In this document: piece by piece, positions 1-64,000 of the stretch
Layout: each line of letters starts with the position of its first letter
How positions within the stretch are numbered: position 1 is the stretch's first letter
Assembly (NCBI GenBank): GCA_014237465.1
Contig: JABZFM010000006.1
Span: 186,001-250,000 of the forward strand
DNA: 64,000 bases
Origin: Desulfobacteraceae bacterium
GTDB taxonomy: Bacteria; Desulfobacterota; Desulfobacteria; Desulfobacterales; Desulfosalsimonadaceae
Direction of reading: 5' to 3'
Notes under the pieces: model-generated
Database searches by the model: none
The model's input: only the letters and a program-made list of their open reading frames with translations
What the model was told of the DNA's origin: nothing
Position numbers and translations under genes: made by a program

Positions 1-348
1 GATAATTTTGACGCCATATTTTTCCAGCACCCCGTTTTCAGCCAGTTCAGAGGTCAGGTTCAGTGCGGATTGCCCGCCGAGGTTCGGTAGCAGCGCATCC
101 GGACGCTCTTTTTCAATAATCCACGTCATTGTCTGTAAATTCAACGGTTCAATATATGTTACATCCGCCATGCCCGGATCAGTCATAATGGTTGCCGGAT
201 TTGAATTCACCAGCACAATCTCATAACCCAGAGAACGCAATGCCTTACACGCCTGAGTGCCTGAGTAATCAAATTCACAGGCCTGACCGATTATGATCGG
301 ACCGGACCCGATGATCATTACCTTTTTGATATCATCTAATCTGGGCAT
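1..348 (-). CDS. carB: Carbamoyl-phosphate synthase large subunit, N-terminal part (cut by window edge)
   Basis: The reverse strand from an ATG at 348 encodes 116 residues that run off the window. The start reads [20 protein letters not shown], followed by the conserved [13 protein letters not shown] and [12 protein letters not shown] stretches of the CarB pre-ATP-grasp domain. CarB makes carbamoyl phosphate from bicarbonate, ammonia and two ATP for arginine and pyrimidine synthesis, with CarA supplying ammonia from glutamine. An AAGGAGA ribosome site lies just upstream (complement of 352-358). Identification is firm; only the first tenth of the roughly 1070-residue protein is present. The next gene upstream on this strand is the purF homologue, 220 bp away across a repeat element. 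Confidence 0.95.
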
Positions 349-442
349 ATCTTCTCCTTATATTTTATTCGATTTATAATTTATTCAGTATGGATTCCCA
401 CGGACCGTGGGAACCAGAAAAGTGATACTCTCATAAAAACTC

Positions 443-570
443 GAATGGCTAAGTTAAAAGTTCCATATACAAGGCGTAGTGATTTTTCAGGCAAGAAATC
501 ATACATGTAGTATTTTGATTGGCTGAAAAATCACTACAACGCAGTAGATGGGGCTTTTAACGACGCCATC
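443..570. repeat. Intergenic hairpin element (AAGGC...AACGCAG family), copy D
   Basis: The outer arms are imperfectly complementary, running from AATGGC near 444 to GCCATC at 565-570. The core holds AAGGCGTAGTGATTTTTCAG on the left and its complement CTGAAAAATCACTAC followed by AACGCAG on the right. This arm-core-arm plan matches copies near 23.3, 34.9 and 56.8 kb. The right end overlaps the purF homologue stop: TGATGGC on the minus strand supplies its TGA. It may also act as a terminator between purF and carB. Family membership rests on alignment by eye. Confidence 0.7.
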
Positions 571-1972
571 AAAAGTGGCTGGTGCCATCCCAGCAGTGGG
601 TGCATAGCCTTTCCTTGGGCAGACCAATGGCCGTCACCAGATCTTCCATGGTTTGATATTTCAGTGATGTCATCTTTAACCGGTCCCGGGTGCGTTCCAC
701 CATGGCAAGATTCTCAGCTGAGCCTGAAACCGCATATTTTTCTATGTCCAGAAAATCCGGCCCCTCGATTTCATGGATTACTTTTCTCCCGATCAAATCC
801 AGGGTGGAACGAGACGTTGAGAAATTCAAAAATTCACACGGAAAAATCAATGTGGGACAAGCAGTCCGCATATGGACTTCTTTCGCACCGGCATCAAACA
901 ATAGCTGAATGTTCTCCTTCAGCTGCGTCCCCCGCACAATGGAATCATCACAGAATAACAGCCGTTTGCCGTTAATCAATTCCTGGACGGGAATCAATTT
1001 CATCCGGGCAACCAGGTCCCGGGTCCCCTGGTCCTGGGGCATAAAACTTCTCGGCCAGGTGGGGGTATATTTCACAAACGGCCGGCAATACGGCACTTTT
1101 TTCTCATTCGCATAACCCAGGGCATGACCAATCCCGGAATCAGGAATTCCTGAAACAGTATCAACTTCCACCGTGTCGTTTCGAGCAAGGGCGCACCCGC
1201 ACCGATATCGCACATCTTCAACATTGATCTGTTCATAACCAGAGGCGGGATATCCGTAATATACCCACAAAAATGAACAGACCTGCATCTCATCGCCCGG
1301 TTTTTTCACCTGCTCATATCCGTCGGCATCAAAAAAAACAATTTCACCCGGGCCGAGATATTTTTCAATTTTGTAGCCTAAGTTAAAAAACGCACAGGTT
1401 TCAAAGCTTGCCGCATGGGCATCTTCTTTTTTGCCAATGGCAATGGGCGTCCTGCCCAGCTTGTCCCGGGCCGCGTAAATCCCTTTTTCCGTCAGCAAAA
1501 GAATGGAACAGGAACCGGAAATGGCCTCCTGGGCGCTCGCAATACCGTCCTCAAAAGAACTCCCCCGGCTGATCAGCATGGCGACCAGTTCCGTGGGATT
1601 GACCTGGCTTTCACCGGATTCTGAAAAATTGATCTTCTGATTAAAGGCATTTTGCGCAAGTTCCGACAGATTATTAATTTTCCCCACCGTGGCAATCCCG
1701 AATGTTCCCAAATGCGAACCGATAATCAGCGGCTGGGAATCCGTATCACTAATCACCCCGATCCCTTTTTTACCAGCAAGATTCGGAAGCTCGGGTTCCA
1801 GCTTTGTCCGAAAATAGCTATTCTCTATATTTTTAATCGTTTTTTTAATACCGTCCCTGTTTCTGACGGCAAGGCCACCCCGTTTTGTTCCCAGGTGGGA
1901 ATGGTAATCTGTCCCGTAAAACACATCCTGAGTACAATCCTTTTTAGATACACATCCAAAAAATCCACCCAT
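569..1972 (-). CDS. purF: Amidophosphoribosyltransferase homologue lacking the N-terminal catalytic Cys
   Basis: The 467-residue protein has the full PurF architecture. A glutaminase-type N-terminal half contains YGTDYHSHLGTKRGG near residue 20. The C-terminal phosphoribosyltransferase half has the PRPP loop LLFCDDSIVRGTQ and GIPDSGIGHALGYA. Classical PurF uses a Cys directly after the processed start to take ammonia from glutamine. Here the protein begins MGGFFGC, with Gly at that place and the first Cys at residue 7. A group of PurF homologues in Bacteroidetes starts the same way (MGGFFG, from memory), so this is probably a separate subfamily. The chosen ATG has GGAGA upstream. It could catalyse the ammonia-dependent first step of purine synthesis or a related reaction. 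Confidence 0.85.
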   Translation of the reverse strand: MGGFFGCVSKKDCTQDVFYGTDYHSHLGTKRGGLAVRNRDGIKKTIKNIENSYFRTKLEPELPNLAGKKGIGVISDTDSQPLIIGSHLGTFGIATVGKINNLSELAQNAFNQKINFSESGESQVNPTELVAMLISRGSSFEDGIASAQEAISGSCSILLLTEKGIYAARDKLGRTPIAIGKKEDAHAASFETCAFFNLGYKIEKYLGPGEIVFFDADGYEQVKKPGDEMQVCSFLWVYYGYPASGYEQINVEDVRYRCGCALARNDTVEVDTVSGIPDSGIGHALGYANEKKVPYCRPFVKYTPTWPRSFMPQDQGTRDLVARMKLIPVQELINGKRLLFCDDSIVRGTQLKENIQLLFDAGAKEVHMRTACPTLIFPCEFLNFSTSRSTLDLIGRKVIHEIEGPDFLDIEKYAVSGSAENLAMVERTRDRLKMTSLKYQTMEDLVTAIGLPKERLCTHCWDGTSHF

Positions 1973-2255
1973 ACTAATAAAGTCTCCAGTTTTTTATTAA
2001 AACTAAACAATAATTAGCTTAATTATTCATAAAACAGAAGATCATGCAAAAGAAAAATTATTTATCCCCCAAAAAAACCGGGCATGATTCCAGATCCGGC
2101 CATCCTGATGACCTGATGACCGAAAAACTCACCGGAATCAAAACCCATCAAAATCAACCACAACTAATTGAATTTAAATAAGTTAATTACAAAAATCCCG
2201 GCAGAAAACCTGTTTTTCCCCCGCAAACCGGAGTTTTGACAATTTGAAAAAATGC
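1973..2255. other. Intergenic region without recognised features
   Basis: This is AT-rich sequence between the divergent purF homologue and the tetR gene. It presumably holds the purF promoter on the minus strand, but no clear -35/-10 pair or hairpin was recognised apart from the tetR promoter listed separately. Confidence 0.5.
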
Positions 2256-2284
2256 TTGACAAGAAGCTGGGTATAAAATATAAC
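2256..2284 (+). promoter_or_regulatory. Sigma-70-type promoter of the tetR-sulP cassette
   Basis: A consensus -35 TTGACA (2256-2261) is followed by exactly 17 bp and a -10-like TATAAC (2279-2284). The operator palindrome starts on the last bases of the -10, which supports repression at this promoter. The transcript would begin about 75 bp before the tetR ATG. Confidence 0.65.
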
Positions 2285-2320
2285 TGATTAATCAGTCAGC
2301 CTATCTGATCGATCAGTCAG
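2283..2320. promoter_or_regulatory. Twin TetR-type operators
   Basis: Two near-identical direct repeats lie here, each carrying a perfect 12-bp palindrome: CTGATTAATCAG at 2284-2295 and CTGATCGATCAG at 2305-2316. Each is followed by TCAG or TCAGT. Their centres are 21 bp apart, two helical turns, so two repressor dimers could bind the same DNA face. They overlap the -10 and probable start site of the promoter. The likely ligand is the adjacent TetR protein (inference). Confidence 0.7.
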
Positions 2321-2365
2321 TATTTTTAATAAAAATAATATTTGATAAAGGTACAACCCCTTACC

Positions 2366-2959
2366 ATGTCAAAAAAAGAAGACATACTGAAAGCCGCCAC
2401 CCTCCTTTTTGCCACCAATGGATTTAAAGACACCTCCATGGCGGAAGTCGCCAATATGACCGGCACGGCCAGCGCCACGGTCTTTTACCATTTTAAAAGC
2501 AAGGAAGAGCTATTTTTGGCTGTATTAAACAGTGTCAAAGACGGTATCCTTGATGAGTTTTCCCATTATTTCGGTGAAAAAAAATTTGCCAATGGCCTGG
2601 AAATGCTGGAAGGCACTGTCTCTTTTTACCTCTATCTTGCCGGAAACAAGGCCGAATGGTTTTTGCTGCTTCACCGTTACTATCCTTACAAGCTCGCCAA
2701 GGATAACATTGCCTGCCGGCATTCCCTTGAAGATATTTACAACTGCTTTGTGGACATATTTGAAAAAGCGCTGGTGCAGGGGCAGGCCGATGGGTCCATC
2801 GCCAAACTGTCGCCGCGCAAAACAGCGTTGCTCATACTGTCAACCTTAGACGGCATTGTCCGGTTTAAAAACTGTAATTTATATGATGCCGGTGCACTTT
2901 ATAATGAACTGATCGCCACCATTCGACGAATGGCGGCAAACCAAAATCAAAAAATATAG
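2366..2959 (+). CDS. TetR/AcrR-family transcriptional repressor
   Basis: The 197-residue protein has the typical TetR N-terminus. KKEDILKAATLLFATNGFKD leads into a helix-turn-helix with MAEVANMTGTASATVFYHF and KSKEELFLAV. The rest is the variable all-helical ligand domain, so the inducer cannot be named. An ATG at 2366 fits the family start better than a TTG at 2342 in the same frame. The gene is first in a co-directional cassette and sits 9 bp before the SulP gene. Two palindromic operators in its promoter suggest it represses itself and the transporter. Confidence 0.88.
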   Translation: MSKKEDILKAATLLFATNGFKDTSMAEVANMTGTASATVFYHFKSKEELFLAVLNSVKDGILDEFSHYFGEKKFANGLEMLEGTVSFYLYLAGNKAEWFLLLHRYYPYKLAKDNIACRHSLEDIYNCFVDIFEKALVQGQADGSIAKLSPRKTALLILSTLDGIVRFKNCNLYDAGALYNELIATIRRMAANQNQKI

Positions 2960-2968
2960 GTATTTTCA

Positions 2969-5092
2969 ATGATCAAAATGTTTTTTCCCTTTATCGAATG
3001 GCTGAAAGACTACAGCTTTGAAAAACTGAAAATTGATTCGCTGTCCGGCCTCACGGTCGCCCTGGTCCTGATTCCCCAATCCATGGCCTATGCCCAGCTG
3101 GCCGGCATGCCTTCCTACTATGGTTTGTATGCCTCGTTTCTTCCACCCATTATCGCATCCCTGTTCGGCTCCAGCCGTCAGCTGGCAACCGGCCCTGTTG
3201 CCGTAGTCTCCCTGATGACAGCCGCCTCACTGGAACCCCTGGCCACCGCCGGCAGTGAAGGATATATTGCCTACGCGATCCTGCTGGCCCTCATGGTCGG
3301 CGTCTTCCAGTTTTCATTAGGGGTTCTGCGGCTCGGCGTGGTGGTCAACTTTCTCTCCCATCCGGTGGTCAACGGGTTTACCAACGCGGCTGCCATTATC
3401 ATCGCATCTTCCCAGCTATCCAAGATGTTTGGGATATATGTGGACAAGGCGGCCCATCATTATGAAACGATTTTCCGGGTATGCATGGCTGCCGGACATT
3501 ATACCCACTGGCCGACCCTGATTATGGGGGTTCTGGCTTTTGGCATCATGTACGGCTTAAAACGCTTTAACCCGAAAATCCCCAATGTTCTCGTTGCCGT
3601 TGCTGTTACCACGATCATTTCCTGGGCGATTGGCTTTCAGCATGACAATCTCGTGGATTTAAACGCCATTAAAGCGCCGCAGGTGCATGAGATGGTCGTC
3701 GGTTTCAACCGGTCCGTCGTCGGAATCAATACAGCCACGGAAGAACGCACGCGATTTATGAAAACGTTAGATGATGCAAAGACCCATCACGACAATATCG
3801 CGGGCCTGGACGCACAACACGCCATCAATGTGGTTAATTTTAAAATTGACCAGCTAAAGGAAGAAGCCCATACATATCGTAAAGACCTCAGGGATATGAT
3901 GTTTTACGCGGATGATACCGGTTCCCAACAGGTATTCCGCTTAAAAAACGATCCGGCGTTAAAAGATCCGAAAGATACTCGCATATGGCGCATCAAGATC
4001 GGGAACAGAGCCCTGGATACACAAAACCTGCTCATGACCGGCGGCGGTGCTGTGGTCGGGTCTATTCCCAAGGGGTTGCCTGCGTTTACAATGCCTGAGG
4101 TCAATTTCAAGGTCATGCTGCAACTGTTCCCGTATGCCGCCATCATCTCCCTGCTGGGATTCATGGAGGCCATCTCCATTGCCAAAGCCATGGCCGCCAA
4201 AACCGGGCAGCGCCTGGATCCCAATCAGGAACTCATCGGGCAGGGCCTGGCCAATATGATGGGTGCGATGAGTAAAAGCTATCCCACGTCCGGTTCTTTT
4301 TCACGATCCGCCGTCAATCTCCAGGCCGGGGCAATGACCGGCCTGTCCAGCGCGTTTACCTCTCTGGCGGTGGTCATTGTGCTGCTCTTTTTCACGCCGT
4401 TGCTGTACCACCTGCCCCAGGCGGTTCTGGCTGCAGTTATTATGATGGCGGTTATCGGCCTGGTCAATATCAGCGGTTTTGTCCATGCCTGGAAAGTCCA
4501 GTGGTACGATGGGGCCATCTCCATTATTGCATTTGTGTCCACACTGATTTTTGCGCCCCACCTGGACCGGGGGATTATGATCGGGGTATTGCTTTCTTTG
4601 ATGGTCTTTTTGTATAAAAGCATGCGGCCCACGGTTACCTCCCTGTCCCGGCATGAAGATGATGGCATGCGCGATGCCGTGGTTCACGGATTGCAGCAAT
4701 GCGAATATATTGATATGGTCCGTTTTGAGGGCCCGCTTTTCTTTGCCAATGCCACCTACCTGGAAGACAAAATCAACGAACGCATGATGAACCGGAAAAA
4801 CCTGAAACATATTATCATTGTATCCAATGCGATTAACGATATCGACGCATCCGGTGAGGAAGTCCTGTCCCTGCTGATCGAAAACGTCCGCAGCGCCGGG
4901 GTTGAGATTTCCTTTTCCGGGGTCAATGAATCGGTGATGAAGGTATTTGAACGGACGCACCTGATGGCGATGATTCGGCCGGAGAATATCTATCCGACAA
5001 TGGAACAAGCGATTTGTGCGGTCCACGCACATGCCCATCAAAACGGCGAGGAAACCCTCTGCCCGTTGACAACGGTTTGCCATATCGCTTAG
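2969..5092 (+). CDS. SulP-family anion (probably sulfate) transporter with STAS domain
   Basis: This 707-residue membrane protein belongs to the SLC26/SulP family. It has the signature IPQSMAYAQLAGMPSYYGLYA near residue 36, GPVAVVSLMTA, and a second-half AMAAKTGQRLDPNQELIGQG followed by SKSYPTSGSFSRSAVN. A C-terminal STAS domain covers about residues 560-685. About 120 soluble, charged residues (roughly 235-355) interrupt the membrane domain between transmembrane segments. They include a helical, coiled-coil-like stretch rich in Glu, Lys and His, and ordinary SulP proteins lack them. Sulfate uptake is plausible in a sulfate reducer, but bicarbonate or other anions are possible. It is followed at 33 bp by a receiver fusion protein. 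Confidence 0.85.
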   Translation: MIKMFFPFIEWLKDYSFEKLKIDSLSGLTVALVLIPQSMAYAQLAGMPSYYGLYASFLPPIIASLFGSSRQLATGPVAVVSLMTAASLEPLATAGSEGYIAYAILLALMVGVFQFSLGVLRLGVVVNFLSHPVVNGFTNAAAIIIASSQLSKMFGIYVDKAAHHYETIFRVCMAAGHYTHWPTLIMGVLAFGIMYGLKRFNPKIPNVLVAVAVTTIISWAIGFQHDNLVDLNAIKAPQVHEMVVGFNRSVVGINTATEERTRFMKTLDDAKTHHDNIAGLDAQHAINVVNFKIDQLKEEAHTYRKDLRDMMFYADDTGSQQVFRLKNDPALKDPKDTRIWRIKIGNRALDTQNLLMTGGGAVVGSIPKGLPAFTMPEVNFKVMLQLFPYAAIISLLGFMEAISIAKAMAAKTGQRLDPNQELIGQGLANMMGAMSKSYPTSGSFSRSAVNLQAGAMTGLSSAFTSLAVVIVLLFFTPLLYHLPQAVLAAVIMMAVIGLVNISGFVHAWKVQWYDGAISIIAFVSTLIFAPHLDRGIMIGVLLSLMVFLYKSMRPTVTSLSRHEDDGMRDAVVHGLQQCEYIDMVRFEGPLFFANATYLEDKINERMMNRKNLKHIIIVSNAINDIDASGEEVLSLLIENVRSAGVEISFSGVNESVMKVFERTHLMAMIRPENIYPTMEQAICAVHAHAHQNGEETLCPLTTVCHIA

Positions 5093-5125
5093 AATTAAGA
5101 AACATTAATAATAAGGAAGGCTCAT

Positions 5126-6340
5126 ATGTCAATTATCACTTTTTTCAGCGGTTCCTATTGTAATGATGCGGCTGTCTTAGACAAATTCATGCAAAAATCA
5201 GGATACCCGGTGGTCGATGATCGTATGATCATGGCCGAAGCCAGCCGTGCATCCGGTCTTTCGGAAAAGAAAATCCAAGGTGCTTTTTCTGCCAAAACAT
5301 CTATTTTCAATCAGTTCACCCATGAGAAAGAACGCTCCATCGCGCACCTGAGACTGGCGCTGGCGGGAATGCTGGACGCTGATAATCTGATCATTTCCGG
5401 CGCATCCAGCCTGCTGATTCCGAAAAACATCAGTCATGTTCTCCGGGTGTGTTTGATTGCGGACATGAAATCACGAATTGCGAACGCGCAAAAGCAGGAA
5501 CAAATTTCGGAAAAAGAAGCAACCGTCCGGATTCACAAAGATGATGAAAACATGGCCGCCTGGGTCAACACCATACTGGGTATAAACGACCCGTGGGCGT
5601 CGTCCTCCTATGACATCATGATTCCCACGGACAAAACAGGCGCGGATGAATCTGTGCAGCTGATCTCCCAGCATTCGGAATCCGATGTTATCCAGGTGAC
5701 GGATGCGTCAAAACAGGCCATATCCGATTTCCAACTGGCCACAAAAGCCGGCGAAGCCCTGGCAAATGCCGGGCATAATGTAACGACTGACGCCAAAAAC
5801 GGCACCATTTTCATTACCATCAACAAGAATGTATTGATGCTCGCCCGCTTAGAAGAAGAACTGAAGCAGATCGTGGAAAAAATCCCCGGTGTAAAAGGCG
5901 TGGAAACCAGTGTTGGCGAAAATTTTTATCAGCCGGACATATACAGAAAATACGATTTTCAGATGCCGTCCAAGATTCTCCTGGTGGATGATGAACGCGA
6001 ATTCGTCCAGACCCTGTCCGAACGCCTGATCATGCGGGATATGGGGTCGGCCGTGGCCTATGACGGCGAATCAGCCCTGAACATGGTGAATGAGGAAGAA
6101 CCGGAAGTCATGATTCTGGATTTGAAAATGCCGGGTATCGACGGAATTGAAGTATTGCGCAAAGTCAAGGCAAGCCGTCCGGATATCGAGGTCATCATCC
6201 TGACCGGCCATGGATCCGAAGCGGACCGGGAGATCTGCATGGGACTGGGCGCTTTTGCCTATCTGCATAAACCGGTGGATATTGATTTGCTGAGCACTAC
6301 CTTAAAGCAGGCCAATGAAAAAGTCAGGAATAAAAAATAA
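5126..6340 (+). CDS. Response regulator fused to a cytidylate-kinase-like domain and a BON-like domain
   Basis: The 404 residues divide into three parts. Residues 1-185 resemble the cytidylate-kinase-like family (AAA_33/CMP-kinase-like fold), with a VVDDRMIMAEASRASGLSE stretch and a kinase-style lid. The usual glycine-rich P-loop is replaced by SGSYCNDAAV, so ATP binding is doubtful. Residues 195-265 look like a BON domain, with NGTIFITI and IPGVKGVETSVG. Residues 283-400 are a receiver domain with LLVDDE, phospho-acceptor Asp332 in ILDLKMPGIDG, LTGHGS and the HKP lysine. There is no DNA-binding output domain. It lies between SulP and a sensor kinase, so it may link phosphorelay to transport. 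Domain calls for the first two parts are by eye. Confidence 0.8.
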   Translation: MSIITFFSGSYCNDAAVLDKFMQKSGYPVVDDRMIMAEASRASGLSEKKIQGAFSAKTSIFNQFTHEKERSIAHLRLALAGMLDADNLIISGASSLLIPKNISHVLRVCLIADMKSRIANAQKQEQISEKEATVRIHKDDENMAAWVNTILGINDPWASSSYDIMIPTDKTGADESVQLISQHSESDVIQVTDASKQAISDFQLATKAGEALANAGHNVTTDAKNGTIFITINKNVLMLARLEEELKQIVEKIPGVKGVETSVGENFYQPDIYRKYDFQMPSKILLVDDEREFVQTLSERLIMRDMGSAVAYDGESALNMVNEEEPEVMILDLKMPGIDGIEVLRKVKASRPDIEVIILTGHGSEADREICMGLGAFAYLHKPVDIDLLSTTLKQANEKVRNKK

Positions 6341-6368
6341 AAAACCCATTTTTTTGAGCTGAAACCAT

Positions 6369-8111
6369 ATGGAAAAGCTGCAGAAACTTTTTAACCCCAA
6401 CTTTTTGTGGGGCGGTAAACAGGGCAAAGGCCCGCGTTACAGGCACATGTTCAATTACAGCCGGCTATGGCGATCGGCTGTGATGCTGACGGCGCTTTCA
6501 GCCATCCTGCCGCTGCTGGCCATTTCGTGGTTTGACTACAATGTTACCCGGAAAGCGGTGGAATCCGAGGCCCTGTCACGGACTTCCCGGACGGTTTCAA
6601 ATACCAAAAGAACGATTTCCGCTTTTCTGACGGAACGGAAATCCGCACTGGATTTTATTGTTCATGATAATATCTATGAAGAACTGATTGATCCGGTGCG
6701 CCTTGCCGTTATTCTGGAAAATCTTAGAAAAGCTTTTGGCGGCATCAGCGATATCGGTGTGATCGACGCCGGCGGACAGCAGATTGCTTACATCGGTCCA
6801 TACCTCCTTGAAGGCAAAAATTACAGCGACCAGGACTGGTTCAAGGAGGTCGTGGAAAGGGGAATTTATATCAGTGATGTTTTTTTAGGCTTCCGGAATG
6901 AACCCCATCTGGTTATTGCCATCAGTTATGAATTGCCGGACGGTTCTTTTTACCTCTTACGCACCTCCATTGATACGGACCGTTTGAATGAACAGTTATT
7001 GACCCTTGAACTGGGGGCCCAGGGCGATGCCTTTATTATCAATACCAAAGGCGTGCTGCAGACCCCGTCGCGGCATCATGAAAAAGTGTTTGAAAAAATC
7101 GCTATTCCGGTTCCCGAACACTCGCCCAAAACCGAGGCATTTGAATACAAAGACCCCTATGAAGCCACCTATATACTGGGGTATGCCTACATCCCGGATA
7201 CGCCATTTATTTTGATGATCGTCAAAAATCAGAATGAAATCATGAAGTCCTGGCACAAGACGCGCATCGAAATTTTAATTTTTTTATCCATCGGCATCAT
7301 CATTGTCATGGCTGGGGTGATCGGTTTTGCGACTTTTTTTGTAAACAACATCTTTATTGCTGATCAGCGACGGATTAAAACGCTGCACCAGGTGGAATAT
7401 TCCAACAAGCTGGCGTCCATCGGGCGGCTGGCAGCCGGGGTAGCGCATGAAATTAATAACCCGCTGGCCATCATCAACGAAAAATCCGGCCTGATCAAAG
7501 ATATTTTCCAACTCAGAGACACTTATGCCAAAGACGAAAAACTCATCGGCCTGGTTGATGCGATCCACGCTTCCGTGGTCCGCTGCGGGGCCATCACCAA
7601 ACAGCTCTTAAGTTTTTCCCGGCACATGGATTTTTCTTTTCAGCTGGTGGACCTGAAAAAAATCATCCAGGAAGTCTTTGGTTTTCTGGGAAGAGAAGCA
7701 GAATACCGCAACATTATAATTTCAATTAATGTGTCAGAAGATGTTCCTCAGTTTGAAAGTGACCGCGGAAAACTGCAGCAGATTTTTCTAAACCTGCTCA
7801 ACAACGCCTTTGCCGCGCTGTCTGACGGCGGCAATCTGGATATCTCCGCAATCCTGCTGAGGGACGAATGCGTCCGGATCACGGTTGAAGATAACGGCTG
7901 CGGGATTCCGAAAAAAGATCTTAAAAAAATTTTCGAACCTTTTTTCTCAACCCGAGCCAACGTCGGCGGTACCGGTTTAGGCCTTTCAATCACTTACTCC
8001 CTGATCCAGGAAATCGGCGGTACGGTTGATGTGAACAGCACGGTTGATGTTGGAACCCGATTTATTATAACACTGCCGTTGAATGCCAAGAATATTAAGG
8101 AGAAAAAATAA
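6369..8111 (+). CDS. Membrane sensor histidine kinase with periplasmic sensor domain
   Basis: The 580-residue protein has a first transmembrane helix at about residues 35-55 and a periplasmic Cache-like sensor of about 250 residues (contains DVFLGFRNEPHLVIAISYEL). A second helix follows at about 300-325 (ILIFLSIGIIIVMAGVIG). The catalytic part has the H-box LAAGVAHEINNPLAIIN, N-box IFLNLLNNAFAAL, G1 VEDNGCGI, F-box FEPFFST and G2 GGTGLGLSI, all intact. The signal is unknown. Its stop overlaps the ATG of the next receiver gene (ATAATG), showing tight coupling. It is the only complete kinase in the cassette and is the probable phosphate source for the three receiver proteins. Confidence 0.9.
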   Translation: MEKLQKLFNPNFLWGGKQGKGPRYRHMFNYSRLWRSAVMLTALSAILPLLAISWFDYNVTRKAVESEALSRTSRTVSNTKRTISAFLTERKSALDFIVHDNIYEELIDPVRLAVILENLRKAFGGISDIGVIDAGGQQIAYIGPYLLEGKNYSDQDWFKEVVERGIYISDVFLGFRNEPHLVIAISYELPDGSFYLLRTSIDTDRLNEQLLTLELGAQGDAFIINTKGVLQTPSRHHEKVFEKIAIPVPEHSPKTEAFEYKDPYEATYILGYAYIPDTPFILMIVKNQNEIMKSWHKTRIEILIFLSIGIIIVMAGVIGFATFFVNNIFIADQRRIKTLHQVEYSNKLASIGRLAAGVAHEINNPLAIINEKSGLIKDIFQLRDTYAKDEKLIGLVDAIHASVVRCGAITKQLLSFSRHMDFSFQLVDLKKIIQEVFGFLGREAEYRNIIISINVSEDVPQFESDRGKLQQIFLNLLNNAFAALSDGGNLDISAILLRDECVRITVEDNGCGIPKKDLKKIFEPFFSTRANVGGTGLGLSITYSLIQEIGGTVDVNSTVDVGTRFIITLPLNAKNIKEKK

Positions 8112-8473
8112 TGCGCTTACTCCTCGTTGATGATGAAGAAGAATTTGTGGCCACCCTGGCTGAACGCCTTTCTTTAAGAAGCATTGAGGCGGACTGGGTG
8201 ACCAGTGCGAAAGATGCGGAAAAAATGATCGAAACCACGCATTATGATCTGGTGCTGCTGGATGTGAAAATGCCCAAGGTGGGCGGACGGGAATTGAAAA
8301 AAATTATCGAAAAAAAGCTGCCCGGCATTAAAACGATCTACCTGACCGGTCACGGTTCCGAGGAAGACTACCAGACCGGCAGTGCCGAGGCGGAATATTA
8401 CCTGATGAAACCGATCAACATCAATGACCTGATCGAAAAGATCAATAATGCGCTGGGTAAGCAAGGAGGCTGA
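8111..8473 (+). CDS. Single-domain response regulator (CheY-like)
   Basis: The 120 residues form just a receiver domain: LLLVDDEEEF at the start, acceptor Asp in LVLLDVKMP, Thr in IYLTGHGSE and Lys in YLMKPI. There is no output domain, so it works by protein interaction or as a phosphate relay step. The start ATG overlaps the end of the sensor kinase, and the next gene begins 3 bp after the stop. Confidence 0.92.
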   Translation: MRLLLVDDEEEFVATLAERLSLRSIEADWVTSAKDAEKMIETTHYDLVLLDVKMPKVGGRELKKIIEKKLPGIKTIYLTGHGSEEDYQTGSAEAEYYLMKPININDLIEKINNALGKQGG

Positions 8474-8476
8474 ATC

Positions 8477-9151
8477 ATGTCCAACAGAATTGACCCTTTA
8501 GGTGAGGCAGGCCTCGAGTTTTATTCCAAAGTTTCTGCGTCCATCTCCCATGAGATAAAAAATTCACTGGCTGTCATCAACGAAAGCGCTGGTTATCTCG
8601 AAGACGTCACCCTGATGGCCAAAAAAGGCATGAATCTTGATATGGACCGGCTTCAGTCACTGGCCGGCACCATGTTAAAACAGGTCCAGCGCACCAACAC
8701 CATTATTAAAAACATGAACCGCCTGGCCCACAGCCTGGATGATCCCGCAAGCCAGGTGGATTTAAACGCTTTAATTGAACTGATGATAAACCTTTCGGAA
8801 CGAACGACGGTGACCCGGGGTTTTAAAGTATCCGCTGCATTTTCCGATACCGCGTTAACAATCACCACCCACCCGTTTTTCCTGGAAAACCTGATCTGGC
8901 TGATACTTGATTTTGCCATGAACGTCACAGGCGATGCAAAAACCATTGAACTGCTGCCGGTAAAAGCGGAATCAGGGGCTAGAATCAGTTTCACGGGACT
9001 TGAAAAACTGACGGCAAGCGAATTTAACGATTTTCAGACAGAACGTGTCCGCCTGATGCTGGCTGCGCTGAATTGCACATTGCAGACGGATGAAAATAAA
9101 GGTATAATAACGATAAACTTGCCCGAAACTATCACTCAGCCGGTGCAATAA
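8477..9151 (+). CDS. Histidine-kinase-like protein with H-box but degenerate ATPase region
   Basis: The 224-residue soluble protein has a clear dimerisation/phospho-acceptor helix, VSASISHEIKNSLAVINES, with His near residue 27. A second long helix follows (LAGTMLKQVQRTNTIIKNMN). The C-terminal half keeps the outline of an ATPase domain (FFLENLIWLILDFAMNV where an N-box would be). It lacks the conserved Asn and has no DxGxG G1 or GxGLGL G2 motif. It may therefore serve as a phosphotransfer protein or adaptor rather than a kinase. It sits between two receiver genes in the cassette. Confidence 0.75.
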   Translation: MSNRIDPLGEAGLEFYSKVSASISHEIKNSLAVINESAGYLEDVTLMAKKGMNLDMDRLQSLAGTMLKQVQRTNTIIKNMNRLAHSLDDPASQVDLNALIELMINLSERTTVTRGFKVSAAFSDTALTITTHPFFLENLIWLILDFAMNVTGDAKTIELLPVKAESGARISFTGLEKLTASEFNDFQTERVRLMLAALNCTLQTDENKGIITINLPETITQPVQ

Positions 9152-9221
9152 ACCCGCCGGAAGCACACCGGAAACATACAAGATGAAAGTAACCTGAAAA
9201 AAAATAAACAGGAGACCTATC

Positions 9222-9650
9222 ATGACTGACAAAGTCTTAATCGTGGATGATGAGCAGGATTTCTTAGATGTTATCTCTGACCGCCTGACCGCTCGTGACA
9301 TGAATGTTTCGACCGCCTCTTCCGCAAAAGACGCGATAAAAAAAATCGATGAAGAATCCTTTGACGCGGTGGTGCTGGATCTGATGATGCCGGAAATGGA
9401 CGGACTGGAAACCCTCAAGATCATGAAAGAGAAAAACCCGGACCTGCAGGTCATTTTACTGACCGGCCACGCCACGGTGGAAAAAGGGATTGAAGCAATG
9501 AAACTCGGCGCCATGGACCTGATTGAAAAACCGGCGGATCTGTCGGCAATCGTGGAACGGATCAAACGCGCCAAGGCGGAGAAAATCATCCTGGTGGAAA
9601 AAAAGAGCGAAAAACGCATCCGGGAACTTCTCACCCGAAAAGGCTGGTAA
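9222..9650 (+). CDS. Response regulator receiver protein with charged C-terminal tail
   Basis: The 142-residue protein has a receiver domain over about residues 1-120: VLIVDDEQDF, acceptor Asp in VVLDLMMPEMDG, LLTGHATVEKGIEAMKLGA and Lys in LIEKPA. A short Lys/Arg-rich helix finishes the protein (KAEKIILVEKKSEKRIREL), with no DNA-binding domain. The receiver resembles those of NtrC-type regulators but the output domain is absent. It has a strong GGAGA ribosome site and is the last gene of the cassette, followed by two hairpins. Confidence 0.9.
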   Translation: MTDKVLIVDDEQDFLDVISDRLTARDMNVSTASSAKDAIKKIDEESFDAVVLDLMMPEMDGLETLKIMKEKNPDLQVILLTGHATVEKGIEAMKLGAMDLIEKPADLSAIVERIKRAKAEKIILVEKKSEKRIRELLTRKGW

Positions 9651-9682
9651 GGTCGCCGGTCAAAAAAAGCGTATCACCCCGT

Positions 9683-9724
9683 ATCACCAGCCGGAAACCC
9701 CATGCACTTTTCCCGGCTGGTGAT
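9683..9724 (+). repeat. Hairpin downstream of the phosphorelay cassette
   Basis: ATCACCAGCCGG (9683-9694) pairs perfectly with CCGGCTGGTGAT (9713-9724) around an 18-nt loop. No T-run follows directly, so it may protect the 3' end or cooperate with the terminator 50 bp further on. Confidence 0.6.
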
Positions 9725-9774
9725 GAACTCCCGATAACTCTCCTGAATCATTTTCACAGGAAAAATAAAGACTT

Positions 9775-9803
9775 CAGATCCTCCACTTTTTGTGGAGGAT
9801 CTG
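9775..9803 (+). terminator. Probable rho-independent terminator of the cassette
   Basis: CAGATCCTCCAC (9775-9786) pairs perfectly with GTGGAGGATCTG (9792-9803) around a TTTTT loop, a 12-bp stem. T-rich sequence follows but the first T-run comes about 15 nt later, so termination strength is uncertain. It lies about 125 bp past the last receiver gene. Confidence 0.65.
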
Positions 9804-10119
9804 ATGTTTCTGATTCCCTGTTTTTTTATTCATTCATAATCATCCCCTTCCCTAAAATTTTTGACAGTTCCTGCCTGTCATGCAAAATCTGATCGGACAT
9901 CCGGTAAAAAAATCATTTTGTTTAAGTAGAAAGAGGCAGCAAACTATAAACTGGAGGTCACAAATTGTGATTTCAAGAACATTGCGGAATTATATTTACT
10001 GATAATGCTTTAACATATCTAATTTTTTTGATAATAATAGAATTTCATGCCATTTGTCGCACCCGTGCATCTATTTCGCACGCATAAAAACAATAAACCA
10101 AAACAGAAATAAAAAATTC
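9804..10119. other. Intergenic region without recognised features
   Basis: This is AT-rich sequence before the broken hsdM. It contains a near-palindromic TCACAAATTGTGA around 9958-9970, possibly a regulator site. It presumably held the original hsdM promoter. No ORF of note was found. Confidence 0.4.
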
Positions 10120-10461
10120 ATGCCCGTTATCATTAACAAAGACAAGTTAAACAACCTGGCCGGCGAAATCTGGAAATCCGCCGAGCGGCTGCGGGGCAAA
10201 TTCAAGGCGTACGAGTACCAGACGGTAATTTTGCCGATTATCGTGATTCGCCGCCTGGAATGCGTTTTGATCGACTGGCGCAGCCGACAGGCAAAAGAGA
10301 TCAAGGCAAAACGGCCGGATATTTCCGAAAAAAAACTCACGGAACTGGTGAAAAAGCTGGAGCTGAATCCCGTTAAAACACCCTTTTCAAACACTACGGA
10401 CTGGACCCTGCGAGAGGAATTGAGGTCAAATCTGCTCTTGACTCTTAATGACGTCGTCTGA
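10120..10461 (+). pseudogene. hsdM: Type I restriction-modification methyltransferase (HsdM), truncated N-terminal fragment
   Basis: From the ATG at 10120 the frame encodes the HsdM N-terminal helical domain: NLAGEIWKSAERLRGKFKA, YQTVILPIIVIRRLECVL and FSNTTDWTLREEL. Homology stops at the left end of the RAYT element (10424), and the last dozen codons up to the TGA are element sequence. The SAM-binding methyltransferase domain and any hsdS or hsdR are absent on both sides. HsdM would normally methylate adenine within the bipartite target of a type I system; this copy cannot. No remnant of the missing part was found to the right of the element, so the insertion was accompanied by deletion. Confidence 0.85.
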
Positions 10462-11455
10462 TATTTTCTCCACACATTTTTTCAGTTGTTTATCAACCGC
10501 CAACCGCGCTTTTACTCTTTCAATGACACTGCTCACTGAACTGTATTTCTGCATCTTAAACTCTTCACAAATCTGAGTTAAACGGTCACGCCGTAACCTG
10601 CGGAATAAATAAATCGCGACATTTCTGGGCTCATTGAACTGGCCCCTTCTTGAAACAAACAGTTCATCCGTATCTATGCTGTAATAGCCGCATACGCTGT
10701 TAATTATCTGTTCCTTTTCAGGTACAAGGGACCTGGCCTGGGGAATCTCATCATCTGTTTTGCCGGCATCGTATTCACTTTTTACCCGGTCAATGAAACT
10801 GTCCGGCCCCAGGAATACCGGCCATCTTTTCCCGTCAAGTGCCCCGCTTACACTTTCGTCACAGTCTTTTTTTATAAACTTTCGATATTCTTTCAACCAA
10901 TCCTTCTTTTTGGGAGTCAACATTGACAAAATAAATTTTTTATCGAGCCAGTCCCATTTTCCGGCAGCTGACAGATAGCCTTTGTGGCTGCTCCATCTAT
11001 ATTTATTAATAGTTTTGACCAGCCCGGCCTTCAGCGGACTTCGATGGATATATCTGACCAGTTGCAAAAGGTAGTCATCGGCGCTGACAAGTATTGATTT
11101 ATACCGGCCGCGAAACAGGGTGCCGTCATAATTATTCCGCCGGTTAAAGTTCTGGGTATAAATACCGTTAAGATGGCGCATACTTCTTGAAAGATTGGCT
11201 TCCGGTGTCTGGACGAGAATATGATAATGGTTCGGCATTAAACAATATGCGGCAATACGAATGTTCCACATCTCCGATGTTTCCCGGAGAAGTTCAACAA
11301 ACACTTCATAATCATCCGTGCTGTTAAAAATCTTCTCAAGGCGCCTGCCACGATTCATTATGTGGTACCAGGCGCCCGGATATTGAATTCTAAGTGGTCT
11401 TGACATATTTCATTTATAACCGACTGCAATGCAAGAGTCAAGGGTAGACTTGACC
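10424..11455 (-). mobile_element. RAYT (REP-associated tyrosine transposase) element with terminal inverted repeats
   Basis: The transposase gene is bounded by 23-bp inverted repeats at 10424-10446 and 11433-11455, identical at about 20 of 23 positions. Both contain the core CTTGACTCTT (right end as complement). The same core occurs in paired form at 43.0, 46.3, 46.4 and 50.5 kb, where no transposase is present. That is the arrangement expected of a RAYT gene and its dispersed REP hairpins. Insertion broke hsdM. Confidence 0.8.
10426..11406 (-). CDS. REP-associated tyrosine transposase (Y1_Tnp / IS200-like family)
   Basis: The 326-residue protein starts MSRPLRIQYPGAWYHIMNRG, the usual opening of this family. 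It carries the HUH metal motif in MPNHYHILVQTP near residue 60, the RGRYKSILV strand and the catalytic-tyrosine helix YLLQLVRYIHRSPLKAG. The C-terminal part (about 200-320) holds a DnaA-like helix-turn-helix region found in long RAYTs. These enzymes cut and join single-stranded DNA at REP hairpins. It appears complete. Its stop codon lies inside the left terminal repeat. Confidence 0.9.
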   Translation of the reverse strand: MSRPLRIQYPGAWYHIMNRGRRLEKIFNSTDDYEVFVELLRETSEMWNIRIAAYCLMPNHYHILVQTPEANLSRSMRHLNGIYTQNFNRRNNYDGTLFRGRYKSILVSADDYLLQLVRYIHRSPLKAGLVKTINKYRWSSHKGYLSAAGKWDWLDKKFILSMLTPKKKDWLKEYRKFIKKDCDESVSGALDGKRWPVFLGPDSFIDRVKSEYDAGKTDDEIPQARSLVPEKEQIINSVCGYYSIDTDELFVSRRGQFNEPRNVAIYLFRRLRRDRLTQICEEFKMQKYSSVSSVIERVKARLAVDKQLKKCVEKISDDVIKSQEQI

Positions 11456-11474
11456 CTAAATTTCTAAATTTACT

Positions 11475-12170
11475 TTAAAAATTGATAATGTGAAAAATAT
11501 ATTTTAAACAAAAATACAACCCGATAATCACAAAAAGAACCCCGGTGATGCGGCGGAACCAGATTTCTATTACCGCCAGCCGGTTGAAAAAAATGCCGGC
11601 AAAGCGTGTGCTGTATGCGATGATCACTGCAAACCCGATCACCGGCGCGGCGGTGCCGACGCCGAAAAAAAGCGGCAGTAACATGCGGGATTTGAATTCT
11701 AGAGACAGCGGGATCACGCCGCCGAAAAACAAGGCGGCGGATACCGGACAAAACGTCAGGGCGAACAAAAAACCCAGGGCGACCGCACCACCAATGCCGC
11801 TGTTCCCGAGCTTTTTCAGCAAATTGGCATTAATGCTGACCGTGGGCAGCATGACCGGCACCAGCTCCAGGATAAACAGGCCGGTCACCAGAAGTATGGG
11901 GCCCAGGATTTGATTCATGCGCGTCTGGAGAAAATTGGCCACACCGGGGATAGAAATGAGACCGGCGATAATGGCTGTCGCAATCAAGACATAAGAGAAC
12001 GTCCGGCCGATCGTATAGGCACTCGCCGCCAGTATCGTGGCATACGGCGAGTCAATCTGTTTGCCGATATAGGTGGTGGCGGCAATGTTGGTTGCCAATG
12101 GACATGGACTGATGGACGTCAGAATTCCAAGCCATATAACGGATAATATTTGTGCGACACCGAATTCCAT
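11475..12170 (-). CDS. arsG: ArsG-family aromatic arsenical efflux permease (CcdA/DsbD-like membrane protein)
   Basis: The 231-residue protein has about six transmembrane helices. The conserved SISPCPLATNIAATTYIG near the N-terminus and FALTFCPVSAALFFGG in the middle each carry a Cys-Pro, as in CcdA-type transporters. Annotated relatives next to ArsF are called ArsG. The ATG at 12170 has GAGG at the right distance, and the arsF stop is only 2 bp upstream, so the two are translationally coupled. It is last in an arsR-permease-thioredoxin-arsF-arsG operon. The name rests on gene context; a disulfide/electron shuttle role with ArsF is also possible. Confidence 0.78.
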   Translation of the reverse strand: MEFGVAQILSVIWLGILTSISPCPLATNIAATTYIGKQIDSPYATILAASAYTIGRTFSYVLIATAIIAGLISIPGVANFLQTRMNQILGPILLVTGLFILELVPVMLPTVSINANLLKKLGNSGIGGAVALGFLFALTFCPVSAALFFGGVIPLSLEFKSRMLLPLFFGVGTAAPVIGFAVIIAYSTRFAGIFFNRLAVIEIWFRRITGVLFVIIGLYFCLKYIFHIINF

Positions 12171-12172
12171 GA

Positions 12173-12631
12173 TTATTCCTCTATCCAATCCTTGATTTCG
12201 TCTTTTACATACGCGTCAAATTTTTCCTCGTCTCTGACATAGGTCCAGATTTTTTCCAGGTTTTTCCACTGGATTTCCTTGCCGTCTTTGACTTCGGAAA
12301 TAATCAGGGACTTGGTATAAAGCTGATAATCCTTGTTATAGTGCTTGTTTTCCGGTTCATCCACATTGATGGCCCGCCAGACCACTTTGCCGCTTTTTAG
12401 TTCATTTTCAAAATTTAAATTGACTGCCTGTGATGATAATTCCTCAATCTTGTGGCAGGTGGAGCATCGGGCGGTGGTATGAAAATACGTGGCAACAATA
12501 TAATGTGTCGGCTTTTCTGCAACGGCTTCCTCAGAAGCGGCCTGGCCAGCATGAGCGGTCGAAATCGATACCGCGAGCACAAAAAGGACAAGAAAAATTA
12601 AGGAATAAATATATTTTTGAATAAACTGCAT
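12173..12631 (-). CDS. arsF: ArsF-family secreted thiol protein (nitrophenyl/arsenical reductase subunit)
   Basis: The 152-residue protein has a signal peptide ending near SISTAHAGQA. A thioredoxin-like domain carries TARCSTCHKIEEL, where the CxxC also reads as a possible CxxCH haem site. YHTT-like FHTTARCSTCH and RAINVDEPENKHY match the family named ArsF (nitrophenyl compound nitroreductase subunit). It should work in the periplasm with the membrane partner ArsG encoded 2 bp downstream. Whether it binds haem or acts as a redox thiol pair cannot be decided by eye. Confidence 0.75.
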   Translation of the reverse strand: MQFIQKYIYSLIFLVLFVLAVSISTAHAGQAASEEAVAEKPTHYIVATYFHTTARCSTCHKIEELSSQAVNLNFENELKSGKVVWRAINVDEPENKHYNKDYQLYTKSLIISEVKDGKEIQWKNLEKIWTYVRDEEKFDAYVKDEIKDWIEE

Positions 12632-12739
12632 GAATATAACCTCCTAAATATTGATGATGCGGCATAAATTCTGCTACACAATTTCTCCGGTTTCTTTTGG
12701 AGCATCTCGAATATCTGATGTATCCGCCCCGGATTTCGG

Positions 12740-12973
12740 TTACTTTTTGATCCAGGACAAAATATCTTCTTTTTTGGGAATTTTTCCGACTGTTTTCACT
12801 TCGCCGTCAACGATTACCGCCGGGGTTCCGAAAACGCCGTACTGTGCGATTTCCATTATGTCGGTAACTTTTTCCACATTCGCCGCTACACCGGATTCAG
12901 CCACCGCTTCCCTGACGATGGCTTCGGCTTGCTTGCATTTCGGGCAGCCGGGCCCCAATACTTTAATATCCAT
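12740..12973 (-). CDS. Small thioredoxin-like redox protein
   Basis: The 77-residue glutaredoxin-sized protein starts MDIKVLGPGCPKCKQAEAIV with a CPKC active site. It contains the cis-Pro loop GTPAVIVDGEVKTVG typical of the TM0996/MJ0307-like small thioredoxins. Such proteins often sit beside arsP-type permeases and are thought to supply reducing power. It has a GGAGAG ribosome site and follows the permease gene on the minus strand. Confidence 0.9.
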   Translation of the reverse strand: MDIKVLGPGCPKCKQAEAIVREAVAESGVAANVEKVTDIMEIAQYGVFGTPAVIVDGEVKTVGKIPKKEDILSWIKK

Positions 12974-13062
12974 AAGTTCTCTCCTTTATTTTTTATAACT
13001 TCTGTCAATTTTAATTGCACCTTTTATCTGCCCGTTATTTAATAATCCATGACATGGCTTTC

Positions 13063-14235
13063 TTATCCCGCAAAGGTGCCGTATGCCATACCGGCAACTG
13101 TGGACATCACCACCACAACGGCTACAAAAACAGCTGTTTTTTTGAATCCCAGCACGCCTCCGATAACAATCATATTCGGCAGAGACAATGCCGGACCGGC
13201 AAGAAGCAGCGCAAGGGCCGGCCCCTGCCCCATGCCGGACCCTAAAAGCCCCTGTAAAATGGGAACTTCGGTCAATGTGGCAAAATACATAAATGCACCG
13301 GCAAGCGAAGCAAACAGGTTGGCCCACAACGAATTACCGCCGACCAGCGCCGCGATGTATTTTTCCGGAATCAGGGCCGGGTGCCCCGGACGTCCCAGAA
13401 GAAACCCGGCGGCAATCACGCCGATGGCCAGGAGTGGGAAAATCTGTTTCATAAATCCCCAGGTGGATTCCACACAGGAGGTCAGTTCGTCTTTTTTAAA
13501 CCAGGCTTTGAGCATCCATGCCAGTATGATCAGCAGGATAATTGTCACGATCCATTTGGCGGCAAAAATACCTTTCCATACCATTGCGGCATCCGGTCCG
13601 GGTTTGGCGAACGCCGCGAACACCAGGATCAGCACCATGGTCATCATATACAGGGCATCTTGGGTCAGTGTCCGGCCCTTTTCTTCTTCATCCGGCAGAT
13701 AAAAATCCCCGGCCGTGCGCCGGGCATCATCTTTTCTAAAAACAAACGCCATGAAGAGGCCAATTGCCACGGCAAAAATGATTGCGCCCACTGCCCGGGC
13801 AAGTCCTAATTGCCATCCCAATATCCGGGCGGTCAGCACGATCGCCAGTACATTGATAGCCGGACCTGAATACAGAAACGCGGTCGCCGGACCGATTCCG
13901 GCGCCCCGGGTGTAAATACCCGCAAACAGAGGCAGCACGGTACAGGAACAGACCGCCAGCACCGTTCCGGACACGGACGCGACGGAGTAGGCCAGAACTT
14001 TCTTCGCCTGGGCGCCAAAATATTTCAGCACCGCCGCCTGGGACACGAATACGGCAATGGCACCGGCAATAAAAAAGGCCGGGATCAAACAGGTCAATAC
14101 ATGCTCCCGGGCGTATTCCTGCAGCATCATGAATGATTCAAACCCGGCCTGACGAATTTTCGGGTCTGCCCAGGGAATAAAATACGCGCCAAGATACAAG
14201 ACGATCAGCCAGAAAAGCTTTGTTCTTTCCTTCAT
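13063..14235 (-). CDS. ArsP/DUF318-family permease (organoarsenical or metal export)
   Basis: The 390-residue protein has eight or more transmembrane helices. The family signature VASVSGTVLAVCSCTVLPLF near residue 88 contains a CSC motif, followed by GIGPATAFLYSGPAINVLAI. A matching second repeat is SLAGAFMYFATLTEVPILQG and GPALALLLAGPALSLPNMIV. ArsP members export trivalent organoarsenicals. Others in the family have unknown substrates. It lies between an ArsR regulator and a small thioredoxin, which favours an arsenic-related role. Confidence 0.85.
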   Translation of the reverse strand: MKERTKLFWLIVLYLGAYFIPWADPKIRQAGFESFMMLQEYAREHVLTCLIPAFFIAGAIAVFVSQAAVLKYFGAQAKKVLAYSVASVSGTVLAVCSCTVLPLFAGIYTRGAGIGPATAFLYSGPAINVLAIVLTARILGWQLGLARAVGAIIFAVAIGLFMAFVFRKDDARRTAGDFYLPDEEEKGRTLTQDALYMMTMVLILVFAAFAKPGPDAAMVWKGIFAAKWIVTIILLIILAWMLKAWFKKDELTSCVESTWGFMKQIFPLLAIGVIAAGFLLGRPGHPALIPEKYIAALVGGNSLWANLFASLAGAFMYFATLTEVPILQGLLGSGMGQGPALALLLAGPALSLPNMIVIGGVLGFKKTAVFVAVVVVMSTVAGMAYGTFAG

Positions 14236-14286
14236 TTAAAAAAACTTCCTCTTCCCATTCAAATCAATAAAACGTAAAATCGCATT

Positions 14287-14296
14287 ATATCGATAT
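14287..14296. promoter_or_regulatory. Possible second ArsR half-operator
   Basis: The perfect palindrome ATATCGATAT lies between arsR and the permease gene and shares the ATATCG half-site with the operator upstream of arsR. It could allow separate control of the permease. Being short, it may be chance. Confidence 0.35.
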
Positions 14297-14312
14297 TGTT
14301 AAATAAAAAAAA

Positions 14313-14657
14313 TTACCTTTTACAGATATTTTCCCGATTGATATCAGGCAACCGCTCAATCAACGCCTGAACTTCCGTATCAGCATCAAGCCAGTGTTTG
14401 AGACTGCCGATCAGGCTGGCAGCATATGGACTTTCATTGCCATCCGCTACCATATAATTTACCCATAACCCGTCTTTTTTTGACGATATCAAACCGGCCT
14501 CTTCTAAAATCTGAAGATGTTTACTGGTCGTTGACTGGGCAAATTGCAATGCAGCCTGAATTTCACAAACACACATCATTCGATTCTGTAACATTTTCAT
14601 GATTTTAACCCGGCTGGGGTCCGAAAGCGCCTTCATGGCTTTTATAAACGATTTCAT
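14313..14657 (-). CDS. arsR: ArsR/SmtB-family repressor
   Basis: The 114-residue protein has the winged-helix signature ALSDPSRVKIMKMLQ, MCVCEIQAALQFAQSTTSKH and LQILEEAGLISSKKDGLWV. The CVCE motif in helix alpha-3 matches the ArsR metalloid-binding ELCVCDL site, so arsenite or antimonite sensing is likely. The ATG at 14657 is preceded by AAAGGAGAC; an earlier ATG adds 16 unlikely residues. It heads the arsenical operon and a palindromic operator lies directly upstream. Confidence 0.93.
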   Translation of the reverse strand: MKSFIKAMKALSDPSRVKIMKMLQNRMMCVCEIQAALQFAQSTTSKHLQILEEAGLISSKKDGLWVNYMVADGNESPYAASLIGSLKHWLDADTEVQALIERLPDINRENICKR

Positions 14658-14670
14658 TTTGTCTCCTTTA

Positions 14671-14692
14671 TATATCGTAATATAACGATATA
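14671..14692 (-). promoter_or_regulatory. ArsR operator
   Basis: TATATCGT (14671-14678) and ACGATATA (14685-14692) form an inverted repeat with a 6-bp spacer, starting 13 bp upstream of the arsR ATG. Size, position and the AT-rich form fit an ArsR autoregulatory operator. Confidence 0.7.
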
Positions 14693-14800
14693 TAAACCCT
14701 GTCAATACTTTTTTTGAATTATAAACTTTACCAATAATTAAATTTTAAAATACAAATAATTGACAAATAATAAATTGAAATTTTTACGGTAAAAAAATGG

Positions 14801-16084
14801 TTACCGCCTTTTTGTATTTTTTCGTGTCTTTCCTGCTTTTTGTGTCTTGCGTGTTTTTCCAGATGATTTAGCGATGGCTTTTTTCTGTTTTTGGGCGGCC
14901 TTTTCTTTGAGTTTCCGTTTAGCTGCGATGATATCCGGATCATAATCGTTTTTCGGCTGAAACCCGGCCAGGCGTTTTACCGGGATTTTATGGTTCAGCA
15001 GCCGCTCAATTTCGATCAGCAACGCCTGTTCCTGGTCGCACACCAGCGAGATGGCAACGCCCTTTTCTCCAGCACGGCCTGTGCGGCCGATACGATGCAC
15101 ATAATTTTCGGGGATATCCGGCATATCAAAGTTCACAACCCGCGGCAGACCGTCGATGTCCAGGCCCCTAGCCGCCACATCAGTGGCGACCAGAATCCGC
15201 ACCAATCCGCGCTTGAAGTCCGCCAGCGTTCTGGTTCGAAGAGACTGGCTCTTGCTGCTGTGGATGGCTGCGGCAACGATATCGTCCGTGATCAATTGTT
15301 GGGTCAGCTTGTCCGCGCCGTATCGGGTTCGCGTGAACACCATCACACGGCGCCAGTTCTCCTTTTTGATCAGATGTGCGAGCAACTCGCGTTTGCGCAG
15401 CCGCTCTACCCGATATACCACCTGGGTCACCCCGTCAGCCGCCCGATTCGGACGCGCCGCTTCAATCTGCCGGGGATTGTTCAACAGCTCGTCGGCCAGA
15501 CGTTTAATGCTGTCCGGATAAGTCGCGGAAAACAGCAGGGTCTGGCGCTTGTCGGGTAAGAACGCCGTCACCTCAAGGATCTCGTCAATAAATCCCATGT
15601 CCAGCATTCGGTCGGCCTCGTCAAGCACTAAAATCTTCACTCTGGAAAGATCCAGGGTCCCCCGGTTGGCGTGATCCAGCAGCCGGCCGGGGGTTGCCAC
15701 CACAATATCCACCCCGCGGTTTAATCTCACGATTTGCGCGTTAATGTTGATCCCGCCATAAATAACCGTTGCGCGCAGGGACAAACGCCGGCCGTAATCC
15801 TGCATGGCTTTTCCCACCTGGGCCGCCAGTTCACGGGTGGGAACCAGAACCAGGGCGCGTGGTTGTCTCTTTTTTTTCGCGGGTGGATCTTCACTCAGCA
15901 TCTGAACGATGGGCAGGGCAAAAGCCGCGGTTTTTCCGGTGCCGGTCTGAGCGCCGGCAAGAATGTCATATCCTTCCAGAATAACAGGGATCGCCTGGGT
16001 TTGAATGGGCGTGGGCGCTGTGTAACCCTGGGCGGCGACAGCACTCAGCAGTTCGGCCCGAAGGCCCAGTTTTCCAAAAGACAT
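14801..16084 (-). CDS. DEAD-box RNA helicase, RhlE type
   Basis: The 427-residue protein has the Q motif GYTAPTPIQTQAIP, Walker A AGAQTGTGKTAAF, PTRELA, GGININ, TPGRLLD, DEAD (VLDEADRMLDMGF), SAT (LFSATY), RILVATDVAARGLDI and HRIGRTGRAG. All helicase motifs are intact. A Lys/Arg-rich tail (KAIAKSSGKTRKTQKAGK) follows, as in RhlE and cold-shock helicases, probably binding RNA. It stands alone, with the arsenical operon downstream and a lipase gene upstream. A precise paralogue name is not certain. Confidence 0.93.
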   Translation of the reverse strand: MSFGKLGLRAELLSAVAAQGYTAPTPIQTQAIPVILEGYDILAGAQTGTGKTAAFALPIVQMLSEDPPAKKKRQPRALVLVPTRELAAQVGKAMQDYGRRLSLRATVIYGGININAQIVRLNRGVDIVVATPGRLLDHANRGTLDLSRVKILVLDEADRMLDMGFIDEILEVTAFLPDKRQTLLFSATYPDSIKRLADELLNNPRQIEAARPNRAADGVTQVVYRVERLRKRELLAHLIKKENWRRVMVFTRTRYGADKLTQQLITDDIVAAAIHSSKSQSLRTRTLADFKRGLVRILVATDVAARGLDIDGLPRVVNFDMPDIPENYVHRIGRTGRAGEKGVAISLVCDQEQALLIEIERLLNHKIPVKRLAGFQPKNDYDPDIIAAKRKLKEKAAQKQKKAIAKSSGKTRKTQKAGKTRKNTKRR

Positions 16085-16194
16085 ATATCATCTACTCCAA
16101 ATATGATCGGAATTCACTGAAAAAAACTTTTAAGTAAGTATACTATCCCCGGAATTTTTAATCATCAACCTTAATAAACCGGTAAAAAATCAGA

Positions 16195-17037
16195 TCATTC
16201 CCGCCGAAGTTCTTCGATGATCAATTGGATTACGTGATAACTGTAGAGAAGACGAATGTGACCGTGGAACGGGACTTTTATGTTTTTCGCATTTTCCCCC
16301 AGGTGGGCGGAATCCTGAGGGATAACAAAATTATCAAAATCTGAATAGATGGAGATATAATCCGTATCTCCGGGGGTCATGCCATCGCTCGCCAGTTCGG
16401 TTATAAACGCGCTTTTATAAGCCATCTGAAGGGTATTTTTACCCATGGGCATAAATGCCGACACACGGCTCCCCAAGTGTGGGCCGCCAAGGGCAATGAG
16501 TTTTTCAACTTTTTCGTTTGCACCGGCGTTTTTAACGGCATACCTTGTCAGCACACCGCCCATGCTGTGTGAAATAACATTAATTTTTGGGGAACCTGTT
16601 TTTTGCCGCACAAAATCAATTTTTTCAGCCACCTGATTTGCCAGTTCGCCGGCATCGGCAAAAATCGGGCGGTATGTCATGAAATACAGATTCTTAAATC
16701 CATGCTTTTTTAATAACAGATAAATAAGCATGAACGCATGACTTCCGGAACCCCAGCCGTGAACAAAGAGAATCGGCGGGCGTGAATCCCGCTGGGGATT
16801 TTTCGGGATCCGGTCAAAATAGAACCTGAGCGGTGTGGTGATAATAATAAAAAACAGGCACAGGGATTCTATAAAGACGCCTTGCAAAATCGAAAAGAAC
16901 CGGATTCCTTTTCGCCATTGCCCTTCGTCTGCCCTGGTTCTGAGATTGACAGCATCATACCATACGACAATATATAACGAGGTGGTTACCCAGGTGGTAA
17001 TCAATAAAACAGATACAAGTAAATAGATTATAATCAA
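16195..17037 (-). CDS. Membrane-anchored alpha/beta hydrolase (lipase/esterase, PGAP1-like)
   Basis: The 280-residue protein starts with a transmembrane segment (YLLVSVLLITTWVTTSLYIV) and has a second hydrophobic stretch near residues 50-70. The hydrolase domain shows the oxyanion loop ILFVHGWGSGSHAF, the nucleophile elbow VISHSMGGVLTRYAV (Ser in SHSMGG) and GGPHLGSR. A C-terminal FHGHIRLL may give the catalytic His. It likely cleaves lipid or acyl esters at the membrane. The native substrate is unknown. Confidence 0.85.
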   Translation of the reverse strand: MIIIYLLVSVLLITTWVTTSLYIVVWYDAVNLRTRADEGQWRKGIRFFSILQGVFIESLCLFFIIITTPLRFYFDRIPKNPQRDSRPPILFVHGWGSGSHAFMLIYLLLKKHGFKNLYFMTYRPIFADAGELANQVAEKIDFVRQKTGSPKINVISHSMGGVLTRYAVKNAGANEKVEKLIALGGPHLGSRVSAFMPMGKNTLQMAYKSAFITELASDGMTPGDTDYISIYSDFDNFVIPQDSAHLGENAKNIKVPFHGHIRLLYSYHVIQLIIEELRRE

Positions 17038-17083
17038 AGTGATCCTCCAGGTTCGTTGTTATGGAGTTTTTCATGGCAAATCA

Positions 17084-17185
17084 TCACTTATATTTACAGC
17101 CGTGAGTGCACCCATTATATATGTCGCAGGCAAGGTCAGCGTATTCTCTGGCCTTGCCTTTTGGCTCGTAAATTATGTCCATCAT
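17084..17185 (-). pseudogene. Remnant of a radical SAM protein (SPL/Rv2578c-like), first 33 codons
   Basis: The minus strand reads MMDIIYEPKGKAREYADLAC followed by DIYNGCTHGCKYK and a stop. This matches the opening of radical SAM proteins with YEPKGxAxEYxxLA...YxGCxHGCxYC. The third cluster Cys is lost and the frame ends at once. AGGAGA remains in front of the ATG. The start overlaps the stop of the truncated binding-protein gene (ATGA). It is best read as the left edge of a deletion. Confidence 0.7.
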
Positions 17186-17697
17186 TTCTCCTGATTCGTA
17201 TGGTATTGCTTTATTTTCTCATCATACCAGCTTCCATAAGAGTATCCGTCCACAACTCCCAGTTTCAGGTGTGATGTCAACACCTCTTCAATCGTCGGTT
17301 TTTCCGATAAACTTTTTCTTGACCAACTGTTAATGAGGATCAACAGCGGTTCATTTTTAAAAACAGGATCACTGTATAAATAAAATTCTTTTCTGTCTTT
17401 TGTTTGAAGTATTCCTGGAAAACACGCGGGGATGGGACTTTTTAATTCCTCCAGCAGCCGTTTAAACGGGATTTCTTCGAATTTATAGCTGATTCCCATG
17501 TTTTGGAAAATGAGCTTTGTAATATCCACCATTATACCTGAAACTTCTGCTTCAGATATTTTAATCCGGTAAGGCGGGCGGTCATAATAGTAAACGGAAA
17601 TTGCATCGCTCATTGCAGCAGACCTGCCGGTTGTGCAAAGGATACAAAACAACAGGATAATGAAGACAATACAAAAATTCTTTTCTTTCACGGCCAC
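17182..17697 (-). pseudogene. Truncated periplasmic solute-binding protein (SBP family 3)
   Basis: The 171-residue ORF has a signal peptide (IVFIILLFCILCTTGRSAA) and the first lobe of a family 3 amino-acid-type binding protein: YYYDRPPYRIKI, GIMVDITKLIFQNMGI and RKEFYLYSDPVF. It stops after GVVDGYSYGSWYDEKIKQ, about 80-100 residues short of normal size. The C-terminal part of lobe 2 and lobe 1 closure are missing. The downstream DNA is a radical SAM gene start, so a deletion joined two unrelated genes. Probably non-functional. Confidence 0.7.
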
Positions 17698-18010
17698 TCC
17701 CTTGCCATATTGAACCAGATTACTCTATTTGAATATCCTCAGACGGAGGTTCCAAGGCCAATTTTATACAAATGGGAAGAACAGCTCAGGGAGCCGGTTT
17801 TCCCACAAGCTGATGCGATTTCAGAAAAGGGCATTTCCGCCGTCACTCCCAAGCAATCGGGAATCCGGAATAAAAACGGCCCAGTTCTTTATCCCACTCT
17901 CTCCCCGGTTTTTCTGAGGGAGAGGGCCGGGTGAGGAAGTATAAAACGCCCAATTCCGCTTTTATTCAACGTTGAGCGTTCGATGTTCAATGTTGAACGT
18001 TCATCCCCTT
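17698..18010. other. Intergenic region with short palindromic repeats
   Basis: The region has no supportable gene. It holds a CTCTCCCC/GGGAGAG hairpin near 17899-17924 and, at about 17967-18003, an array of GTTCAA/TTGAAC-type units (ACGTTGAGCGTTCGATGTTC). That array recurs at 27028-27064, also next to heptamer-like CTTCTACC sequence. Confidence 0.5.
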
Positions 18011-19660
18011 CTACCTTTTTGCTAAAGCCTGATGCACGTTGCAGTATTTAGATCCCGGGGCAGACTTATTTTTACATGGTCTGCCACTTTTAGTCTGCGC
18101 AATGCATATTCCCGGTTTTTTAGGCGAAGCTACTTTAGCGCCTGCTTTTTCCTTTTTTGGGAGCGTTTTTTTCTTTCCAGGTTTGACGGATTTTGCCGCA
18201 GCCCTACCTCTGCCTTCTTCAACCAGCGGCTGGATGTCCACTTTGCCGGTTTTTGCAATATCAAACAGAAAATCAAATTCTTCTTCAAAATTTTTCAAAA
18301 TAGTATCCGGGTCAGGCACCAGTCCCTCATCGGTCACAAGCCCGATCCCGACCTTGCCGGCGTAGCTGAAAATGCTGATTCCCATGCCAACCCGACCGGT
18401 TCTGGGAACCCAGCCGATAAAGTTTTCAATCTTTTTTCCCGCAAAATAAAGCGGCTCCCGGGGTCCGGGAACATTGGTCATCACCGTTGACGCCTTGTTG
18501 GCAAAGAAATTGGAAGCTGTCTTGGCAATACTGGCGGACGATATGCCCAGCGCGCTTAGCACCATAAATGCAACAAACGCATCCGGCGACTCCTTGAGAT
18601 GATCCATGCGTTTTTTGACTTCTCTTAAGCGTAAAATCGGGTCTTCGATATATACCGGCAGGGCAAGGAAAACCAGGCTGAATTTATTACCCAGCTCAAA
18701 CGCGGTTCCGGGTTCACGAATGTTGACAGGAATCGCAGCGCGCAGTTCAGTTTCCTTTGTCCTGTCACCTCGGTCAATGAGATACCGCCGAAGGGCCCCG
18801 GTGACCGACGCAATCAGTACATCATTGATCGTGGCATTCACCGCCTTGCTGACGATTTTTACTTTATTTAAAGATATGAGGTTCGTCCATGCGACACACT
18901 TTCGCACCTTCAGCTTCCCTCTTAAAGATGTTTTGGGATCAGACGGCATCATGGCAAGCTTTCCCAGTACCGTGGCCGTATCAACAGATAGCCTGGATGT
19001 TGTTTTCGCAAGTTTTTTCACATGGGCCGGCTTTGATATCAATTTTGACCACTCCTCAATCATCTTTCCGCCCACCACCTGGGTTTTGTCGATAACCCCG
19101 GACACACTCGTCAGCAATTGCCCCATAGGAATGAAAGACGGTGGAGACCATTTCTTTTTCTTTTTTGATCGTTTATTTTCAAATAAGGGCGTACCCCCCG
19201 GCTCTTTGTCCGTGGTGGAAAGTATCACATAGACCAGGGCAACACCGTCCGCAATGCAATGATGGAGCCGAAAAAACAGCGCACATCCTTTTTTATAATT
19301 TTCAATAAGATGGCATGACCACAGGGGTTTGGTCCGGTCCATGGGGATGGTCATTAAATCACTGACCATGCGTTGAAGCTCCTGCTTCCCGCCAGCTCCC
19401 GGCAGGGCCACCCGGTGAAAATGAGACCGGATATCAAAAAAAGGATCAACCTCCCAACTGGCAACACCGACGCCTGATAATGGCATGACAACGCGCTGTT
19501 TGAAACGGTCAAACGCGCACAACCGATTTTCCAGTGTTAAACATGCCTGGTCATAATCAATTATCTCCTTAAATTCCATAATTCCGGTAATCACCATCAG
19601 GTTGGTGGGATGATCCATGTGGAGCCAGAAATTGTCCGCATTTGTCATTGTCTCAGCCAT
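18011..19660 (-). CDS. Wax ester synthase/diacylglycerol acyltransferase (WS/DGAT) with a C-terminal Cys/His module
   Basis: The 549-residue protein belongs to the WS/DGAT family, which joins acyl-CoA to fatty alcohol or diacylglycerol for storage lipid. The catalytic motif is FRLHHCIADGVAL, with HHxxxDG at residues 133-139. The C-terminal domain shows NDVLIASVTGALRRYL, MTNVPGPREPLYFAG and GISIFSYAGKVGIG. After about residue 485 there is a Lys/Ala/Pro linker and then CIAQTKSGRPCKNKSAPGSK, ending YCNVH. This small Cys/His module is not part of normal WS/DGATs. An AAGGAG site precedes the ATG. Storage lipid synthesis is known in several Desulfobacterales. Confidence 0.9.
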   Translation of the reverse strand: MAETMTNADNFWLHMDHPTNLMVITGIMEFKEIIDYDQACLTLENRLCAFDRFKQRVVMPLSGVGVASWEVDPFFDIRSHFHRVALPGAGGKQELQRMVSDLMTIPMDRTKPLWSCHLIENYKKGCALFFRLHHCIADGVALVYVILSTTDKEPGGTPLFENKRSKKKKKWSPPSFIPMGQLLTSVSGVIDKTQVVGGKMIEEWSKLISKPAHVKKLAKTTSRLSVDTATVLGKLAMMPSDPKTSLRGKLKVRKCVAWTNLISLNKVKIVSKAVNATINDVLIASVTGALRRYLIDRGDRTKETELRAAIPVNIREPGTAFELGNKFSLVFLALPVYIEDPILRLREVKKRMDHLKESPDAFVAFMVLSALGISSASIAKTASNFFANKASTVMTNVPGPREPLYFAGKKIENFIGWVPRTGRVGMGISIFSYAGKVGIGLVTDEGLVPDPDTILKNFEEEFDFLFDIAKTGKVDIQPLVEEGRGRAAAKSVKPGKKKTLPKKEKAGAKVASPKKPGICIAQTKSGRPCKNKSAPGSKYCNVHQALAKR

Positions 19661-20000
19661 AATGCACTCCTTTTTTAAAAATTTTCATGCAGGATTATTT
19701 TTATAAATAAAAAAAGGGCCGGAAGCGTAGTCTATAAATAATATATACCTGATGAATATCTTGATGTCACCATTATTATAACATATTAAACCGGTAATAA
19801 AACATACTCCATAAGCAAACCCATCGTCATTCCCGAGCCGAGCAGTCGGGCATATAGAATAAAAAGCACCCTGTCCCTTTCACCTTCTACCATCCACCCG
19901 TAAGCCGGGATTCTTTCCCGGCGTCCCAGTTACGGAAGCCAACACTATAATCAGAAAAATCAATTAATCCTTTTTCAACGTTTAATTCTCCTTAAAAACA
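19661..20000. other. Intergenic region without recognised gene
   Basis: This is AT-rich sequence upstream of the WS/DGAT gene. A small hairpin GCCGGGA/TCCCGGC lies at 19904-19922. One CACCTTCTACC motif near 19880 resembles the heptamer arrays found elsewhere in the window. Confidence 0.4.
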
Positions 20001-20020
20001 CTTTTTTGATATCAAAAAAG
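20001..20020. repeat. Perfect 20-bp palindrome
   Basis: CTTTTTTGATATCAAAAAAG is its own reverse complement. It opens the left copy of a roughly 100-bp direct repeat that flanks the IPTL-CTERM gene. The right copy (near 21655) keeps TTTTTTGACATCAAAAA. Confidence 0.75.
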
Positions 20021-20220
20021 AAGGTTTAAGCCATTTTTGAGGGCTATTTTGCCATCTATTTTATTTATTTCCAAATAGCTGACTTGGTCCGACCGGAATT
20101 TGGACCCTGACTTGGTCCGACCGGAATTTGAGCCACTGACTTGGTCCGACCGGAATTTGAGCCGGAATTTGAAATTTGAAAGACCGGAATTTGAAAATTT
20201 GATCCCGGAATTTGGAAAAA
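20021..20220. repeat. Tandem GGTCCGACCGGAATTTG repeats and degenerate tail
   Basis: Three copies of a 23-bp unit starting TGACTTGGTCCGACC lie at 20080-20102, 20108-20130 and 20137-20159, a period of 28-29 bp. Decaying CCGGAATTTGA units follow up to 20217. GGTCCGACC contains a short palindromic core (GGTCNGACC). A related single copy lies at about 21737. No protein is encoded. Confidence 0.75.
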
Positions 20221-20362
20221 GAGGCGCAAACCTTGATTAGGGAATATGTGCTGGATCTTTGACCAAAAATATGCTTGCAGTGTCGATAAGGTATGATTTA
20301 TAATTCATATTAAATAGATTTTAATAACATCTATAAACCTATCTCAAAGGGGGGGGAGGGAA

Positions 20363-21550
20363 ATGGCTAAAGGAAAATTTTTTTTAGTACCTTTATTCAC
20401 TTTATTCTTTTTTACTTTCGTGACAGGAAGCGTATGGATCACCCAGGTACAGGCCATTGTGACCTGTTATCAAAGCTGTACTTCCGGGAACCCAAACAAT
20501 GGTGAAATTCATTTTCCGGGTGTCAGTTATGACTCGCTCACCGGCTGGCGGACTTACAGCACCATCGCGCAACAATTTCAGACGACCACGAATCGTACAG
20601 TCAACACAATAAAGCTCTACAACCTTTCTATAACCGGCTCTCCCGGGGATGCGATTCTGGGAATCTGGAGAACTTCCGGTCCATATTCCCCTTACTATGC
20701 CCACATGCCGCTGAGTGTACCGGCGGAAGGCATGGCGACGGTTAATACGGCCGGCCCAAGTAATGAATGGGTCTCCTTTCGCCTGGACAAGCCGGTCAAC
20801 CTGACAGCAGGCACGGTTTATGCCGTTACCCTGCGGGTTGACTATCCGGCATCCCCGCCGGCGCCACCGACTCCGCCGCCGAACTATTGGAGCATACAGC
20901 GGGGGTTTACGAATCCGTATACTTCAGGACGTATCGTTTATTTTACGAACTCTGGATGGGCTACCATGTCTGATGATCAATCCGACCTTTTCTTTGAGGT
21001 CTGCTACGACACAGATGCACATCAGGATAATATTACGACAGGTACCGGAAGCGGCACTGCTGATTTTTATTCAGATGCAGGAACGATTGAAACCGTAGAT
21101 CCCCTTGCTGCAGGGGACCTTCCCATTGAAGCTCAGAACACCTTGCCGCCCGTTAATTTCCCACATGGATTCTTTGATATCACTATAACAGATCTCCAGG
21201 ACGGTGCGACAGTTAACCTCACCATTACCCTCCCCTCCAATGTTCCGGCAGGATGGGTGTGGTGGTACTATGTCGATAGAGAAGGATGGAATTCCATCCC
21301 CATCGGCAGTGATGACGGAGATAATGTGATCACAATCACCAAGACGGACGGTGCGGCTGGTGATACAGATAATGCAATCAATGGAATAATCGTTGACCCT
21401 GGTGGCGTTGCTCAGGCCTGGCAAGAGCAGGGGGGGGCTATTCCCACATTGAATCAGTGGGGGGGCATCATCCTGTCAATGCTTTTGATCGGATCGGCTG
21501 CGTTAGCAATGAAGAGAAAAAAACAACCGCGTAAACTAAAAAATACATAA
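20363..21550 (+). CDS. IPTL-CTERM-sorted surface protein with choice-of-anchor-U-like domain
   Basis: The 395-residue secreted protein has a signal peptide (VPLFTLFFFTFVTGSVWI, cut near VQA). An N-terminal beta domain of about 190 residues has TVNTIKLYNLSITG and a Pro-rich stretch. A second domain (about 225-350) resembles choice-of-anchor U (DLPIEAQNTLPPVNFPHGFF). The C-terminus is IPTLNQWGGIILSMLLIG followed by a Lys/Arg tail, a textbook IPTL-CTERM sorting signal. Exosortase-type enzymes process such tails; none is in this window. Homopolymeric G runs occur in its ribosome site and near its 3' end. Target or ligand unknown. Confidence 0.87.
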   Translation: MAKGKFFLVPLFTLFFFTFVTGSVWITQVQAIVTCYQSCTSGNPNNGEIHFPGVSYDSLTGWRTYSTIAQQFQTTTNRTVNTIKLYNLSITGSPGDAILGIWRTSGPYSPYYAHMPLSVPAEGMATVNTAGPSNEWVSFRLDKPVNLTAGTVYAVTLRVDYPASPPAPPTPPPNYWSIQRGFTNPYTSGRIVYFTNSGWATMSDDQSDLFFEVCYDTDAHQDNITTGTGSGTADFYSDAGTIETVDPLAAGDLPIEAQNTLPPVNFPHGFFDITITDLQDGATVNLTITLPSNVPAGWVWWYYVDREGWNSIPIGSDDGDNVITITKTDGAAGDTDNAINGIIVDPGGVAQAWQEQGGAIPTLNQWGGIILSMLLIGSAALAMKRKKQPRKLKNT

Positions 21551-22120
21551 TAAATAAGTCAACGCAAAAAAAAACATAACGATATGGGAAGGCAAGAGGG
21601 CCAAACATGATTAATGATTGACAGGGCGCCAAAGACAAAAGGGATGTAACCGATTTTTTGACATCAAAAAGGTAATTTTAAGCCTCTATCGAACCCCTCT
21701 TTAACATTTTTTATTATATTTTCAAAAAGTTAATTTGGTCCGACCAGAATTCAAAATTCACAGCCCAAAATTCAAATATTAACAATAAATCAGAATTGGA
21801 GGCGGATTTGGGTCAATTTTATTCTGGATTCCCGGCCCATGCCTTCACTGGGGCATGCTTTTTGCAAAATAATGGCAAAGGAAGGAAAAAATGTGGAAGG
21901 TAGAACGCTGAAGACTGAAGGAGAAAAGGGTACTGATTCCGCGAGACTGAAGAAACATCACCACTTTCCGGATCGCCGGTGCTCCGTCCAGGCAGGCTTT
22001 TTATGCTTGAATTTGTTGCAGAAATATTATATTTTTAGATATTAGTGTGTACAAAAACACAACTAAATGATTTCTAAAGTGTCGGTTGCGTTGAAACAAA
22101 ACTGACTTTAAGGAAAAAAA
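21551..22120. other. Intergenic region with flanking direct repeat and heptamer-like units
   Basis: Between about 21652 and 21755 lies the right copy of a repeat that also begins at 20001. It shares TTTTTTGAYATCAAAAA, TTTAAGCC and TTGGTCCGACC in the same order and spacing. Near 21894-21930 runs of AAGGTAG-, GCTGAAG- and ACTGAAGG-like units resemble heptamer arrays at 26.9-27.1 kb. AAGGA at the right end serves the lipase gene. No other gene is supportable. Confidence 0.55.
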
Positions 22121-23023
22121 ATGAAAAAAATATTTAGAACCGTTTTGTGGGTTGTTTGTGCCTCAATGCTTTTAATTCCAGCAATGGGGTTTGCAGCAGG
22201 AAACAGAATTAACACATGCGATACAAAATATCCGGTTATTCTGGCCCACGGAACAGGGGGAGCGGCAGAAATGCTCGGCTTTATTGATTACTGGTGGGGT
22301 ATTCCGGATGCGCTTGAAAATGAAGGTGCTGAAGTCTATATGACCACGGTAAACGGAATGGATGGCACTGTGGCCAAGGCGGAACAATTCAAGGTGCAGT
22401 TTTTACAGATCCAGGCAATTTCCAGTGCTTCTGAATTTAATATCATTGCCCACTCCCACGGGGCACTCTATGCCCGTTATGCGATATCAAACCTTGAGCT
22501 ATCACCCTACGTGAAAAGCCTTACGAGTATCGCCGGTCCCCATCAGGGCATGATGCTGGCCGATATGATTGTCAAAACCGTTCCAGGCCCTGTAAAATCG
22601 ATCACCGGTGACACATTGAACTTTATTTATGCCTATATCCTTGGAGATACGAACCCCAACAGCCTTCAAAACGCGTATGATGTCACAACAGCTCACATGC
22701 AGAATATTTTCAACCCGAACACGCCTGATGTGGAGACTGTGTATTACCAAAGCTGGGCGGCAAAAGTAAAGTATGGCTGCCCGAATATTATTCTGGACCC
22801 CATATGGCGGATGCTGGCTGCCTGTGAAGGACCCAATGACGGGCTGGTAAGCGTTGAAAGCGCCAAATGGGGAAATTTTCGCGGTGTTGAATCGGCGGCA
22901 TGGTGGAGCCCGGGTTGTGATCATCTCAATATTATCGGTCACTTGTTTGGGGTGACACCCGGATTTAATGCACCTGATTTTTATGTGAATTTGGTAGCTG
23001 ATTTAAAAAACCAGGGATTTTAA
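22121..23023 (+). CDS. Secreted triacylglycerol lipase, family I-like
   Basis: The 300-residue protein has a signal peptide (TVLWVVCASMLLIPAMGFAA). The mature start YPVILAHGTGGAAEMLGFID resembles Pseudomonas/Burkholderia lipases. The nucleophile motif is IIAHSHGALYARYA, Asp is likely in PNDGLVSVESAKWG and His in PGCDHLNIIGHL, completing a Ser-Asp-His triad. It probably hydrolyses long-chain acyl esters outside the cell or in the periplasm. No LipB-type foldase gene is adjacent. It stands alone after the IPTL-CTERM gene. Confidence 0.87.
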   Translation: MKKIFRTVLWVVCASMLLIPAMGFAAGNRINTCDTKYPVILAHGTGGAAEMLGFIDYWWGIPDALENEGAEVYMTTVNGMDGTVAKAEQFKVQFLQIQAISSASEFNIIAHSHGALYARYAISNLELSPYVKSLTSIAGPHQGMMLADMIVKTVPGPVKSITGDTLNFIYAYILGDTNPNSLQNAYDVTTAHMQNIFNPNTPDVETVYYQSWAAKVKYGCPNIILDPIWRMLAACEGPNDGLVSVESAKWGNFRGVESAAWWSPGCDHLNIIGHLFGVTPGFNAPDFYVNLVADLKNQGF

Positions 23024-23278
23024 ACAACAGGGTGAAAGCTTAATGACAGGCCGGTAATGATCAACACATCGTTGCCGGCTTTATGCCTGACCATGCCTGT
23101 ACCGAAAAACGCCCCAACCTTTTAATATTCGTCTTTGTGCGCGTTCGGACAGCTATTCAAAATATAGCGGGTACGCTCTTTTCTCATGGTATGCAACACG
23201 CCGCCTTTGCAGACAATCTCATCGACCGTGGTCCATCCAAATCCGGAAATCACCTTTTATCAAAAAAAGTGAAATATC

Positions 23279-23403
23279 GATGGCAAAGAAAAAAGCTCCA
23301 AATTCAAGGCGCGCAAATCCTGAGTGATGATTCGTACTTATTGTACTTTGAAGAAACGAAGGATGCAGCGCAACGCAGAAGTTGGACTTTTTACGAAGCC
23401 ATC
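23279..23403. repeat. Intergenic hairpin element (AAGGC...AACGCAG family), copy A
   Basis: It runs from GATGGCAAAGAAAAAAG to CTTTTTACGAAGCCATC, arms that are imperfect complements. The core has AAGGCGCGCAAATCCTGAG on the left and GCAGCGCAACGCAG on the right. A GATTCGTACTTATTGTACTTTG hairpin tip follows the same layout as copies B and C. The right end lies 1 bp from the htrA stop codon. It may serve as terminator for htrA on the minus strand. Confidence 0.8.
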
Positions 23404-23404
23404 A

Positions 23405-24880
23405 TTATTTGATTATTTTTACGACCATGAACCCTTTATTTAACCGCCGGAGATACAAGTGGATGGCATCTCCTTTTTTCACATCATCAACGATCCGGTT
23501 ATAATCGGAAACATTTTCAACCGGCTGATGATTAATTTCCTTAATGATATCGCCTTTGACGATACCGGTTTTGGCCCCTTTACTGTCAGGTTTCACATTC
23601 ACCACGAGTACACCGTCCGAGTCGCCAAGATTAAATTGCTTTGACATTTCAGGAGTGATGTCTGTAATTTCAATTCCCAGCTCGCTTTCCATGCGTCCCG
23701 GATGGCCGCTGCCGGATGCATAAAGTTTCTCGACATCCCGCCGGCCGATTATAACCTTGAATTTCTTTATTTTGCCGGCCCGATTCACTTTGATTTCCGC
23801 TTTGCTGCCAACAGAAAGGCCGGCGATTAATCTTGTCAGGTCCCGACTGGATTCAACGGGTTTCCCGTTGATGGACAGAATGATGTCGTTTATCTTAATT
23901 CCGGCTTTATCCGCCGGATCATCTTCAAAAACTTCCGAGATCAGCACGCCCTTTTCCACGCCATAATAGTCCTTAAGATCCTGATCCAGATCCTGGATCG
24001 CGACTCCCAGCCATCCGCGGGTCACCTCGCCGTTGTCCTTCAATTGTGCGAAGATTTCCTTGGCGATATTGACTGGAATGGCAAAACCGATGCCGTCGCC
24101 GCCGGCAATGATGGCGGTGTTAATCCCCACGACCTCTCCATACATGTTGATCAGGGGGCCGCCGCTGTTTCCGGGATTAATGGACGCATCGGTCTGAATA
24201 AAATCATCATAGGGGCCGGCGCCGATAACCCGGCCTTTTGCGCTGATGATCCCCGCGGTGACCGTATGTTCCAGTCCGAACGGGCTGCCGATGGCAAGCA
24301 CCCACTGACCGATTTCCAGCTTGTCCGAGTCGCCCAGATTCAGTACGGGCAGATCATGATCCGCCTTAATTTTAATCAGCGCCAGGTCCGTGGATGCGTC
24401 TTTTCCGATAATTTCAGCAGGATATTCCTTGCCGTCTTTCAGCTTGACCTGGATTTCATCCGCGCCTTCGATCACGTGATTGTTGGTGACGATATAACCG
24501 TCCGTATCCATGATAAATCCGGATCCCAGGCTACTTTGTTTGAATTCCCGCCGGGGCTGGTTTTTAAAAAAATCATCGAAAAACCGGCCAAACGGATCCT
24601 GCCGGCCCTGGGGACCGCGGAAAAAATGTTCAAACACTCGGCCACCCCCGCTGGTGAGGGTTTTGACGGTACTAATGTTCACCACTGCCGGACCGCAGTT
24701 TTTAGCCAGCTGCGTAAAGTTCTGGGGGACCATTTTAACGGCCGGTGCCTGGGAGCAGCCCGCGATTGTTGTGTAAGGGGATAGAACCAACAGATAAGCA
24801 GCCGCAATGGCCACACCCGCCAGAACTCCAAAAGTTTTTCCCCGGTTATTTAACCAGGTTTTTTTCATAGACTTCATCAT
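23405..24880 (-). CDS. HtrA/DegP-family periplasmic serine protease
   Basis: The 491-residue protein has an N-terminal hydrophobic signal that ends in TTIAGC, a possible lipobox. The trypsin-like domain shows the triad in VTNNHVIEG (His), STDLALIKI (Asp) and NPGNSGGPL (Ser). Two PDZ domains follow, with GWLGVAIQDL in the first and LGIEITDI in the second. It degrades or refolds damaged envelope proteins. An in-frame TTG at 24898 was rejected because AAAGGAGA lies between it and the ATG pair at 24880/24877. It follows a receiver gene and a kinase/regulator pair on the same strand, suggesting control by envelope stress. Confidence 0.93.
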   Translation of the reverse strand: MMKSMKKTWLNNRGKTFGVLAGVAIAAAYLLVLSPYTTIAGCSQAPAVKMVPQNFTQLAKNCGPAVVNISTVKTLTSGGGRVFEHFFRGPQGRQDPFGRFFDDFFKNQPRREFKQSSLGSGFIMDTDGYIVTNNHVIEGADEIQVKLKDGKEYPAEIIGKDASTDLALIKIKADHDLPVLNLGDSDKLEIGQWVLAIGSPFGLEHTVTAGIISAKGRVIGAGPYDDFIQTDASINPGNSGGPLINMYGEVVGINTAIIAGGDGIGFAIPVNIAKEIFAQLKDNGEVTRGWLGVAIQDLDQDLKDYYGVEKGVLISEVFEDDPADKAGIKINDIILSINGKPVESSRDLTRLIAGLSVGSKAEIKVNRAGKIKKFKVIIGRRDVEKLYASGSGHPGRMESELGIEITDITPEMSKQFNLGDSDGVLVVNVKPDSKGAKTGIVKGDIIKEINHQPVENVSDYNRIVDDVKKGDAIHLYLRRLNKGFMVVKIIK

Positions 24881-24898
24881 CGCTCTCCTTTTCTTCAA

Positions 24899-25249
24899 TT
24901 ATATTTGATTTAACCTGTTAACTTTGCGAATCAGGACCTGGAGACTGTCTGACTTGTCATAGTAATCCGCCGCCCCCCGGATGAGTCTTTTCTGATCTTC
25001 GAGCGGATAGACGCTGGTAATAATGATTTTGGATTTTTCGCAAAATATCTGCGCAATTTCATAAAGGACCGTACCGTCAACGTCCATCATATTAATATCC
25101 AGCAAAATAAGATCCACCGGATTTTCCAATAATAACTCATACGCGTCAGCCACATTAGCGGCCTCAATTACATGAAAACCGTCCCTTTGCATGATTTTGA
25201 CAAAAACGCTTCTGATTCTTTCTTCATCATCCACAACCAGGATATTCAT
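24899..25249 (-). CDS. Single-domain response regulator
   Basis: The 116-residue receiver has LVVDDEERIRSVFVKIM, acceptor Asp in LILLDINMMDVDG and switch residues IIITSVYP. The usual KP loop reads YDKSD, keeping Lys but not Pro. There is no output domain. It lies directly upstream of htrA and about 190 bp downstream of the sensor kinase gene. It may be an extra phosphate acceptor for that kinase. Confidence 0.88.
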   Translation of the reverse strand: MNILVVDDEERIRSVFVKIMQRDGFHVIEAANVADAYELLLENPVDLILLDINMMDVDGTVLYEIAQIFCEKSKIIITSVYPLEDQKRLIRGAADYYDKSDSLQVLIRKVNRLNQI

Positions 25250-25437
25250 TTTGAACCTGCTTTTTATTGAAATTAATCATTTCATGAGCACAGTTCAAGT
25301 ATAAGGCAAGCAAGGTTAAAGGAAGGTTAAAATTAGATTAAAATTTTCTTATCATTAACATTATGTTACGCCCTTTCATGGCTGAATCTTTTTTCTATCT
25401 GCTCCCAGGGCGTTGCCACGGGCTGATATGCCAGAAA

Positions 25438-26898
25438 TCAGGCAACCGGCAGACTGACGGTAAAGGCAGAGCCCTGCCCGGGCCGGCTTTGGACGGTGAT
25501 CTGACCTTTGTGGGCCCTGGCAATGGAACGGGCGATGCTCAAACCCAGTCCACTGCCGGGTTCCGCTTTATGACCATGGGAATGAGAACGGAAAAATTTA
25601 TCAAAAATTGCTTCCAGATCTTCCCGAAAAATCCCTGCCCCTGTATCTGAAACAACGATTTCCGCCCTGTTTTCCTTAATGGCCAGGGTAATGCTGATTT
25701 TTCCGCCCGTGGGGGTAAACTTCACCGCATTATTAATCAGGTTCAGGAACAGGCGTCTTAAATGAATTTTATCACCATCAATATAATGCGCTGATTCCGG
25801 GATTTTCAACTCAGACGCCAGACCTTTTTGTTCGGCCAGGATGCTGCTGTATTCATGAATTTCCTCAAGAAACGCCTTTAGGTTGATATTTTCAAACTGA
25901 AACACATCCGGGTTATAATCCAGCCGCGCCAGGAGCAGCAGATCTTTAATGATTCGGATCAGACGGTCGATCTCCTCCAGACTGACATTTAAAACCCTTT
26001 GATATTCATCAACATCCCGGGTTTCACTGAGTGCGAGTTCCACCTCACCCCGGATGATCGCAAGGGGTGTCTTTAATTCATGGGCCACATGGGAACTGAA
26101 CTCATTGACATGTTCAAACGATTTCTCAAGGCGCTCGATCATGGCATTGCAAGAGCTGATCAGGTGTTTCATCTCCTCATCCACTTCCATTTCCGGAATT
26201 CTCAGGTTCAGGTCGGTATGTGAAATATCATCGACGATATTCGTGACATTCAACACGGGCTTTAAAATACGTCTGGCAAAAAAGCTGCCCAGAAAACTTG
26301 TCAGGCCCAGAATAAACAAAATGCCCGCCCCTATAAAGTACATTAATTTATTCAGAATTCGGATCACGGAATCCAGGGGCGTGCCGATCTGAATCACCAG
26401 AAGATGCTGATTTCCAAATGAAAACGGCATATTGATGGCCCTTAACCGGTACTTTGAATTCTTAAGATTTTTAAAAACAGCATAATTTAAAGACAAGGGG
26501 AATTTGTTTCGAAACAATGCAGTGATTTCTTCATTAAAATTCTGGGATTTAATGATGGGCTGACCGCGAACGTTTAAAATATTGATGTAATCGCTTTTTA
26601 AATTGAGTGCCTGCATATCCGAACGCCAGAGGTCATCAATAATCAGCCGCGCCCTGTCCTCAACGCCAAGGAGCTTGTTGATTAAATGCTGGTGACGGGA
26701 TTCCGTCTGCTTGAGTTTTTCATAAGACTTTAAAATATTGACGATTTCAGCGGCTTTGATCTGGAGTTCTTCATCCACGTCCCGGTAAAGGATATGCCGG
26801 GTAATGCTGAACAGGACCCCGCTGAAAAGAACCAGGATAATACACAAAATGGATGTATACAGGATGCTGGCCTTGAATCGGATAGAATTGAGTTTCAT
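25438..26898 (-). CDS. Sensor histidine kinase, CusS/heavy-metal-sensor type
   Basis: The 486-residue protein has a transmembrane helix near residues 12-32, a periplasmic domain of about 150 residues and a second helix near 185-205 (YFIGAGILFILGLTSFLG). A HAMP domain follows. The kinase core is intact: H-box SSHVAHELKTPLAIIRGE, N-box LFLNLINNAVKF, G1 VSDTGAGI, F-box FDKFFRSH, G2 GSGLGLSIA. It pairs with the OmpR-type regulator 200 bp upstream on the same strand. Signal could be metal or envelope stress; sequence alone does not decide. Confidence 0.9.
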   Translation of the reverse strand: MKLNSIRFKASILYTSILCIILVLFSGVLFSITRHILYRDVDEELQIKAAEIVNILKSYEKLKQTESRHQHLINKLLGVEDRARLIIDDLWRSDMQALNLKSDYINILNVRGQPIIKSQNFNEEITALFRNKFPLSLNYAVFKNLKNSKYRLRAINMPFSFGNQHLLVIQIGTPLDSVIRILNKLMYFIGAGILFILGLTSFLGSFFARRILKPVLNVTNIVDDISHTDLNLRIPEMEVDEEMKHLISSCNAMIERLEKSFEHVNEFSSHVAHELKTPLAIIRGEVELALSETRDVDEYQRVLNVSLEEIDRLIRIIKDLLLLARLDYNPDVFQFENINLKAFLEEIHEYSSILAEQKGLASELKIPESAHYIDGDKIHLRRLFLNLINNAVKFTPTGGKISITLAIKENRAEIVVSDTGAGIFREDLEAIFDKFFRSHSHGHKAEPGSGLGLSIARSIARAHKGQITVQSRPGQGSAFTVSLPVA

Positions 26899-27101
26899 AT
26901 TAATAGGGGATTAGGTATAAGGCTGAAGGTTGAAGGAAGAGCCTTTTGTTCCTGACATTGACGGATAATTTAATATGTATGTCTATTTTTCTCATTAAAA
27001 AAATAGAGCGAAGCGATATCCTTCTTCGACGTTCGATGTTGGAAGTTGAATGTTCAACGTTCATTTTTTCACCTTATACCTTATACCTTCTACCTTCTAC
27101 C
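26899..27101. repeat. Heptamer arrays flanking palindromic units
   Basis: A left array at about 26913-26940 reads AGGTATA, AGGCTGA, AGGTTGA. A right array at about 27071-27105 reads ACCTTAT, ACCTTAT, ACCTTCT, ACCTTCT, ACCTTAT, so the two are inverted relative to each other. Between them at 27028-27064 is the GTTCGATGTT/GTTCAACGTTCAT unit also present at 17967-18003. The right array runs into the 3' end of the regulator gene. Confidence 0.65.
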
Positions 27102-27770
27102 TTATTCTTTTATCATATACCCCCTGCCCCGCACCGAATGGATCAGTTTTTGGGGAAACCCGGCATCGATCTTCTTGCGCACATAATTCACATACACATT
27201 AATCACATTGGAATAACTGTCAAAATCCTGGTCCCACACATGCTCGGAAATCATGGTTCGCGTCACCACCTGTTCGGCATGAATCATCAAATATTCCAGC
27301 AATGCGTATTCAGTGCTGGTCAGTTCAATCTTTTTCCCGGCCCGGGTCACCGTATGGGTCAGCTGATCCAGTTCCAGGTCCGCCACTTTCAGTGTTGTGG
27401 TCTTGCTCGCCCGCTGTCGTCGTAATAATACCCGGACCCGGGCCAGAAACTCCCCGAATGCAAAGGGTTTGGTCAGATAATCGTCCGCCCCGGAATCCAG
27501 GCCGTATATTTTATCCCGGACATCATCGCGCGCAGTGAGCATGAGAATCGGGACATCGTTATTTTGTTTTCTCAATTCCTGGCAGATCGCAAACCCGTCT
27601 TTGCCGGGGAGCATAATATCCAGAATAATCAGATCATACGGGTTTATTTCAGCCAGATACAGTCCCCTGTCCCCGTCATAAGCGACATCAACGCTGTAGT
27701 GCTGTTCAATTAAACCCTTTTCGATAAAGGAGGCAATTTTCTTTTCATCTTCAACAAGCAAAATACGCAT
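27102..27770 (-). CDS. OmpR/PhoB-family response regulator (CusR-like)
   Basis: The 222-residue protein has a receiver domain with [17 protein letters not shown], acceptor Asp in [19 protein letters not shown] and LTKPF. The winged-helix DNA-binding domain has [31 protein letters not shown] and [13 protein letters not shown]. It matches CusR/CopR-like regulators. It leads an operon with the sensor kinase, a lone receiver and htrA. The DUF2156 gene ends 3 bp upstream, so all may share one transcript. Confidence 0.93.
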
Positions 27771-27773
27771 ATT

Positions 27774-28673
27774 TTAATTCACCTGAAAATCAACCCGGTA
27801 TTTTCTCAAAAATTCAACCGGATGGTATGACTCCTTGGATTTTCGCAAACCCGCGTCTCCCAGATCCTGCTCCCGGTTCACCCGCCTGATGCCGGAGTTT
27901 GAATCCAATGCCTCATGTTCGACAAACATTTGATTCACCGCCTGGTACACCCCTTTGTAATCCGTACTGCCCTTTTCAAAATGAACCACCAGTGTATCAT
28001 CGGTAAGCCGCTCTCCAATGGTATAGGCAACCATTGTATCTTTGACCAGAATGCACCCGCCGGTGATATCCGCCAGTTCTTCCCAGTGGGATAATACCTT
28101 TGCAATGGCCATATTTTCATTTTCCAGCTGATCATCTGAATCGCATTCGCGCCAGGTACACCAGTTATTCTGTAAAGCCATGGCCGCGTCCACAAACTCC
28201 GGCATCATCTCAACATACCGGTATTCATAATTTTTCTTAAACTGATAAAGCAAATTCCGTTTTTTGTGAAACCGGTTGCCTTTTAATGTGATAAGTTCAT
28301 CCGCATCATAGATATAATCAAACTGGTCCCGGTCCGCGGAAACTGATACCGTTTTATTGAAAATAGATTCCCACAACCGGGCAAGCTGTTCCGGCACACG
28401 GATCATTGAAGATTTAAGCTGGGGAAAGCGGTCAAAATACCGGGGCCAGTCAACGTCCTGCCAGTTTCCCACCGGCGCCCAGTATTGCGGTGACGGCCGA
28501 TTCTGCCGCAGCCAAAATAATTCATCGACTTGGGCCCATTCAAGGTCATATGCCGGTGCCCAACTCCATACATTGACAAAACTGTAATCCGACGTCACCT
28601 GTGGGCATTGCGCCCGATAGGTTTGAAATATTTCCTGATCAGACAGCGCAATCGGCTTAAATTCAAGGTCCAT
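27774..28673 (-). CDS. DUF2156 (phosphatidylglycerol lysyltransferase C-terminal-like) protein
   Basis: The 299-residue protein matches the DUF2156 family with SDYSFVNVWSWAP near the start, a central KGNRFHKKRNLLYQFKKNY and C-terminal HFEKGSTDYKGVYQAVNQMF. The fold is a double GNAT acyltransferase as in the soluble domain of MprF. Without membrane segments, the substrate is unknown. The ATG at 28673 overlaps the flavodoxin-like stop codon (TGATG), showing translational coupling. A TTG one codon upstream is the alternative. Confidence 0.87.
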   Translation of the reverse strand: MDLEFKPIALSDQEIFQTYRAQCPQVTSDYSFVNVWSWAPAYDLEWAQVDELFWLRQNRPSPQYWAPVGNWQDVDWPRYFDRFPQLKSSMIRVPEQLARLWESIFNKTVSVSADRDQFDYIYDADELITLKGNRFHKKRNLLYQFKKNYEYRYVEMMPEFVDAAMALQNNWCTWRECDSDDQLENENMAIAKVLSHWEELADITGGCILVKDTMVAYTIGERLTDDTLVVHFEKGSTDYKGVYQAVNQMFVEHEALDSNSGIRRVNREQDLGDAGLRKSKESYHPVEFLRKYRVDFQVN

Positions 28674-29263
28674 CAAATTCCCCTGACCGCTTTGACAAAG
28701 TCCTGTCCCCGCTGATACGCCTGATCAAGATATTCCGGATGCTTGAACACATCGCCTTCAAAATCAAGCTGCCGGTAAAGCAAAGAATCCCAGATTTCCA
28801 TGTCCAGGACATCAAAAAAATACCGCATGGAGAGCAGCATCCCGTCAAACAGCTTTTTGCCACGGGTGGCCCCGACCCCGATCACCATCCCCTTGCGCGA
28901 CGGTTCCCACATTCCGTAAGCCTTCTTTTCAATCCAGTATTTTTTTACCCATAACGACTGGCAGCGGTCCATTAATATTTTAACATGCGCGCTGACCGTG
29001 TAAAAAAACATGGGCGAGGCAATCATCAGGCCTTTGCCGGCCAGTATCCGGTCCCGCACCTGCTGAAAATCATCTTTAATCGCGCATTCGCCTTGTTTTT
29101 TGCACCCGTAGATTTCCAGGCACGGGGACATTTTATAATCTCTTAATACAATTTCATCGACTTCGGCACCCGCGTCCCTTGCGCCATTCACCGCCCTTTT
29201 CAGGAGTGTTGCCGTATTCCCCTTTCTTCTCGGACTTCCATAAACCGCGACTATTTCAGACAT
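28673..29263 (-). CDS. Flavodoxin-family NAD(P)H-dependent oxidoreductase with Cys motif
   Basis: The 196-residue protein starts MSEIVAVYGSPRRKGNTATL, the FMN-binding GSPRxxGNT motif. CLEIYGCKKQGECAIKDDF follows, the Cys-rich segment seen in iron-sulfur flavoproteins and related reductases. ASPMFFYTVSAHVKILMDR matches the family. It may reduce small electrophiles or take part in electron transfer. Overlaps the DUF2156 gene start and lies 11 bp after xth, so these three genes look like an operon. Confidence 0.9.
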   Translation of the reverse strand: MSEIVAVYGSPRRKGNTATLLKRAVNGARDAGAEVDEIVLRDYKMSPCLEIYGCKKQGECAIKDDFQQVRDRILAGKGLMIASPMFFYTVSAHVKILMDRCQSLWVKKYWIEKKAYGMWEPSRKGMVIGVGATRGKKLFDGMLLSMRYFFDVLDMEIWDSLLYRQLDFEGDVFKHPEYLDQAYQRGQDFVKAVRGI

Positions 29264-29274
29264 TTTTTACCACC

Positions 29275-30066
29275 TTATGAAAAATCCAAGACCAACCCTA
29301 TTGGACAATGATCGGATCCAAAAATGTCATTGTCAATAAACGCCTCTTTTACCCGCCCACTGTCAATAAGATCCTGTGTCACAAAAAAATAATCAATACG
29401 CCACCCGGCATTTCGATCTCTTGCCTTAAACCGGTAGGTCCACCACGAATATTTGATGGCTTCAGGATACAGGTACCGGAACGTGTCCACATACCCTTCT
29501 GATAAAATTTTATCCAGCCAGTCCCTTTCGATTCTCAAAAACCCGGAAGTTTTTTCATTTGCCTTGGGATTTTTCAAATCGATTTCATTGTGGGCGGTAT
29601 TATAATCACCTGTAATCACAAGACTTCTTCCGGATTTCCGAAGATTGTCCGCATAGACAAAAAAGTCTTTATAAAAATTTAGCTTAAAGTTCAGGCGATC
29701 ATCATCCATCTGACCGTTGGGAAAATAAATATTAAATAAAATAAATTCATCAAAATCAAGTTCGACGATCCGCCCTTCCCGGTCGTATTCTTCAATACCC
29801 ATACCGTTTTTTACGGAATTGGGCTGAATTTTCGTCCAGGCCCCCACCCCGCTGTAGCCTTTTTTTACGATACTGTATGACCAGAAGGACTCATATCCGT
29901 CAATATGCCGGACATCATCCGCCAATTGATGATCCTGGAGTTTTGTTTCCTGGACACAGACCACGTCCGCATCCAGCTGATGAAACGATTCAAAAAATCC
30001 TTTTTTTACAACCGCCCGGAGCCCATTGACATTCCATGAGGCCAGCTTCCATACTTTTTTTCGCAT
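29275..30066 (-). CDS. xth: Exodeoxyribonuclease III (AP endonuclease)
   Basis: The 263-residue protein has the full EEP nuclease signature: LASWNVNGLRAVVKKGF, VVCVQETKLQDHQ (metal Glu), VITGDYNTAHNEIDL (Asp/Asn), RIDYFFVTQDLI and GSDHCPIGLVL (catalytic His). It repairs abasic sites and trims 3' ends. An ATG at 30066 gives the usual N-terminus; an in-frame TTG at 30120 would add 18 residues without family support. The ribosome site is weak. Confidence 0.93.
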   Translation of the reverse strand: MRKKVWKLASWNVNGLRAVVKKGFFESFHQLDADVVCVQETKLQDHQLADDVRHIDGYESFWSYSIVKKGYSGVGAWTKIQPNSVKNGMGIEEYDREGRIVELDFDEFILFNIYFPNGQMDDDRLNFKLNFYKDFFVYADNLRKSGRSLVITGDYNTAHNEIDLKNPKANEKTSGFLRIERDWLDKILSEGYVDTFRYLYPEAIKYSWWTYRFKARDRNAGWRIDYFFVTQDLIDSGRVKEAFIDNDIFGSDHCPIGLVLDFS

Positions 30067-30192
30067 ATTTTTTTCTTTTACAATGTCATTCGCAAATTTG
30101 ATGGATTCGGAAAAAGCCAAAAAACGGCTGTTTATTGACTTTGGCCATCAATAAATTTAATAGGTTTTAAAAAAACAATTTCCCCAAAATCC

Positions 30193-30212
30193 GACTTTTT
30201 ACGAAGCCATCA
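30193..30212. repeat. Solitary right arm of the hairpin element family
   Basis: GACTTTTTACGAAGCCATCA is identical to the right arm of copies A and B. Its last TCA is the complement of the TGA stop of the glycosyltransferase gene. No left arm or core is recognisable in the 70 bp to its left. Confidence 0.75.
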
Positions 30213-31499
30213 AGGATCATAGCGGCAGCCTGAGCATTTCACAATCAGGTTGCTCAACTCCTTAAACAACACATTATAGGAATAATGCTTACTGGCGATT
30301 TCATAATTATGATTCACCAGTCGTTCACACAGTTTTGGATCATCCAGAACCTTCAAGGTGTTCTGTATTGCTTCTTCAGTAACGTACCCGTCGAATTCAA
30401 TGACTGAAAAACCCTTGGGTTTGATATCAACGGCATAGATTGAATAAGTATTGACAACGATTGGCTTTTTAAAGTAAATCGCCTCCAAAAACGCATTGCC
30501 GAACCCTTCATAATTAGACGGATATGTCACCAGGTCCGCATGGGGATAGATATCGTTTAACGTATAAATTTTCCTGCCATCCGGAGTGATCCCCCTGTTA
30601 TCATTAATAATATCTGACACAAACACCGTATCCACTTTCATCAGTCTGGAATATTCCCGGATCCGATTTTCATACTGATACCCCTCATCTCCGGACGCAT
30701 GCGAAATGACCAGTTTTGCCTTTCGGCCCAACCGATGAACCAGCTCAATGGCATGTTCAATTCCTTTTCGTTTAACCACGCGGGTCGGCTGAAGCACCAG
30801 AAGTTCATCCTTTTCAATGCCCAGGGCCGCACGAGCATCTTGATTATAGTCATCAATACCATTCGGCGGCGTTTCAAAATCCATCACGTTCGGTATGAGA
30901 TGGGAAGATATGCCGGTACGTAAGCTTAGCTGGCCTCCTGCGGCAGAACTGATCACCACATGTTCCATCCCCGGCAAATGGGGGGGGAACGCCATTCGCA
31001 TATAATCACTGATCGCATTTATCAAAAACCGTTGTCGTTCCCAAAAAAAATCATGATGATGGGCAATGGCCGGCATTTGAATCTCCGATAACACTTCTGT
31101 TATTGCAAGCCCCAGAGGAATATTCATCGGAATCGCCAGCGCATTTTCGATGACCAGAAGTTCAACTTCAAATTTTCCGATAAATTCATACAGATCATCC
31201 TTAATCTTATTTTTTATGGACTGGATCTGATCTGTCAGATATCGCCCCCGTTCATCAACGCCGAAAACACTCTGACTGATTTCATCAATTGCCGGATGTC
31301 TGAAATGGGCCTCCGGTGAAAGATATGACCTTTCCGGCGGCAAGTCCAGCTCACCTGCAAAATAATAACAGGTAAACCGTCTGGCTTCAAATACCTCCGC
31401 CCATTTTGCGGTCTCCAGTGAAACACCATCTGTTCCCATAAACCTAGTTGAAATAAACCCTACATTATGAACTGAATCACAGTCATTACAATATGCCAT
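30210..31499 (-). CDS. GT4-type glycosyltransferase
   Basis: The 429-residue protein has a GT-B fold. The N-terminal half shows STRFMGTDGVSLETAKWAEV and AIAHHHDFFWERQRF, the C-terminal half LVLQPTRVVKRKGIEHAIEL, HADLVTYPSNYEGFGNAFLE and the ExxxxxKP region AIYFKKPIVV. The TDGVSLE opening resembles mannosylglucosylglycerate synthase-type enzymes, so a compatible-solute role is possible but unproven. The stop codon is formed by a repeat arm. Confidence 0.85.
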   Translation of the reverse strand: MAYCNDCDSVHNVGFISTRFMGTDGVSLETAKWAEVFEARRFTCYYFAGELDLPPERSYLSPEAHFRHPAIDEISQSVFGVDERGRYLTDQIQSIKNKIKDDLYEFIGKFEVELLVIENALAIPMNIPLGLAITEVLSEIQMPAIAHHHDFFWERQRFLINAISDYMRMAFPPHLPGMEHVVISSAAGGQLSLRTGISSHLIPNVMDFETPPNGIDDYNQDARAALGIEKDELLVLQPTRVVKRKGIEHAIELVHRLGRKAKLVISHASGDEGYQYENRIREYSRLMKVDTVFVSDIINDNRGITPDGRKIYTLNDIYPHADLVTYPSNYEGFGNAFLEAIYFKKPIVVNTYSIYAVDIKPKGFSVIEFDGYVTEEAIQNTLKVLDDPKLCERLVNHNYEIASKHYSYNVLFKELSNLIVKCSGCRYDP

Positions 31500-31783
31500 C
31501 TCTTTACTTGCCTTTTGTATTTAAAATGTTTAAATGAAAAAGAGCGTCCTGACAGAATATTTAATCAAAATATCAAAATAACCTGCCGATTTGCAATGTA
31601 AATTATTAAAATATGGGATCGCTCAAAAAATGCCGGATGTGCCGGCATCAATCCATCCGAGAACCGGTCAATAAACAAAATAATAACAATAATAAATGTT
31701 TCTTGACAGAGAGCAGTGTTTATCATAATAAAAACTTGATTTTTAACACCTGTCCTTCAACCCCTTCATACAAGAGAGTAAAA
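31500..31783. other. Divergent intergenic region
   Basis: AT-rich sequence between the divergent glycosyltransferase and SpoIIAA-like genes. Promoters for both directions are expected; none is clear. A longer upstream reading frame from 31613 has no family support. Confidence 0.35.
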
Positions 31784-32176
31784 ATGCTGGAAGTCAAAGT
31801 TGACCTTTTAAAAAACAGACTCTATATCACCCTGGGTCGAATCCAGAAAAACAGAGTCAAAAACGCTTATGAAGTGGTCGAAAAAGCAGCGAAAAAACTG
31901 GCGTCCGGGTTCACCTGTGTCACACGGATCATAGACGCAAGGGACATTGATCAAAACGACATTGATGAAATTATAAGAATACAGATGATGCTGGCTGACC
32001 TCGGGATGTCAAAAGCGATCCGTGTCGGGGTGGAAAATGGAAAACTGCTGCTCAAGCAGGTTGGGAAAGGCACAGAATATATTGCCACGGATGCGGCAAC
32101 ACTGGATAAAGCGGAACAGATGCTGGACAACTGGGAAAAAACAACGCGTTGCAATGAGGACAAGCCATGGAAATAG
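31784..32176 (+). CDS. SpoIIAA-like/STAS-like small protein
   Basis: The 130-residue protein starts MLEVKVDLLKNRLYITLGRI and contains FTCVTRIIDARDIDQNDIDE and SKAIRVGVENGKLLLKQV. The pattern fits small STAS or SpoIIAA-like proteins with an alternating sheet-helix fold. No catalytic residue is obvious. GAGAG precedes the ATG at 31784. The last 10 bp overlap the start of a cyclic-nucleotide-binding protein gene, so they are made together and may interact. Confidence 0.65.
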   Translation: MLEVKVDLLKNRLYITLGRIQKNRVKNAYEVVEKAAKKLASGFTCVTRIIDARDIDQNDIDEIIRIQMMLADLGMSKAIRVGVENGKLLLKQVGKGTEYIATDAATLDKAEQMLDNWEKTTRCNEDKPWK

Positions 32177-32709
32177 AAACCAATATTTTACAGTACCTGC
32201 CGATCGTTAAAAATATTCAAATCTTCCACTGGCTGCACGAAGATGAACTTCAAAAAATGCTGTTGATATCCGCCATCCAGCATTATGAAAAAGGGGAAAA
32301 AATCATTACCCAGGGGGAAGTGGGCGATTGTCTGTACGCGGTTGTCAACGGGAGTGTTGAGGTTTCTGTTGAGGATAAAAACAAAAAGGATATTGCCATC
32401 AGCAAAATCCAGAAAGGCGAAATCTTCGGGGAATCCGCTATCTTCCTGGCAACCAAAAGGACCGCCAGCGTCACCTGCTCCAGCGATACCATTGTCATGA
32501 AAATCAGCCGAAAAAATCTGATCTTTTACTTTAAAACCTATCCCCACGCCGGCAACAAGCTCCTGATGCTGATGATTCTCAACCTGTTAAACAAACTCAG
32601 ACACGCCAATGAAGACCTGGTGCTTGAAAAACAATCAGATTTGGATTTTAATTACGTTGACACCCTGATCCAGGAATTTATTTCCGAGTCCGACCTTCCA
32701 TCAGATTAA
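32167..32709 (+). CDS. Cyclic-nucleotide-binding-domain protein without DNA-binding domain
   Basis: The 180-residue protein is a single cNMP domain: ISAIQHYEKGEKIITQGEVG, DCLYAVVNGSVEVSV, GEIFGESAIFLATKRTASVT and KISRKNLIFYF. The phosphate-binding GESAxxxxxxRTASV cassette is conserved, so cAMP or c-di-GMP-like ligands may bind. The C-terminal 50 residues form helices with no helix-turn-helix, so it probably signals by protein contact. Overlaps the upstream SpoIIAA-like gene by 10 bp. Confidence 0.87.
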   Translation: MEIETNILQYLPIVKNIQIFHWLHEDELQKMLLISAIQHYEKGEKIITQGEVGDCLYAVVNGSVEVSVEDKNKKDIAISKIQKGEIFGESAIFLATKRTASVTCSSDTIVMKISRKNLIFYFKTYPHAGNKLLMLMILNLLNKLRHANEDLVLEKQSDLDFNYVDTLIQEFISESDLPSD

Positions 32710-32714
32710 CCCGA

Positions 32715-32826
32715 TTTCTCATGAACCGGAGCAGATCAGGAACTGCGTTATTCAGCCATTGAAATAGAAAACTATGTCTTCGTCGCTGAAATGCCTTGTT
32801 CCTAAACCGCTCCGACCCATGAGAAA
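32715..32826. repeat. Intergenic hairpin element with AAGGC...AACGCAG-type core, copy E
   Basis: Imperfect inverted arms span 32715-32743 (TTTCTCATGAACCGGAGC...) and 32798-32826 (...GCTCCGACCCATGAGAAA). On the minus strand the interior reads AACAAGGCATTTCAGC then GGCTGAATAACGCAG, the same core order as copies A-D but with different outer arms. It fills the gap between the cNMP protein and the radical SAM gene. Confidence 0.65.
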
Positions 32827-32840
32827 AAGGTTCACAGATA

Positions 32841-33755
32841 ATGAAAGCGTTTGAACCCGCATATATAAAAACCGCCAGGGACGGTCTGCTGGCGAGAAAA
32901 ATTGCGTCGGCCCGGGCGATTTTAAACCAATGTGTGTTATGCCCGAGAGAATGCAGGGTTGATCGGCTTGCCGGGGAAACCGGCATCTGTAAAACCGGCC
33001 AACAGGCGGTTGTTTCATCCATCCACGCCCATTTTGGAGAAGAAGCCCCTCTCGTGGGAACCAATGGTTCCGGCACCATATTTTTTACCCACTGTAACCT
33101 GATGTGCAGTTTCTGTCAGAATTACGACATCAGCCATGAAGGATGTGGCCGGGAAGTATCAGATAATGAACTTGCATCCATGATGCTCACCCTCCAAGAG
33201 CAGGGCTGCCACAATATCAACCTGGTGACCCCCACGCACGTGGTTCCGCAAATTCTATCCGCACTTGAAACAGCCGTTGACAAGGGACTGACGATTCCCA
33301 TTGTCTATAATTCCGGCGGCTATGATGATACAAAAACCCTGAAATTGCTTGACGGCGTGATCGATATCTACATGCCGGATTTTAAATTCCAGGACTCGAA
33401 GATCGCCGATGTCACCTGCAGCGCCCCGGATTATCCGGAAATCGCCCGGCATGCCGTCCTTGAAATGCATCGGCAGGTGGGCGACCTGGTAATTGATGAA
33501 ACCGGCATAGCCCAACGCGGATTGCTGATCCGGCACCTGGTGCTTCCGGACAACCTTGCCGGAACCCGGGACATCATGAAATTTATCCATGACGCTGTTT
33601 CCCCGAATACCTATGTTAACGTCATGTCCCAGTACCGGCCCTGCGGCAGGGCTTATGAAACGCCGGGCCTTTCTAAAACACTATCCGTAGAGGAATACAA
33701 ACAGGCGTTACAGATGGCTAAAGAGGAAGGCATCACGCGGCCATTACAGCTTTAA
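32841..33755 (+). CDS. Radical SAM protein, putative pyruvate formate-lyase-activating-enzyme-like (COG1313)
   Basis: The 304-residue protein has an N-terminal Cys cluster, CVLCPRECRVDRLAGETGIC, then the radical SAM motif FTHCNLMCSFCQNYDIS (CxxxCxxC). The middle and C-terminus carry VTPTHVVPQILSAL, YNSGGYDDTKTLKLLDG and MSQYRPCGRAYE. This is the COG1313 group, which is not proven to activate pyruvate formate-lyase. It is followed at 38 bp by a TIM-barrel gene on the same strand. Confidence 0.9.
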   Translation: MKAFEPAYIKTARDGLLARKIASARAILNQCVLCPRECRVDRLAGETGICKTGQQAVVSSIHAHFGEEAPLVGTNGSGTIFFTHCNLMCSFCQNYDISHEGCGREVSDNELASMMLTLQEQGCHNINLVTPTHVVPQILSALETAVDKGLTIPIVYNSGGYDDTKTLKLLDGVIDIYMPDFKFQDSKIADVTCSAPDYPEIARHAVLEMHRQVGDLVIDETGIAQRGLLIRHLVLPDNLAGTRDIMKFIHDAVSPNTYVNVMSQYRPCGRAYETPGLSKTLSVEEYKQALQMAKEEGITRPLQL

Positions 33756-33793
33756 TACAATGGACCGACTTGAATCTGACTGGATACAACCAT

Positions 33794-34627
33794 ATGAATT
33801 CTAAAAAACCATTATACTCCCTTACCCAGCAGCAGATTATTGAAAAAATCCAGGTCAACATTCCTTTTACCATGCTGGTTGAAAGGCAATGGCAGGACCT
33901 TTTTTTCAATTCCGGATTAAACCCTGAAATCGGGCTGGCGGCTGAAGCGCTGGACGCCTTCTCCTTATCGGATTTCAAAGGCTTTGCGGACCGGTTTCAC
34001 AATCGCAACCGATCAATTACCATCCACGGACCGTTTATGGACCTGTCGCCCGGATCACCGGACCCCAAAATCCGGGAACTGACCGTTTCCCGGTTTAAAC
34101 AGCTCATTGACGCGGTCTCTGTTTTTAAACCCAAAACCGTGGTCTGCCATGCCGGGTATGAGCATGCCAGGTATGGTTTCTGCAAGGAAAAATGGCTTGA
34201 ACACGCGGTTGATACATGGAAGTGGCTGGGCAAAGAACTGTACGACCGGGGAACCCGGTTGATGCTTGAAAATGTCTATGAAACCGACCCGGCTGAACTG
34301 ATGCAGGTGATAGACCCCCTTGACCCGGCATATATCGGCTACTGCCTGGATGTGGGGCACCTGGCGTCTTTTGGAAAATATCCCCTGGATCAATGGCTCA
34401 ACGCGACCGGGAAATATATCGGACAACTCCACCTTCACGACAACTACGGCGACCATGACAGTCACCTGGGAATGGGAAAAGGATCCATCAATTTTGATCC
34501 CTTATTCGAATATATCAAACGCATGACAAAAAAACCGGTCGTAACCCTTGAACCCCATGAACAGGAAGATTTCATCGCAAGCCTGGCCTTTCTCGAACAA
34601 TCTGATTTTTTATCATTGTTTTCGTAA
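33794..34627 (+). CDS. Xylose isomerase-like TIM-barrel protein (sugar phosphate isomerase/epimerase family)
   Basis: The 277-residue protein has the AP endonuclease 2/xylose isomerase-like barrel: SITIHGPFMDLSPG, VVCHAGYEHARYGF, LMLENVYE, YCLDVGHLASFG, QLHLHDNYGDHDSHLGMG and VTLEPHEQ. His, Glu and Asp metal ligands are in place. Substrate unknown; sugar isomerase, epimerase or endonuclease activity is possible. The ATG at 33794 is chosen over a TTG at 33770, which lacks a ribosome site. Confidence 0.83.
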   Translation: MNSKKPLYSLTQQQIIEKIQVNIPFTMLVERQWQDLFFNSGLNPEIGLAAEALDAFSLSDFKGFADRFHNRNRSITIHGPFMDLSPGSPDPKIRELTVSRFKQLIDAVSVFKPKTVVCHAGYEHARYGFCKEKWLEHAVDTWKWLGKELYDRGTRLMLENVYETDPAELMQVIDPLDPAYIGYCLDVGHLASFGKYPLDQWLNATGKYIGQLHLHDNYGDHDSHLGMGKGSINFDPLFEYIKRMTKKPVVTLEPHEQEDFIASLAFLEQSDFLSLFS

Positions 34628-34813
34628 ACCCCGTCAAGCGAAGACCATCCGATTATCAGGCAACATCCATTTCAATAATCTTTACTTAATTAACAATAAT
34701 TTATGCAGATACCCCGACAATGCGACGGGAATTTTCAATATCATCTTGACATCGGGAAAATCAATTGATAAAAAAATTGCTTTTAAAGTGAAATTTATAA
34801 AAAGTAAATTCCG
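34628..34813. other. Intergenic region without recognised features
   Basis: AT-rich DNA left of copy B of the hairpin element; together with the element and the sat leader it makes a 418-bp gap. No terminator or ORF with family support is visible. Confidence 0.35.
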
Positions 34814-34953
34814 GATGGCAAAGAAAAAAGTTTCACCATTCTTATAAAAATTGGCAAGGCGCACAAATTCTGAGTGATAATTCGTACTTATCGCGCCATG
34901 AAGAAACGAAGAATGCAGTGCAACACAGAAGTTGGACTTTTTACGAAGCCATC
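34814..34953. repeat. Intergenic hairpin element (AAGGC...AACGCAG family), copy B
   Basis: It starts GATGGCAAAGAAAAAAG and ends CTTTTTACGAAGCCATC, like copy A, with the interior AAGGCGCACAAATTCTGAG, GATAATTCGTACTTATCG and GAAGAATGCAGTGCAACACAG. It is about 140 bp and ends 92 bp before the sat start codon. Confidence 0.8.
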
Positions 34954-35045
34954 TTATTTGATCGAATATATAATTGGTGATCAAAACACCATTAGATTAG
35001 AGACATAAATCAGGCTATTAAATTAATCCACAAGAGGAGAACACT

Positions 35046-36233
35046 ATGATTAAACCACTTGGTTCAGACAAATTAATGCCGCTGTACGTAGCAGACGACG
35101 AAAAACGCGCCGAATTGATCAAAGAAGCCGAAGGCCTGCCTTCAATCGTCATCAGCTCCGCCGCTGCCGGTAATGCCGTAATGCTGGCCGGCGGTTATTT
35201 TACCCCGATGACAGGCTACATGAACGTTGCTGATTCCATGAGCGTTGCCGAAAACATAAGAACAACTTCCGGTCAGTTCTGGCCGACCCCGCTCCTAAAC
35301 GTTGTTGAAGACGCATCCGCCATCAAAGACGCAAAAAGAATCGCTCTAAAGGATCCCAATGTAGAAGGCAATCCGGTTATCGCCATCCAGGATGTCGAAT
35401 CCATTGAAGAATTCACAGACGCACAGATGGCAACAATGACCAAAGAGATCTTCGGCACCGATGACATGGATCACCCTGGCGTCAAAGCGTTTAACACGGT
35501 CGGCAAAACCTGCATCGCCGGTCCGATCCAGGTACTCAACTACTCTTATTTTGACAAAGAATTCGCCGGCACCTTCAAAACCGCCGTTGAAATCCGCGAA
35601 GAAATGGGCAAACTCGGCTGGGAAAAAGTGGTTGCTTTCCAGACCCGTAACCCGATGCATCTGGCCCACGAAGAACTCTGCCGCATGGCTTATAACGATG
35701 AAAAAGCCGATGGCATCCTCGTTCACATGCTGCTTGGAAAACTGAAAAAAGGCGACATCCCGGCTGACGTTCGTGACAAATGTATCCGCAAAATGGCAGA
35801 AGCTTATTTCGAACCCAACACCGTGCTGATCACCGGTTACGGATTTGATATGCTGTATGCCGGTCCCCGTGAAGCTGTTCTGCATGCCTGCTTCCGTCAG
35901 AACTCCGGCTGCACACACCTGATCGTCGGCCGTGACCATGCCGGCGTTGGCGACTACTATGGTCCGTTTGATGCACAGACCATCTTCGACGATATCTCTA
36001 AAGACGACCTGCAGATTGACATCTACAGAGCAGATCATACCGCTTATTCAAAGAAACTGAATAAGGTTGTCATGATGAGCCGCGTTGAAAATCACACCAA
36101 AGATGATTTCGTACTGCTTTCCGGAACCAAGGTTCGTGAAATGCTGGGCCAGGGAATCAAACCGCCGAAAGAATTCTCACGTCCGGAAGTCGCAGACATC
36201 CTGATCGAGTACTACCAGTCCCTGAATAAGTAA
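35046..36233 (+). CDS. sat: Sulfate adenylyltransferase (ATP sulfurylase)
   Basis: The 395-residue protein activates sulfate with ATP to adenylyl sulfate, the first cytoplasmic step of sulfate reduction. It has the nucleotide motifs FQTRNPMHLAHEELC (QxRNP and HxxH) and LIVGRDHAGVGDYYG. YFTPMTGYMN near the N-terminus and SGTKVREMLGQG at the end also match the dissimilatory homo-oligomeric Sat. GAGGAG lies before the ATG. Codon use is strongly biased to C-ending codons, as expected for a highly expressed gene. A terminator follows closely. The product is used by AprAB, encoded 21 kb away. Confidence 0.97.
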   Translation: MIKPLGSDKLMPLYVADDEKRAELIKEAEGLPSIVISSAAAGNAVMLAGGYFTPMTGYMNVADSMSVAENIRTTSGQFWPTPLLNVVEDASAIKDAKRIALKDPNVEGNPVIAIQDVESIEEFTDAQMATMTKEIFGTDDMDHPGVKAFNTVGKTCIAGPIQVLNYSYFDKEFAGTFKTAVEIREEMGKLGWEKVVAFQTRNPMHLAHEELCRMAYNDEKADGILVHMLLGKLKKGDIPADVRDKCIRKMAEAYFEPNTVLITGYGFDMLYAGPREAVLHACFRQNSGCTHLIVGRDHAGVGDYYGPFDAQTIFDDISKDDLQIDIYRADHTAYSKKLNKVVMMSRVENHTKDDFVLLSGTKVREMLGQGIKPPKEFSRPEVADILIEYYQSLNK

Positions 36234-36277
36234 CAAATCAGTCTTTCAGGTTTTTTAAAACTGATTGAGATTCAACA

Positions 36278-36311
36278 GCCCGCTCTTTAAAAAAAAGAGC
36301 GGGCTTTTTTT
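36278..36311 (+). terminator. Rho-independent terminator of sat
   Basis: GCCCGCTCTTT (36278-36288) and AAAGAGCGGGC (36294-36304) form a perfect 11-bp stem around AAAAA, followed by seven T (36305-36311). A classic strong terminator 45 bp past the sat stop. Confidence 0.95.
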
Positions 36312-36314
36312 ATG

Positions 36315-36360
36315 ATCCTGTAAAAAATCAGATTTCGATTGTAAAGAAAAAGGTTTTGAA
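36315..36360. repeat. Left half of a split hairpin element
   Basis: The sequence TGTAAAAAATCAGATTTCG followed by ATTGTAAAGAAAAAGG aligns with the left boundary and left arm of copy C (GGAAAAAATCAAATTTCG then GCGGCAAAG). The matching right arm (CTTTTTACGAAGCCAGC) lies at 37492-37508, beyond the acyltransferase gene. The core is missing. Confidence 0.6.
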
Positions 36361-36405
36361 GTTATTAATACAAATCGTTTAAAAGCGCTGGATACCTTTC
36401 GGGGC

Positions 36406-37470
36406 ATGACCATTGCCGCAATGATTCTTGTTAACACTCCGGGAAACTGGTCTTTTGCCTATGCGCCCCTTAAACATTCCCAATGGCATGGCTGTACGCC
36501 GACGGATTTAATTTTTCCGTTTTTCCTTTTTATTGTCGGTGCGGCAATGCGCTATTCCTTTAAAAAATTCAACGATAACGTCTCGCCTGCCATTATTGGA
36601 AAAATATTGAAACGGGTGGTGGTGATTTTTGTGATCGGATTGGCATTAAACGCGTTTCCCTTTAAAATCGACATATCAAATCTGCGAATATTGGGCGTAT
36701 TGCAGCGAATCGCCATCGCGTACGGCATTGCGGCCCTGCTGTGTCTCTGGTTCAACCCCAAAAAACTGATGATCGTATCCGTCATAATATTGATCGGCTA
36801 CTGGCTGCTGTTATTCGGGTTTGGACAAGGGGACCCGTATGCCGTGGAAACCAACCTGGTTCGCATCATAGACCTCAAAATTTTTGGCGAACATCATCTA
36901 TGGCAGGGAAAAGGGATTGCCTTTGACCCGGAAGGATTGCTGAGCACACTGCCGGCTGTTGTCACCGTCATTTCCGGCTTTTTGACCGGTCAATTGCTTC
37001 AAACGGAATCCCATCTGAAGCCGGCTGTTTATAAAATGTTTTTCAGTGGTGTTTGCGCCGTATTACTGGGAAGCGTGTGGGGGATTATTTTCCCGATTAA
37101 CAAGTATCTCTGGACCAGTTCCTATGTCCTGTATACCACTGGCTGGGCCCTGATATGTCTCGCCTTTTTGTTATGGGTTATCGATATTAAAGGACATCAA
37201 AAATGGAATTATCCATTTGTGGTTTTTGGAACCAATTCCTTGTTTGTTTATATAATTTCCATCCTCTGGATAAAAATATTTTTCCACTTAATTAAAATCA
37301 CAACTGCGGATGGTTCCCTTACCAGTGGGTACGACTGGATTTTCAATCAACTGTTCGTGCCGGTTGCCGGAAATTTTAACGGCTCTTTCCTGTTTGCGGT
37401 CTTCCATGTTTTTATCTTCTGGAGTGTACTATTCATTTTATACCGCAATAAGATCTTTATAAAAATCTGA
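36406..37470 (+). CDS. DUF5009/HGSNAT-like membrane acyltransferase, start codon unclear
   Basis: The protein has about ten transmembrane helices and the family motif MILVNTPGNWSFAYAPLKHS, then HGCTPTDLIFPFFLFIVGAA, RRxAIAYGIAALL-like RIAIAYGIAALL and FGTNSLFVYIIS. It resembles heparan-alpha-glucosaminide N-acetyltransferase-type proteins that move acetyl groups across membranes onto sugars. Upstream of the ATG at 36406 the frame stays open and encodes NRLKALDTFRG, the conserved opening of this family. It contains no ATG, GTG or TTG. Translation might start at ATT 36364 behind AAAAAGG, or the native start was lost when repeat DNA joined here. Confidence 0.8.
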   Translation: MTIAAMILVNTPGNWSFAYAPLKHSQWHGCTPTDLIFPFFLFIVGAAMRYSFKKFNDNVSPAIIGKILKRVVVIFVIGLALNAFPFKIDISNLRILGVLQRIAIAYGIAALLCLWFNPKKLMIVSVIILIGYWLLLFGFGQGDPYAVETNLVRIIDLKIFGEHHLWQGKGIAFDPEGLLSTLPAVVTVISGFLTGQLLQTESHLKPAVYKMFFSGVCAVLLGSVWGIIFPINKYLWTSSYVLYTTGWALICLAFLLWVIDIKGHQKWNYPFVVFGTNSLFVYIISILWIKIFFHLIKITTADGSLTSGYDWIFNQLFVPVAGNFNGSFLFAVFHVFIFWSVLFILYRNKIFIKI

Positions 37471-37491
37471 CAATTTATTTTAATTTCAATA

Positions 37492-37508
37492 CTTTTTACG
37501 AAGCCAGC
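37492..37508. repeat. Right arm of the split hairpin element
   Basis: CTTTTTACGAAGCCAGC differs from the common right arm in one base. It lies between the acyltransferase stop and the truA start and pairs in orientation with the left half at 36315-36360. Confidence 0.7.
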
Positions 37509-37520
37509 AACAATAAAATT

Positions 37521-38294
37521 ATGCAAAAACATTACTACCTGATTCATTTTCAATATCTGGGGTTCCGATATCACGGCTGGCTTAAACAGCCGGAGTTAAG
37601 AACTGTCGGATATATGATTGAGAAAACGCTCAAATTTATTTTAGACCATAACAGGTTTAAAATTTTAGTCGCCAGCCGGACGGATGCCAAAGTATCTGCC
37701 AACCATTCCGCATTTGAACTTTTTGTTAATGAGCCCTTGAACCCGGATCAATTACTGACCGATTTTAATCTAAATTTACCAAACGATATCAAAGTGTTAA
37801 AAATTGAAGAAAAGGATAAAAACTTCAGTATTATCAACGCCCCGAAAACCAAAGAATACATCTATCTGTTTTCTTTTGAAGAAAAATGCCATCCCTTCTG
37901 CGCGCCGCTGATCAGCTCATTTCAGGATCATCTGGATATTGAATTGATGAAAGCCGGCGCTTTATTATTTCAGGGAAAGCATAATTTTACCAAATACTGC
38001 ACCAAACCGAAACCGGGCGCCACGTTTGAAAGGGAAATCCTGGTGAGCAAAATCAAAGAAAATACGATGTATAAAGCCAGTTTTTTCCCGGATAAAAGTT
38101 ATGCATACGTCATCCGCTCCAAAGGATTTTTGCGGTACCAGGTCCGTTTAATCATGGGACAACTCCTCAGTCTTGGTCGGGGAGAAATCAGTTTAAACGA
38201 TATCAGAAAATCTCTTAAAGGAAATGATAATCAGCCGCTCAGACATATTGTCCCGGCTTCCGGTCTGATTTTAAACAAAATTGAGTTTGATTAA
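37521..38294 (+). CDS. truA: tRNA pseudouridine synthase A-like protein
   Basis: The 257-residue protein has the TruA fold with the catalytic Asp55 in VASRTDAKVSANHS, the N-terminal FQYLGFRYHGW, and FTKYCTKPKP and FLRYQVRLIMGQLL later. TruA modifies uridines 38-40 of the tRNA anticodon arm. The motif reads SRTDAKVSA rather than GRTDxGVHA, a divergent form also seen in Bacteroidetes and eukaryote-like branches. A second, canonical truA may exist elsewhere. Transfer is possible. Confidence 0.85.
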   Translation: MQKHYYLIHFQYLGFRYHGWLKQPELRTVGYMIEKTLKFILDHNRFKILVASRTDAKVSANHSAFELFVNEPLNPDQLLTDFNLNLPNDIKVLKIEEKDKNFSIINAPKTKEYIYLFSFEEKCHPFCAPLISSFQDHLDIELMKAGALLFQGKHNFTKYCTKPKPGATFEREILVSKIKENTMYKASFFPDKSYAYVIRSKGFLRYQVRLIMGQLLSLGRGEISLNDIRKSLKGNDNQPLRHIVPASGLILNKIEFD

Positions 38295-38395
38295 TTATCA
38301 TTAGAACCACTTAAATTTAAAGTTTATCTATGCATCATGTTTATTTATGCATCATTGTTTTTTAGACAAAATAAATGTATTAAAAAGGTGTTGAA

Positions 38396-38842
38396 ATGAA
38401 TTCAAAGACAAAGATTGGAATAGTTATCTGCGATCGCTACCGCCGCTGTGCGGGTGGAAAGTGTTTCCGGGCGATGAAGAACAAGGAAGGGGCTTTCAGC
38501 ATATACAGGGACACTGAAGTTGAGTTGGTTGGTTTTACAACGTGCGATGGGTGTCCTGGTGGCAATATAGAATATGCGGGCGAAGAGATGGTAAAGAATG
38601 GCGCAGAAGTTATTCATTTAGCTACCGGCCTGGTGGTTGGTTATCCCCCCTGTCCCTATATCAATACATTCAAAGCCTTTCTTGAAAAACGCCATGAGGT
38701 CAAGGTCGTTGTCGGCACGCACCCGATACCAAAAAAGTATCTTGATATGCATAATCATCTTGGGACATGGGAGAACTCCGTATGGAACCCACTTATCGCG
38801 CCGACCATGAATGATGAAGTAACCCGTGCCAGTTACGATTGA
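38396..38842 (+). CDS. CGGC-domain protein
   Basis: The 148-residue protein matches the CGGC domain family: VICDRYRRCAGGKCFRAM, FTTCDGCPGGNIEYAGEE and YPPCPYINTFKAFLEK. The many conserved Cys residues suggest metal or Fe-S binding. Function unknown. A 129-bp copy of its 3' end, about 94% identical, lies at 42807-42935. Confidence 0.87.
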   Translation: MNSKTKIGIVICDRYRRCAGGKCFRAMKNKEGAFSIYRDTEVELVGFTTCDGCPGGNIEYAGEEMVKNGAEVIHLATGLVVGYPPCPYINTFKAFLEKRHEVKVVVGTHPIPKKYLDMHNHLGTWENSVWNPLIAPTMNDEVTRASYD

Positions 38843-38970
38843 GTAGTGCTTGTTCGGAAATGGGGGAAATGGGGTCGAGGGAAATGGGGAAATGGGGAAA
38901 TGGGGGGGAAATGGGGTCGGACCAAGCTAACTGACAGGAATTATGTGTAATACGCTTGAAAAATTTCCTC
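38843..38970. repeat. GGGGAAAT microsatellite and junction with insertion sequence
   Basis: From about 38860 to 38920 an 8-bp unit (GGGGAAAT) is repeated about six times with small length changes. It ends in GGTCGGACCAAGC, which echoes the GGTCCGACC units at 20.1 and 21.7 kb. The insertion sequence begins about 50 bp later. Confidence 0.6.
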
Positions 38971-40926
38971 TTTATAGGCCTATATCTTACATTTCGCACT
39001 ATGAAAAAAAGTTTCTGGTTTATTATGCGACAAGCGGTCAAATATCATGCGGCAAGCTGCCAAAAAGTCATATAAGTGCTTGTAATTAATTTAAATAAAA
39101 AAAATCTAGACTTTTCCCTTAGATTGCTTTATAACATCCCATAAACGAGACATAAGGGGGTGCTATGGAGCAATTTGAAACACGGTTCAAACAAGTCGAT
39201 GTATTTCCAATGGTCAAGCATTTCATGGATGAACTTAACCTGTTTAATCTCTTTACAAAATATGTTCCTGCAGCACCGGATTGCCTGGCGGATCATGCCG
39301 AAAGCCTGTGCATATTAACAGCGAATATCATATGCGAGAACAAGCCGCTTTACAAGGTTCAAGAATGGCTGAGCAGATATTCCGATGGTCTTGACGGAGA
39401 ACCGGTAGATGCGAGTCTCTTTAATGATGATCGACTCGCCAGAGCACTCTCGGCACTTTTCCAGTCAGACCGCCATTCAATAATGACCGAGGTATCCTGT
39501 AACGCGATTGCTGTTCACAAACTGCTTACTGATGAAATACACAATGACAGCACAACCGTGACATTCATCGGTAAGTACGACACGCCAGATCCGGAAGCGG
39601 TCAAGCTCAAGCATGGTCACAACAAGGATTTCCGGCCTGACTGCAAGCAGGTCGTATTTGGTTTGAACATTACGGCAGACGGCCATGTCCCGATCAGCTA
39701 TAAACTTTTTAACGGCAATACCAATGATGATGTCACGCATATACCGAACTGGAACGGACTGCGCACATTATTGGAAAAAGAAGATTTTCTTTACGTGGCC
39801 GACTGCAAGTTGTGCAGCCAGAAAAATTTAACCCACATTTCAGGAAATAACGGTTTTTTTATCACCATCGTCCCGAAAGACCGAAAGGAAGTCAAACGAT
39901 TCTTAAAATATCTGAAAAGAAATAATGTCACATGGAAAGACGCTTTTAGCATCGAAAGCTCACGTAAAAAAGGTGAGATGAATATTTATAAAACATATGA
40001 GTCCGGACGGACAAAAGAAGGATTCCGCATCATTTTTGTTCACAGCAGCTTAAAACAGAGAGACGATGAAGCCCGAAGACAGAAAAAGATAGAGAAGGCA
40101 ATTGCGAATTTAGAGGAGCTATCACCAAAACTGAATGCCTATCATTTAAAAACCAAAAAAGAGATCAAGGCAGCCGTGGATAAAATTTGCAAGGGGGTTA
40201 AAGGGTTGATCGACGTTAAGATCTTAACCAAACGCAAGCAGGTTAAAGTGAAAATATCTCCCGGCAGGCCCTCCCTGACAAAAAGCGTCTATAAAAACAA
40301 ATGGGAGTTCACACACAGTATTCAATGGGAATTAAATGAACAGGCCCTTGCCGAAGCATCAAAGACCGGTGGGATCTTTCCATTGATTACCAATACGGCA
40401 TTGGAAGCCAGTGAGGTATTGAGAAAATATAAAAACCAACCGTTCCTTGAAAAGCGAATGTACACCAAAAAGACGGTTCTTGAAGTAGCCCCTGTTTTTC
40501 TAAAAAAGGAGAAACGCATTGAAGCCATGCTTTTTCTTTATTTTGTGGCACTGATGATAGTGTCGCTTCTTGAACGAAAGATTCGTATGAATATGGCAAG
40601 GGAAAATATAGAGAAACTGCCTATTTTACCGCAGGGCATGAATTCTAAAAAACCAACATGGAACAATATTCGATACTTTTTTCGAAATGTCCACTACTCG
40701 AAAATAATCCGGGATGGCACATGCATACAAACAATGGTGAAAGGGCTAAGTGCCTTGCATGAAGATATCAACCGGCTTTTAGAAATTTCCGACTCAGTGT
40801 ATAAAAACCTTGAGGACAGTTGGTGGCAGTTTAGAGAAACATGATTGATTTATCGAAAGATTTAGTGAGAATATTCAAAAAATATTTTTTGAAGGAGCGA
40901 AATGTAAGCTATATCGCCCTTTTTAG
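38971..40926 (+). mobile_element. IS1634-type insertion sequence
   Basis: The transposase gene is flanked by imperfect inverted repeats, left about 38972-39010 and right about 40889-40926. They share CTTACATTTCGC and a GGNCNATAT stretch. Exact borders and a target duplication cannot be set by eye. Confidence 0.7.
39165..40844 (+). CDS. IS1634-family DDE transposase
   Basis: The 559-residue protein matches IS1634 (IS4 superfamily) transposases. The N-terminal DUF4277-like part has VDVFPMVKHFMDELNL and VQEWLSRY. The DDE core starts at HNDSTTVTFIGKYD, continues with KQVVFGLNITADGHVPISYK and FLYVADCKLCSQKNL, and the late segment is EGFRIIFVHSSLKQRDDEAR. RIEAMLFLYFVALMIVSLLE carries the usual C-terminal helix. 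The frame is intact, so the element could be active. Confidence 0.93.
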   Translation: MEQFETRFKQVDVFPMVKHFMDELNLFNLFTKYVPAAPDCLADHAESLCILTANIICENKPLYKVQEWLSRYSDGLDGEPVDASLFNDDRLARALSALFQSDRHSIMTEVSCNAIAVHKLLTDEIHNDSTTVTFIGKYDTPDPEAVKLKHGHNKDFRPDCKQVVFGLNITADGHVPISYKLFNGNTNDDVTHIPNWNGLRTLLEKEDFLYVADCKLCSQKNLTHISGNNGFFITIVPKDRKEVKRFLKYLKRNNVTWKDAFSIESSRKKGEMNIYKTYESGRTKEGFRIIFVHSSLKQRDDEARRQKKIEKAIANLEELSPKLNAYHLKTKKEIKAAVDKICKGVKGLIDVKILTKRKQVKVKISPGRPSLTKSVYKNKWEFTHSIQWELNEQALAEASKTGGIFPLITNTALEASEVLRKYKNQPFLEKRMYTKKTVLEVAPVFLKKEKRIEAMLFLYFVALMIVSLLERKIRMNMARENIEKLPILPQGMNSKKPTWNNIRYFFRNVHYSKIIRDGTCIQTMVKGLSALHEDINRLLEISDSVYKNLEDSWWQFRET

Positions 40927-41286
40927 GGGTAAAAACGGAATTATTCAATTAATCGACGGTGCAGGACATTTCTTATAAAGCCCATTTCGGGGTCAAAAAG
41001 CGTGATATAGGGCCTGATAATACCTATTTTTTGAACGATTTTGTAAAGAAAGCAAAAATATAGCTTGGGCCGACCCCCGGATGCCCCCGGATGCGAATGC
41101 CGGATGACCCGGATGTGGTACGTATAGCTGGTTACTGCGCATACTTCGATGACCTTCCCGATGCCGCACATCACCAGAACCCGTATTGAGGTTTAGTACA
41201 AAAATAACAGTAGGCATGCACAAAGTTGAAGAGTCACAAGTTGGACAAACCTCCCTCATCAACTTTGTGCCTAAAAGGAGATGATC
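40927..41286. other. Intergenic region with inverted repeat before the iron-sulfur gene
   Basis: No gene is supportable. The sequence contains ATATAGGGCCTGATAATACC and other stretches like insertion-sequence ends. GCACAAAGTTGA (41218-41229) and TCAACTTTGTGC (41259-41270) form a perfect 12-bp inverted repeat just before the AAGGAG of the next gene. It could be an operator or a leader hairpin that hides the ribosome site. Confidence 0.5.
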
Positions 41287-42642
41287 ATGAAAGAGAGAAT
41301 TTCGGCTTTTCATCAAGATAAATGCATTCTATGTGGGCAATGCCTTTATCAATGTCCTGTCTTAGAATTATCCATAGAAGAGGCAAAAATAGAAAGGAAG
41401 AACCTCATAGAGGGGAGACAATCCCGATATGTCCTGAGTAAATGTACCTCATGTATGTCATGTAATCTATATTGTCCTGAGCAGGCCAATCCGTATCAAC
41501 TGATACAGGAAAGATGGAATGATTTGTATAAGACCAGAGGTGCCCCGTCCATCTATAAAGGTGTATGTCCGACACAAGAATCGAATGTATGGCAACTGCT
41601 TAATATATTTTTATCAGAAAGGGAAAAGAAATGGATTTCCCAATGGATGGATTATGTTCCTGAGCCAAGGGATAAAGTTTTATTAATCGGAAATTTTATA
41701 CATTTATTTCCCTTTATAATCGGGGGAAGTAAATTATTAGATTATTTTAAACCTATAGACAGAATCGATCAATGGGAAGGAGGTGCTTATCTATATCAAA
41801 GCGGATATTTAGATATTATTCAAAAAATCGCTGAAAGGACTAAAAATGATTTTGATGGATGGGGTGTTCAAACAGTTGTTCCGATATTAGACGCTGTTCA
41901 CAACATGTTCACTCAAGTGCATCCTAAAGAAATGGGGATAAAACATGACCAAACCTTTATAAATTTTCATGATTGGTTATTAGAAAAGATTAATGAAGGT
42001 GAAATAGAATTACCTAATCAATTAAATCTTACCATTACAGTTCATGATAATTGCTATTCAAAGCCTTTCGGCGATGATGGTTGGAATAAACATCGAGAAA
42101 TTTTAGAGAAATGCGGCTGCAAAATCCTGGAAATGCAACACAATAGGAAAGATTCGCTGTGTTGTGGATTTGGAGCAGGTGCTTCCTGGGTAAAAAATAT
42201 CTCTATACCATTTGACATTGTCTCTGAAGGAGCAAAAAAATTTAAAGAAGCAGAAAAAACCGGGGCAAAGGCATTGGTCTCGTATTGTGGGGGATGTATC
42301 TACACGCTATGGGCAATGAGAGAACTCTTTGGTAGCAAGATAGATGTCTATCATTCTATAGAAATAGTGAGAATGGCTATGGGAGAGAAGATAAATTATC
42401 CACATGACCATGTTAAGCGAGCCTGGGATATAATCGCAACAATGACATATCAATTGCTTATTTCTGTTTTTCAGAAAAATTTCTTTATTGAGGACATTAC
42501 ATACGATGCAGACTTGAGTACGTTCAGGCCCAAGAAATATAGATTGCTGAGATTTATTAGGATGTTGTTTGATATCCCTATGTTTAGAAGCTTGTATGCA
42601 AAGATATTTAGAATATTGATGCCGATAATGAAAAGCCGATAA
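41287..42642 (+). CDS. Iron-sulfur/CCG-domain oxidoreductase subunit (HdrD/GlcF-like)
   Basis: The 451-residue protein starts with two 4Fe-4S motifs (CILCGQCLYQCP and CTSCMSCNLYCP). Two CCG domains follow, HDNCYSKPF...CGCKILEM...LCCGFGAG and LVSYCGGCIYTLW. These are hallmarks of HdrD/GlcF/LutA-type subunits, which pass electrons to heterodisulfides or quinones. AAGGAG ends at 41280, so the second ATG at 41287 fits better than the first at 41281. Codon use is much more AT-rich than neighbouring genes. The gene sits between an insertion sequence and REP hairpins, so it was likely acquired. No partner subunit is adjacent. Confidence 0.87.
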   Translation: MKERISAFHQDKCILCGQCLYQCPVLELSIEEAKIERKNLIEGRQSRYVLSKCTSCMSCNLYCPEQANPYQLIQERWNDLYKTRGAPSIYKGVCPTQESNVWQLLNIFLSEREKKWISQWMDYVPEPRDKVLLIGNFIHLFPFIIGGSKLLDYFKPIDRIDQWEGGAYLYQSGYLDIIQKIAERTKNDFDGWGVQTVVPILDAVHNMFTQVHPKEMGIKHDQTFINFHDWLLEKINEGEIELPNQLNLTITVHDNCYSKPFGDDGWNKHREILEKCGCKILEMQHNRKDSLCCGFGAGASWVKNISIPFDIVSEGAKKFKEAEKTGAKALVSYCGGCIYTLWAMRELFGSKIDVYHSIEIVRMAMGEKINYPHDHVKRAWDIIATMTYQLLISVFQKNFFIEDITYDADLSTFRPKKYRLLRFIRMLFDIPMFRSLYAKIFRILMPIMKSR

Positions 42643-42751
42643 TCCCTTTAAAAGAGTGAATAGTAAATAGATTTATTTATAGATAATGTCTGTAGTGCGT
42701 TTATATGGAAAATCTAAATCTGGGGACCAAATCTGGGGAAAATCTGCGAAA
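42643..42751. other. Short intergenic stretch with AATCTGGGGA units
   Basis: Three AATCTGGGGA-like units near 42713-42770 lead into the hairpin listed next. No gene. Confidence 0.4.
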
Positions 42752-42805
42752 ATCTGGGGACATACCTATTTATTGAAGAAATAAGTATGCTGTTCCCAGA
42801 TTTTT
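42752..42805. repeat. REP-like hairpin, second family
   Basis: AATCTGGGGACATACCTATT on the left pairs with AATAAGTATGCTGTTCCCAG on the right around a short loop. Hairpins with GGGGACATACCTATTT ends are common partners of RAYT transposases in related genomes (from memory). It differs from the CTTGACTCTT family of this window. Confidence 0.6.
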
Positions 42806-42806
42806 A

Positions 42807-42935
42807 GGCACGCACCCGATACCGAAAAAGTATCTTGATATGCATACTCATCTTGGGACATGGAAGAACCCCGCATGGAACCCACTTGTCGCGCCGACCA
42901 TGAATGATGAAGTAACCCGTGCAAGTTACGATTAA
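42807..42935 (+). pseudogene. 3' fragment of a second CGGC-domain gene copy
   Basis: These 129 bp match the last 43 codons of the gene at 38396-38842 with 8 differences, including the stop codon (TAA instead of TGA). The reading frame ends with the same TMNDEVTRASYD. The 5' part is absent; a REP-like hairpin abuts the break. Confidence 0.9.
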
Positions 42936-42999
42936 GCAGAAGATAGAGAAAGGATAAAGGGTCCGGCCGTTCATTCTTGACAGTTCAAATAGAGTGATT

Positions 43000-43065
43000 G
43001 GGGTCTGACCTTGGCCCTTGACTCTTGTAAAAAAATGGTAATGGGTCAAGAGCAGATTTGATCCC
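43000..43065. repeat. REP hairpin, CTTGACTCTT family
   Basis: A left arm GGGGTCTGACCTTGGCCC followed by CTTGACTCTT pairs with GGGTCAAGAGCAGATTTGAT on the right. The arms match the terminal repeats of the RAYT element at 10.4-11.5 kb. It directly abuts the broken S66 peptidase fragment. Confidence 0.75.
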
Positions 43066-43066
43066 A

Positions 43067-43237
43067 AACTTTGTTTATCAGACTTTTGATGATATTTTTT
43101 CCAGAGATTGTTTTCCGATTCTGGCCGGTTTTGACGTTGGGCATGATGAGCCGAATTTAACCGTTCCTTTTGGGATTAATACGTCTTTTGACACTTCTAT
43201 GGGAAAGCTTTTATTTAATGAGTCTGTGTTCGGGTAA
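43067..43237 (+). pseudogene. C-terminal fragment of an LD-carboxypeptidase (S66/MccF-like) gene
   Basis: The frame from 43067 reads FVYQTFDDIFSRDC, then FPILAGFDVGHDEPNLTVPF and GINTSFDTSMGKLLFNESVF before a stop. This matches the C-terminal end of S66 peptidases (GxPxGHxxPNLTLPxG). The upstream part is replaced by a REP hairpin. The last 23 bp overlap, antisense, the 3' end of the following gene. Confidence 0.65.
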
Positions 43238-45089
43238 CCGCATTTGGAATATTACCCGTGTAAGACGGGGACCCCCTGCGTACTTTCAAATACAGTGAAG
43301 AATCTTTGCTCAATTCGATTGGTAATCCTGCCGCAAGTGCCTGCACGGAATAATGCAATTGCTCACCGGTATTACTATTAACCACCGTATACGATTTCCG
43401 AGGTTCAACAACAAACCATTCTGGTGTTGCATTGAGACGCGGATAGTTAACGGGAAGTCTCCATATCGTACGATGGCGGGGTACATCGAACTTTAAAATA
43501 CCTTTCCATTTATTATCAGTGCTAACGTGGATATATAATTCTTCGTTATTTTTATCGTAAATAGCACCAACACATACATCTTCACGCCATGGCGCGGCAA
43601 CAATACCTTGTGTTTTGTACGTGGCGTATAAGAGCGCGGTCCGAATGAAGTTTCCATCCAGATACATTTCTTCAACAAAACCGGAAGGGTGCTGTTTGTT
43701 AAACATAATTTCAATCTCATCATCCACCCAACGATGGCATTCCGGCATATCAAACCAAGCCAATAAATATAACATCGATTCAATCGTATCAGCATAGCCG
43801 TCTTGAAAATACCCTTCCCACAGGAATGACTTACGGGATGCCACGGCTTTCATTGTCCGTCTAATTTCTGCTTCGTACCTATGGGTACCTTCCGCGATAT
43901 CAAAAATTTGGTACGCATTCAGTATATACCCCCAAGTATCTATTATTACCTTATCAATTGGTTTACCGGTGTTGGTATTGATTTTGCTATACCACAGTCC
44001 GTCTTCAGTCCGCCCTATCGTAAGAATATGATCGAGAAATTTTTTAAGTGGTTTACGATAACGGACGGCTTGAGGCCGCTTCTGTATTTTTTCTAAAAAA
44101 TACAATTCTGACAAACCCGCAATTATCTCACTTCCGTGATCTCGCAGCGTACAAAGGGGAACAACCGGCTGTTTTCTTGAAAATTCCCAATCTTCAGGCG
44201 GTAAATAGTTATTATGAGGCAATATTTCAAAGAGATATGCCTGCGCAATACGCTCAGCCATTTCCAGATACTTGTCTTTTTGTGTTACCCAATAAAGCCG
44301 CGAGAGGACTTGAAGCATCTCCCCATTGACTTCACAATTTGACGAGCACAGTGCGCCTTCAGGAGTCTGCACTGAGGCACCATCTATAAGAGCTCCTATA
44401 ATTTCTTCTAACCGGGTAAACCACGGCCCAGATCCGATACATTCACTTATCGCCAATAAACCATCCTTAGCATATTCAGAGGCACCGAAGATAACTATTG
44501 GTAAATCTTCTTTCACCACCCTCGTTGGTTTAAAGTGTATCGTATACGGCATTACCCCACACAGTTCTCTTTCTTTAGCCAACGCATCGAGCCACTCTTC
44601 TGTATTATCCGTATCAAGACGCAAACTTGCCAACAATAAAAAAGAAAACAAATCAGCGGCAGTATCTTTTGTATTCCAATAACGTTTCTTGGCATTACTA
44701 TATTTCGGGACAAGCCCTGTCTCCGCGTCCCGCACTTTTTCCCACGCTTTCAACGTACGATACGCACGTTGAAACGCCTCCTGCGCCAGAATAGAATTGA
44801 GAAAAGCGGCGTGCTCCAGCTCATCCCGCTTGATACTCCTATATAATGAGGCTACTATATGCCGACGAGCGCTCACACGATCTTCCGGAAGAATTAATTC
44901 ATAGTTCCTTATAAACTGATCCCCTACAATTTCCCGCATAATTTTCTGACCAAGTGGTGTAGCTCCCGCTTTTCGTAAAATTGTTTTTGTTACCATTTTA
45001 AACGTAACCGTATGCATTGTGAATAACCCTACACAGAAAATCACGAAACACATAATCGTTGTAACTAAAATTTTCTTTTTAAATTTCAC
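43215..45089 (-). CDS. Unknown membrane-anchored protein, alpha/alpha-toroid-like
   Basis: The 624-residue protein has an N-terminal membrane anchor (ILVTTIMCFVIFCVGLFTM) and a long extracytoplasmic region. Repeated helical segments rich in Trp, Tyr and Leu (RAYRTLKAWEKVRDAETGLV, DLFSFLLLASLRLD, DTWGYILNAYQIFDIAEGTH) suggest an alpha/alpha toroid as in glycoside hydrolases or polysaccharide lyases. A beta-rich C-terminal part follows. The family was not recognised. It pairs with the glycosyltransferase gene 44 bp upstream, pointing to glycan processing at the envelope. Confidence 0.6.
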   Translation of the reverse strand: MKFKKKILVTTIMCFVIFCVGLFTMHTVTFKMVTKTILRKAGATPLGQKIMREIVGDQFIRNYELILPEDRVSARRHIVASLYRSIKRDELEHAAFLNSILAQEAFQRAYRTLKAWEKVRDAETGLVPKYSNAKKRYWNTKDTAADLFSFLLLASLRLDTDNTEEWLDALAKERELCGVMPYTIHFKPTRVVKEDLPIVIFGASEYAKDGLLAISECIGSGPWFTRLEEIIGALIDGASVQTPEGALCSSNCEVNGEMLQVLSRLYWVTQKDKYLEMAERIAQAYLFEILPHNNYLPPEDWEFSRKQPVVPLCTLRDHGSEIIAGLSELYFLEKIQKRPQAVRYRKPLKKFLDHILTIGRTEDGLWYSKINTNTGKPIDKVIIDTWGYILNAYQIFDIAEGTHRYEAEIRRTMKAVASRKSFLWEGYFQDGYADTIESMLYLLAWFDMPECHRWVDDEIEIMFNKQHPSGFVEEMYLDGNFIRTALLYATYKTQGIVAAPWREDVCVGAIYDKNNEELYIHVSTDNKWKGILKFDVPRHRTIWRLPVNYPRLNATPEWFVVEPRKSYTVVNSNTGEQLHYSVQALAAGLPIELSKDSSLYLKVRRGSPSYTGNIPNAVTRTQTH

Positions 45090-45133
45090 AACTTATTTCC
45101 CATCAATCTTCTTGATCAGCGAGGTATGCGATT

Positions 45134-46222
45134 TTACTTTTCCAGTAATGCATTATACGTAGCGATATGAGCCGCTATCGTGTTCTCTAATTCATAATGT
45201 TCCTTTACATACTGATATCCCTCTTCTCCCTTCACGCGCCATTGGCCGTTCTGAAGTAGAAGAGAAAGTCCCCGGTCGAAATTACCGTCATGCACATGAT
45301 AGCCATACCGTTCGCTTAAGCGCTCAGGATTGACCGCGCTTAAGAGCGCGCATTTATGTGCTAAGGCCTCAAGGAATGATGTCGGCAACCCCTCACGCGT
45401 TGAGGTATTCACCACAATCCAACTTTTTTCTAATATTTCGAATAACGTTGTGGTCGTAAATTGGTCAATGAATCCGGGCATTTCGACATTGGGAAGTGAG
45501 CCATACGTTTCCCGCAAAAACCGGTCCCATGTCTGGTCCTGACTTTTACCCGGCGCAATAAATCGAACCGACGGGTGTCTTCTGGCGAGTTCGAAAAAAA
45601 GTTGCGGCCGTTTGCGCCGATCCCACCGCCCCACAAAAGCAACGGTTGGTGTTTGCCTCTTTTTCGGTACCACATCCGGCACATAAATCGGATTGGGAAG
45701 AAAAGAAACTTTTTTATTGATGGAATACACACGCGGCACAATAGCGCCAAGATACCGGGAACAATAACATAATGCATCTGCCCGTTGTAATGCTTTTGTA
45801 ACGAAATAATTATGTTCATACAGCAACGCTAAGAGGGCCCGTATTCTATTGACCGATGGCGCTTTTATCTCCTCCAGCCAATCATGCCACCCTTTTGGAT
45901 CTCGAAAAGTAATAAGGTGCTTTTTCGATGGCATTGCCTTCATTGCATTATAGGTCGTAAGGCTTGGTTGTTCAGAATGATACACGTCGGCATCACATGT
46001 TTTGAATAATTCGCCACATGACATAATCGTGCGAAAGGGATAACTATACACCGTTATACCATCGAGGATTTCAACCGGTTGCTGCGCGCGCCGTCTCGGT
46101 ACAACAGCGCATACGTCAACATCACGCTTGACGAGCTCACGACTCAGCATGCGAGTTGCACGCCCAAAGCCGCCGTATTTTCCCCACGCAAAGAATTCAC
46201 TGCAAATAAAACAAATTTTCAT
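45134..46222 (-). CDS. GT4-family glycosyltransferase
   Basis: The 362-residue protein has a GT-B fold with the N-terminal glycine-rich FAWGKYGGFGRATRMLSREL and C-terminal VAFVGRWDRRKRPQLFFELA. The donor-site motif is STREGLPTSFLEALAHKCAL. It likely transfers a sugar from a nucleotide donor to a lipid or glycan acceptor at the inner membrane. It forms a two-gene module with the membrane protein downstream, and REP hairpins border the module on both sides. Confidence 0.88.
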   Translation of the reverse strand: MKICFICSEFFAWGKYGGFGRATRMLSRELVKRDVDVCAVVPRRRAQQPVEILDGITVYSYPFRTIMSCGELFKTCDADVYHSEQPSLTTYNAMKAMPSKKHLITFRDPKGWHDWLEEIKAPSVNRIRALLALLYEHNYFVTKALQRADALCYCSRYLGAIVPRVYSINKKVSFLPNPIYVPDVVPKKRQTPTVAFVGRWDRRKRPQLFFELARRHPSVRFIAPGKSQDQTWDRFLRETYGSLPNVEMPGFIDQFTTTTLFEILEKSWIVVNTSTREGLPTSFLEALAHKCALLSAVNPERLSERYGYHVHDGNFDRGLSLLLQNGQWRVKGEEGYQYVKEHYELENTIAAHIATYNALLEK

Positions 46223-46336
46223 ACTACCCGTTTTATTTATTTGAGGGGTCGGGGTGTTTTCCCGATCCCTTATTTATTTTCCAATTTAAACTTCACTAAT
46301 ATGAAGTACTTTCATTACCGACTCCAATCCCGACAA

Positions 46337-46479
46337 GGGGATCTGCCCTTGACTCTTGTAAAAAATAACAATGGGTCAAGAGCACGTCTTTTAAATGGGT
46401 GACCCCATATGCCGGGGGTCAACTGCCCTTGACTCTTGTAAATAAATGGCAATGGGTCAAGAGCAGATTTGATAACCCC
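46337..46479. repeat. Two adjacent REP hairpins, CTTGACTCTT family
   Basis: Copy 1 (46337-46406) and copy 2 (46414-46479) each have CCCTTGACTCTTGTAAA on the left, a short AT-rich loop and AATGGGTCAAGAGCA on the right, with outer GGGG.../...CCCC ends. They match the RAYT element ends and the copy at 43000-43065. The intergenic region 46223-46563 holds nothing else recognised. Confidence 0.8.
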
Positions 46480-46563
46480 AAACCCAAACCTTTTTTGACC
46501 CCAAACCTTTTTATCTTTATTTTTTAAAATGAGTCCCGTTTTTTTATGGATTTGCCGTGCAGC

Positions 46564-48537
46564 CTAAAATCGGAAAGAGGCTGTAAGATATACGATATGC
46601 GCCTCATAATCCTCACCAGCATAAGCACCGGTTAGTGTGGCGCCTGAGGAGAGATAGGTATAACCTTCCCACTGGTCATCTTTGAATTCATATTTTTCAA
46701 ACAGATATCCTGTTGTCAGAAAAATATTATCGGCAAGCGTGTAAAAACATTTGGCCTCAAACTCCTGCCTGGAAAAGTCTTCAACATTATAAAGATTTTC
46801 ATAATCACCGGAATCGGGTGAAAATTCCGCTTTCCCGTCAACGAAAATATGATTCCATGAGATTTCGAATCCAAGCTCGTCTGTTACTTGCGGAATATCA
46901 AATAAAATTCCGTACGCCCAGGTATCAAAGGATGTTGTTTCGTCCCACTCATACATGGATTCAAGGTCAGTCTCATCATATTCATAACCGAAATATATGG
47001 TTGAATAAAGGAACGTATTATACCCATAATAAGATGAAAGGTAGACTTCATGGTGGGTTACACCTGTCAGGCCGTAGACTGTATTCTCATAATCAGTATC
47101 CAACCACGCATATTCCAACCCGCATCCCAACTGGTCCATTAAATAGAATTCTGTTTCCAATTCAATGCTGTTTTTCTGCTGTGGGGCCACATCATACATA
47201 ATGGCGCCAGTGCTACTATAAGGGTCAAGCAGGCTCCCATCGAGTTCAAAATATTCTTCCAGATCTTCCTCATTCATCGTCGTGTTATCGTTTCCTTCTG
47301 GAACAGTATAACTGCCGTCACGGTTTAAAAATTCATACCGGGCGCGAAACTGCACACGGTCCCAGTACCTGTTACGGAACTGCAGAAAGGCCAGGTGATC
47401 TTTGGTTTTATCATTATCGCTTCTTCCTTCGCGTTCTGTGTCCGTGTAGCTGTAGCCGGCGTCCATACTGGTCCGGGCCGGAAGGGCAAGGATGGTATCA
47501 AAACCGGTGGCGCATTTGGTGTAGCTATATGGGGTTGAGTCGACAGAATCAAAAGTCACTTCTTGGCTTTTATTGTCACGGTCATGGTATTTTGTATAAA
47601 TCTTAATGTCTAAAGGGTTTGCAGGGGTAAAATTCCAGGCCGCGTTGATATGGGTGTTTAAAACTTCACCTTCAAAATTTTCCGTTTCAAGGGAAGGATC
47701 GAATTCAAGAAGGTTTAAATCGTTTTCCATGCGGGAATTACTGGCACGTAAAGATAGAACGGATGATAAAAAATCCGGCTTCCAGGTCAGTTTACCGGAC
47801 ATTTTCCAGTAGTCATTATCCGGGGCAAGGGAAGTGATGGTGCCGTCTCTTGAGACGGTATCATTTTTATTCTCAAATTCACTGAAGTCTCCCCGGAGAC
47901 TTACCAGCAGAGACTGAGTCCTGTACCCACCACCGATAAACGCGCTCTCTTCTTGCCAGTCAATGGGTGCGGGAAACTCTTCTGTGGGCCGAAAACCGCT
48001 GTACGGATAGAGACCGTTTGATTTTTCATTTTTTCCACCAAACTCAATATAAAACGGAGTTTTAAAATACAATTCAGCATCAGCACCGGCTTTTTCACGC
48101 TTTTTGGTATAGTCAAATACAGTCCACAGCTTGGGGGCATCAGCAATCTCTGAATTCGCCTTCAGGTTTCCGGAACCGATACCGGTATAATATGACCTGG
48201 CATCATATGTGAGATTATGCGGAATTTCATCATAGAATACTGATATTTTATAATTACCGTAACGGCCGCCTCTAAATAGGTAGGACTGGTCATCCCGGGC
48301 GATATTTTCAGCGATTATATCTAAATAATTACTTTCTTTTGATACATTGATTTCAGCGTCGCCGGAAAGGCCGCCGCTCATGTCCCGGTATTCCTCAAAT
48401 TTTGCGCTGTCATTGTTTACATGTACCCCACGGACTTCAGAATCAATGCTTCCATGGATTTCGACTTCTTCGGCCCACAGAGTTAACGGGCAAAGAATGA
48501 AAGTCGCAGCGAGCATCATCAAAGCAATTTTCTTCAT
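46564..48537 (-). CDS. MtrB/PioB-family outer-membrane beta-barrel protein
   Basis: The 657-residue protein has a signal peptide (ALMMLAATFILCPLTLWA). Amphipathic beta strands follow throughout, many with aromatic residues at the ends, finishing in YLTASFRF with terminal Phe as in outer-membrane barrels. Length and pattern (GNYKISVFYDEIPHNLTYDA near residue 90) fit MtrB/PioB porins that hold a multihaem cytochrome inside the barrel. The N-terminal CxxC of Shewanella MtrB is absent. The DmsE-type cytochrome gene is 14 bp upstream on the same strand, so the two likely form a trans-outer-membrane electron conduit. Confidence 0.85.
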   Translation of the reverse strand: MKKIALMMLAATFILCPLTLWAEEVEIHGSIDSEVRGVHVNNDSAKFEEYRDMSGGLSGDAEINVSKESNYLDIIAENIARDDQSYLFRGGRYGNYKISVFYDEIPHNLTYDARSYYTGIGSGNLKANSEIADAPKLWTVFDYTKKREKAGADAELYFKTPFYIEFGGKNEKSNGLYPYSGFRPTEEFPAPIDWQEESAFIGGGYRTQSLLVSLRGDFSEFENKNDTVSRDGTITSLAPDNDYWKMSGKLTWKPDFLSSVLSLRASNSRMENDLNLLEFDPSLETENFEGEVLNTHINAAWNFTPANPLDIKIYTKYHDRDNKSQEVTFDSVDSTPYSYTKCATGFDTILALPARTSMDAGYSYTDTEREGRSDNDKTKDHLAFLQFRNRYWDRVQFRARYEFLNRDGSYTVPEGNDNTTMNEEDLEEYFELDGSLLDPYSSTGAIMYDVAPQQKNSIELETEFYLMDQLGCGLEYAWLDTDYENTVYGLTGVTHHEVYLSSYYGYNTFLYSTIYFGYEYDETDLESMYEWDETTSFDTWAYGILFDIPQVTDELGFEISWNHIFVDGKAEFSPDSGDYENLYNVEDFSRQEFEAKCFYTLADNIFLTTGYLFEKYEFKDDQWEGYTYLSSGATLTGAYAGEDYEAHIVYLTASFRF

Positions 48538-48551
48538 GCCTTCCTCCTTAC

Positions 48552-49457
48552 CTAGTAAATGAGCCGTTTACCGCGTCGGGTGGGTGACCAGCTTCCATGA
48601 ACATTCGGGTGGCAGTTCAGACAGGACCGGCCGTAAAATTTGTTGCTCGGTTTGGATCCGTTAAAACTGCTATTCCGGTCTAATGCGGTTGAATTGATAT
48701 GGCTGCTGAAGTGGCAGCCCTGGCAGAGATTCGGGACCTTCTGGTTCAAAAGCTTTTTGTGGTTGCTGCCGTGGGATTTGTGACAGGTACCGCAGTTTTC
48801 TTCCACCGGCGGATGCTCCCACATAAACGGCCCCCTTTTCTCAGCATGGCACCGGTAGCACAATTCGTTTAGAAAGTCGGCTCTCAGCATATCATCTGTC
48901 AGAGTGCCGTGGGGGTTATGGCAGTCCTGGCATTCTACTTTTCCTTCCCTGATGGGGTGCCGGGACTGTTTGTTTGCGTCAATTTTGATGTCCAGATGAC
49001 AACTATAGCAGGTCTCCGGCATGGGGGCAATGGGGCGGGCGTCCTTGTGTACGGGATGGCACGCGATACAGGAAACATCTTGTTTGGCATGCAGGTCTGT
49101 TTCCCACATAGCGACATGCTGGCTGGAAGCGTGGCAGGATAAACACCGGTTGTTTTGTGCTTTCTGGCTGGGGGACTGGCTGCCGAAAGTAATGATCGTA
49201 GAGGCTTCCGGTGTGACCATGTGTTCGCTTCCGGGGCCGTGACACGCTTCACACTGTTTTTCTGAATATTTGTCATTACTTAATAAAGCTTTACTGTGAA
49301 CAGACCGGTCAAATGCCTTTATCATATCGTCATGGCAGGACAGGCAGGTTTCGGTCCCGATATAGTCGGGCTGTTCATCAGACCGCCCGTCATCAGGCAT
49401 GATGCCGATTAGAATGATGATCATCACAAGTCGGCAGAATAGAACGGATTTCTTCAT
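48552..49457 (-). CDS. DmsE/MtrA-type decaheme c-type cytochrome
   Basis: The 301-residue protein has an N-terminal signal and exactly ten CXXCH haem sites: CLSCH, CEACH, CLSCH, CIACH, CYSCH, CQDCH, CYRCH, CGTCH, CQGCH and CLNCH. Spacing matches DmsE/MtrA, the periplasmic decahaem partner of MtrB. It would carry electrons across the periplasm into the barrel encoded 14 bp downstream. No outer-surface MtrC/OmcA-like cytochrome is in the window. Confidence 0.93.
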   Translation of the reverse strand: MKKSVLFCRLVMIIILIGIMPDDGRSDEQPDYIGTETCLSCHDDMIKAFDRSVHSKALLSNDKYSEKQCEACHGPGSEHMVTPEASTIITFGSQSPSQKAQNNRCLSCHASSQHVAMWETDLHAKQDVSCIACHPVHKDARPIAPMPETCYSCHLDIKIDANKQSRHPIREGKVECQDCHNPHGTLTDDMLRADFLNELCYRCHAEKRGPFMWEHPPVEENCGTCHKSHGSNHKKLLNQKVPNLCQGCHFSSHINSTALDRNSSFNGSKPSNKFYGRSCLNCHPNVHGSWSPTRRGKRLIY

Positions 49458-49901
49458 CTTTCTCCCTCATAATAAATAATTGATAAGGTATAAATAAATA
49501 TTGATAGCTATCGGTTTACTTTTTACACACACATGTGCATAAAAGTACACATTTAAAAGCGGCGAAAATTCATTATTTCCATCCCCTCATGCGTGGTATG
49601 CTTGTTTGGCAGGCCGTTTCACACCTGCTTCAAACACATTTTATTTTTTCCGGATCTATATTTTATAAAATATACAGTCAGTTTTGAGCCGTTAAGATTT
49701 ATCACAAGGTTATGTCTCTAATTTCATATAAATCCGGCAGAATGATGGAATAATTTGCACCGTCAATTCGACCGGGGCTGGCATATGTTTTGCTTAATAT
49801 TCATGTGACAAAACAGTGTTTACCGTTATGTTTATTATCACTATTTTGCATGATTCTGAAAGGCAACACATAAAATTAAACTTTAATTTAAGGAGGATTG
49901 C
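49458..49901. other. Divergent intergenic region
   Basis: This 444-bp gap separates the divergent cytochrome gene and the acidic secreted protein gene, so it should contain promoters both ways. ACACACATGTGCATAAAAGT near 49527 includes a short palindrome (CACATGTG). AAGGAGG lies at the right end for the plus-strand gene. No RNA gene or ORF was recognised. Confidence 0.45.
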
Positions 49902-50444
49902 ATGAAAGCAAAGATTCTTATTATCGCATTGGCATTGGTATTTGTTATCACAGTAGTTCCGTCTATGGCAAAACCCAAAATCTATGGCGATGTGGATGTA
50001 CCGATTAATGTTACTGTTGATGCTGGAGAAGTGGAGACAGTTATTTGCTGGGACGTTCCCACAGGAGAAGAAGAAGTAGTCAATCCTGCAACCAAATGGT
50101 CCGTGGTATTTTTTCAATCCGTTACCTATACTTATGATGAGTCATGTGAAGATACTTATTGCGTTGATGGCGAAATGGTCGTTGAGGTTGATTACGGGAC
50201 TATGGATGAAGATGTTGAGTTTGATGATGTGGCGCTTTGCCTGACAGTTGATCAGGGCATGGTTGAAGGCGAACTTGAAAACTTTGCTATTTCTGCAACC
50301 CCTATCTGTGAATGTGAGGCAACATATGAATTGGGAACCGTCTGGGCAAAGGTTAAAGGCCTGGCGCCTGCCAAAGGAAAGCGTCAGAATAATGTATTTT
50401 CTGAAATTGTAGAAGTCTGGGCCGTAGAAATATTGCCGGAATAA
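49902..50444 (+). CDS. Small acidic secreted protein of unknown family
   Basis: The 180-residue protein has a signal peptide (ILIIALALVFVITVVPSMA). The mature part is very acidic, beta-rich and contains several Cys (SCEDTYCVD, LCLT, ICECEATYE). The spacing suggests disulfides or metal binding; no CxxCH is present. A perfect AAGGAGG precedes the ATG and a strong terminator follows, so it is a single well-expressed gene. It is divergent from the DmsE/MtrB pair. No known domain was recognised. Confidence 0.75.
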   Translation: MKAKILIIALALVFVITVVPSMAKPKIYGDVDVPINVTVDAGEVETVICWDVPTGEEEVVNPATKWSVVFFQSVTYTYDESCEDTYCVDGEMVVEVDYGTMDEDVEFDDVALCLTVDQGMVEGELENFAISATPICECEATYELGTVWAKVKGLAPAKGKRQNNVFSEIVEVWAVEILPE

Positions 50445-50497
50445 AAAGTGATACGTTTTTCTACTTAAAAGAGAACTTGGTTCTGGGTTAATGCAAA

Positions 50498-50528
50498 GGG
50501 GCTGTCCTCGTGACAGCCCCTTTTTTTT
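50498..50528 (+). terminator. Rho-independent terminator
   Basis: GGGGCTGTC (50498-50506) and GACAGCCCC (50512-50520) form a perfect 9-bp stem with loop CTCGT and a run of eight T. It ends the acidic secreted protein gene. Confidence 0.95.
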
Positions 50529-50546
50529 ATGACAGATCAAAAGAAA

Positions 50547-50603
50547 GGGTCAGATCTGCTCTTGACTCATTGCAAATTTTTACAAAAGTCAAGAGCAGAC
50601 CCC
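50547..50603. repeat. REP hairpin, CTTGACTCTT family
   Basis: GGGTCAGATCTGCTCTTGAC on the left pairs with GTCAAGAGCAGACCC on the right around an AT-rich loop. It is the closest in sequence to the left end of the RAYT element. Confidence 0.85.
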
Positions 50604-50663
50604 ACTATTTTATAGCTATTTCCAAAGACTCTCGTTCACCCTGCCCACTGGTGATGGCGGGCG

Positions 50664-51449
50664 CTAACCCAAAACTTTAAATTTATGATTAAAGGCATCA
50701 ATCACCGCAACAAACTCCTCCGGCAGCCGTTCAACCACATTTGAAACAATATCTTCCGGGATCTTTTGATAATACGCCTGGGCAACAGCCCCGGCCATAC
50801 ACGCCAGCGTATCACTGTCTCCGCCCAGGGAAACCGCCAGTCGGACGGCATCTTCAAAATCTGCAGATTCGAGAAACGCGATGATCGCCTCCGGCACCGA
50901 TCCCTGGCACGTCACGTCAAACTGGTAAGCGGGACGGATTTCGGCAATTGTCCGGTCCAGATCATACCCGAACCGGTGCGAAACTTCGTTTCGAATCACA
51001 TCTTTTGAAGCCCCTTTTCGCGCCAGAAAAACTGAAAGCGCAATGGTCTGGGCGCCGGCAATCCCGTGGGGATGATTGTGGGTGACCGCCGCGGTTCTTT
51101 CCGCTTCTGCCAGAACTTTATCAATAGTATCAAAGGCAAACCCCACTGGCGACACGCGCATGGCGGACCCGTTTCCCCAGCTTTTATACGGTGCACGGTT
51201 TTCAGAAAACAGCCAGTTGTAAAATAAAAACCCGTATCCGGCATTTGGGTATTTTCGGCCGTATGTTTGAAGGGTTTTCCCGTAATCTTCTTGATTTAGA
51301 ATGGCATCCGCAATCGCCACCGTTAACACCGTGTCATCCGTAAAACGTGATGCATCTGAAAATAAATCAAACGCCATGGTTTTAATCGGATGCGCCTCAT
51401 ATACTGATCCGATGATGTCTCCGGCAATAGCACCAAGCATTTTTTCCAC
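50664..51449 (-). CDS. ADP-ribosylglycohydrolase-family protein
   Basis: The 261-residue protein has the family motifs AIAGDIIGSVYE, FTDDTVLTVAIADA, NGSAMRVSPVGFAF and SLGGDSDTLACMAGAVAQAY, which supply the Mg ions. Relatives remove ADP-ribose from proteins such as dinitrogenase reductase (DraG) or from other acceptors. No DraT partner is nearby, so the target is unknown. It lies downstream of the qmo terminator on the same strand and is probably a separate unit. Confidence 0.92.
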   Translation of the reverse strand: MEKMLGAIAGDIIGSVYEAHPIKTMAFDLFSDASRFTDDTVLTVAIADAILNQEDYGKTLQTYGRKYPNAGYGFLFYNWLFSENRAPYKSWGNGSAMRVSPVGFAFDTIDKVLAEAERTAAVTHNHPHGIAGAQTIALSVFLARKGASKDVIRNEVSHRFGYDLDRTIAEIRPAYQFDVTCQGSVPEAIIAFLESADFEDAVRLAVSLGGDSDTLACMAGAVAQAYYQKIPEDIVSNVVERLPEEFVAVIDAFNHKFKVLG

Positions 51450-51471
51450 CGTTGGTTTTACGGATTAAATT

Positions 51472-51507
51472 AAAAAAGGGAGATCCGGTAAACCGGAGCT
51501 CCCTTTT
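51472..51507 (-). terminator. Terminator after qmoC
   Basis: AAAAAAGGGAG plus TCCGG pairs with CCGGA plus CTCCCTTTTTT around TAAA, with one unpaired base on each side. A/T runs flank both sides, so it can work in either direction. It ends the qmoABC transcript on the minus strand. Confidence 0.9.
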
Positions 51508-51540
51508 TTAATTAATCTATTTTTTTATAATAAAAAAATA

Positions 51541-52722
51541 TTATTTTCTTCCGGCATATTCATTATATGCCATGGCAGTGGTTCTGTAGACCAGATGGGC
51601 CAGCTTGGAAAACGGCAACGAAATAAACAGGATAAAGACACACATCAAATGGATATAATAAATCAGATAGGTTAGAAACGCCGCATCTGCCAGGCGGGTT
51701 AATTCGGTGAGCATACCGGTGATACCCAGGGCACATACCAGACCAATTAAAAACCAGTCTCTATAGGTACTCACCTGATCTTCCTGTTTTGCCTTTCGGT
51801 TTTTGAACATCAGCAAACTACCAATAATCAACGCAATACCGCTGACATTGGCGATTAATTTAATTGGCGACCATATCAATGCATCATAGGGGCCATGAAT
51901 ACCGATTCCATAAAGCACCAGAAAGAAAAATCCGGTAACAAACGCCAGGCCGATAAACCCGAAGAACACCATCATATGCGGGGTGGCCCGTTCCGTGTTT
52001 TCGCCGCATTCGGAAAATTTATTATGCTTTAAAACTGTCGGGACAATCTTGATTAATGCCATAATAAATCCCTTGGGATCGATTGTCTGCTTATCTGTTT
52101 TTCCTTCCAGCAATGCATTGGCATGCATATCCGCAAGCATCCGTTTTAATCCCAGCGCAAATATCGCAACAACGAAAATAGATGTGGGAATAAAAATCAG
52201 GTCTACGAGCCAGGTGTGAAAAAACATATGATGCGCGATATGCCCAACCGTATCTCCGTGCTCAACAACCCTTTGGGGACTAAAATTCAGCCAGTGGACA
52301 CCGAACAGTTTAAAGATCATCCCAATGACCAGGAATAAAACCGCTGGAATCGCCGCCAGAATGGGAAGTTTTTTCGGGTCATTGACAATTTTTCCCAATG
52401 CGGGAAAACCGGCATAATGAGAAATGGCATATGCCCGAATGGCTGCCAGCACATCTCCGGGTTTTGCGCCGCGCGGGCAAAGGGTTGAACAGTCACCGCA
52501 ATTATGACACAGCCAGATGTCACCATTGCCGATCAGTTTATCTTTTAATCCCCAGGATGCAGCAATCATTTCTTTTCTGGGAAATGGTTTGTTATCCGGC
52601 GAAATGGGACAGGCCACTGAACATGTTGCGCACTGGAAGCACTTTTTCAATGAATCTCCGCCATATTCGCCGATCTCTTTTATAAAACCGACATCTGGTT
52701 CGACCAGGTATTTATCTGCCAT
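51541..52722 (-). CDS. qmoC: QmoC, membrane subunit of the quinone-interacting oxidoreductase complex
   Basis: The 393-residue protein is a fusion of a HdrC-like part and a HdrE-like part. The first has two 4Fe-4S motifs, CFQCATCSVACP and CHNCGDCSTLCP. The second has about six transmembrane helices and binds haem b. QmoC takes electrons from menaquinol and passes them through QmoBA to AprAB. GGGAGG lies 7 bp before the ATG at 52722, so an ATG 15 bp upstream was rejected. It is last in qmoABC and ends 35 bp before the terminator. Confidence 0.96.
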   Translation of the reverse strand: MADKYLVEPDVGFIKEIGEYGGDSLKKCFQCATCSVACPISPDNKPFPRKEMIAASWGLKDKLIGNGDIWLCHNCGDCSTLCPRGAKPGDVLAAIRAYAISHYAGFPALGKIVNDPKKLPILAAIPAVLFLVIGMIFKLFGVHWLNFSPQRVVEHGDTVGHIAHHMFFHTWLVDLIFIPTSIFVVAIFALGLKRMLADMHANALLEGKTDKQTIDPKGFIMALIKIVPTVLKHNKFSECGENTERATPHMMVFFGFIGLAFVTGFFFLVLYGIGIHGPYDALIWSPIKLIANVSGIALIIGSLLMFKNRKAKQEDQVSTYRDWFLIGLVCALGITGMLTELTRLADAAFLTYLIYYIHLMCVFILFISLPFSKLAHLVYRTTAMAYNEYAGRK

Positions 52723-52827
52723 TTTGGTACCTCCCATATTGGCATTGGCATATTAACGCCATTTATAGAATATCATATTTTTAGCACAGCCGCTTTTCAC
52801 GAAAAAAAGCGGCCGTGCAAAATAACA

Positions 52828-55164
52828 TTAGAATCCCTTGAACGGGTTTGGTCCAAGATCTTCAACCATTTCAACAAAGTCATTGATAATCTTGGGGAGC
52901 TTATCATAATCATCAATGGCCACTTCAAACTGTGCAACCCGTTCTTCCTCAAGCGCAAGGCTCGACAATGCCTCACCGATTTTCTTCATCCGAATATCCG
53001 CCAGTTCACTCCCTTTGACAAAGTGGCACTGATAATCATCCCCATGCTTGCATCCCAGCAGGAAAACACCATCCATGCCCTGCGCCATGGCATCCTTAAT
53101 CCAGATCACATTTACGGAACCCAGGCATCGAACCGGAATCAGACGAACATCGGCGGAATAGGACAGGTTATTCAATCCGGCAATATCCAGCGCCGGATAG
53201 GCATCATTTTCACAGACCAGGCCGAGAATCCGAAACGGCGGCTCATCATAATCATCTTCAGACGGTACCTGAACCGCTTTCACCATCGAGCCGATACTGT
53301 CAATATTGTAATCGGCAAACCCGATAATCCGTTCCGGACAGGCCCCCATACAGATTCCACAGCGTCTGCACCGGGTGGGATTCGGTTTTGGGGTTCCTTT
53401 CTCATCATCATCCAAGGCACCAAACGGACATTCCTCCGTGCATCGTTTGCACTGGGTGCATCTCTGAAAAAAGAAGTCCGGAAATGTCATATCTCCGGAT
53501 CGGGGATGGACTGATACGCCCCGGTAGACAGATTCCAGGCACTGGATGGCTTTTAACGCCGCACCGGATGCATCTTCTATTGATTCTTCAACCGTCATGC
53601 TTCGGCGAATGGCACCTGCCGCATAAACGCCGGTCCGCTGGGTTTCATAGGGAAAGCAGATAAAGTTGGAATCCGCGTATCCGTCATAAAGATCATTATC
53701 ACGGAATCCCGGGCCCTGCCGATATGCCAGGTTCACCACCGGGCTATCAACCGTGACCGGCACCATACCGGTGGCAAGAACCACCATGTCGGCATTCACC
53801 TGAATGCTTTCACCCAGCAGCGTATCACTGGCCTCGATTGCCAGCCTGCTTCCGCTTTTGGAAACACCGGTCACATCGCCTTTTGTCAGGAAAATACCGG
53901 GTGTCTGCTGAATGTTTTTATAAAAATTCTCAGACAGGCCCGGTGTCCGCATATGCTGATAAAATACATAGGCTTTCCCATCATCATAATCGTCACACAC
54001 ATATTTTGCCTGTTTCAATGCCACCAGGCTGGTGACCGAGCCGGTATAAGCGAAATCTGAATCATCGCCGTTACCAGGGCTCTGGATAAACACGACGGAC
54101 TTGGCTTCTTTTCCGTCAGACGGACGAACGATCTTGCCTTTTGCCGCAATTTCCTCAAACTCGTAATTGGTCACCACATTGGGTACCTGGCCCAGCCCGA
54201 GATGATCAAACTCACCTTCTTCGGGCTGATACGGCCGCCAACCGGCAGCCAGGATGACCGCGCCGAAATTTTCGCCAGCCGGGTCCAGCTGAAGGATATC
54301 TTGTCTGCCTTCGTTGTATTCCAGATATTTCGCATGCTGTACTTCCACATCCAGATCTTTGCCGTTTTCATCCACTTTCATGTCATCCGGCAGGGGAAAG
54401 GGAACGTCAAACTCGATCTTTTCACCCGGCTTTTTCATTGTGACCGTGAAATTACCCGGTTCGCCGGCGATACGGGCGACTTCTGTTTCCGTTTTCACCG
54501 TGATTTTATCGTTTGCTTCAACCGCCGCGATTTTATCGGCGACCACGGTCGGAATCAGATTTTCATAAGGCGCGGAAACCGGCAGCTGCTGACGCCACTT
54601 TGCCGCATTTCCCCCAAGTTGTGCTTCTTTTTCCACGATGGTGACTTCATAACCCGTCTTTGCCGCATCAAGTGCTGCCGACATGCCGGTCACACCACCG
54701 CCGAGCACCAGGATTTTTTTGGTAAAATTTTCAAGCACATAGGGTTCCGGTAGATTAACTTTTTCGACCTTGGCCATGCCCATGCGCAGGTAATCTTCAG
54801 CCATCATCTGAACACGATCAAATTTTTCCTCGTCTTCTTTTTCCTCTTCCGTTAATGCCGGAAATTCAGAACGGGGATGTGACCATACCACACCTTCCCT
54901 GATATTTACCCGGTCAACGATGCAGCCGTCAAAACGGAACACATCATAGTTGACGCGGCGGGAGCATGCGGCCAGCACCAGCGTGTTTGTCCCTTTTTCT
55001 TCGATATCCTTTTTGAGTAGTTCAACACCTTCCTTGCCGCAAAGAAACGGGTGGGATTGACAGGAAAGCCCTTCCTCTTCAGCGACATCACTAAGACTTT
55101 TTATGTCAAGGGCATCACCGATGCCGCAGCCTGTGCAGATATATACACCATATTTTTTATCCAT
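52828..55164 (-). CDS. qmoB: QmoB, HdrA-like flavin and iron-sulfur subunit
   Basis: The 778-residue protein is HdrA-like. It opens with YGVYICTGCGIGDALD and has FAD-binding ILVLGGGVTGMSAALDAA near residue 150. Two ferredoxin motifs (CTQCKRCTEECP and CRRCGICMGACP) follow near residue 590. A C-terminal MvhD-like domain has CLGSVNVIWIKDAMAQG and LLGCKHGDDYQCH. It relays electrons within the Qmo complex in the cytoplasm. It starts 10 bp after qmoA on the minus strand. Confidence 0.97.
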   Translation of the reverse strand: MDKKYGVYICTGCGIGDALDIKSLSDVAEEEGLSCQSHPFLCGKEGVELLKKDIEEKGTNTLVLAACSRRVNYDVFRFDGCIVDRVNIREGVVWSHPRSEFPALTEEEKEDEEKFDRVQMMAEDYLRMGMAKVEKVNLPEPYVLENFTKKILVLGGGVTGMSAALDAAKTGYEVTIVEKEAQLGGNAAKWRQQLPVSAPYENLIPTVVADKIAAVEANDKITVKTETEVARIAGEPGNFTVTMKKPGEKIEFDVPFPLPDDMKVDENGKDLDVEVQHAKYLEYNEGRQDILQLDPAGENFGAVILAAGWRPYQPEEGEFDHLGLGQVPNVVTNYEFEEIAAKGKIVRPSDGKEAKSVVFIQSPGNGDDSDFAYTGSVTSLVALKQAKYVCDDYDDGKAYVFYQHMRTPGLSENFYKNIQQTPGIFLTKGDVTGVSKSGSRLAIEASDTLLGESIQVNADMVVLATGMVPVTVDSPVVNLAYRQGPGFRDNDLYDGYADSNFICFPYETQRTGVYAAGAIRRSMTVEESIEDASGAALKAIQCLESVYRGVSVHPRSGDMTFPDFFFQRCTQCKRCTEECPFGALDDDEKGTPKPNPTRCRRCGICMGACPERIIGFADYNIDSIGSMVKAVQVPSEDDYDEPPFRILGLVCENDAYPALDIAGLNNLSYSADVRLIPVRCLGSVNVIWIKDAMAQGMDGVFLLGCKHGDDYQCHFVKGSELADIRMKKIGEALSSLALEEERVAQFEVAIDDYDKLPKIINDFVEMVEDLGPNPFKGF

Positions 55165-55174
55165 GGTTAACCTC

Positions 55175-56455
55175 CTATCTCCTCACCAGGGTTTGAATCG
55201 CCTTTAACGCCATACCGGTCGCATTCTGGTTTGACGATACCACATCAGCCGGTTTATTGGCACAGCCTGCAGCGAACATACCACCTTGTTCAAAATCATT
55301 AATGATAAACCCGTCTTCCGTATATTTAAGATCAGCAGCAGGAAGCTTTGCATCTGCGGCTGTGGGCTGCATGCCGGTGGCAAGGACTACCATGTCCACT
55401 GTTTCACGAACTTTTTCTCCGGTAACGGCATTTTCAGCAACCACGGTAATTTGATTGTTATCCGCCGCCTGTTCCACTTCCGCGACTTTGCCCTTAATAA
55501 AAAAGACGTTTTCATCTTCTTTAATCTTCTTATAAAATTTTTCATACCGGTAGCCCGGAGCCCGCATATCAATATAGAAAATATAGATCTTGGCTTCCGG
55601 ATAGCGTTCCCGGATATATGTGGCATGCTTTAATGAAGCCATACAGCAGATATAGGAACAATACGGCAGATGGTTCTCGTCACGGGAACCGGCACACTGT
55701 ACAAATGCCACACTTTCCGGTTCTTTATCATCCGAGGGACGGACAATTTTGCCCTTGGTCGGCCCGTTGGGCGCGGCAAGTCTTTCCAGCATCATGTTGG
55801 TGATGATGTTCGGATACCGTCCAAAACCAAGATTGTCGATTTTTGAAGCATCATAGGGTTCCCATCCGGTTGCCCAGACGATGGCGCCGACGTTCAGATC
55901 AATGGTCTTGGCCTGCATTTCCAGGTCGATCGCATCATACTTGCAGGCTTCGGCGCAGCGCTTGGCATCTTCGGTTCCGATGATCTGGGGCGATATCACA
56001 TATCGTGCCGGAAATGCCATTTCATGGGACAGATACGCACCTTTTGTTTTATTCAATCCAAAATTGAACTCATTGGGCAATTCCGCCTGGCAGGCATCCG
56101 CACACTCGCCGCAGCTCGTACAGTTTTCATTGACATATCTCGGGTTCAATTTAACTGTTACATTGTAGCTGCCGGGGCTTCCGCTTACTTTTTCAACTTC
56201 AGCCAGCGTAAAAAATTTAATGTTCGGATTGTCTTTAATCCGTCTGAAGTTAATTTCCAGACCACAGGTGGGGGGACACAGCTTTGGAAAATACTGATTC
56301 AGCTGTGCTACTCTTCCGCCCAGATAAGGATTTTTTTCAACGATGAACACTTCGTACCCCACTTCGGCGGCTTCAAGGGCTGTGGTCAACCCACTGATTC
56401 CCCCGCCAACCACCATAATGCTTCCGCTTAAAGGGGCTGATTTGTCTTCAGTCAT
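55175..56455 (-). CDS. qmoA: QmoA, HdrA-like flavoprotein subunit
   Basis: The 426-residue protein is the short HdrA-like subunit. It has the FAD motif IMVVGGGISGLTTALEAA, then CPPTCGLEINFR and CTSCGECADACQ for Fe-S binding, and VDMVVLATGMQP and GMFAAGCANKPADV later. It is believed to contact AprAB directly. It is first in the qmoABC operon. The upstream gap to aprA (about 500 bp) holds a terminator and a repeat element, so qmo probably has its own promoter there. Confidence 0.97.
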   Translation of the reverse strand: MTEDKSAPLSGSIMVVGGGISGLTTALEAAEVGYEVFIVEKNPYLGGRVAQLNQYFPKLCPPTCGLEINFRRIKDNPNIKFFTLAEVEKVSGSPGSYNVTVKLNPRYVNENCTSCGECADACQAELPNEFNFGLNKTKGAYLSHEMAFPARYVISPQIIGTEDAKRCAEACKYDAIDLEMQAKTIDLNVGAIVWATGWEPYDASKIDNLGFGRYPNIITNMMLERLAAPNGPTKGKIVRPSDDKEPESVAFVQCAGSRDENHLPYCSYICCMASLKHATYIRERYPEAKIYIFYIDMRAPGYRYEKFYKKIKEDENVFFIKGKVAEVEQAADNNQITVVAENAVTGEKVRETVDMVVLATGMQPTAADAKLPAADLKYTEDGFIINDFEQGGMFAAGCANKPADVVSSNQNATGMALKAIQTLVRR

Positions 56456-56733
56456 GCTATCCCTCCGTGCATTTAATGTTTCTAATAAAATAACCTTAAA
56501 ATAATTTCTGTATTTTTATTGATACTGCGGGGGTCGCTTCACGCGAAGCCCTTAAATTTATTCGATATTTCGAAATACAACTGTGGCTCGAAACTTAAAA
56601 CCCGACGCCGGACTCAGACAAAATCGTCCCTTACTGATTTCCGGCTCCCAGTTTTAAGATCCCAGACCTTCAGATGCCTTTTTCAGGCCGAAAAAAGCGG
56701 GATGTTTGATCGTCCCGGAAAAAATCAAATTTC
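56456..56733. other. Upstream region of qmoABC
   Basis: This stretch should hold the qmo promoter on the minus strand; no clear consensus was found. Small hairpins are present (GGGTCGCTTC/GAAGC near 56529-56551 and TTCGATATTTCGAA near 56563). Copy C of the hairpin element begins at its right end. Confidence 0.4.
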
Positions 56734-56883
56734 GGCGGCAAAGTATAAAAGTTCACCAATCTCATAAAATTGGCAAGGCGCGCAAATCCTGAGTAATGAT
56801 TCGTACTTAGCGTACAATGAAAAAACGAAGAACGCAACGCAACCCAAAGCTAAAATAGAAGTTGGACTTTTTACGAAGCCATG
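56734..56883. repeat. Intergenic hairpin element (AAGGC...AACGCAG family), copy C
   Basis: It starts GGCGGCAAAGTATAAAAG and ends CTTTTTACGAAGCCATG. The interior has AAGGCGCGCAAATCCTGAG, GATTCGTACTTAGCGTAC and GAAGAACGCAACGCAACC. It lies between the aprA terminator and the qmoA promoter region. Confidence 0.8.
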
Positions 56884-56899
56884 ATGTTTATTAATAAAA

Positions 56900-56931
56900 A
56901 CCTCCAGGTGCCTAAAGCGGCACCTGGAGGT
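56900..56931 (-). terminator. Terminator after aprA
   Basis: ACCTCCAGGTGCC (56900-56912) and GGCACCTGGAGGT (56919-56931) form a perfect 13-bp stem with a 6-nt loop. On the minus strand it is followed by TTTTTATT, giving a strong terminator for aprBA. Confidence 0.93.
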
Positions 56932-56963
56932 ATTGTTAACGACTTATTCGTCGTCGCCTGGGT

Positions 56964-58940
56964 TTAGTCAGGGATGATCTTGGTGTATGGAACTTTCTTC
57001 AGACTCCACTGATTTGTTGCTCTGTCATAAGTAGAGTTTGTGAAGCAAAACCAGTTTTCATCATCCTGTCCCGGATGGTCTGCCTGATAGTAGAAGCCCG
57101 GGTAACGGGTTTCTTTTCTGTACTGGATGTGACGCAGATGCGCTTCAACGGTGTACAGTCTGTGGTAGATTTCCCAAGCTCTCATGAGCTCATGAAGATC
57201 GCCGGCAGCCAGTTTTTCACAGTCAGCGCGCATGGTTTCCAGCAGGTCAAGAACAATCTCAAGATTCTTGCTGGTGGTCATGTAGAATGTTGCGGTGCCT
57301 GCACCATATTCATGGGTGGCTTTCATCATCCGATACATCATTCCGTTGGGTTTGAGGTAATTCGGGTTGATGTCTTCAGCGGTTGTGTACTCAACATTGT
57401 CAAGATACGTTCTGACTGGTTTGTAAACCAGGTCAACCAGCTCTTCCTTGGTCTCTTTGAGGGTCGGTGTGAAATCCGCATTGTCACGGGCAAATTTCGC
57501 CATTTCCTTGGCAACTATTCGTCCTTCCGCATGAGAACCGGAAGAGAACTTGTGACCGGAACATGCGACCCCGTCACCGGAGGTGAACAGACCGGCAATT
57601 GTGGTCATTCTGTTGTAGACTTTGCCATTGTGTTTGATTTTGTATGCATCCGGGACCCAGTCATAATCCGGGCCGGACGTCCAGATACCGCAGCAGCCGG
57701 AGTGAGAACCCAGCAGGTACGGTTCTGTCGGCATAACTTCGGAATTCTTCTTTTCCGGTTCACAGTCCTGGGCACACCACAGGTTGGCCTGACCGCATGT
57801 CATGTCAAGGAAATCTTCCCATGCTTCTGATTCCAGATGCTTGAGTTCTTTCTTGTCCATGGTTTCGCCGAGTGTGGCAAGGGCGGTCACGGTATCCATC
57901 ATAATCGGACCACGGCCTTCTTTCATTTCAAACAGCATCAAATGGTTACGCAGACAGGTCGGTGTAATGGCTGCGGTTCCATAAGGTGCATATTTTTCAA
58001 GCTCTGCTTTGGCAGCATCACCTGCGGCAAAGTTTTCGCCCAGACCGTTCAATGCTTTTGCCTTGAACAGTAGGAACCAGGCGCCAACCGGGCCATATCC
58101 ATCTTTAAAACGAGCCGGGGTGAAACGGTTTTCCATCATGGAAAGTTCAGCACCGGCGCGCAGTGCCATGGTGTATGTGGAACCGGCATTCCATACCGGA
58201 TACCATGCACGACCTTTACCTTCACCAACCGAACGCGGCTGATAAATATTAACCGCGCCGCCGCAGGCAACCATCATGGTTTTACATTTGATGATGTATA
58301 CTTTATTTTCACGAACAGAAAAGCCAACCGCACCGGCAATCTGCCCCGGATTGTTGGCATCGGTGAGCAGTTCAACAATAAAGCATCGCTCAAGAATGTT
58401 GTCATCGCCTATCGCCAGTTTAGCTGCTTCCGCAACAACTCTCTTGTAAGATTCACCGTTGATCATGATCTGCCATTTACCGGTGCGTACCGGGGCTGAA
58501 CCGCCTTTTAAGGTCCCCAGTTTCTGACCTTTTTTACCGTCCAGATTCTTGTTGTCCTCGGTTTTTTTCCAAATGGGCAGGCCCCATTCCTCAAACAGAT
58601 GAACCGAGTCGTCAATGTGACAGCCCAGATCGTAAATCAAATCCTCACGGACAATACCCATCAGGTCGTTGCGAACCATCCGGACATAGTCTTCCACTGA
58701 ATTATCGCCGATATAGGTATTAATAGCGGACAGTCCCTGGGCAACCGCGCCACTTCTTTCCATGGCCGCCTTGTCACACAAAAGAACGGTCTGACCTTCG
58801 CTCATCCATTTTTTGACCTCAAAAGCAGTACCGCAGGCTGCCATACCGCCGCCCACGATCAGAATATCAACTTCACGCTCTTCCACTTCCGGATCTCTTA
58901 CGGCTTTGCGTTCTCCTGTCGGTTTATTTGGTAATGCCAT
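56964..58940 (-). CDS. aprA: Adenylylsulfate reductase subunit alpha
   Basis: The 658-residue flavoprotein reduces adenylyl sulfate to sulfite and AMP in the cytoplasm. FAD binding is at DILIVGGGMAACGTAFEVKK near residue 25. Typical AprA stretches include YEVRMVRNDLMG-like VRMVRNDLMGIVREDLIY, ENRFTPARFKDGYGPVGAW, TPTCLRNHLMLFEMKEGRGP and SGSHAEGRIVAKEMAKF. Length is normal. Codon use is highly biased, as for an abundant enzyme. aprB lies 70 bp upstream on the same strand and the terminator 33 bp downstream. Confidence 0.98.
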   Translation of the reverse strand: MALPNKPTGERKAVRDPEVEEREVDILIVGGGMAACGTAFEVKKWMSEGQTVLLCDKAAMERSGAVAQGLSAINTYIGDNSVEDYVRMVRNDLMGIVREDLIYDLGCHIDDSVHLFEEWGLPIWKKTEDNKNLDGKKGQKLGTLKGGSAPVRTGKWQIMINGESYKRVVAEAAKLAIGDDNILERCFIVELLTDANNPGQIAGAVGFSVRENKVYIIKCKTMMVACGGAVNIYQPRSVGEGKGRAWYPVWNAGSTYTMALRAGAELSMMENRFTPARFKDGYGPVGAWFLLFKAKALNGLGENFAAGDAAKAELEKYAPYGTAAITPTCLRNHLMLFEMKEGRGPIMMDTVTALATLGETMDKKELKHLESEAWEDFLDMTCGQANLWCAQDCEPEKKNSEVMPTEPYLLGSHSGCCGIWTSGPDYDWVPDAYKIKHNGKVYNRMTTIAGLFTSGDGVACSGHKFSSGSHAEGRIVAKEMAKFARDNADFTPTLKETKEELVDLVYKPVRTYLDNVEYTTAEDINPNYLKPNGMMYRMMKATHEYGAGTATFYMTTSKNLEIVLDLLETMRADCEKLAAGDLHELMRAWEIYHRLYTVEAHLRHIQYRKETRYPGFYYQADHPGQDDENWFCFTNSTYDRATNQWSLKKVPYTKIIPD

Positions 58941-59010
58941 ATTACATCCTCCTTAAATATTTATAATTCGCGATTTGTCATTATCTTAGGATTCAAAAAC
59001 TTAAAGACAA

Positions 59011-59445
59011 CTAGATCGTTTGCGGTGTTGACAGTTGGTAGCCATCGGCTTCCTCGGTTGAAAGCAGGCCGCTGTCAAGGTCTTTGCCTTTCAGATCCGG
59101 ATACGCATTTGCAGTTCCTTCCGGAGTCGTCCGAATGGGGAACTTAAAGCGTTTGATGAGGCCGTTTCTGAACTTACAGGTCCACATTACATCCTCGGTA
59201 CCCATCATGGGCATGATGCTGCTTCCCAGCGGCACAAAGTCCGCATACCCTCTAACTTCGATTGCCTGGGTCGGGCAGATTTTTACACAGGAAAAACATT
59301 CCCAGCACTGATCCGGCTCCTGGTTATAGGCCTTCATTGAATTGGGTTCCAGAACCATCAGGTCGTTGGGACAAATATACTCACATGCTGTTTTATCCCC
59401 GCCTTTACATCCGTCGCATTTTTCAGCAATTACGAAACTTGGCAT
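59011..59445 (-). CDS. aprB: Adenylylsulfate reductase subunit beta
   Basis: The 144-residue protein holds two 4Fe-4S clusters, in CDGCKGGDKTACEYICP and CWECFSCVKICP. EVRGYADFVPLGSSIMPM and the C-terminal tail follow that wraps around AprA. It receives electrons from the Qmo complex and passes them to the AprA flavin. It starts after a GGAGG site and leads the aprBA operon. Confidence 0.98.
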   Translation of the reverse strand: MPSFVIAEKCDGCKGGDKTACEYICPNDLMVLEPNSMKAYNQEPDQCWECFSCVKICPTQAIEVRGYADFVPLGSSIMPMMGTEDVMWTCKFRNGLIKRFKFPIRTTPEGTANAYPDLKGKDLDSGLLSTEEADGYQLSTPQTI

Positions 59446-59885
59446 TCTTTACCTCCTATTTAAGTTTAAAGAAAGTGAATAACAATTCCACTTTTATCTA
59501 TACTGTCCAAATCCGATAGTGCCTAAGCTGGCGCACCTCCTTTCTCACTCTTACCAAAAACAAATAATTAGTCATTAAACAAATAATTAGTCATTGTTTG
59601 ATCAATCTATCCTGTCGATCATTTCTATCTTTCTTATTTTTCAATGGTTATGAACCATCGCATTCATATCCACAAATTCAATATACCCAAAAATATCAAA
59701 TGGGTAAGCATTTTCACCATAAAAAATAGAATATTTAACACCCTCCATATTTCTTGTCAAGAGATTTTGGAATATCATTTTTATGAACAGTTACACATAG
59801 TTACAAGTATGATTTTTCGCCATATATAGGTGTAAATTCATCGACATACACAACATATCGTGTATACCCGAACTTTAAAACTGAT
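59446..59885. promoter_or_regulatory. Upstream region of aprBA
   Basis: This 440-bp gap lies between aprB and the end of alr. It holds a perfect tandem repeat (listed separately), a TTGATCAA palindrome near 59598 and long AT-rich tracts. The aprBA promoter is expected here on the minus strand, but a firm -35/-10 could not be chosen. No ORF is supportable. Confidence 0.5.
59558..59595. repeat. Perfect tandem 19-bp repeat upstream of aprBA
   Basis: AAACAAATAATTAGTCATT is present twice without a gap (59558-59576 and 59577-59595). It begins about 113 bp upstream of the aprB start codon, a normal place for a regulator to bind. The 19-bp spacing would place two proteins almost on one face of the DNA. 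Confidence 0.85.
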
Positions 59886-61103
59886 TTACCGGATATACAC
59901 CCGGGAAACCCGATCGGAAACCCCTGTCAGGACTTCGTAACTGATTGTATTTATATGTTTTGCAATATTGTCCGCCCCGATGGACAACTTTTCATGGGGC
60001 CCGAACACCACCACCTCATCACCCATTGCCACGTCCGGGATTTCCCCCACATCCAGCATTGTCTGATCCATGCAAATTCTACCGATCACCGGGGCAAGCC
60101 GGTTGCAAACCAGCATTTTTCCCTTTGAGGATAATAAGCGGCGGTATCCGTCTGCATATCCAATCGAAACCGTGGCAATCACCGTTGGACGGAAAGTTTT
60201 TTCGGTTGCCCCGTAACTTACCGCAAACCCTGAATTCACTTCTTTTAAATGAATAATCCGGGATTTTAACGTCATTGCCGGCAAAATATCAATTTTATTT
60301 GAATAAACAGAGCCTGAAGGATAGTAGCCGTAAACGGATATGCCCGCCCTGACCATATCCAGGTGGGTTTCCGGCATATCAATGATCGCCGCGCTGTTTG
60401 CGGCATGCCGGGTTTTAAATTCTATTCCCTGTTTTTTTAAATGCCCCAGGAATTGATTAAAAATGTCAAACTGCCGAAGGGCCAGAGTTTTATCTGCGGC
60501 ATCCGCTGTCGCAAAATGCGTATAAATCCCCTCCAGATCAATTCCCGGGAGTCTTTTGATCAACTCAACTTCCTTAACGGCATGGTCCGATATATACGGA
60601 CTCTCAGGAGTCCGGCAAAGGTCACAGGGGACAACGCCTAAGCGTCCCATCCCGGTATCCACCTTCAGGTGTGCTTTTATCTTCTGGTTCATGGACTGGG
60701 CCGCATCAGACAACAGGCGAGCTGTTTGATATGACCAGAAAGTCTGTGTCAAATGATAATCAATCAATGCGCCGGCCATTTCCGGCGGCGTGTGCCCGAA
60801 GATAAGAATGGGCACGTCAAGGCCGAACTCCCGGAGTTGAATCGCTTCATTGATCCGTGCCACACCCAGCACATGCGCACCGGCAGATATGACCTGGCCG
60901 GCAACCTCTAATATGCCATGTCCGTAGGCATTTGCCTTCACCACCGCCATCAACCGGCTTGAAGGGCTTAACAAACTCTTTAGCTGTTTGATATTGTGAG
61001 AAATGGACTGTAAGTTAACTTCCGCCCATACATCATCTATTATCACTGGAACCCCACGATTTTTCCCCCCGCAAAACAGGGGTTTGTCTTGATAAGTTTT
61101 CAA
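59886..61103 (-). CDS. alr: Alanine racemase
   Basis: The 405-residue enzyme makes D-alanine for peptidoglycan. The PLP lysine is in MAVVKANAYGHGILEVA near residue 55, and SYGATEKTFRPTVIATVSIG contains the catalytic Tyr. GYADGYRRLLSSKGKML and IGRICMDQTMLDVG match the C-terminal domain. The frame opens at TTG 61103, 6 bp after the comM stop. A GTG about 20 codons later is an alternative start closer to the usual family length. Confidence 0.95.
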   Translation of the reverse strand: MKTYQDKPLFCGGKNRGVPVIIDDVWAEVNLQSISHNIKQLKSLLSPSSRLMAVVKANAYGHGILEVAGQVISAGAHVLGVARINEAIQLREFGLDVPILIFGHTPPEMAGALIDYHLTQTFWSYQTARLLSDAAQSMNQKIKAHLKVDTGMGRLGVVPCDLCRTPESPYISDHAVKEVELIKRLPGIDLEGIYTHFATADAADKTLALRQFDIFNQFLGHLKKQGIEFKTRHAANSAAIIDMPETHLDMVRAGISVYGYYPSGSVYSNKIDILPAMTLKSRIIHLKEVNSGFAVSYGATEKTFRPTVIATVSIGYADGYRRLLSSKGKMLVCNRLAPVIGRICMDQTMLDVGEIPDVAMGDEVVVFGPHEKLSIGADNIAKHINTISYEVLTGVSDRVSRVYIR

Positions 61104-61109
61104 TCAAAT

Positions 61110-62636
61110 TTAAACATTCCGATCCAGGCTCCGGTATTGAACCGCCTCGGCAATATGATCCGCCCGAATGTTTTCATCATCGTCAAGGTCCGCGATGGTC
61201 CGGGCAATTTTTAACACCCGGTTATATGCGCGGGCCGACAGGTTCAGTTTATCAACCGCCGCTTCCAGCAGGTGCGCCGAATCCTGATCAATTGGGCAAA
61301 ACTTCTTTAAATGGCGATTTTTCATTTGCGCGTTGGTCAGAATATTTTCAGCGCCAAACCGCCGGGTTTGATGTTTTCTGGCTTTTGTCACCCGATCACG
61401 AATACCTTCGGAAGATTCTTCAGGAACAGCGTTTCGCAAATCCCGATACGCGACCGGCGGTACTTCGATATGGATATCAATCCGGTCCAGCAACGGGCCG
61501 GAAATTTTATTTCTGTATTTCTGTATCTGGTGAAATGAACAGCGGCACTGCTGTTTTGGATGAGTATAATAGCCGCACGGACAAGGATTCAAAGCTGCAA
61601 TCAGCATAAAACCGGAGGGGTAGGTAATGGATGTTGCCGCACGGGATATGGTCACCCGCCCGTCCTCAAGGGGCTGGCGGAGGGCTTCTAAAACCGGTTT
61701 CTTGAATTCCGCCAGCTCATCTAAAAAAAGGACGCCGTTGTGTGCAAGGCTCACTTCACCCGGCCTCGGGATATTCCCCCCGCCGATCATGCCGGCATCC
61801 GATATGGTATGATGGGGCGCCCTGAAAGGTCTTTTGGTGACAAGGGCCTGGTCCTTTTCGAGCAGCCCTGCAACACTGAAAATTTTCGTGGTTTCAATGG
61901 CTTCTTCAAAGGACATATCCGGAACAATTCCGGAAAACCGCTTGGCCATCATTGTTTTCCCGGAACCGGGAGGCCCGATCATGATCAAATTATGACCGCC
62001 GGCGGCCGCAATCTCCATGGCCCGTTTAACATGCTGCTGGCCCGAAACTTCGAAAAAATCAGATTCCGACAAATGATTTTCATTAAACATATTATTTAAA
62101 TCAAATAATTCCGGACTGATTTGCTTTTCACCGCGGACATAATCCACGGCTTCTGAAAGCGTTTTTACGCCCACAACCGAAATGCCGTCCACCACCGAAG
62201 CTTCCCGGCGGTTGTCATACGGCACCAGGATTGACGAATAATCCAGCCGTTTTGCTTCAATGGCCATGGGAAGCGAACCGTTGACCGGTTTGATCCGGCC
62301 ATCTAACGACAGCTCCCCGATCATCAGGAATCTATCGACTTCTTTTTTCGGAATAATACCGGTTGCCGTAAGAATGCCCATGGCAATGGGCAGGTCAAAA
62401 CCGGTTCCATCTTTTTTAATATTTGCCGGCGCCAGATTGACCGTAATCCGGTCATCCGGAAACGTATAACCGGAGTTATGAATGGCAGCTTTTACCCGTT
62501 CCTTGCTTTCCCGAACGGAAACTTCCGGCAACCCCACGGTGGTAAACGCGGGAAGACCCCGGGCAATATCCACCTCAACTTCCATTAAATATGCATCGAT
62601 TCCGACAACCGCGCTGGTCAAAACCCTGGAAAGCAA
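61110..62636 (-). CDS. comM: YifB/ComM-family magnesium-chelatase-like ATPase
   Basis: The 508-residue protein starts MLSRVLTSAVVGIDAYLMEV, the normal ComM opening, from a TTG at 62636 preceded by AGGGGG. It has an Lon-like N-terminal domain, Walker A IMIGPPGSGKTMMAKR, Walker B GVLFLDELAEF, and the zinc-type segment LNPCPCGYYTHPKQQCRC. ComM helicases help branch migration during natural transformation. It lies 6 bp before alr and the two probably share a transcript. Confidence 0.94.
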   Translation of the reverse strand: MLSRVLTSAVVGIDAYLMEVEVDIARGLPAFTTVGLPEVSVRESKERVKAAIHNSGYTFPDDRITVNLAPANIKKDGTGFDLPIAMGILTATGIIPKKEVDRFLMIGELSLDGRIKPVNGSLPMAIEAKRLDYSSILVPYDNRREASVVDGISVVGVKTLSEAVDYVRGEKQISPELFDLNNMFNENHLSESDFFEVSGQQHVKRAMEIAAAGGHNLIMIGPPGSGKTMMAKRFSGIVPDMSFEEAIETTKIFSVAGLLEKDQALVTKRPFRAPHHTISDAGMIGGGNIPRPGEVSLAHNGVLFLDELAEFKKPVLEALRQPLEDGRVTISRAATSITYPSGFMLIAALNPCPCGYYTHPKQQCRCSFHQIQKYRNKISGPLLDRIDIHIEVPPVAYRDLRNAVPEESSEGIRDRVTKARKHQTRRFGAENILTNAQMKNRHLKKFCPIDQDSAHLLEAAVDKLNLSARAYNRVLKIARTIADLDDDENIRADHIAEAVQYRSLDRNV

Positions 62637-62918
62637 TGGTCCCCCTCTCAATCAGAATTGAAATATAAGCCAGCCTAAATCAATAAAAAAAGGAATGCTT
62701 AAAAACAAAATTATACGCTTTTCATTCATTTAAAAATATGGAATATAACAAAGCCGGTTTAAGAGAACAACGTATAAATATACTCTCAAAACCAAAATAT
62801 CATATGCAGATTGCATTTTTTGATCTGATCGGCTATATTTATATATTAATTCCGTATCCACCCGCTCAATTGACGGTATATGGAATGTATTAAAACTATA
62901 AGGACAATACAAACGAAT

Positions 62919-63854
62919 ATGGTTATGGCACACAAACAGCGGACCTTAAAAAAACCGGCGCATTTTACCGGCGTGGGGGTCCATTCAGGGGAAAAAGTCA
63001 ATCTGACGATCAAGCCCGCCCCCCCGAACTACGGCATTAATTTCAAACGTGTCGATCTTCCGGCACAGCCCACGATAAAAGCCCATTTTAACCGGGTGGT
63101 CGATACCAGCCTGGCCACCGTCATCGGAGAAGAGGAGGAAGGGTGTATTGTATCCACCATCGAACATGTCATGGCCTGCCTCGCAGGACTTTCCATTGAC
63201 AATGTGGTGATTGAAATTGACGGCCATGAAACCCCGATCATGGACGGCAGTGCCGCCCTGTTCACCCAAAAAATTAAAGACGCCGGCGTCGTCTCTCAGG
63301 ACGCGCCGAGAATGTATTTTGCCATTAAAAAACCCATTGTACTGGAAAAAGATGGAAAATCCGTCAAGCTATACCCGGCCCGGAACTTTAAAATCACCTG
63401 CACCATTGAATTTGATCATCCGGCAATCGGAAATCAGACCTTCTCAATTGATTTAACAGAAAAAACGTTTGAAGAAGAAATTTGCCGGGCCCGGACGTTT
63501 GGTTTTCTGCATGAGGTGGAATACATGAAATTCTATGGCCTGGCAAAAGGCGGATCCCTTGACAATGCCGTGGTTATCGATGAAAATGGTGTAATGAATG
63601 AGGGGGGACTCCGGTTTGCCGACGAATTCGTGCGCCATAAAATCCTTGACTGCATCGGCGACTTCTCGCTTCTGGGAATGCCGATCATTGGGCACGCCGT
63701 ATTGTATAAATCCGGTCATCTGTTCAACCATGAATTCTTAAAAGAATTCTTTAAACAAAAATCCGCATGGGAAACCATGACGCTGGAAGCATTTGAAGCC
63801 GCAAATCAGAACATCCCGGAACCGTCTAAGGATAAAAATGCAAAAGCATATTAA
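62919..63854 (+). CDS. lpxC: UDP-3-O-acyl-N-acetylglucosamine deacetylase
   Basis: The 311-residue enzyme does the committed step of lipid A synthesis. Zinc ligands are His in STIEHVMACLAGL and His and Asp in FVRHKILDCIGDFSL. The N-terminal LKKPAHFTGVGVHSGEKVNL is typical. An ATG at 62919 is chosen for family length; ATGs at 62880 and 62925 are alternatives and no strong ribosome site decides. The next gene starts inside its last codons. It confirms an LPS-bearing Gram-negative. Confidence 0.96.
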   Translation: MVMAHKQRTLKKPAHFTGVGVHSGEKVNLTIKPAPPNYGINFKRVDLPAQPTIKAHFNRVVDTSLATVIGEEEEGCIVSTIEHVMACLAGLSIDNVVIEIDGHETPIMDGSAALFTQKIKDAGVVSQDAPRMYFAIKKPIVLEKDGKSVKLYPARNFKITCTIEFDHPAIGNQTFSIDLTEKTFEEEICRARTFGFLHEVEYMKFYGLAKGGSLDNAVVIDENGVMNEGGLRFADEFVRHKILDCIGDFSLLGMPIIGHAVLYKSGHLFNHEFLKEFFKQKSAWETMTLEAFEAANQNIPEPSKDKNAKAY

Positions 63855-64000
63855 AGTTTTCACTATACTTTTATGCTTCACCCTGCTGTTCCCATTATTC
63901 GCTTGGGCCATCGATGTACAAATAAGTGGCATGAAGGTGACCGACGCCGCCGATAATCTGCTGCTTTCTCTTAAAGTCGAAGGCGCGTTTAATGAAAAAC
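63838..64000 (+). CDS. Secreted protein, possibly DUF4390 (cut by window edge)
   Basis: From the ATG at 63838, overlapping the lpxC end by 17 bp, the frame encodes a signal peptide (VFTILLCFTLLFPLFAWA) and then VQISGMKVTDAADNLLLSLK before the window ends. The mature start resembles the DUF4390 family, which often lies near two-component or cell-envelope genes. With only about 54 codons visible the family call is tentative. Confidence 0.6.
   Translation, partial: MQKHIKVFTILLCFTLLFPLFAWAIDVQISGMKVTDAADNLLLSLKVEGAFNEK

Follow-up and report, generated by a model that had tools for sequence, protein, structure and literature searches.

The 64,000-nucleotide stretch of Desulfobacteraceae DNA analysed here (the window) carries a genuine MtrAB conduit for which no MtrC was found; conduits of this kind are already known, and the host in this case is a bacterium with sulfate-reduction genes. 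The locus is best explained, with good confidence, as a two-component MtrAB electron conduit that was laterally acquired by this bacterium. Most descriptions of MtrAB-type wires in Desulfobacterota concern metal-reducing Desulfuromonadia. The three open reading frames to which an earlier note on this DNA had drawn attention are all present as it gave them, with the cytochrome gene first and the barrel gene second on the minus strand, and a gene for a secreted acidic protein diverging from them on the plus strand.

The first gene of the pair (48552-49457, minus strand) encodes a periplasmic decahaem c-type cytochrome of the mtrA/dmsE type, a 301-aa protein that carries a short signal peptide and exactly ten CXXCH motifs, the first of them at residue 38, and that ends like MtrA. 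It scores 260.2 bits against TIGR03508, the profile of the DmsE-family decahaem cytochromes, where the cut-off is 192.2, and in a phmmer search its residues 34-293 align, with an E-value of 3.3e-63, to the MtrA chain of the solved Mtr structure (6r2q_A), a span that takes in all ten haem motifs. Nine of the histidines outside the CXXCH motifs align with distal histidines of MtrA and the tenth, H253, lies one residue off an MtrA histidine, a pattern consistent with ten bis-His haems. The predicted product is a genuine MtrA/DmsE cytochrome.

The second gene (46564-48537, minus strand), which begins 14 bp downstream of mtrA, encodes an MtrB-type outer-membrane beta-barrel of 657 aa. It matches PF11854 (MtrB_PioB) from end to end (204.6 bits, profile positions 1-635 of 635), and TIGR03509 is also matched over its full length but at 151.6 bits, under the curated cut-off of 240, which marks the barrel as a divergent family member. 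A model of the barrel built on 20 relatives (mean pLDDT 81) has 26 long strands, as counted by hand from the model's strand list, and 26 strands is also the number published for MtrB (PMC7198977). The top Foldseek match of this model is MtrB itself (6r2q_B; E 3.5e-35, TM 0.81/0.82), with the runner-up at 1.2e-8 and a TM of 0.38, while VIA-align places 595 residues of the model on 6r2q_B at 2.9 A with a Z of 26.5, the next chain reaching a Z of 17.1. On sequence and modelled fold, the protein is a genuine MtrB-family barrel. A single-protein scan of a collection of genome contigs with the barrel as query returned no match, and relatives were reached there with an alignment of the cytochrome.

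The nearest pair, with the same gene order, is found in the Desulfobacteraceae MAG CSMAG_2887 (G157, a genome of the same order; locus L044, identical with L053), where the cytochrome is 56% and the barrel 43% identical to those of the window. Next nearest are the MtrAB doublets of Nitrospirota, Syntrophales/Smithellaceae and Desulfurivibrio, with cytochrome identities of 41-46%. The two genes are adjacent in 18 other loci, with mtrA-mtrB spacings of 4-62 bp in the loci compared, and the MtrA and MtrB distance matrices of 19 loci are correlated with r = 0.903, a value that none of 2000 permutations reached. In the cytochrome tree the window sequence pairs with that of L053 at a support of 100/100; the doublet group has a support of 80/85 and the Shewanella-containing group one of 96/87, and the window/L053 pair is not firmly placed between the two. 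A strong PF11854 match free of in-frame stops occurs in 6 of 389 sampled genomes of the order, the window's genome included, and MtrAB-type wires are rare and patchy there. The earlier note had proposed that the barrel and the ten-haem cytochrome form a trans-envelope conduit, and this putative identity now has good support from the sequences, the modelled fold, the pattern of haem ligands, the adjacency of the genes and their co-divergence with relatives.

By what is known of the family, the pair very likely acts as an outer-membrane electron wire. In such a wire, the periplasmic ten-haem MtrA would sit inside the 26-strand barrel of MtrB and conduct electrons through its haem chain across the outer membrane. 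Periplasmic cytochromes could in this way exchange electrons with something on the cell surface or beyond it, and contact would be made either by the outermost haem of MtrA itself, the mode proposed for PioAB, or by way of an unlinked partner. The earlier note had pointed to electron transfer outside the cell or between species, and this may reasonably be inferred from the genes. In the genome, a NapC/NirT-type cytochrome, a cytochrome b/Rieske/octahaem cluster, HmcA and smaller multihaem cytochromes are candidates for the inner link, none of them positionally tied to mtrAB. The CymA-like candidate among them (NapC/NirT, C64) adjoins an HAO-like octahaem cytochrome and Hcp, and a dedicated quinol entry point is therefore not evident. 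Three systems were also considered as substitutes for MtrC: the HAO-like octahaem/NapC/Hcp cluster (C64), HmcA (C69) and the cytochrome b/Rieske/octahaem cluster (C67). Gene context and what is known of these families led to their being set aside as inner-membrane or periplasmic systems.

The name of the family TIGR03508 leads to another reading, a DmsEF-like system in which MtrAB would pass electrons to a molybdopterin enzyme that acts as terminal reductase outside the cell. In a more distant locus (L074) a molybdopterin oxidoreductase does lie upstream of mtrAB; however, no molybdopterin enzyme is encoded in the segment of the window that carries the pair, beside the pair itself, or in the ortholog locus L053, which lies on a short contig, and such a role is improbable.

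The absence of an adjacent surface cytochrome, which the earlier note had reported correctly for the window locus, extends to the nearest relatives, where the stretches around mtrAB (some on short contigs) hold no other cytochrome with at least ten haems except that of a tandem mtrAB duplicate (L063). Genome-wide searches were made with TIGR03507, PF22113 and a few other cytochrome families, and the OmcA/MtrC profile TIGR03507 had no match in the window's genome, which is 99.96% complete. As a positive control, a Photobacterium locus (L151) was seen to have a lipoprotein-like gene for a 10-haem protein of 730 aa directly upstream of mtrAB. A second 10-haem protein is encoded about 3.5 kb from mtrAB in a more distant genome of the same order (G309), which suggests that other branches may possess a surface partner. 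It is possible that an unlinked surface cytochrome from another family (OmcS, OetB or other) serves the conduit of the window, since few families were searched and since mtrC can sit away from mtrAB in Desulfobacterota, as it does in Desulfuromonas acetexigens (PMC12133095). Function with no MtrC has been established for PioAB (PMC6831781) and is implied for MtoAB, whose host organisms have no MtrC (PMC8805035).

Electrons could pass through the wire in either direction. The earlier note had spoken of complete sulfate reduction, a claim that holds for sat, aprA and qmoC, the genes that were found; with these in the host, sulfate could be the sink for incoming electrons, or the wire could serve as an alternative outlet. 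An inward conduit resembling PioAB or MtoAB would draw on Fe(II), Fe(0), a cathode or a syntrophic partner for electrons to be spent on sulfate reduction, for which the sat/apr/qmo system would be an internal sink of high capacity. The best-known systems that have no MtrC, PioAB and MtoAB, are both linked to extracellular oxidation (PMC6831781; PMC8805035), and the close relatives of the window pair likewise have no adjacent MtrC. However, MtrAB can run both ways and MtoA and PioA form no function-specific clade (PMC8805035), the N-terminal extension of the PioA type is missing from the 301-aa cytochrome with its MtrA-like end, and no PioC-like iron-sulfur protein is encoded next to the pair, so that inward use is possible but somewhat doubtful. 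Outward respiration in the manner of MtrCAB, with Fe(III)/Mn(IV)/humics or an electrode as acceptor and the chain completed by an unlinked or non-homologous surface cytochrome, would agree with the way in which Desulfobacterota keep mtrAB together but can carry mtrC at another place (PMC12133095). Possible carriers for it are the cytochrome b/Rieske/octahaem cluster and several cytochromes with 3 to 8 haems. Against this, the OmcA/MtrC family was not found genome-wide with TIGR03507, and Fe(III) reduction in Shewanella depends on an extracellular component, according to work cited in PMC6831781; the outward reading is thus a serious candidate that falls a little short of an even chance. A wire that works reversibly or outward (with Fe(III), humics, an electrode or a partner cell) is slightly preferred to one dedicated to uptake.

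The divergent neighbour (49902-50444, plus strand) encodes an orphan secreted protein of 180 aa with a signal-peptide-like start and six cysteines, none of them in a CXXCH motif, and a predicted mature form with a pI of about 4.05 (34 D/E and 8 K/R in 157 residues). The earlier note was right in describing it as acidic, Cys-containing, secreted and divergent; its further impression of a strongly expressed gene does not hold, the codon index of 0.646 being mid-range within the window. This open reading frame may be a real gene, and it is likely transcribed as a single-gene unit, with a good Shine-Dalgarno sequence (AAGGAGG) and a strong intrinsic terminator (50495-50523, plus strand), in which a run of T follows a 12-pair stem. 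The protein had no match in Pfam, NCBIfam or the PDB. Searches of 98 relatives, of 395 genomes from the phylum and of plasmids gave no homologue, and a tblastn search over 76 other MtrA/MtrB loci found no homologue either, the one weak match (E 0.36) falling inside the locus's own mtrB in L064. An AlphaFold prediction from the single sequence was unusable (pLDDT 36).

The earlier note had suggested that this protein is a partner of the conduit, and had offered conservation of the three-gene neighbourhood as a check. As such a partner it would be a surface cap, a metal-binding protein or a docking factor, expressed from a bidirectional promoter with mtrAB, and its divergent position 444 bp away, its secretion, acidity and six cysteines, and its place on the same acquired segment would fit this role. 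No co-conservation was seen in any relative inspected, and no homologue appeared in any searched genome or MtrA locus, which leaves the idea of a partner unsupported. The gene also has its own Shine-Dalgarno sequence and terminator, its single-sequence fold is poor, and the 444-bp intergenic region (49458-49901) contains only weak inverted repeats and no clear operator that mtrA and the acidic gene might share. A role as partner is thus very unlikely, and position alone ties the protein to the conduit. Still less credence can be given to a fuller version, in which a bare MtrAB wire on the acquired segment gave the host electron exchange with minerals, metal or partner cells, and the acidic Cys protein takes the place of MtrC as a novel cap or docking factor that carries no haem. 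Most likely, the acidic protein is an unrelated secreted orphan that shares an intergenic region with mtrAB.

Both mtrAB and the acidic gene lie on a window-specific segment (38291-50675) that runs from truA to the ADP-ribosylglycohydrolase/qmo genes and is absent from a congener (G005), with which blastn synteny ends at 38290 and restarts at 50676, a gap of 12.4 kb. The order in this congener (L142) is sat, a homologue of the 36406 gene, truA, rhodanese, TauE, ADP-ribosylglycohydrolase and qmoC, and in another congener (G007) the interval between truA and qmoC is filled by yet other genes. Besides mtrBA and the acidic gene, the segment contains an IS1634-family transposase in its truA-proximal part (39165-40844, plus strand; NF033559, 253.2 bits against a cut-off of 100), a Fer4/CCG protein, a 624-aa protein with no assignment and a glycosyltransferase. 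The barrel is absent from all 10 congeners sampled, and the base composition of the segment shows no sharp contrast. In the simplest reading, mtrAB was probably gained by lateral transfer, repeated loss in the congeners being a possible alternative. Palindromic repeats that flank the genes (46342-46465 and 50544-50610) were also weighed as possible ends of a mobile unit; searched as a strict 39-mer with 3 mismatches, the pattern had one match in the genome but recovered none of the copies in the window, and no mobilisation role is therefore claimed for them. An accessory segment with a transposase and a patchy distribution might also hold a recently acquired, non-functional remnant, but both mtrAB reading frames are intact, all haem and ligand residues are in place, the barrel is complete and the codon statistics are normal, all of which makes decay of this kind highly unlikely. 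An intact and probably lateral MtrAB pair with no OmcA/MtrC-family partner found, beside sat/qmo/apr, offers a natural way to test if two subunits are enough, and in which direction electrons move in a cell with a sulfate sink (corrosion, Fe(II), syntrophy).

Compared with the MtrAB core of Shewanella (PDB 6R2Q; PMC7198977), the window pair is alike in its decahaem MtrA with ten CXXCH motifs and essentially all distal histidines, its 26-strand barrel and its adjacent genes. It differs from the Shewanella Mtr complex in that there is no adjacent MtrC and no OmcA/MtrC member was found in the genome, and its barrel is 17-19% identical to MtrB in the structural alignment. With PioAB of Rhodopseudomonas and MtoAB of Sideroxydans and Gallionella, it shares a porin with one decahaem cytochrome and no extracellular cytochrome, whereas the N-terminal extension of about 200 aa in PioA is missing and the window host has sulfate-reduction genes. 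Neither phototrophy nor iron oxidation is known from this host. Closer in taxonomy, the mtrAB of Desulfuromonadia such as D. acetexigens, of the same phylum in the older sense, are likewise clustered, with mtrC not among them, but those genomes do encode an mtrC at another place together with Omc and Pcc conduits (PMC12133095), whereas no MtrC was found here. The OetABI system of syntrophic sulfate reducers is also a porin-cytochrome conduit with the same overall job in sulfate reducers (PMC10553843), and differs in that OetB is an outward-facing lipoprotein cytochrome, of which there is none near the window pair, and in that the window barrel belongs to the MtrB family (PF11854). The MtrAB of uncultured Nitrospirota, Syntrophales and Desulfurivibrio (L054-L069, L088) are mtrA-mtrB doublets with no adjacent surface cytochrome, as in the window, although the acidic protein is found in none of them; in one of these loci (L065) mtrAB lies beside a 4-haem/FeS/NrfD cluster, and in another (L058) beside a sulfatase-modifying-factor-like gene. 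The system is best filed as an MtrAB-only conduit that, PioA excepted, resembles PioAB/MtoAB in parts.

The probably acquired segment that holds mtrAB, the genes for the decahaem cytochrome MtrA and the barrel MtrB, also contains a gene for an HdrD/GlpC-like Fer4/CCG-domain protein (41281-42642), whose G+C (0.358) and codon index are both the lowest among the 33 window genes scored. Repeats built around GGGTCAAGAG (43042-43054, 46342-46465 and 50544-50610) flank the block of mtrAB and the acidic gene on each side, and the same window encodes a transposase of the Y1 type (IS200/RAYT-like) whose C-terminal domain is DnaA-type (10426-11406).

An interspersed repeat of ~156 bp is common to the window (23264-23404, 34798-34953 and 56716-56882) and a congener (L142, 557-712), with ~80% identity from copy to copy; one copy lies directly ahead of sat and another between aprA and qmoA, and the repeat had no Rfam match at the gathering threshold. 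A short frame inside it can be read as MKKRRMQRNxEVGLFTKPS.

In other Desulfobacterales, the MtrB-family barrels of eight loci (L017-L024, of which L023 belongs to the GTDB family of the window organism) carry a single in-frame UGA at a conserved site, in the context PV[FY][DN]G-U-[AG]G, with a stem-loop predicted within 50 nt of it. This UGA looks like a selenocysteine codon within the barrel of an outer-membrane conduit. Where the surroundings were inspected, at three loci (L050-L052), a CXXCH motif is present in the barrel ORF as well, and a 10-haem cytochrome gene adjoins it.

In Syntrophaceae MAGs (L062 and L065), a gene for a 4-haem cytochrome stands after mtrAB. At L065 the genes that come after it code for a ferredoxin-like protein with four clusters and for a membrane subunit of the NrfD type, which suggests that the conduits there, which lack an adjacent surface cytochrome (MtrC), may link to quinone.
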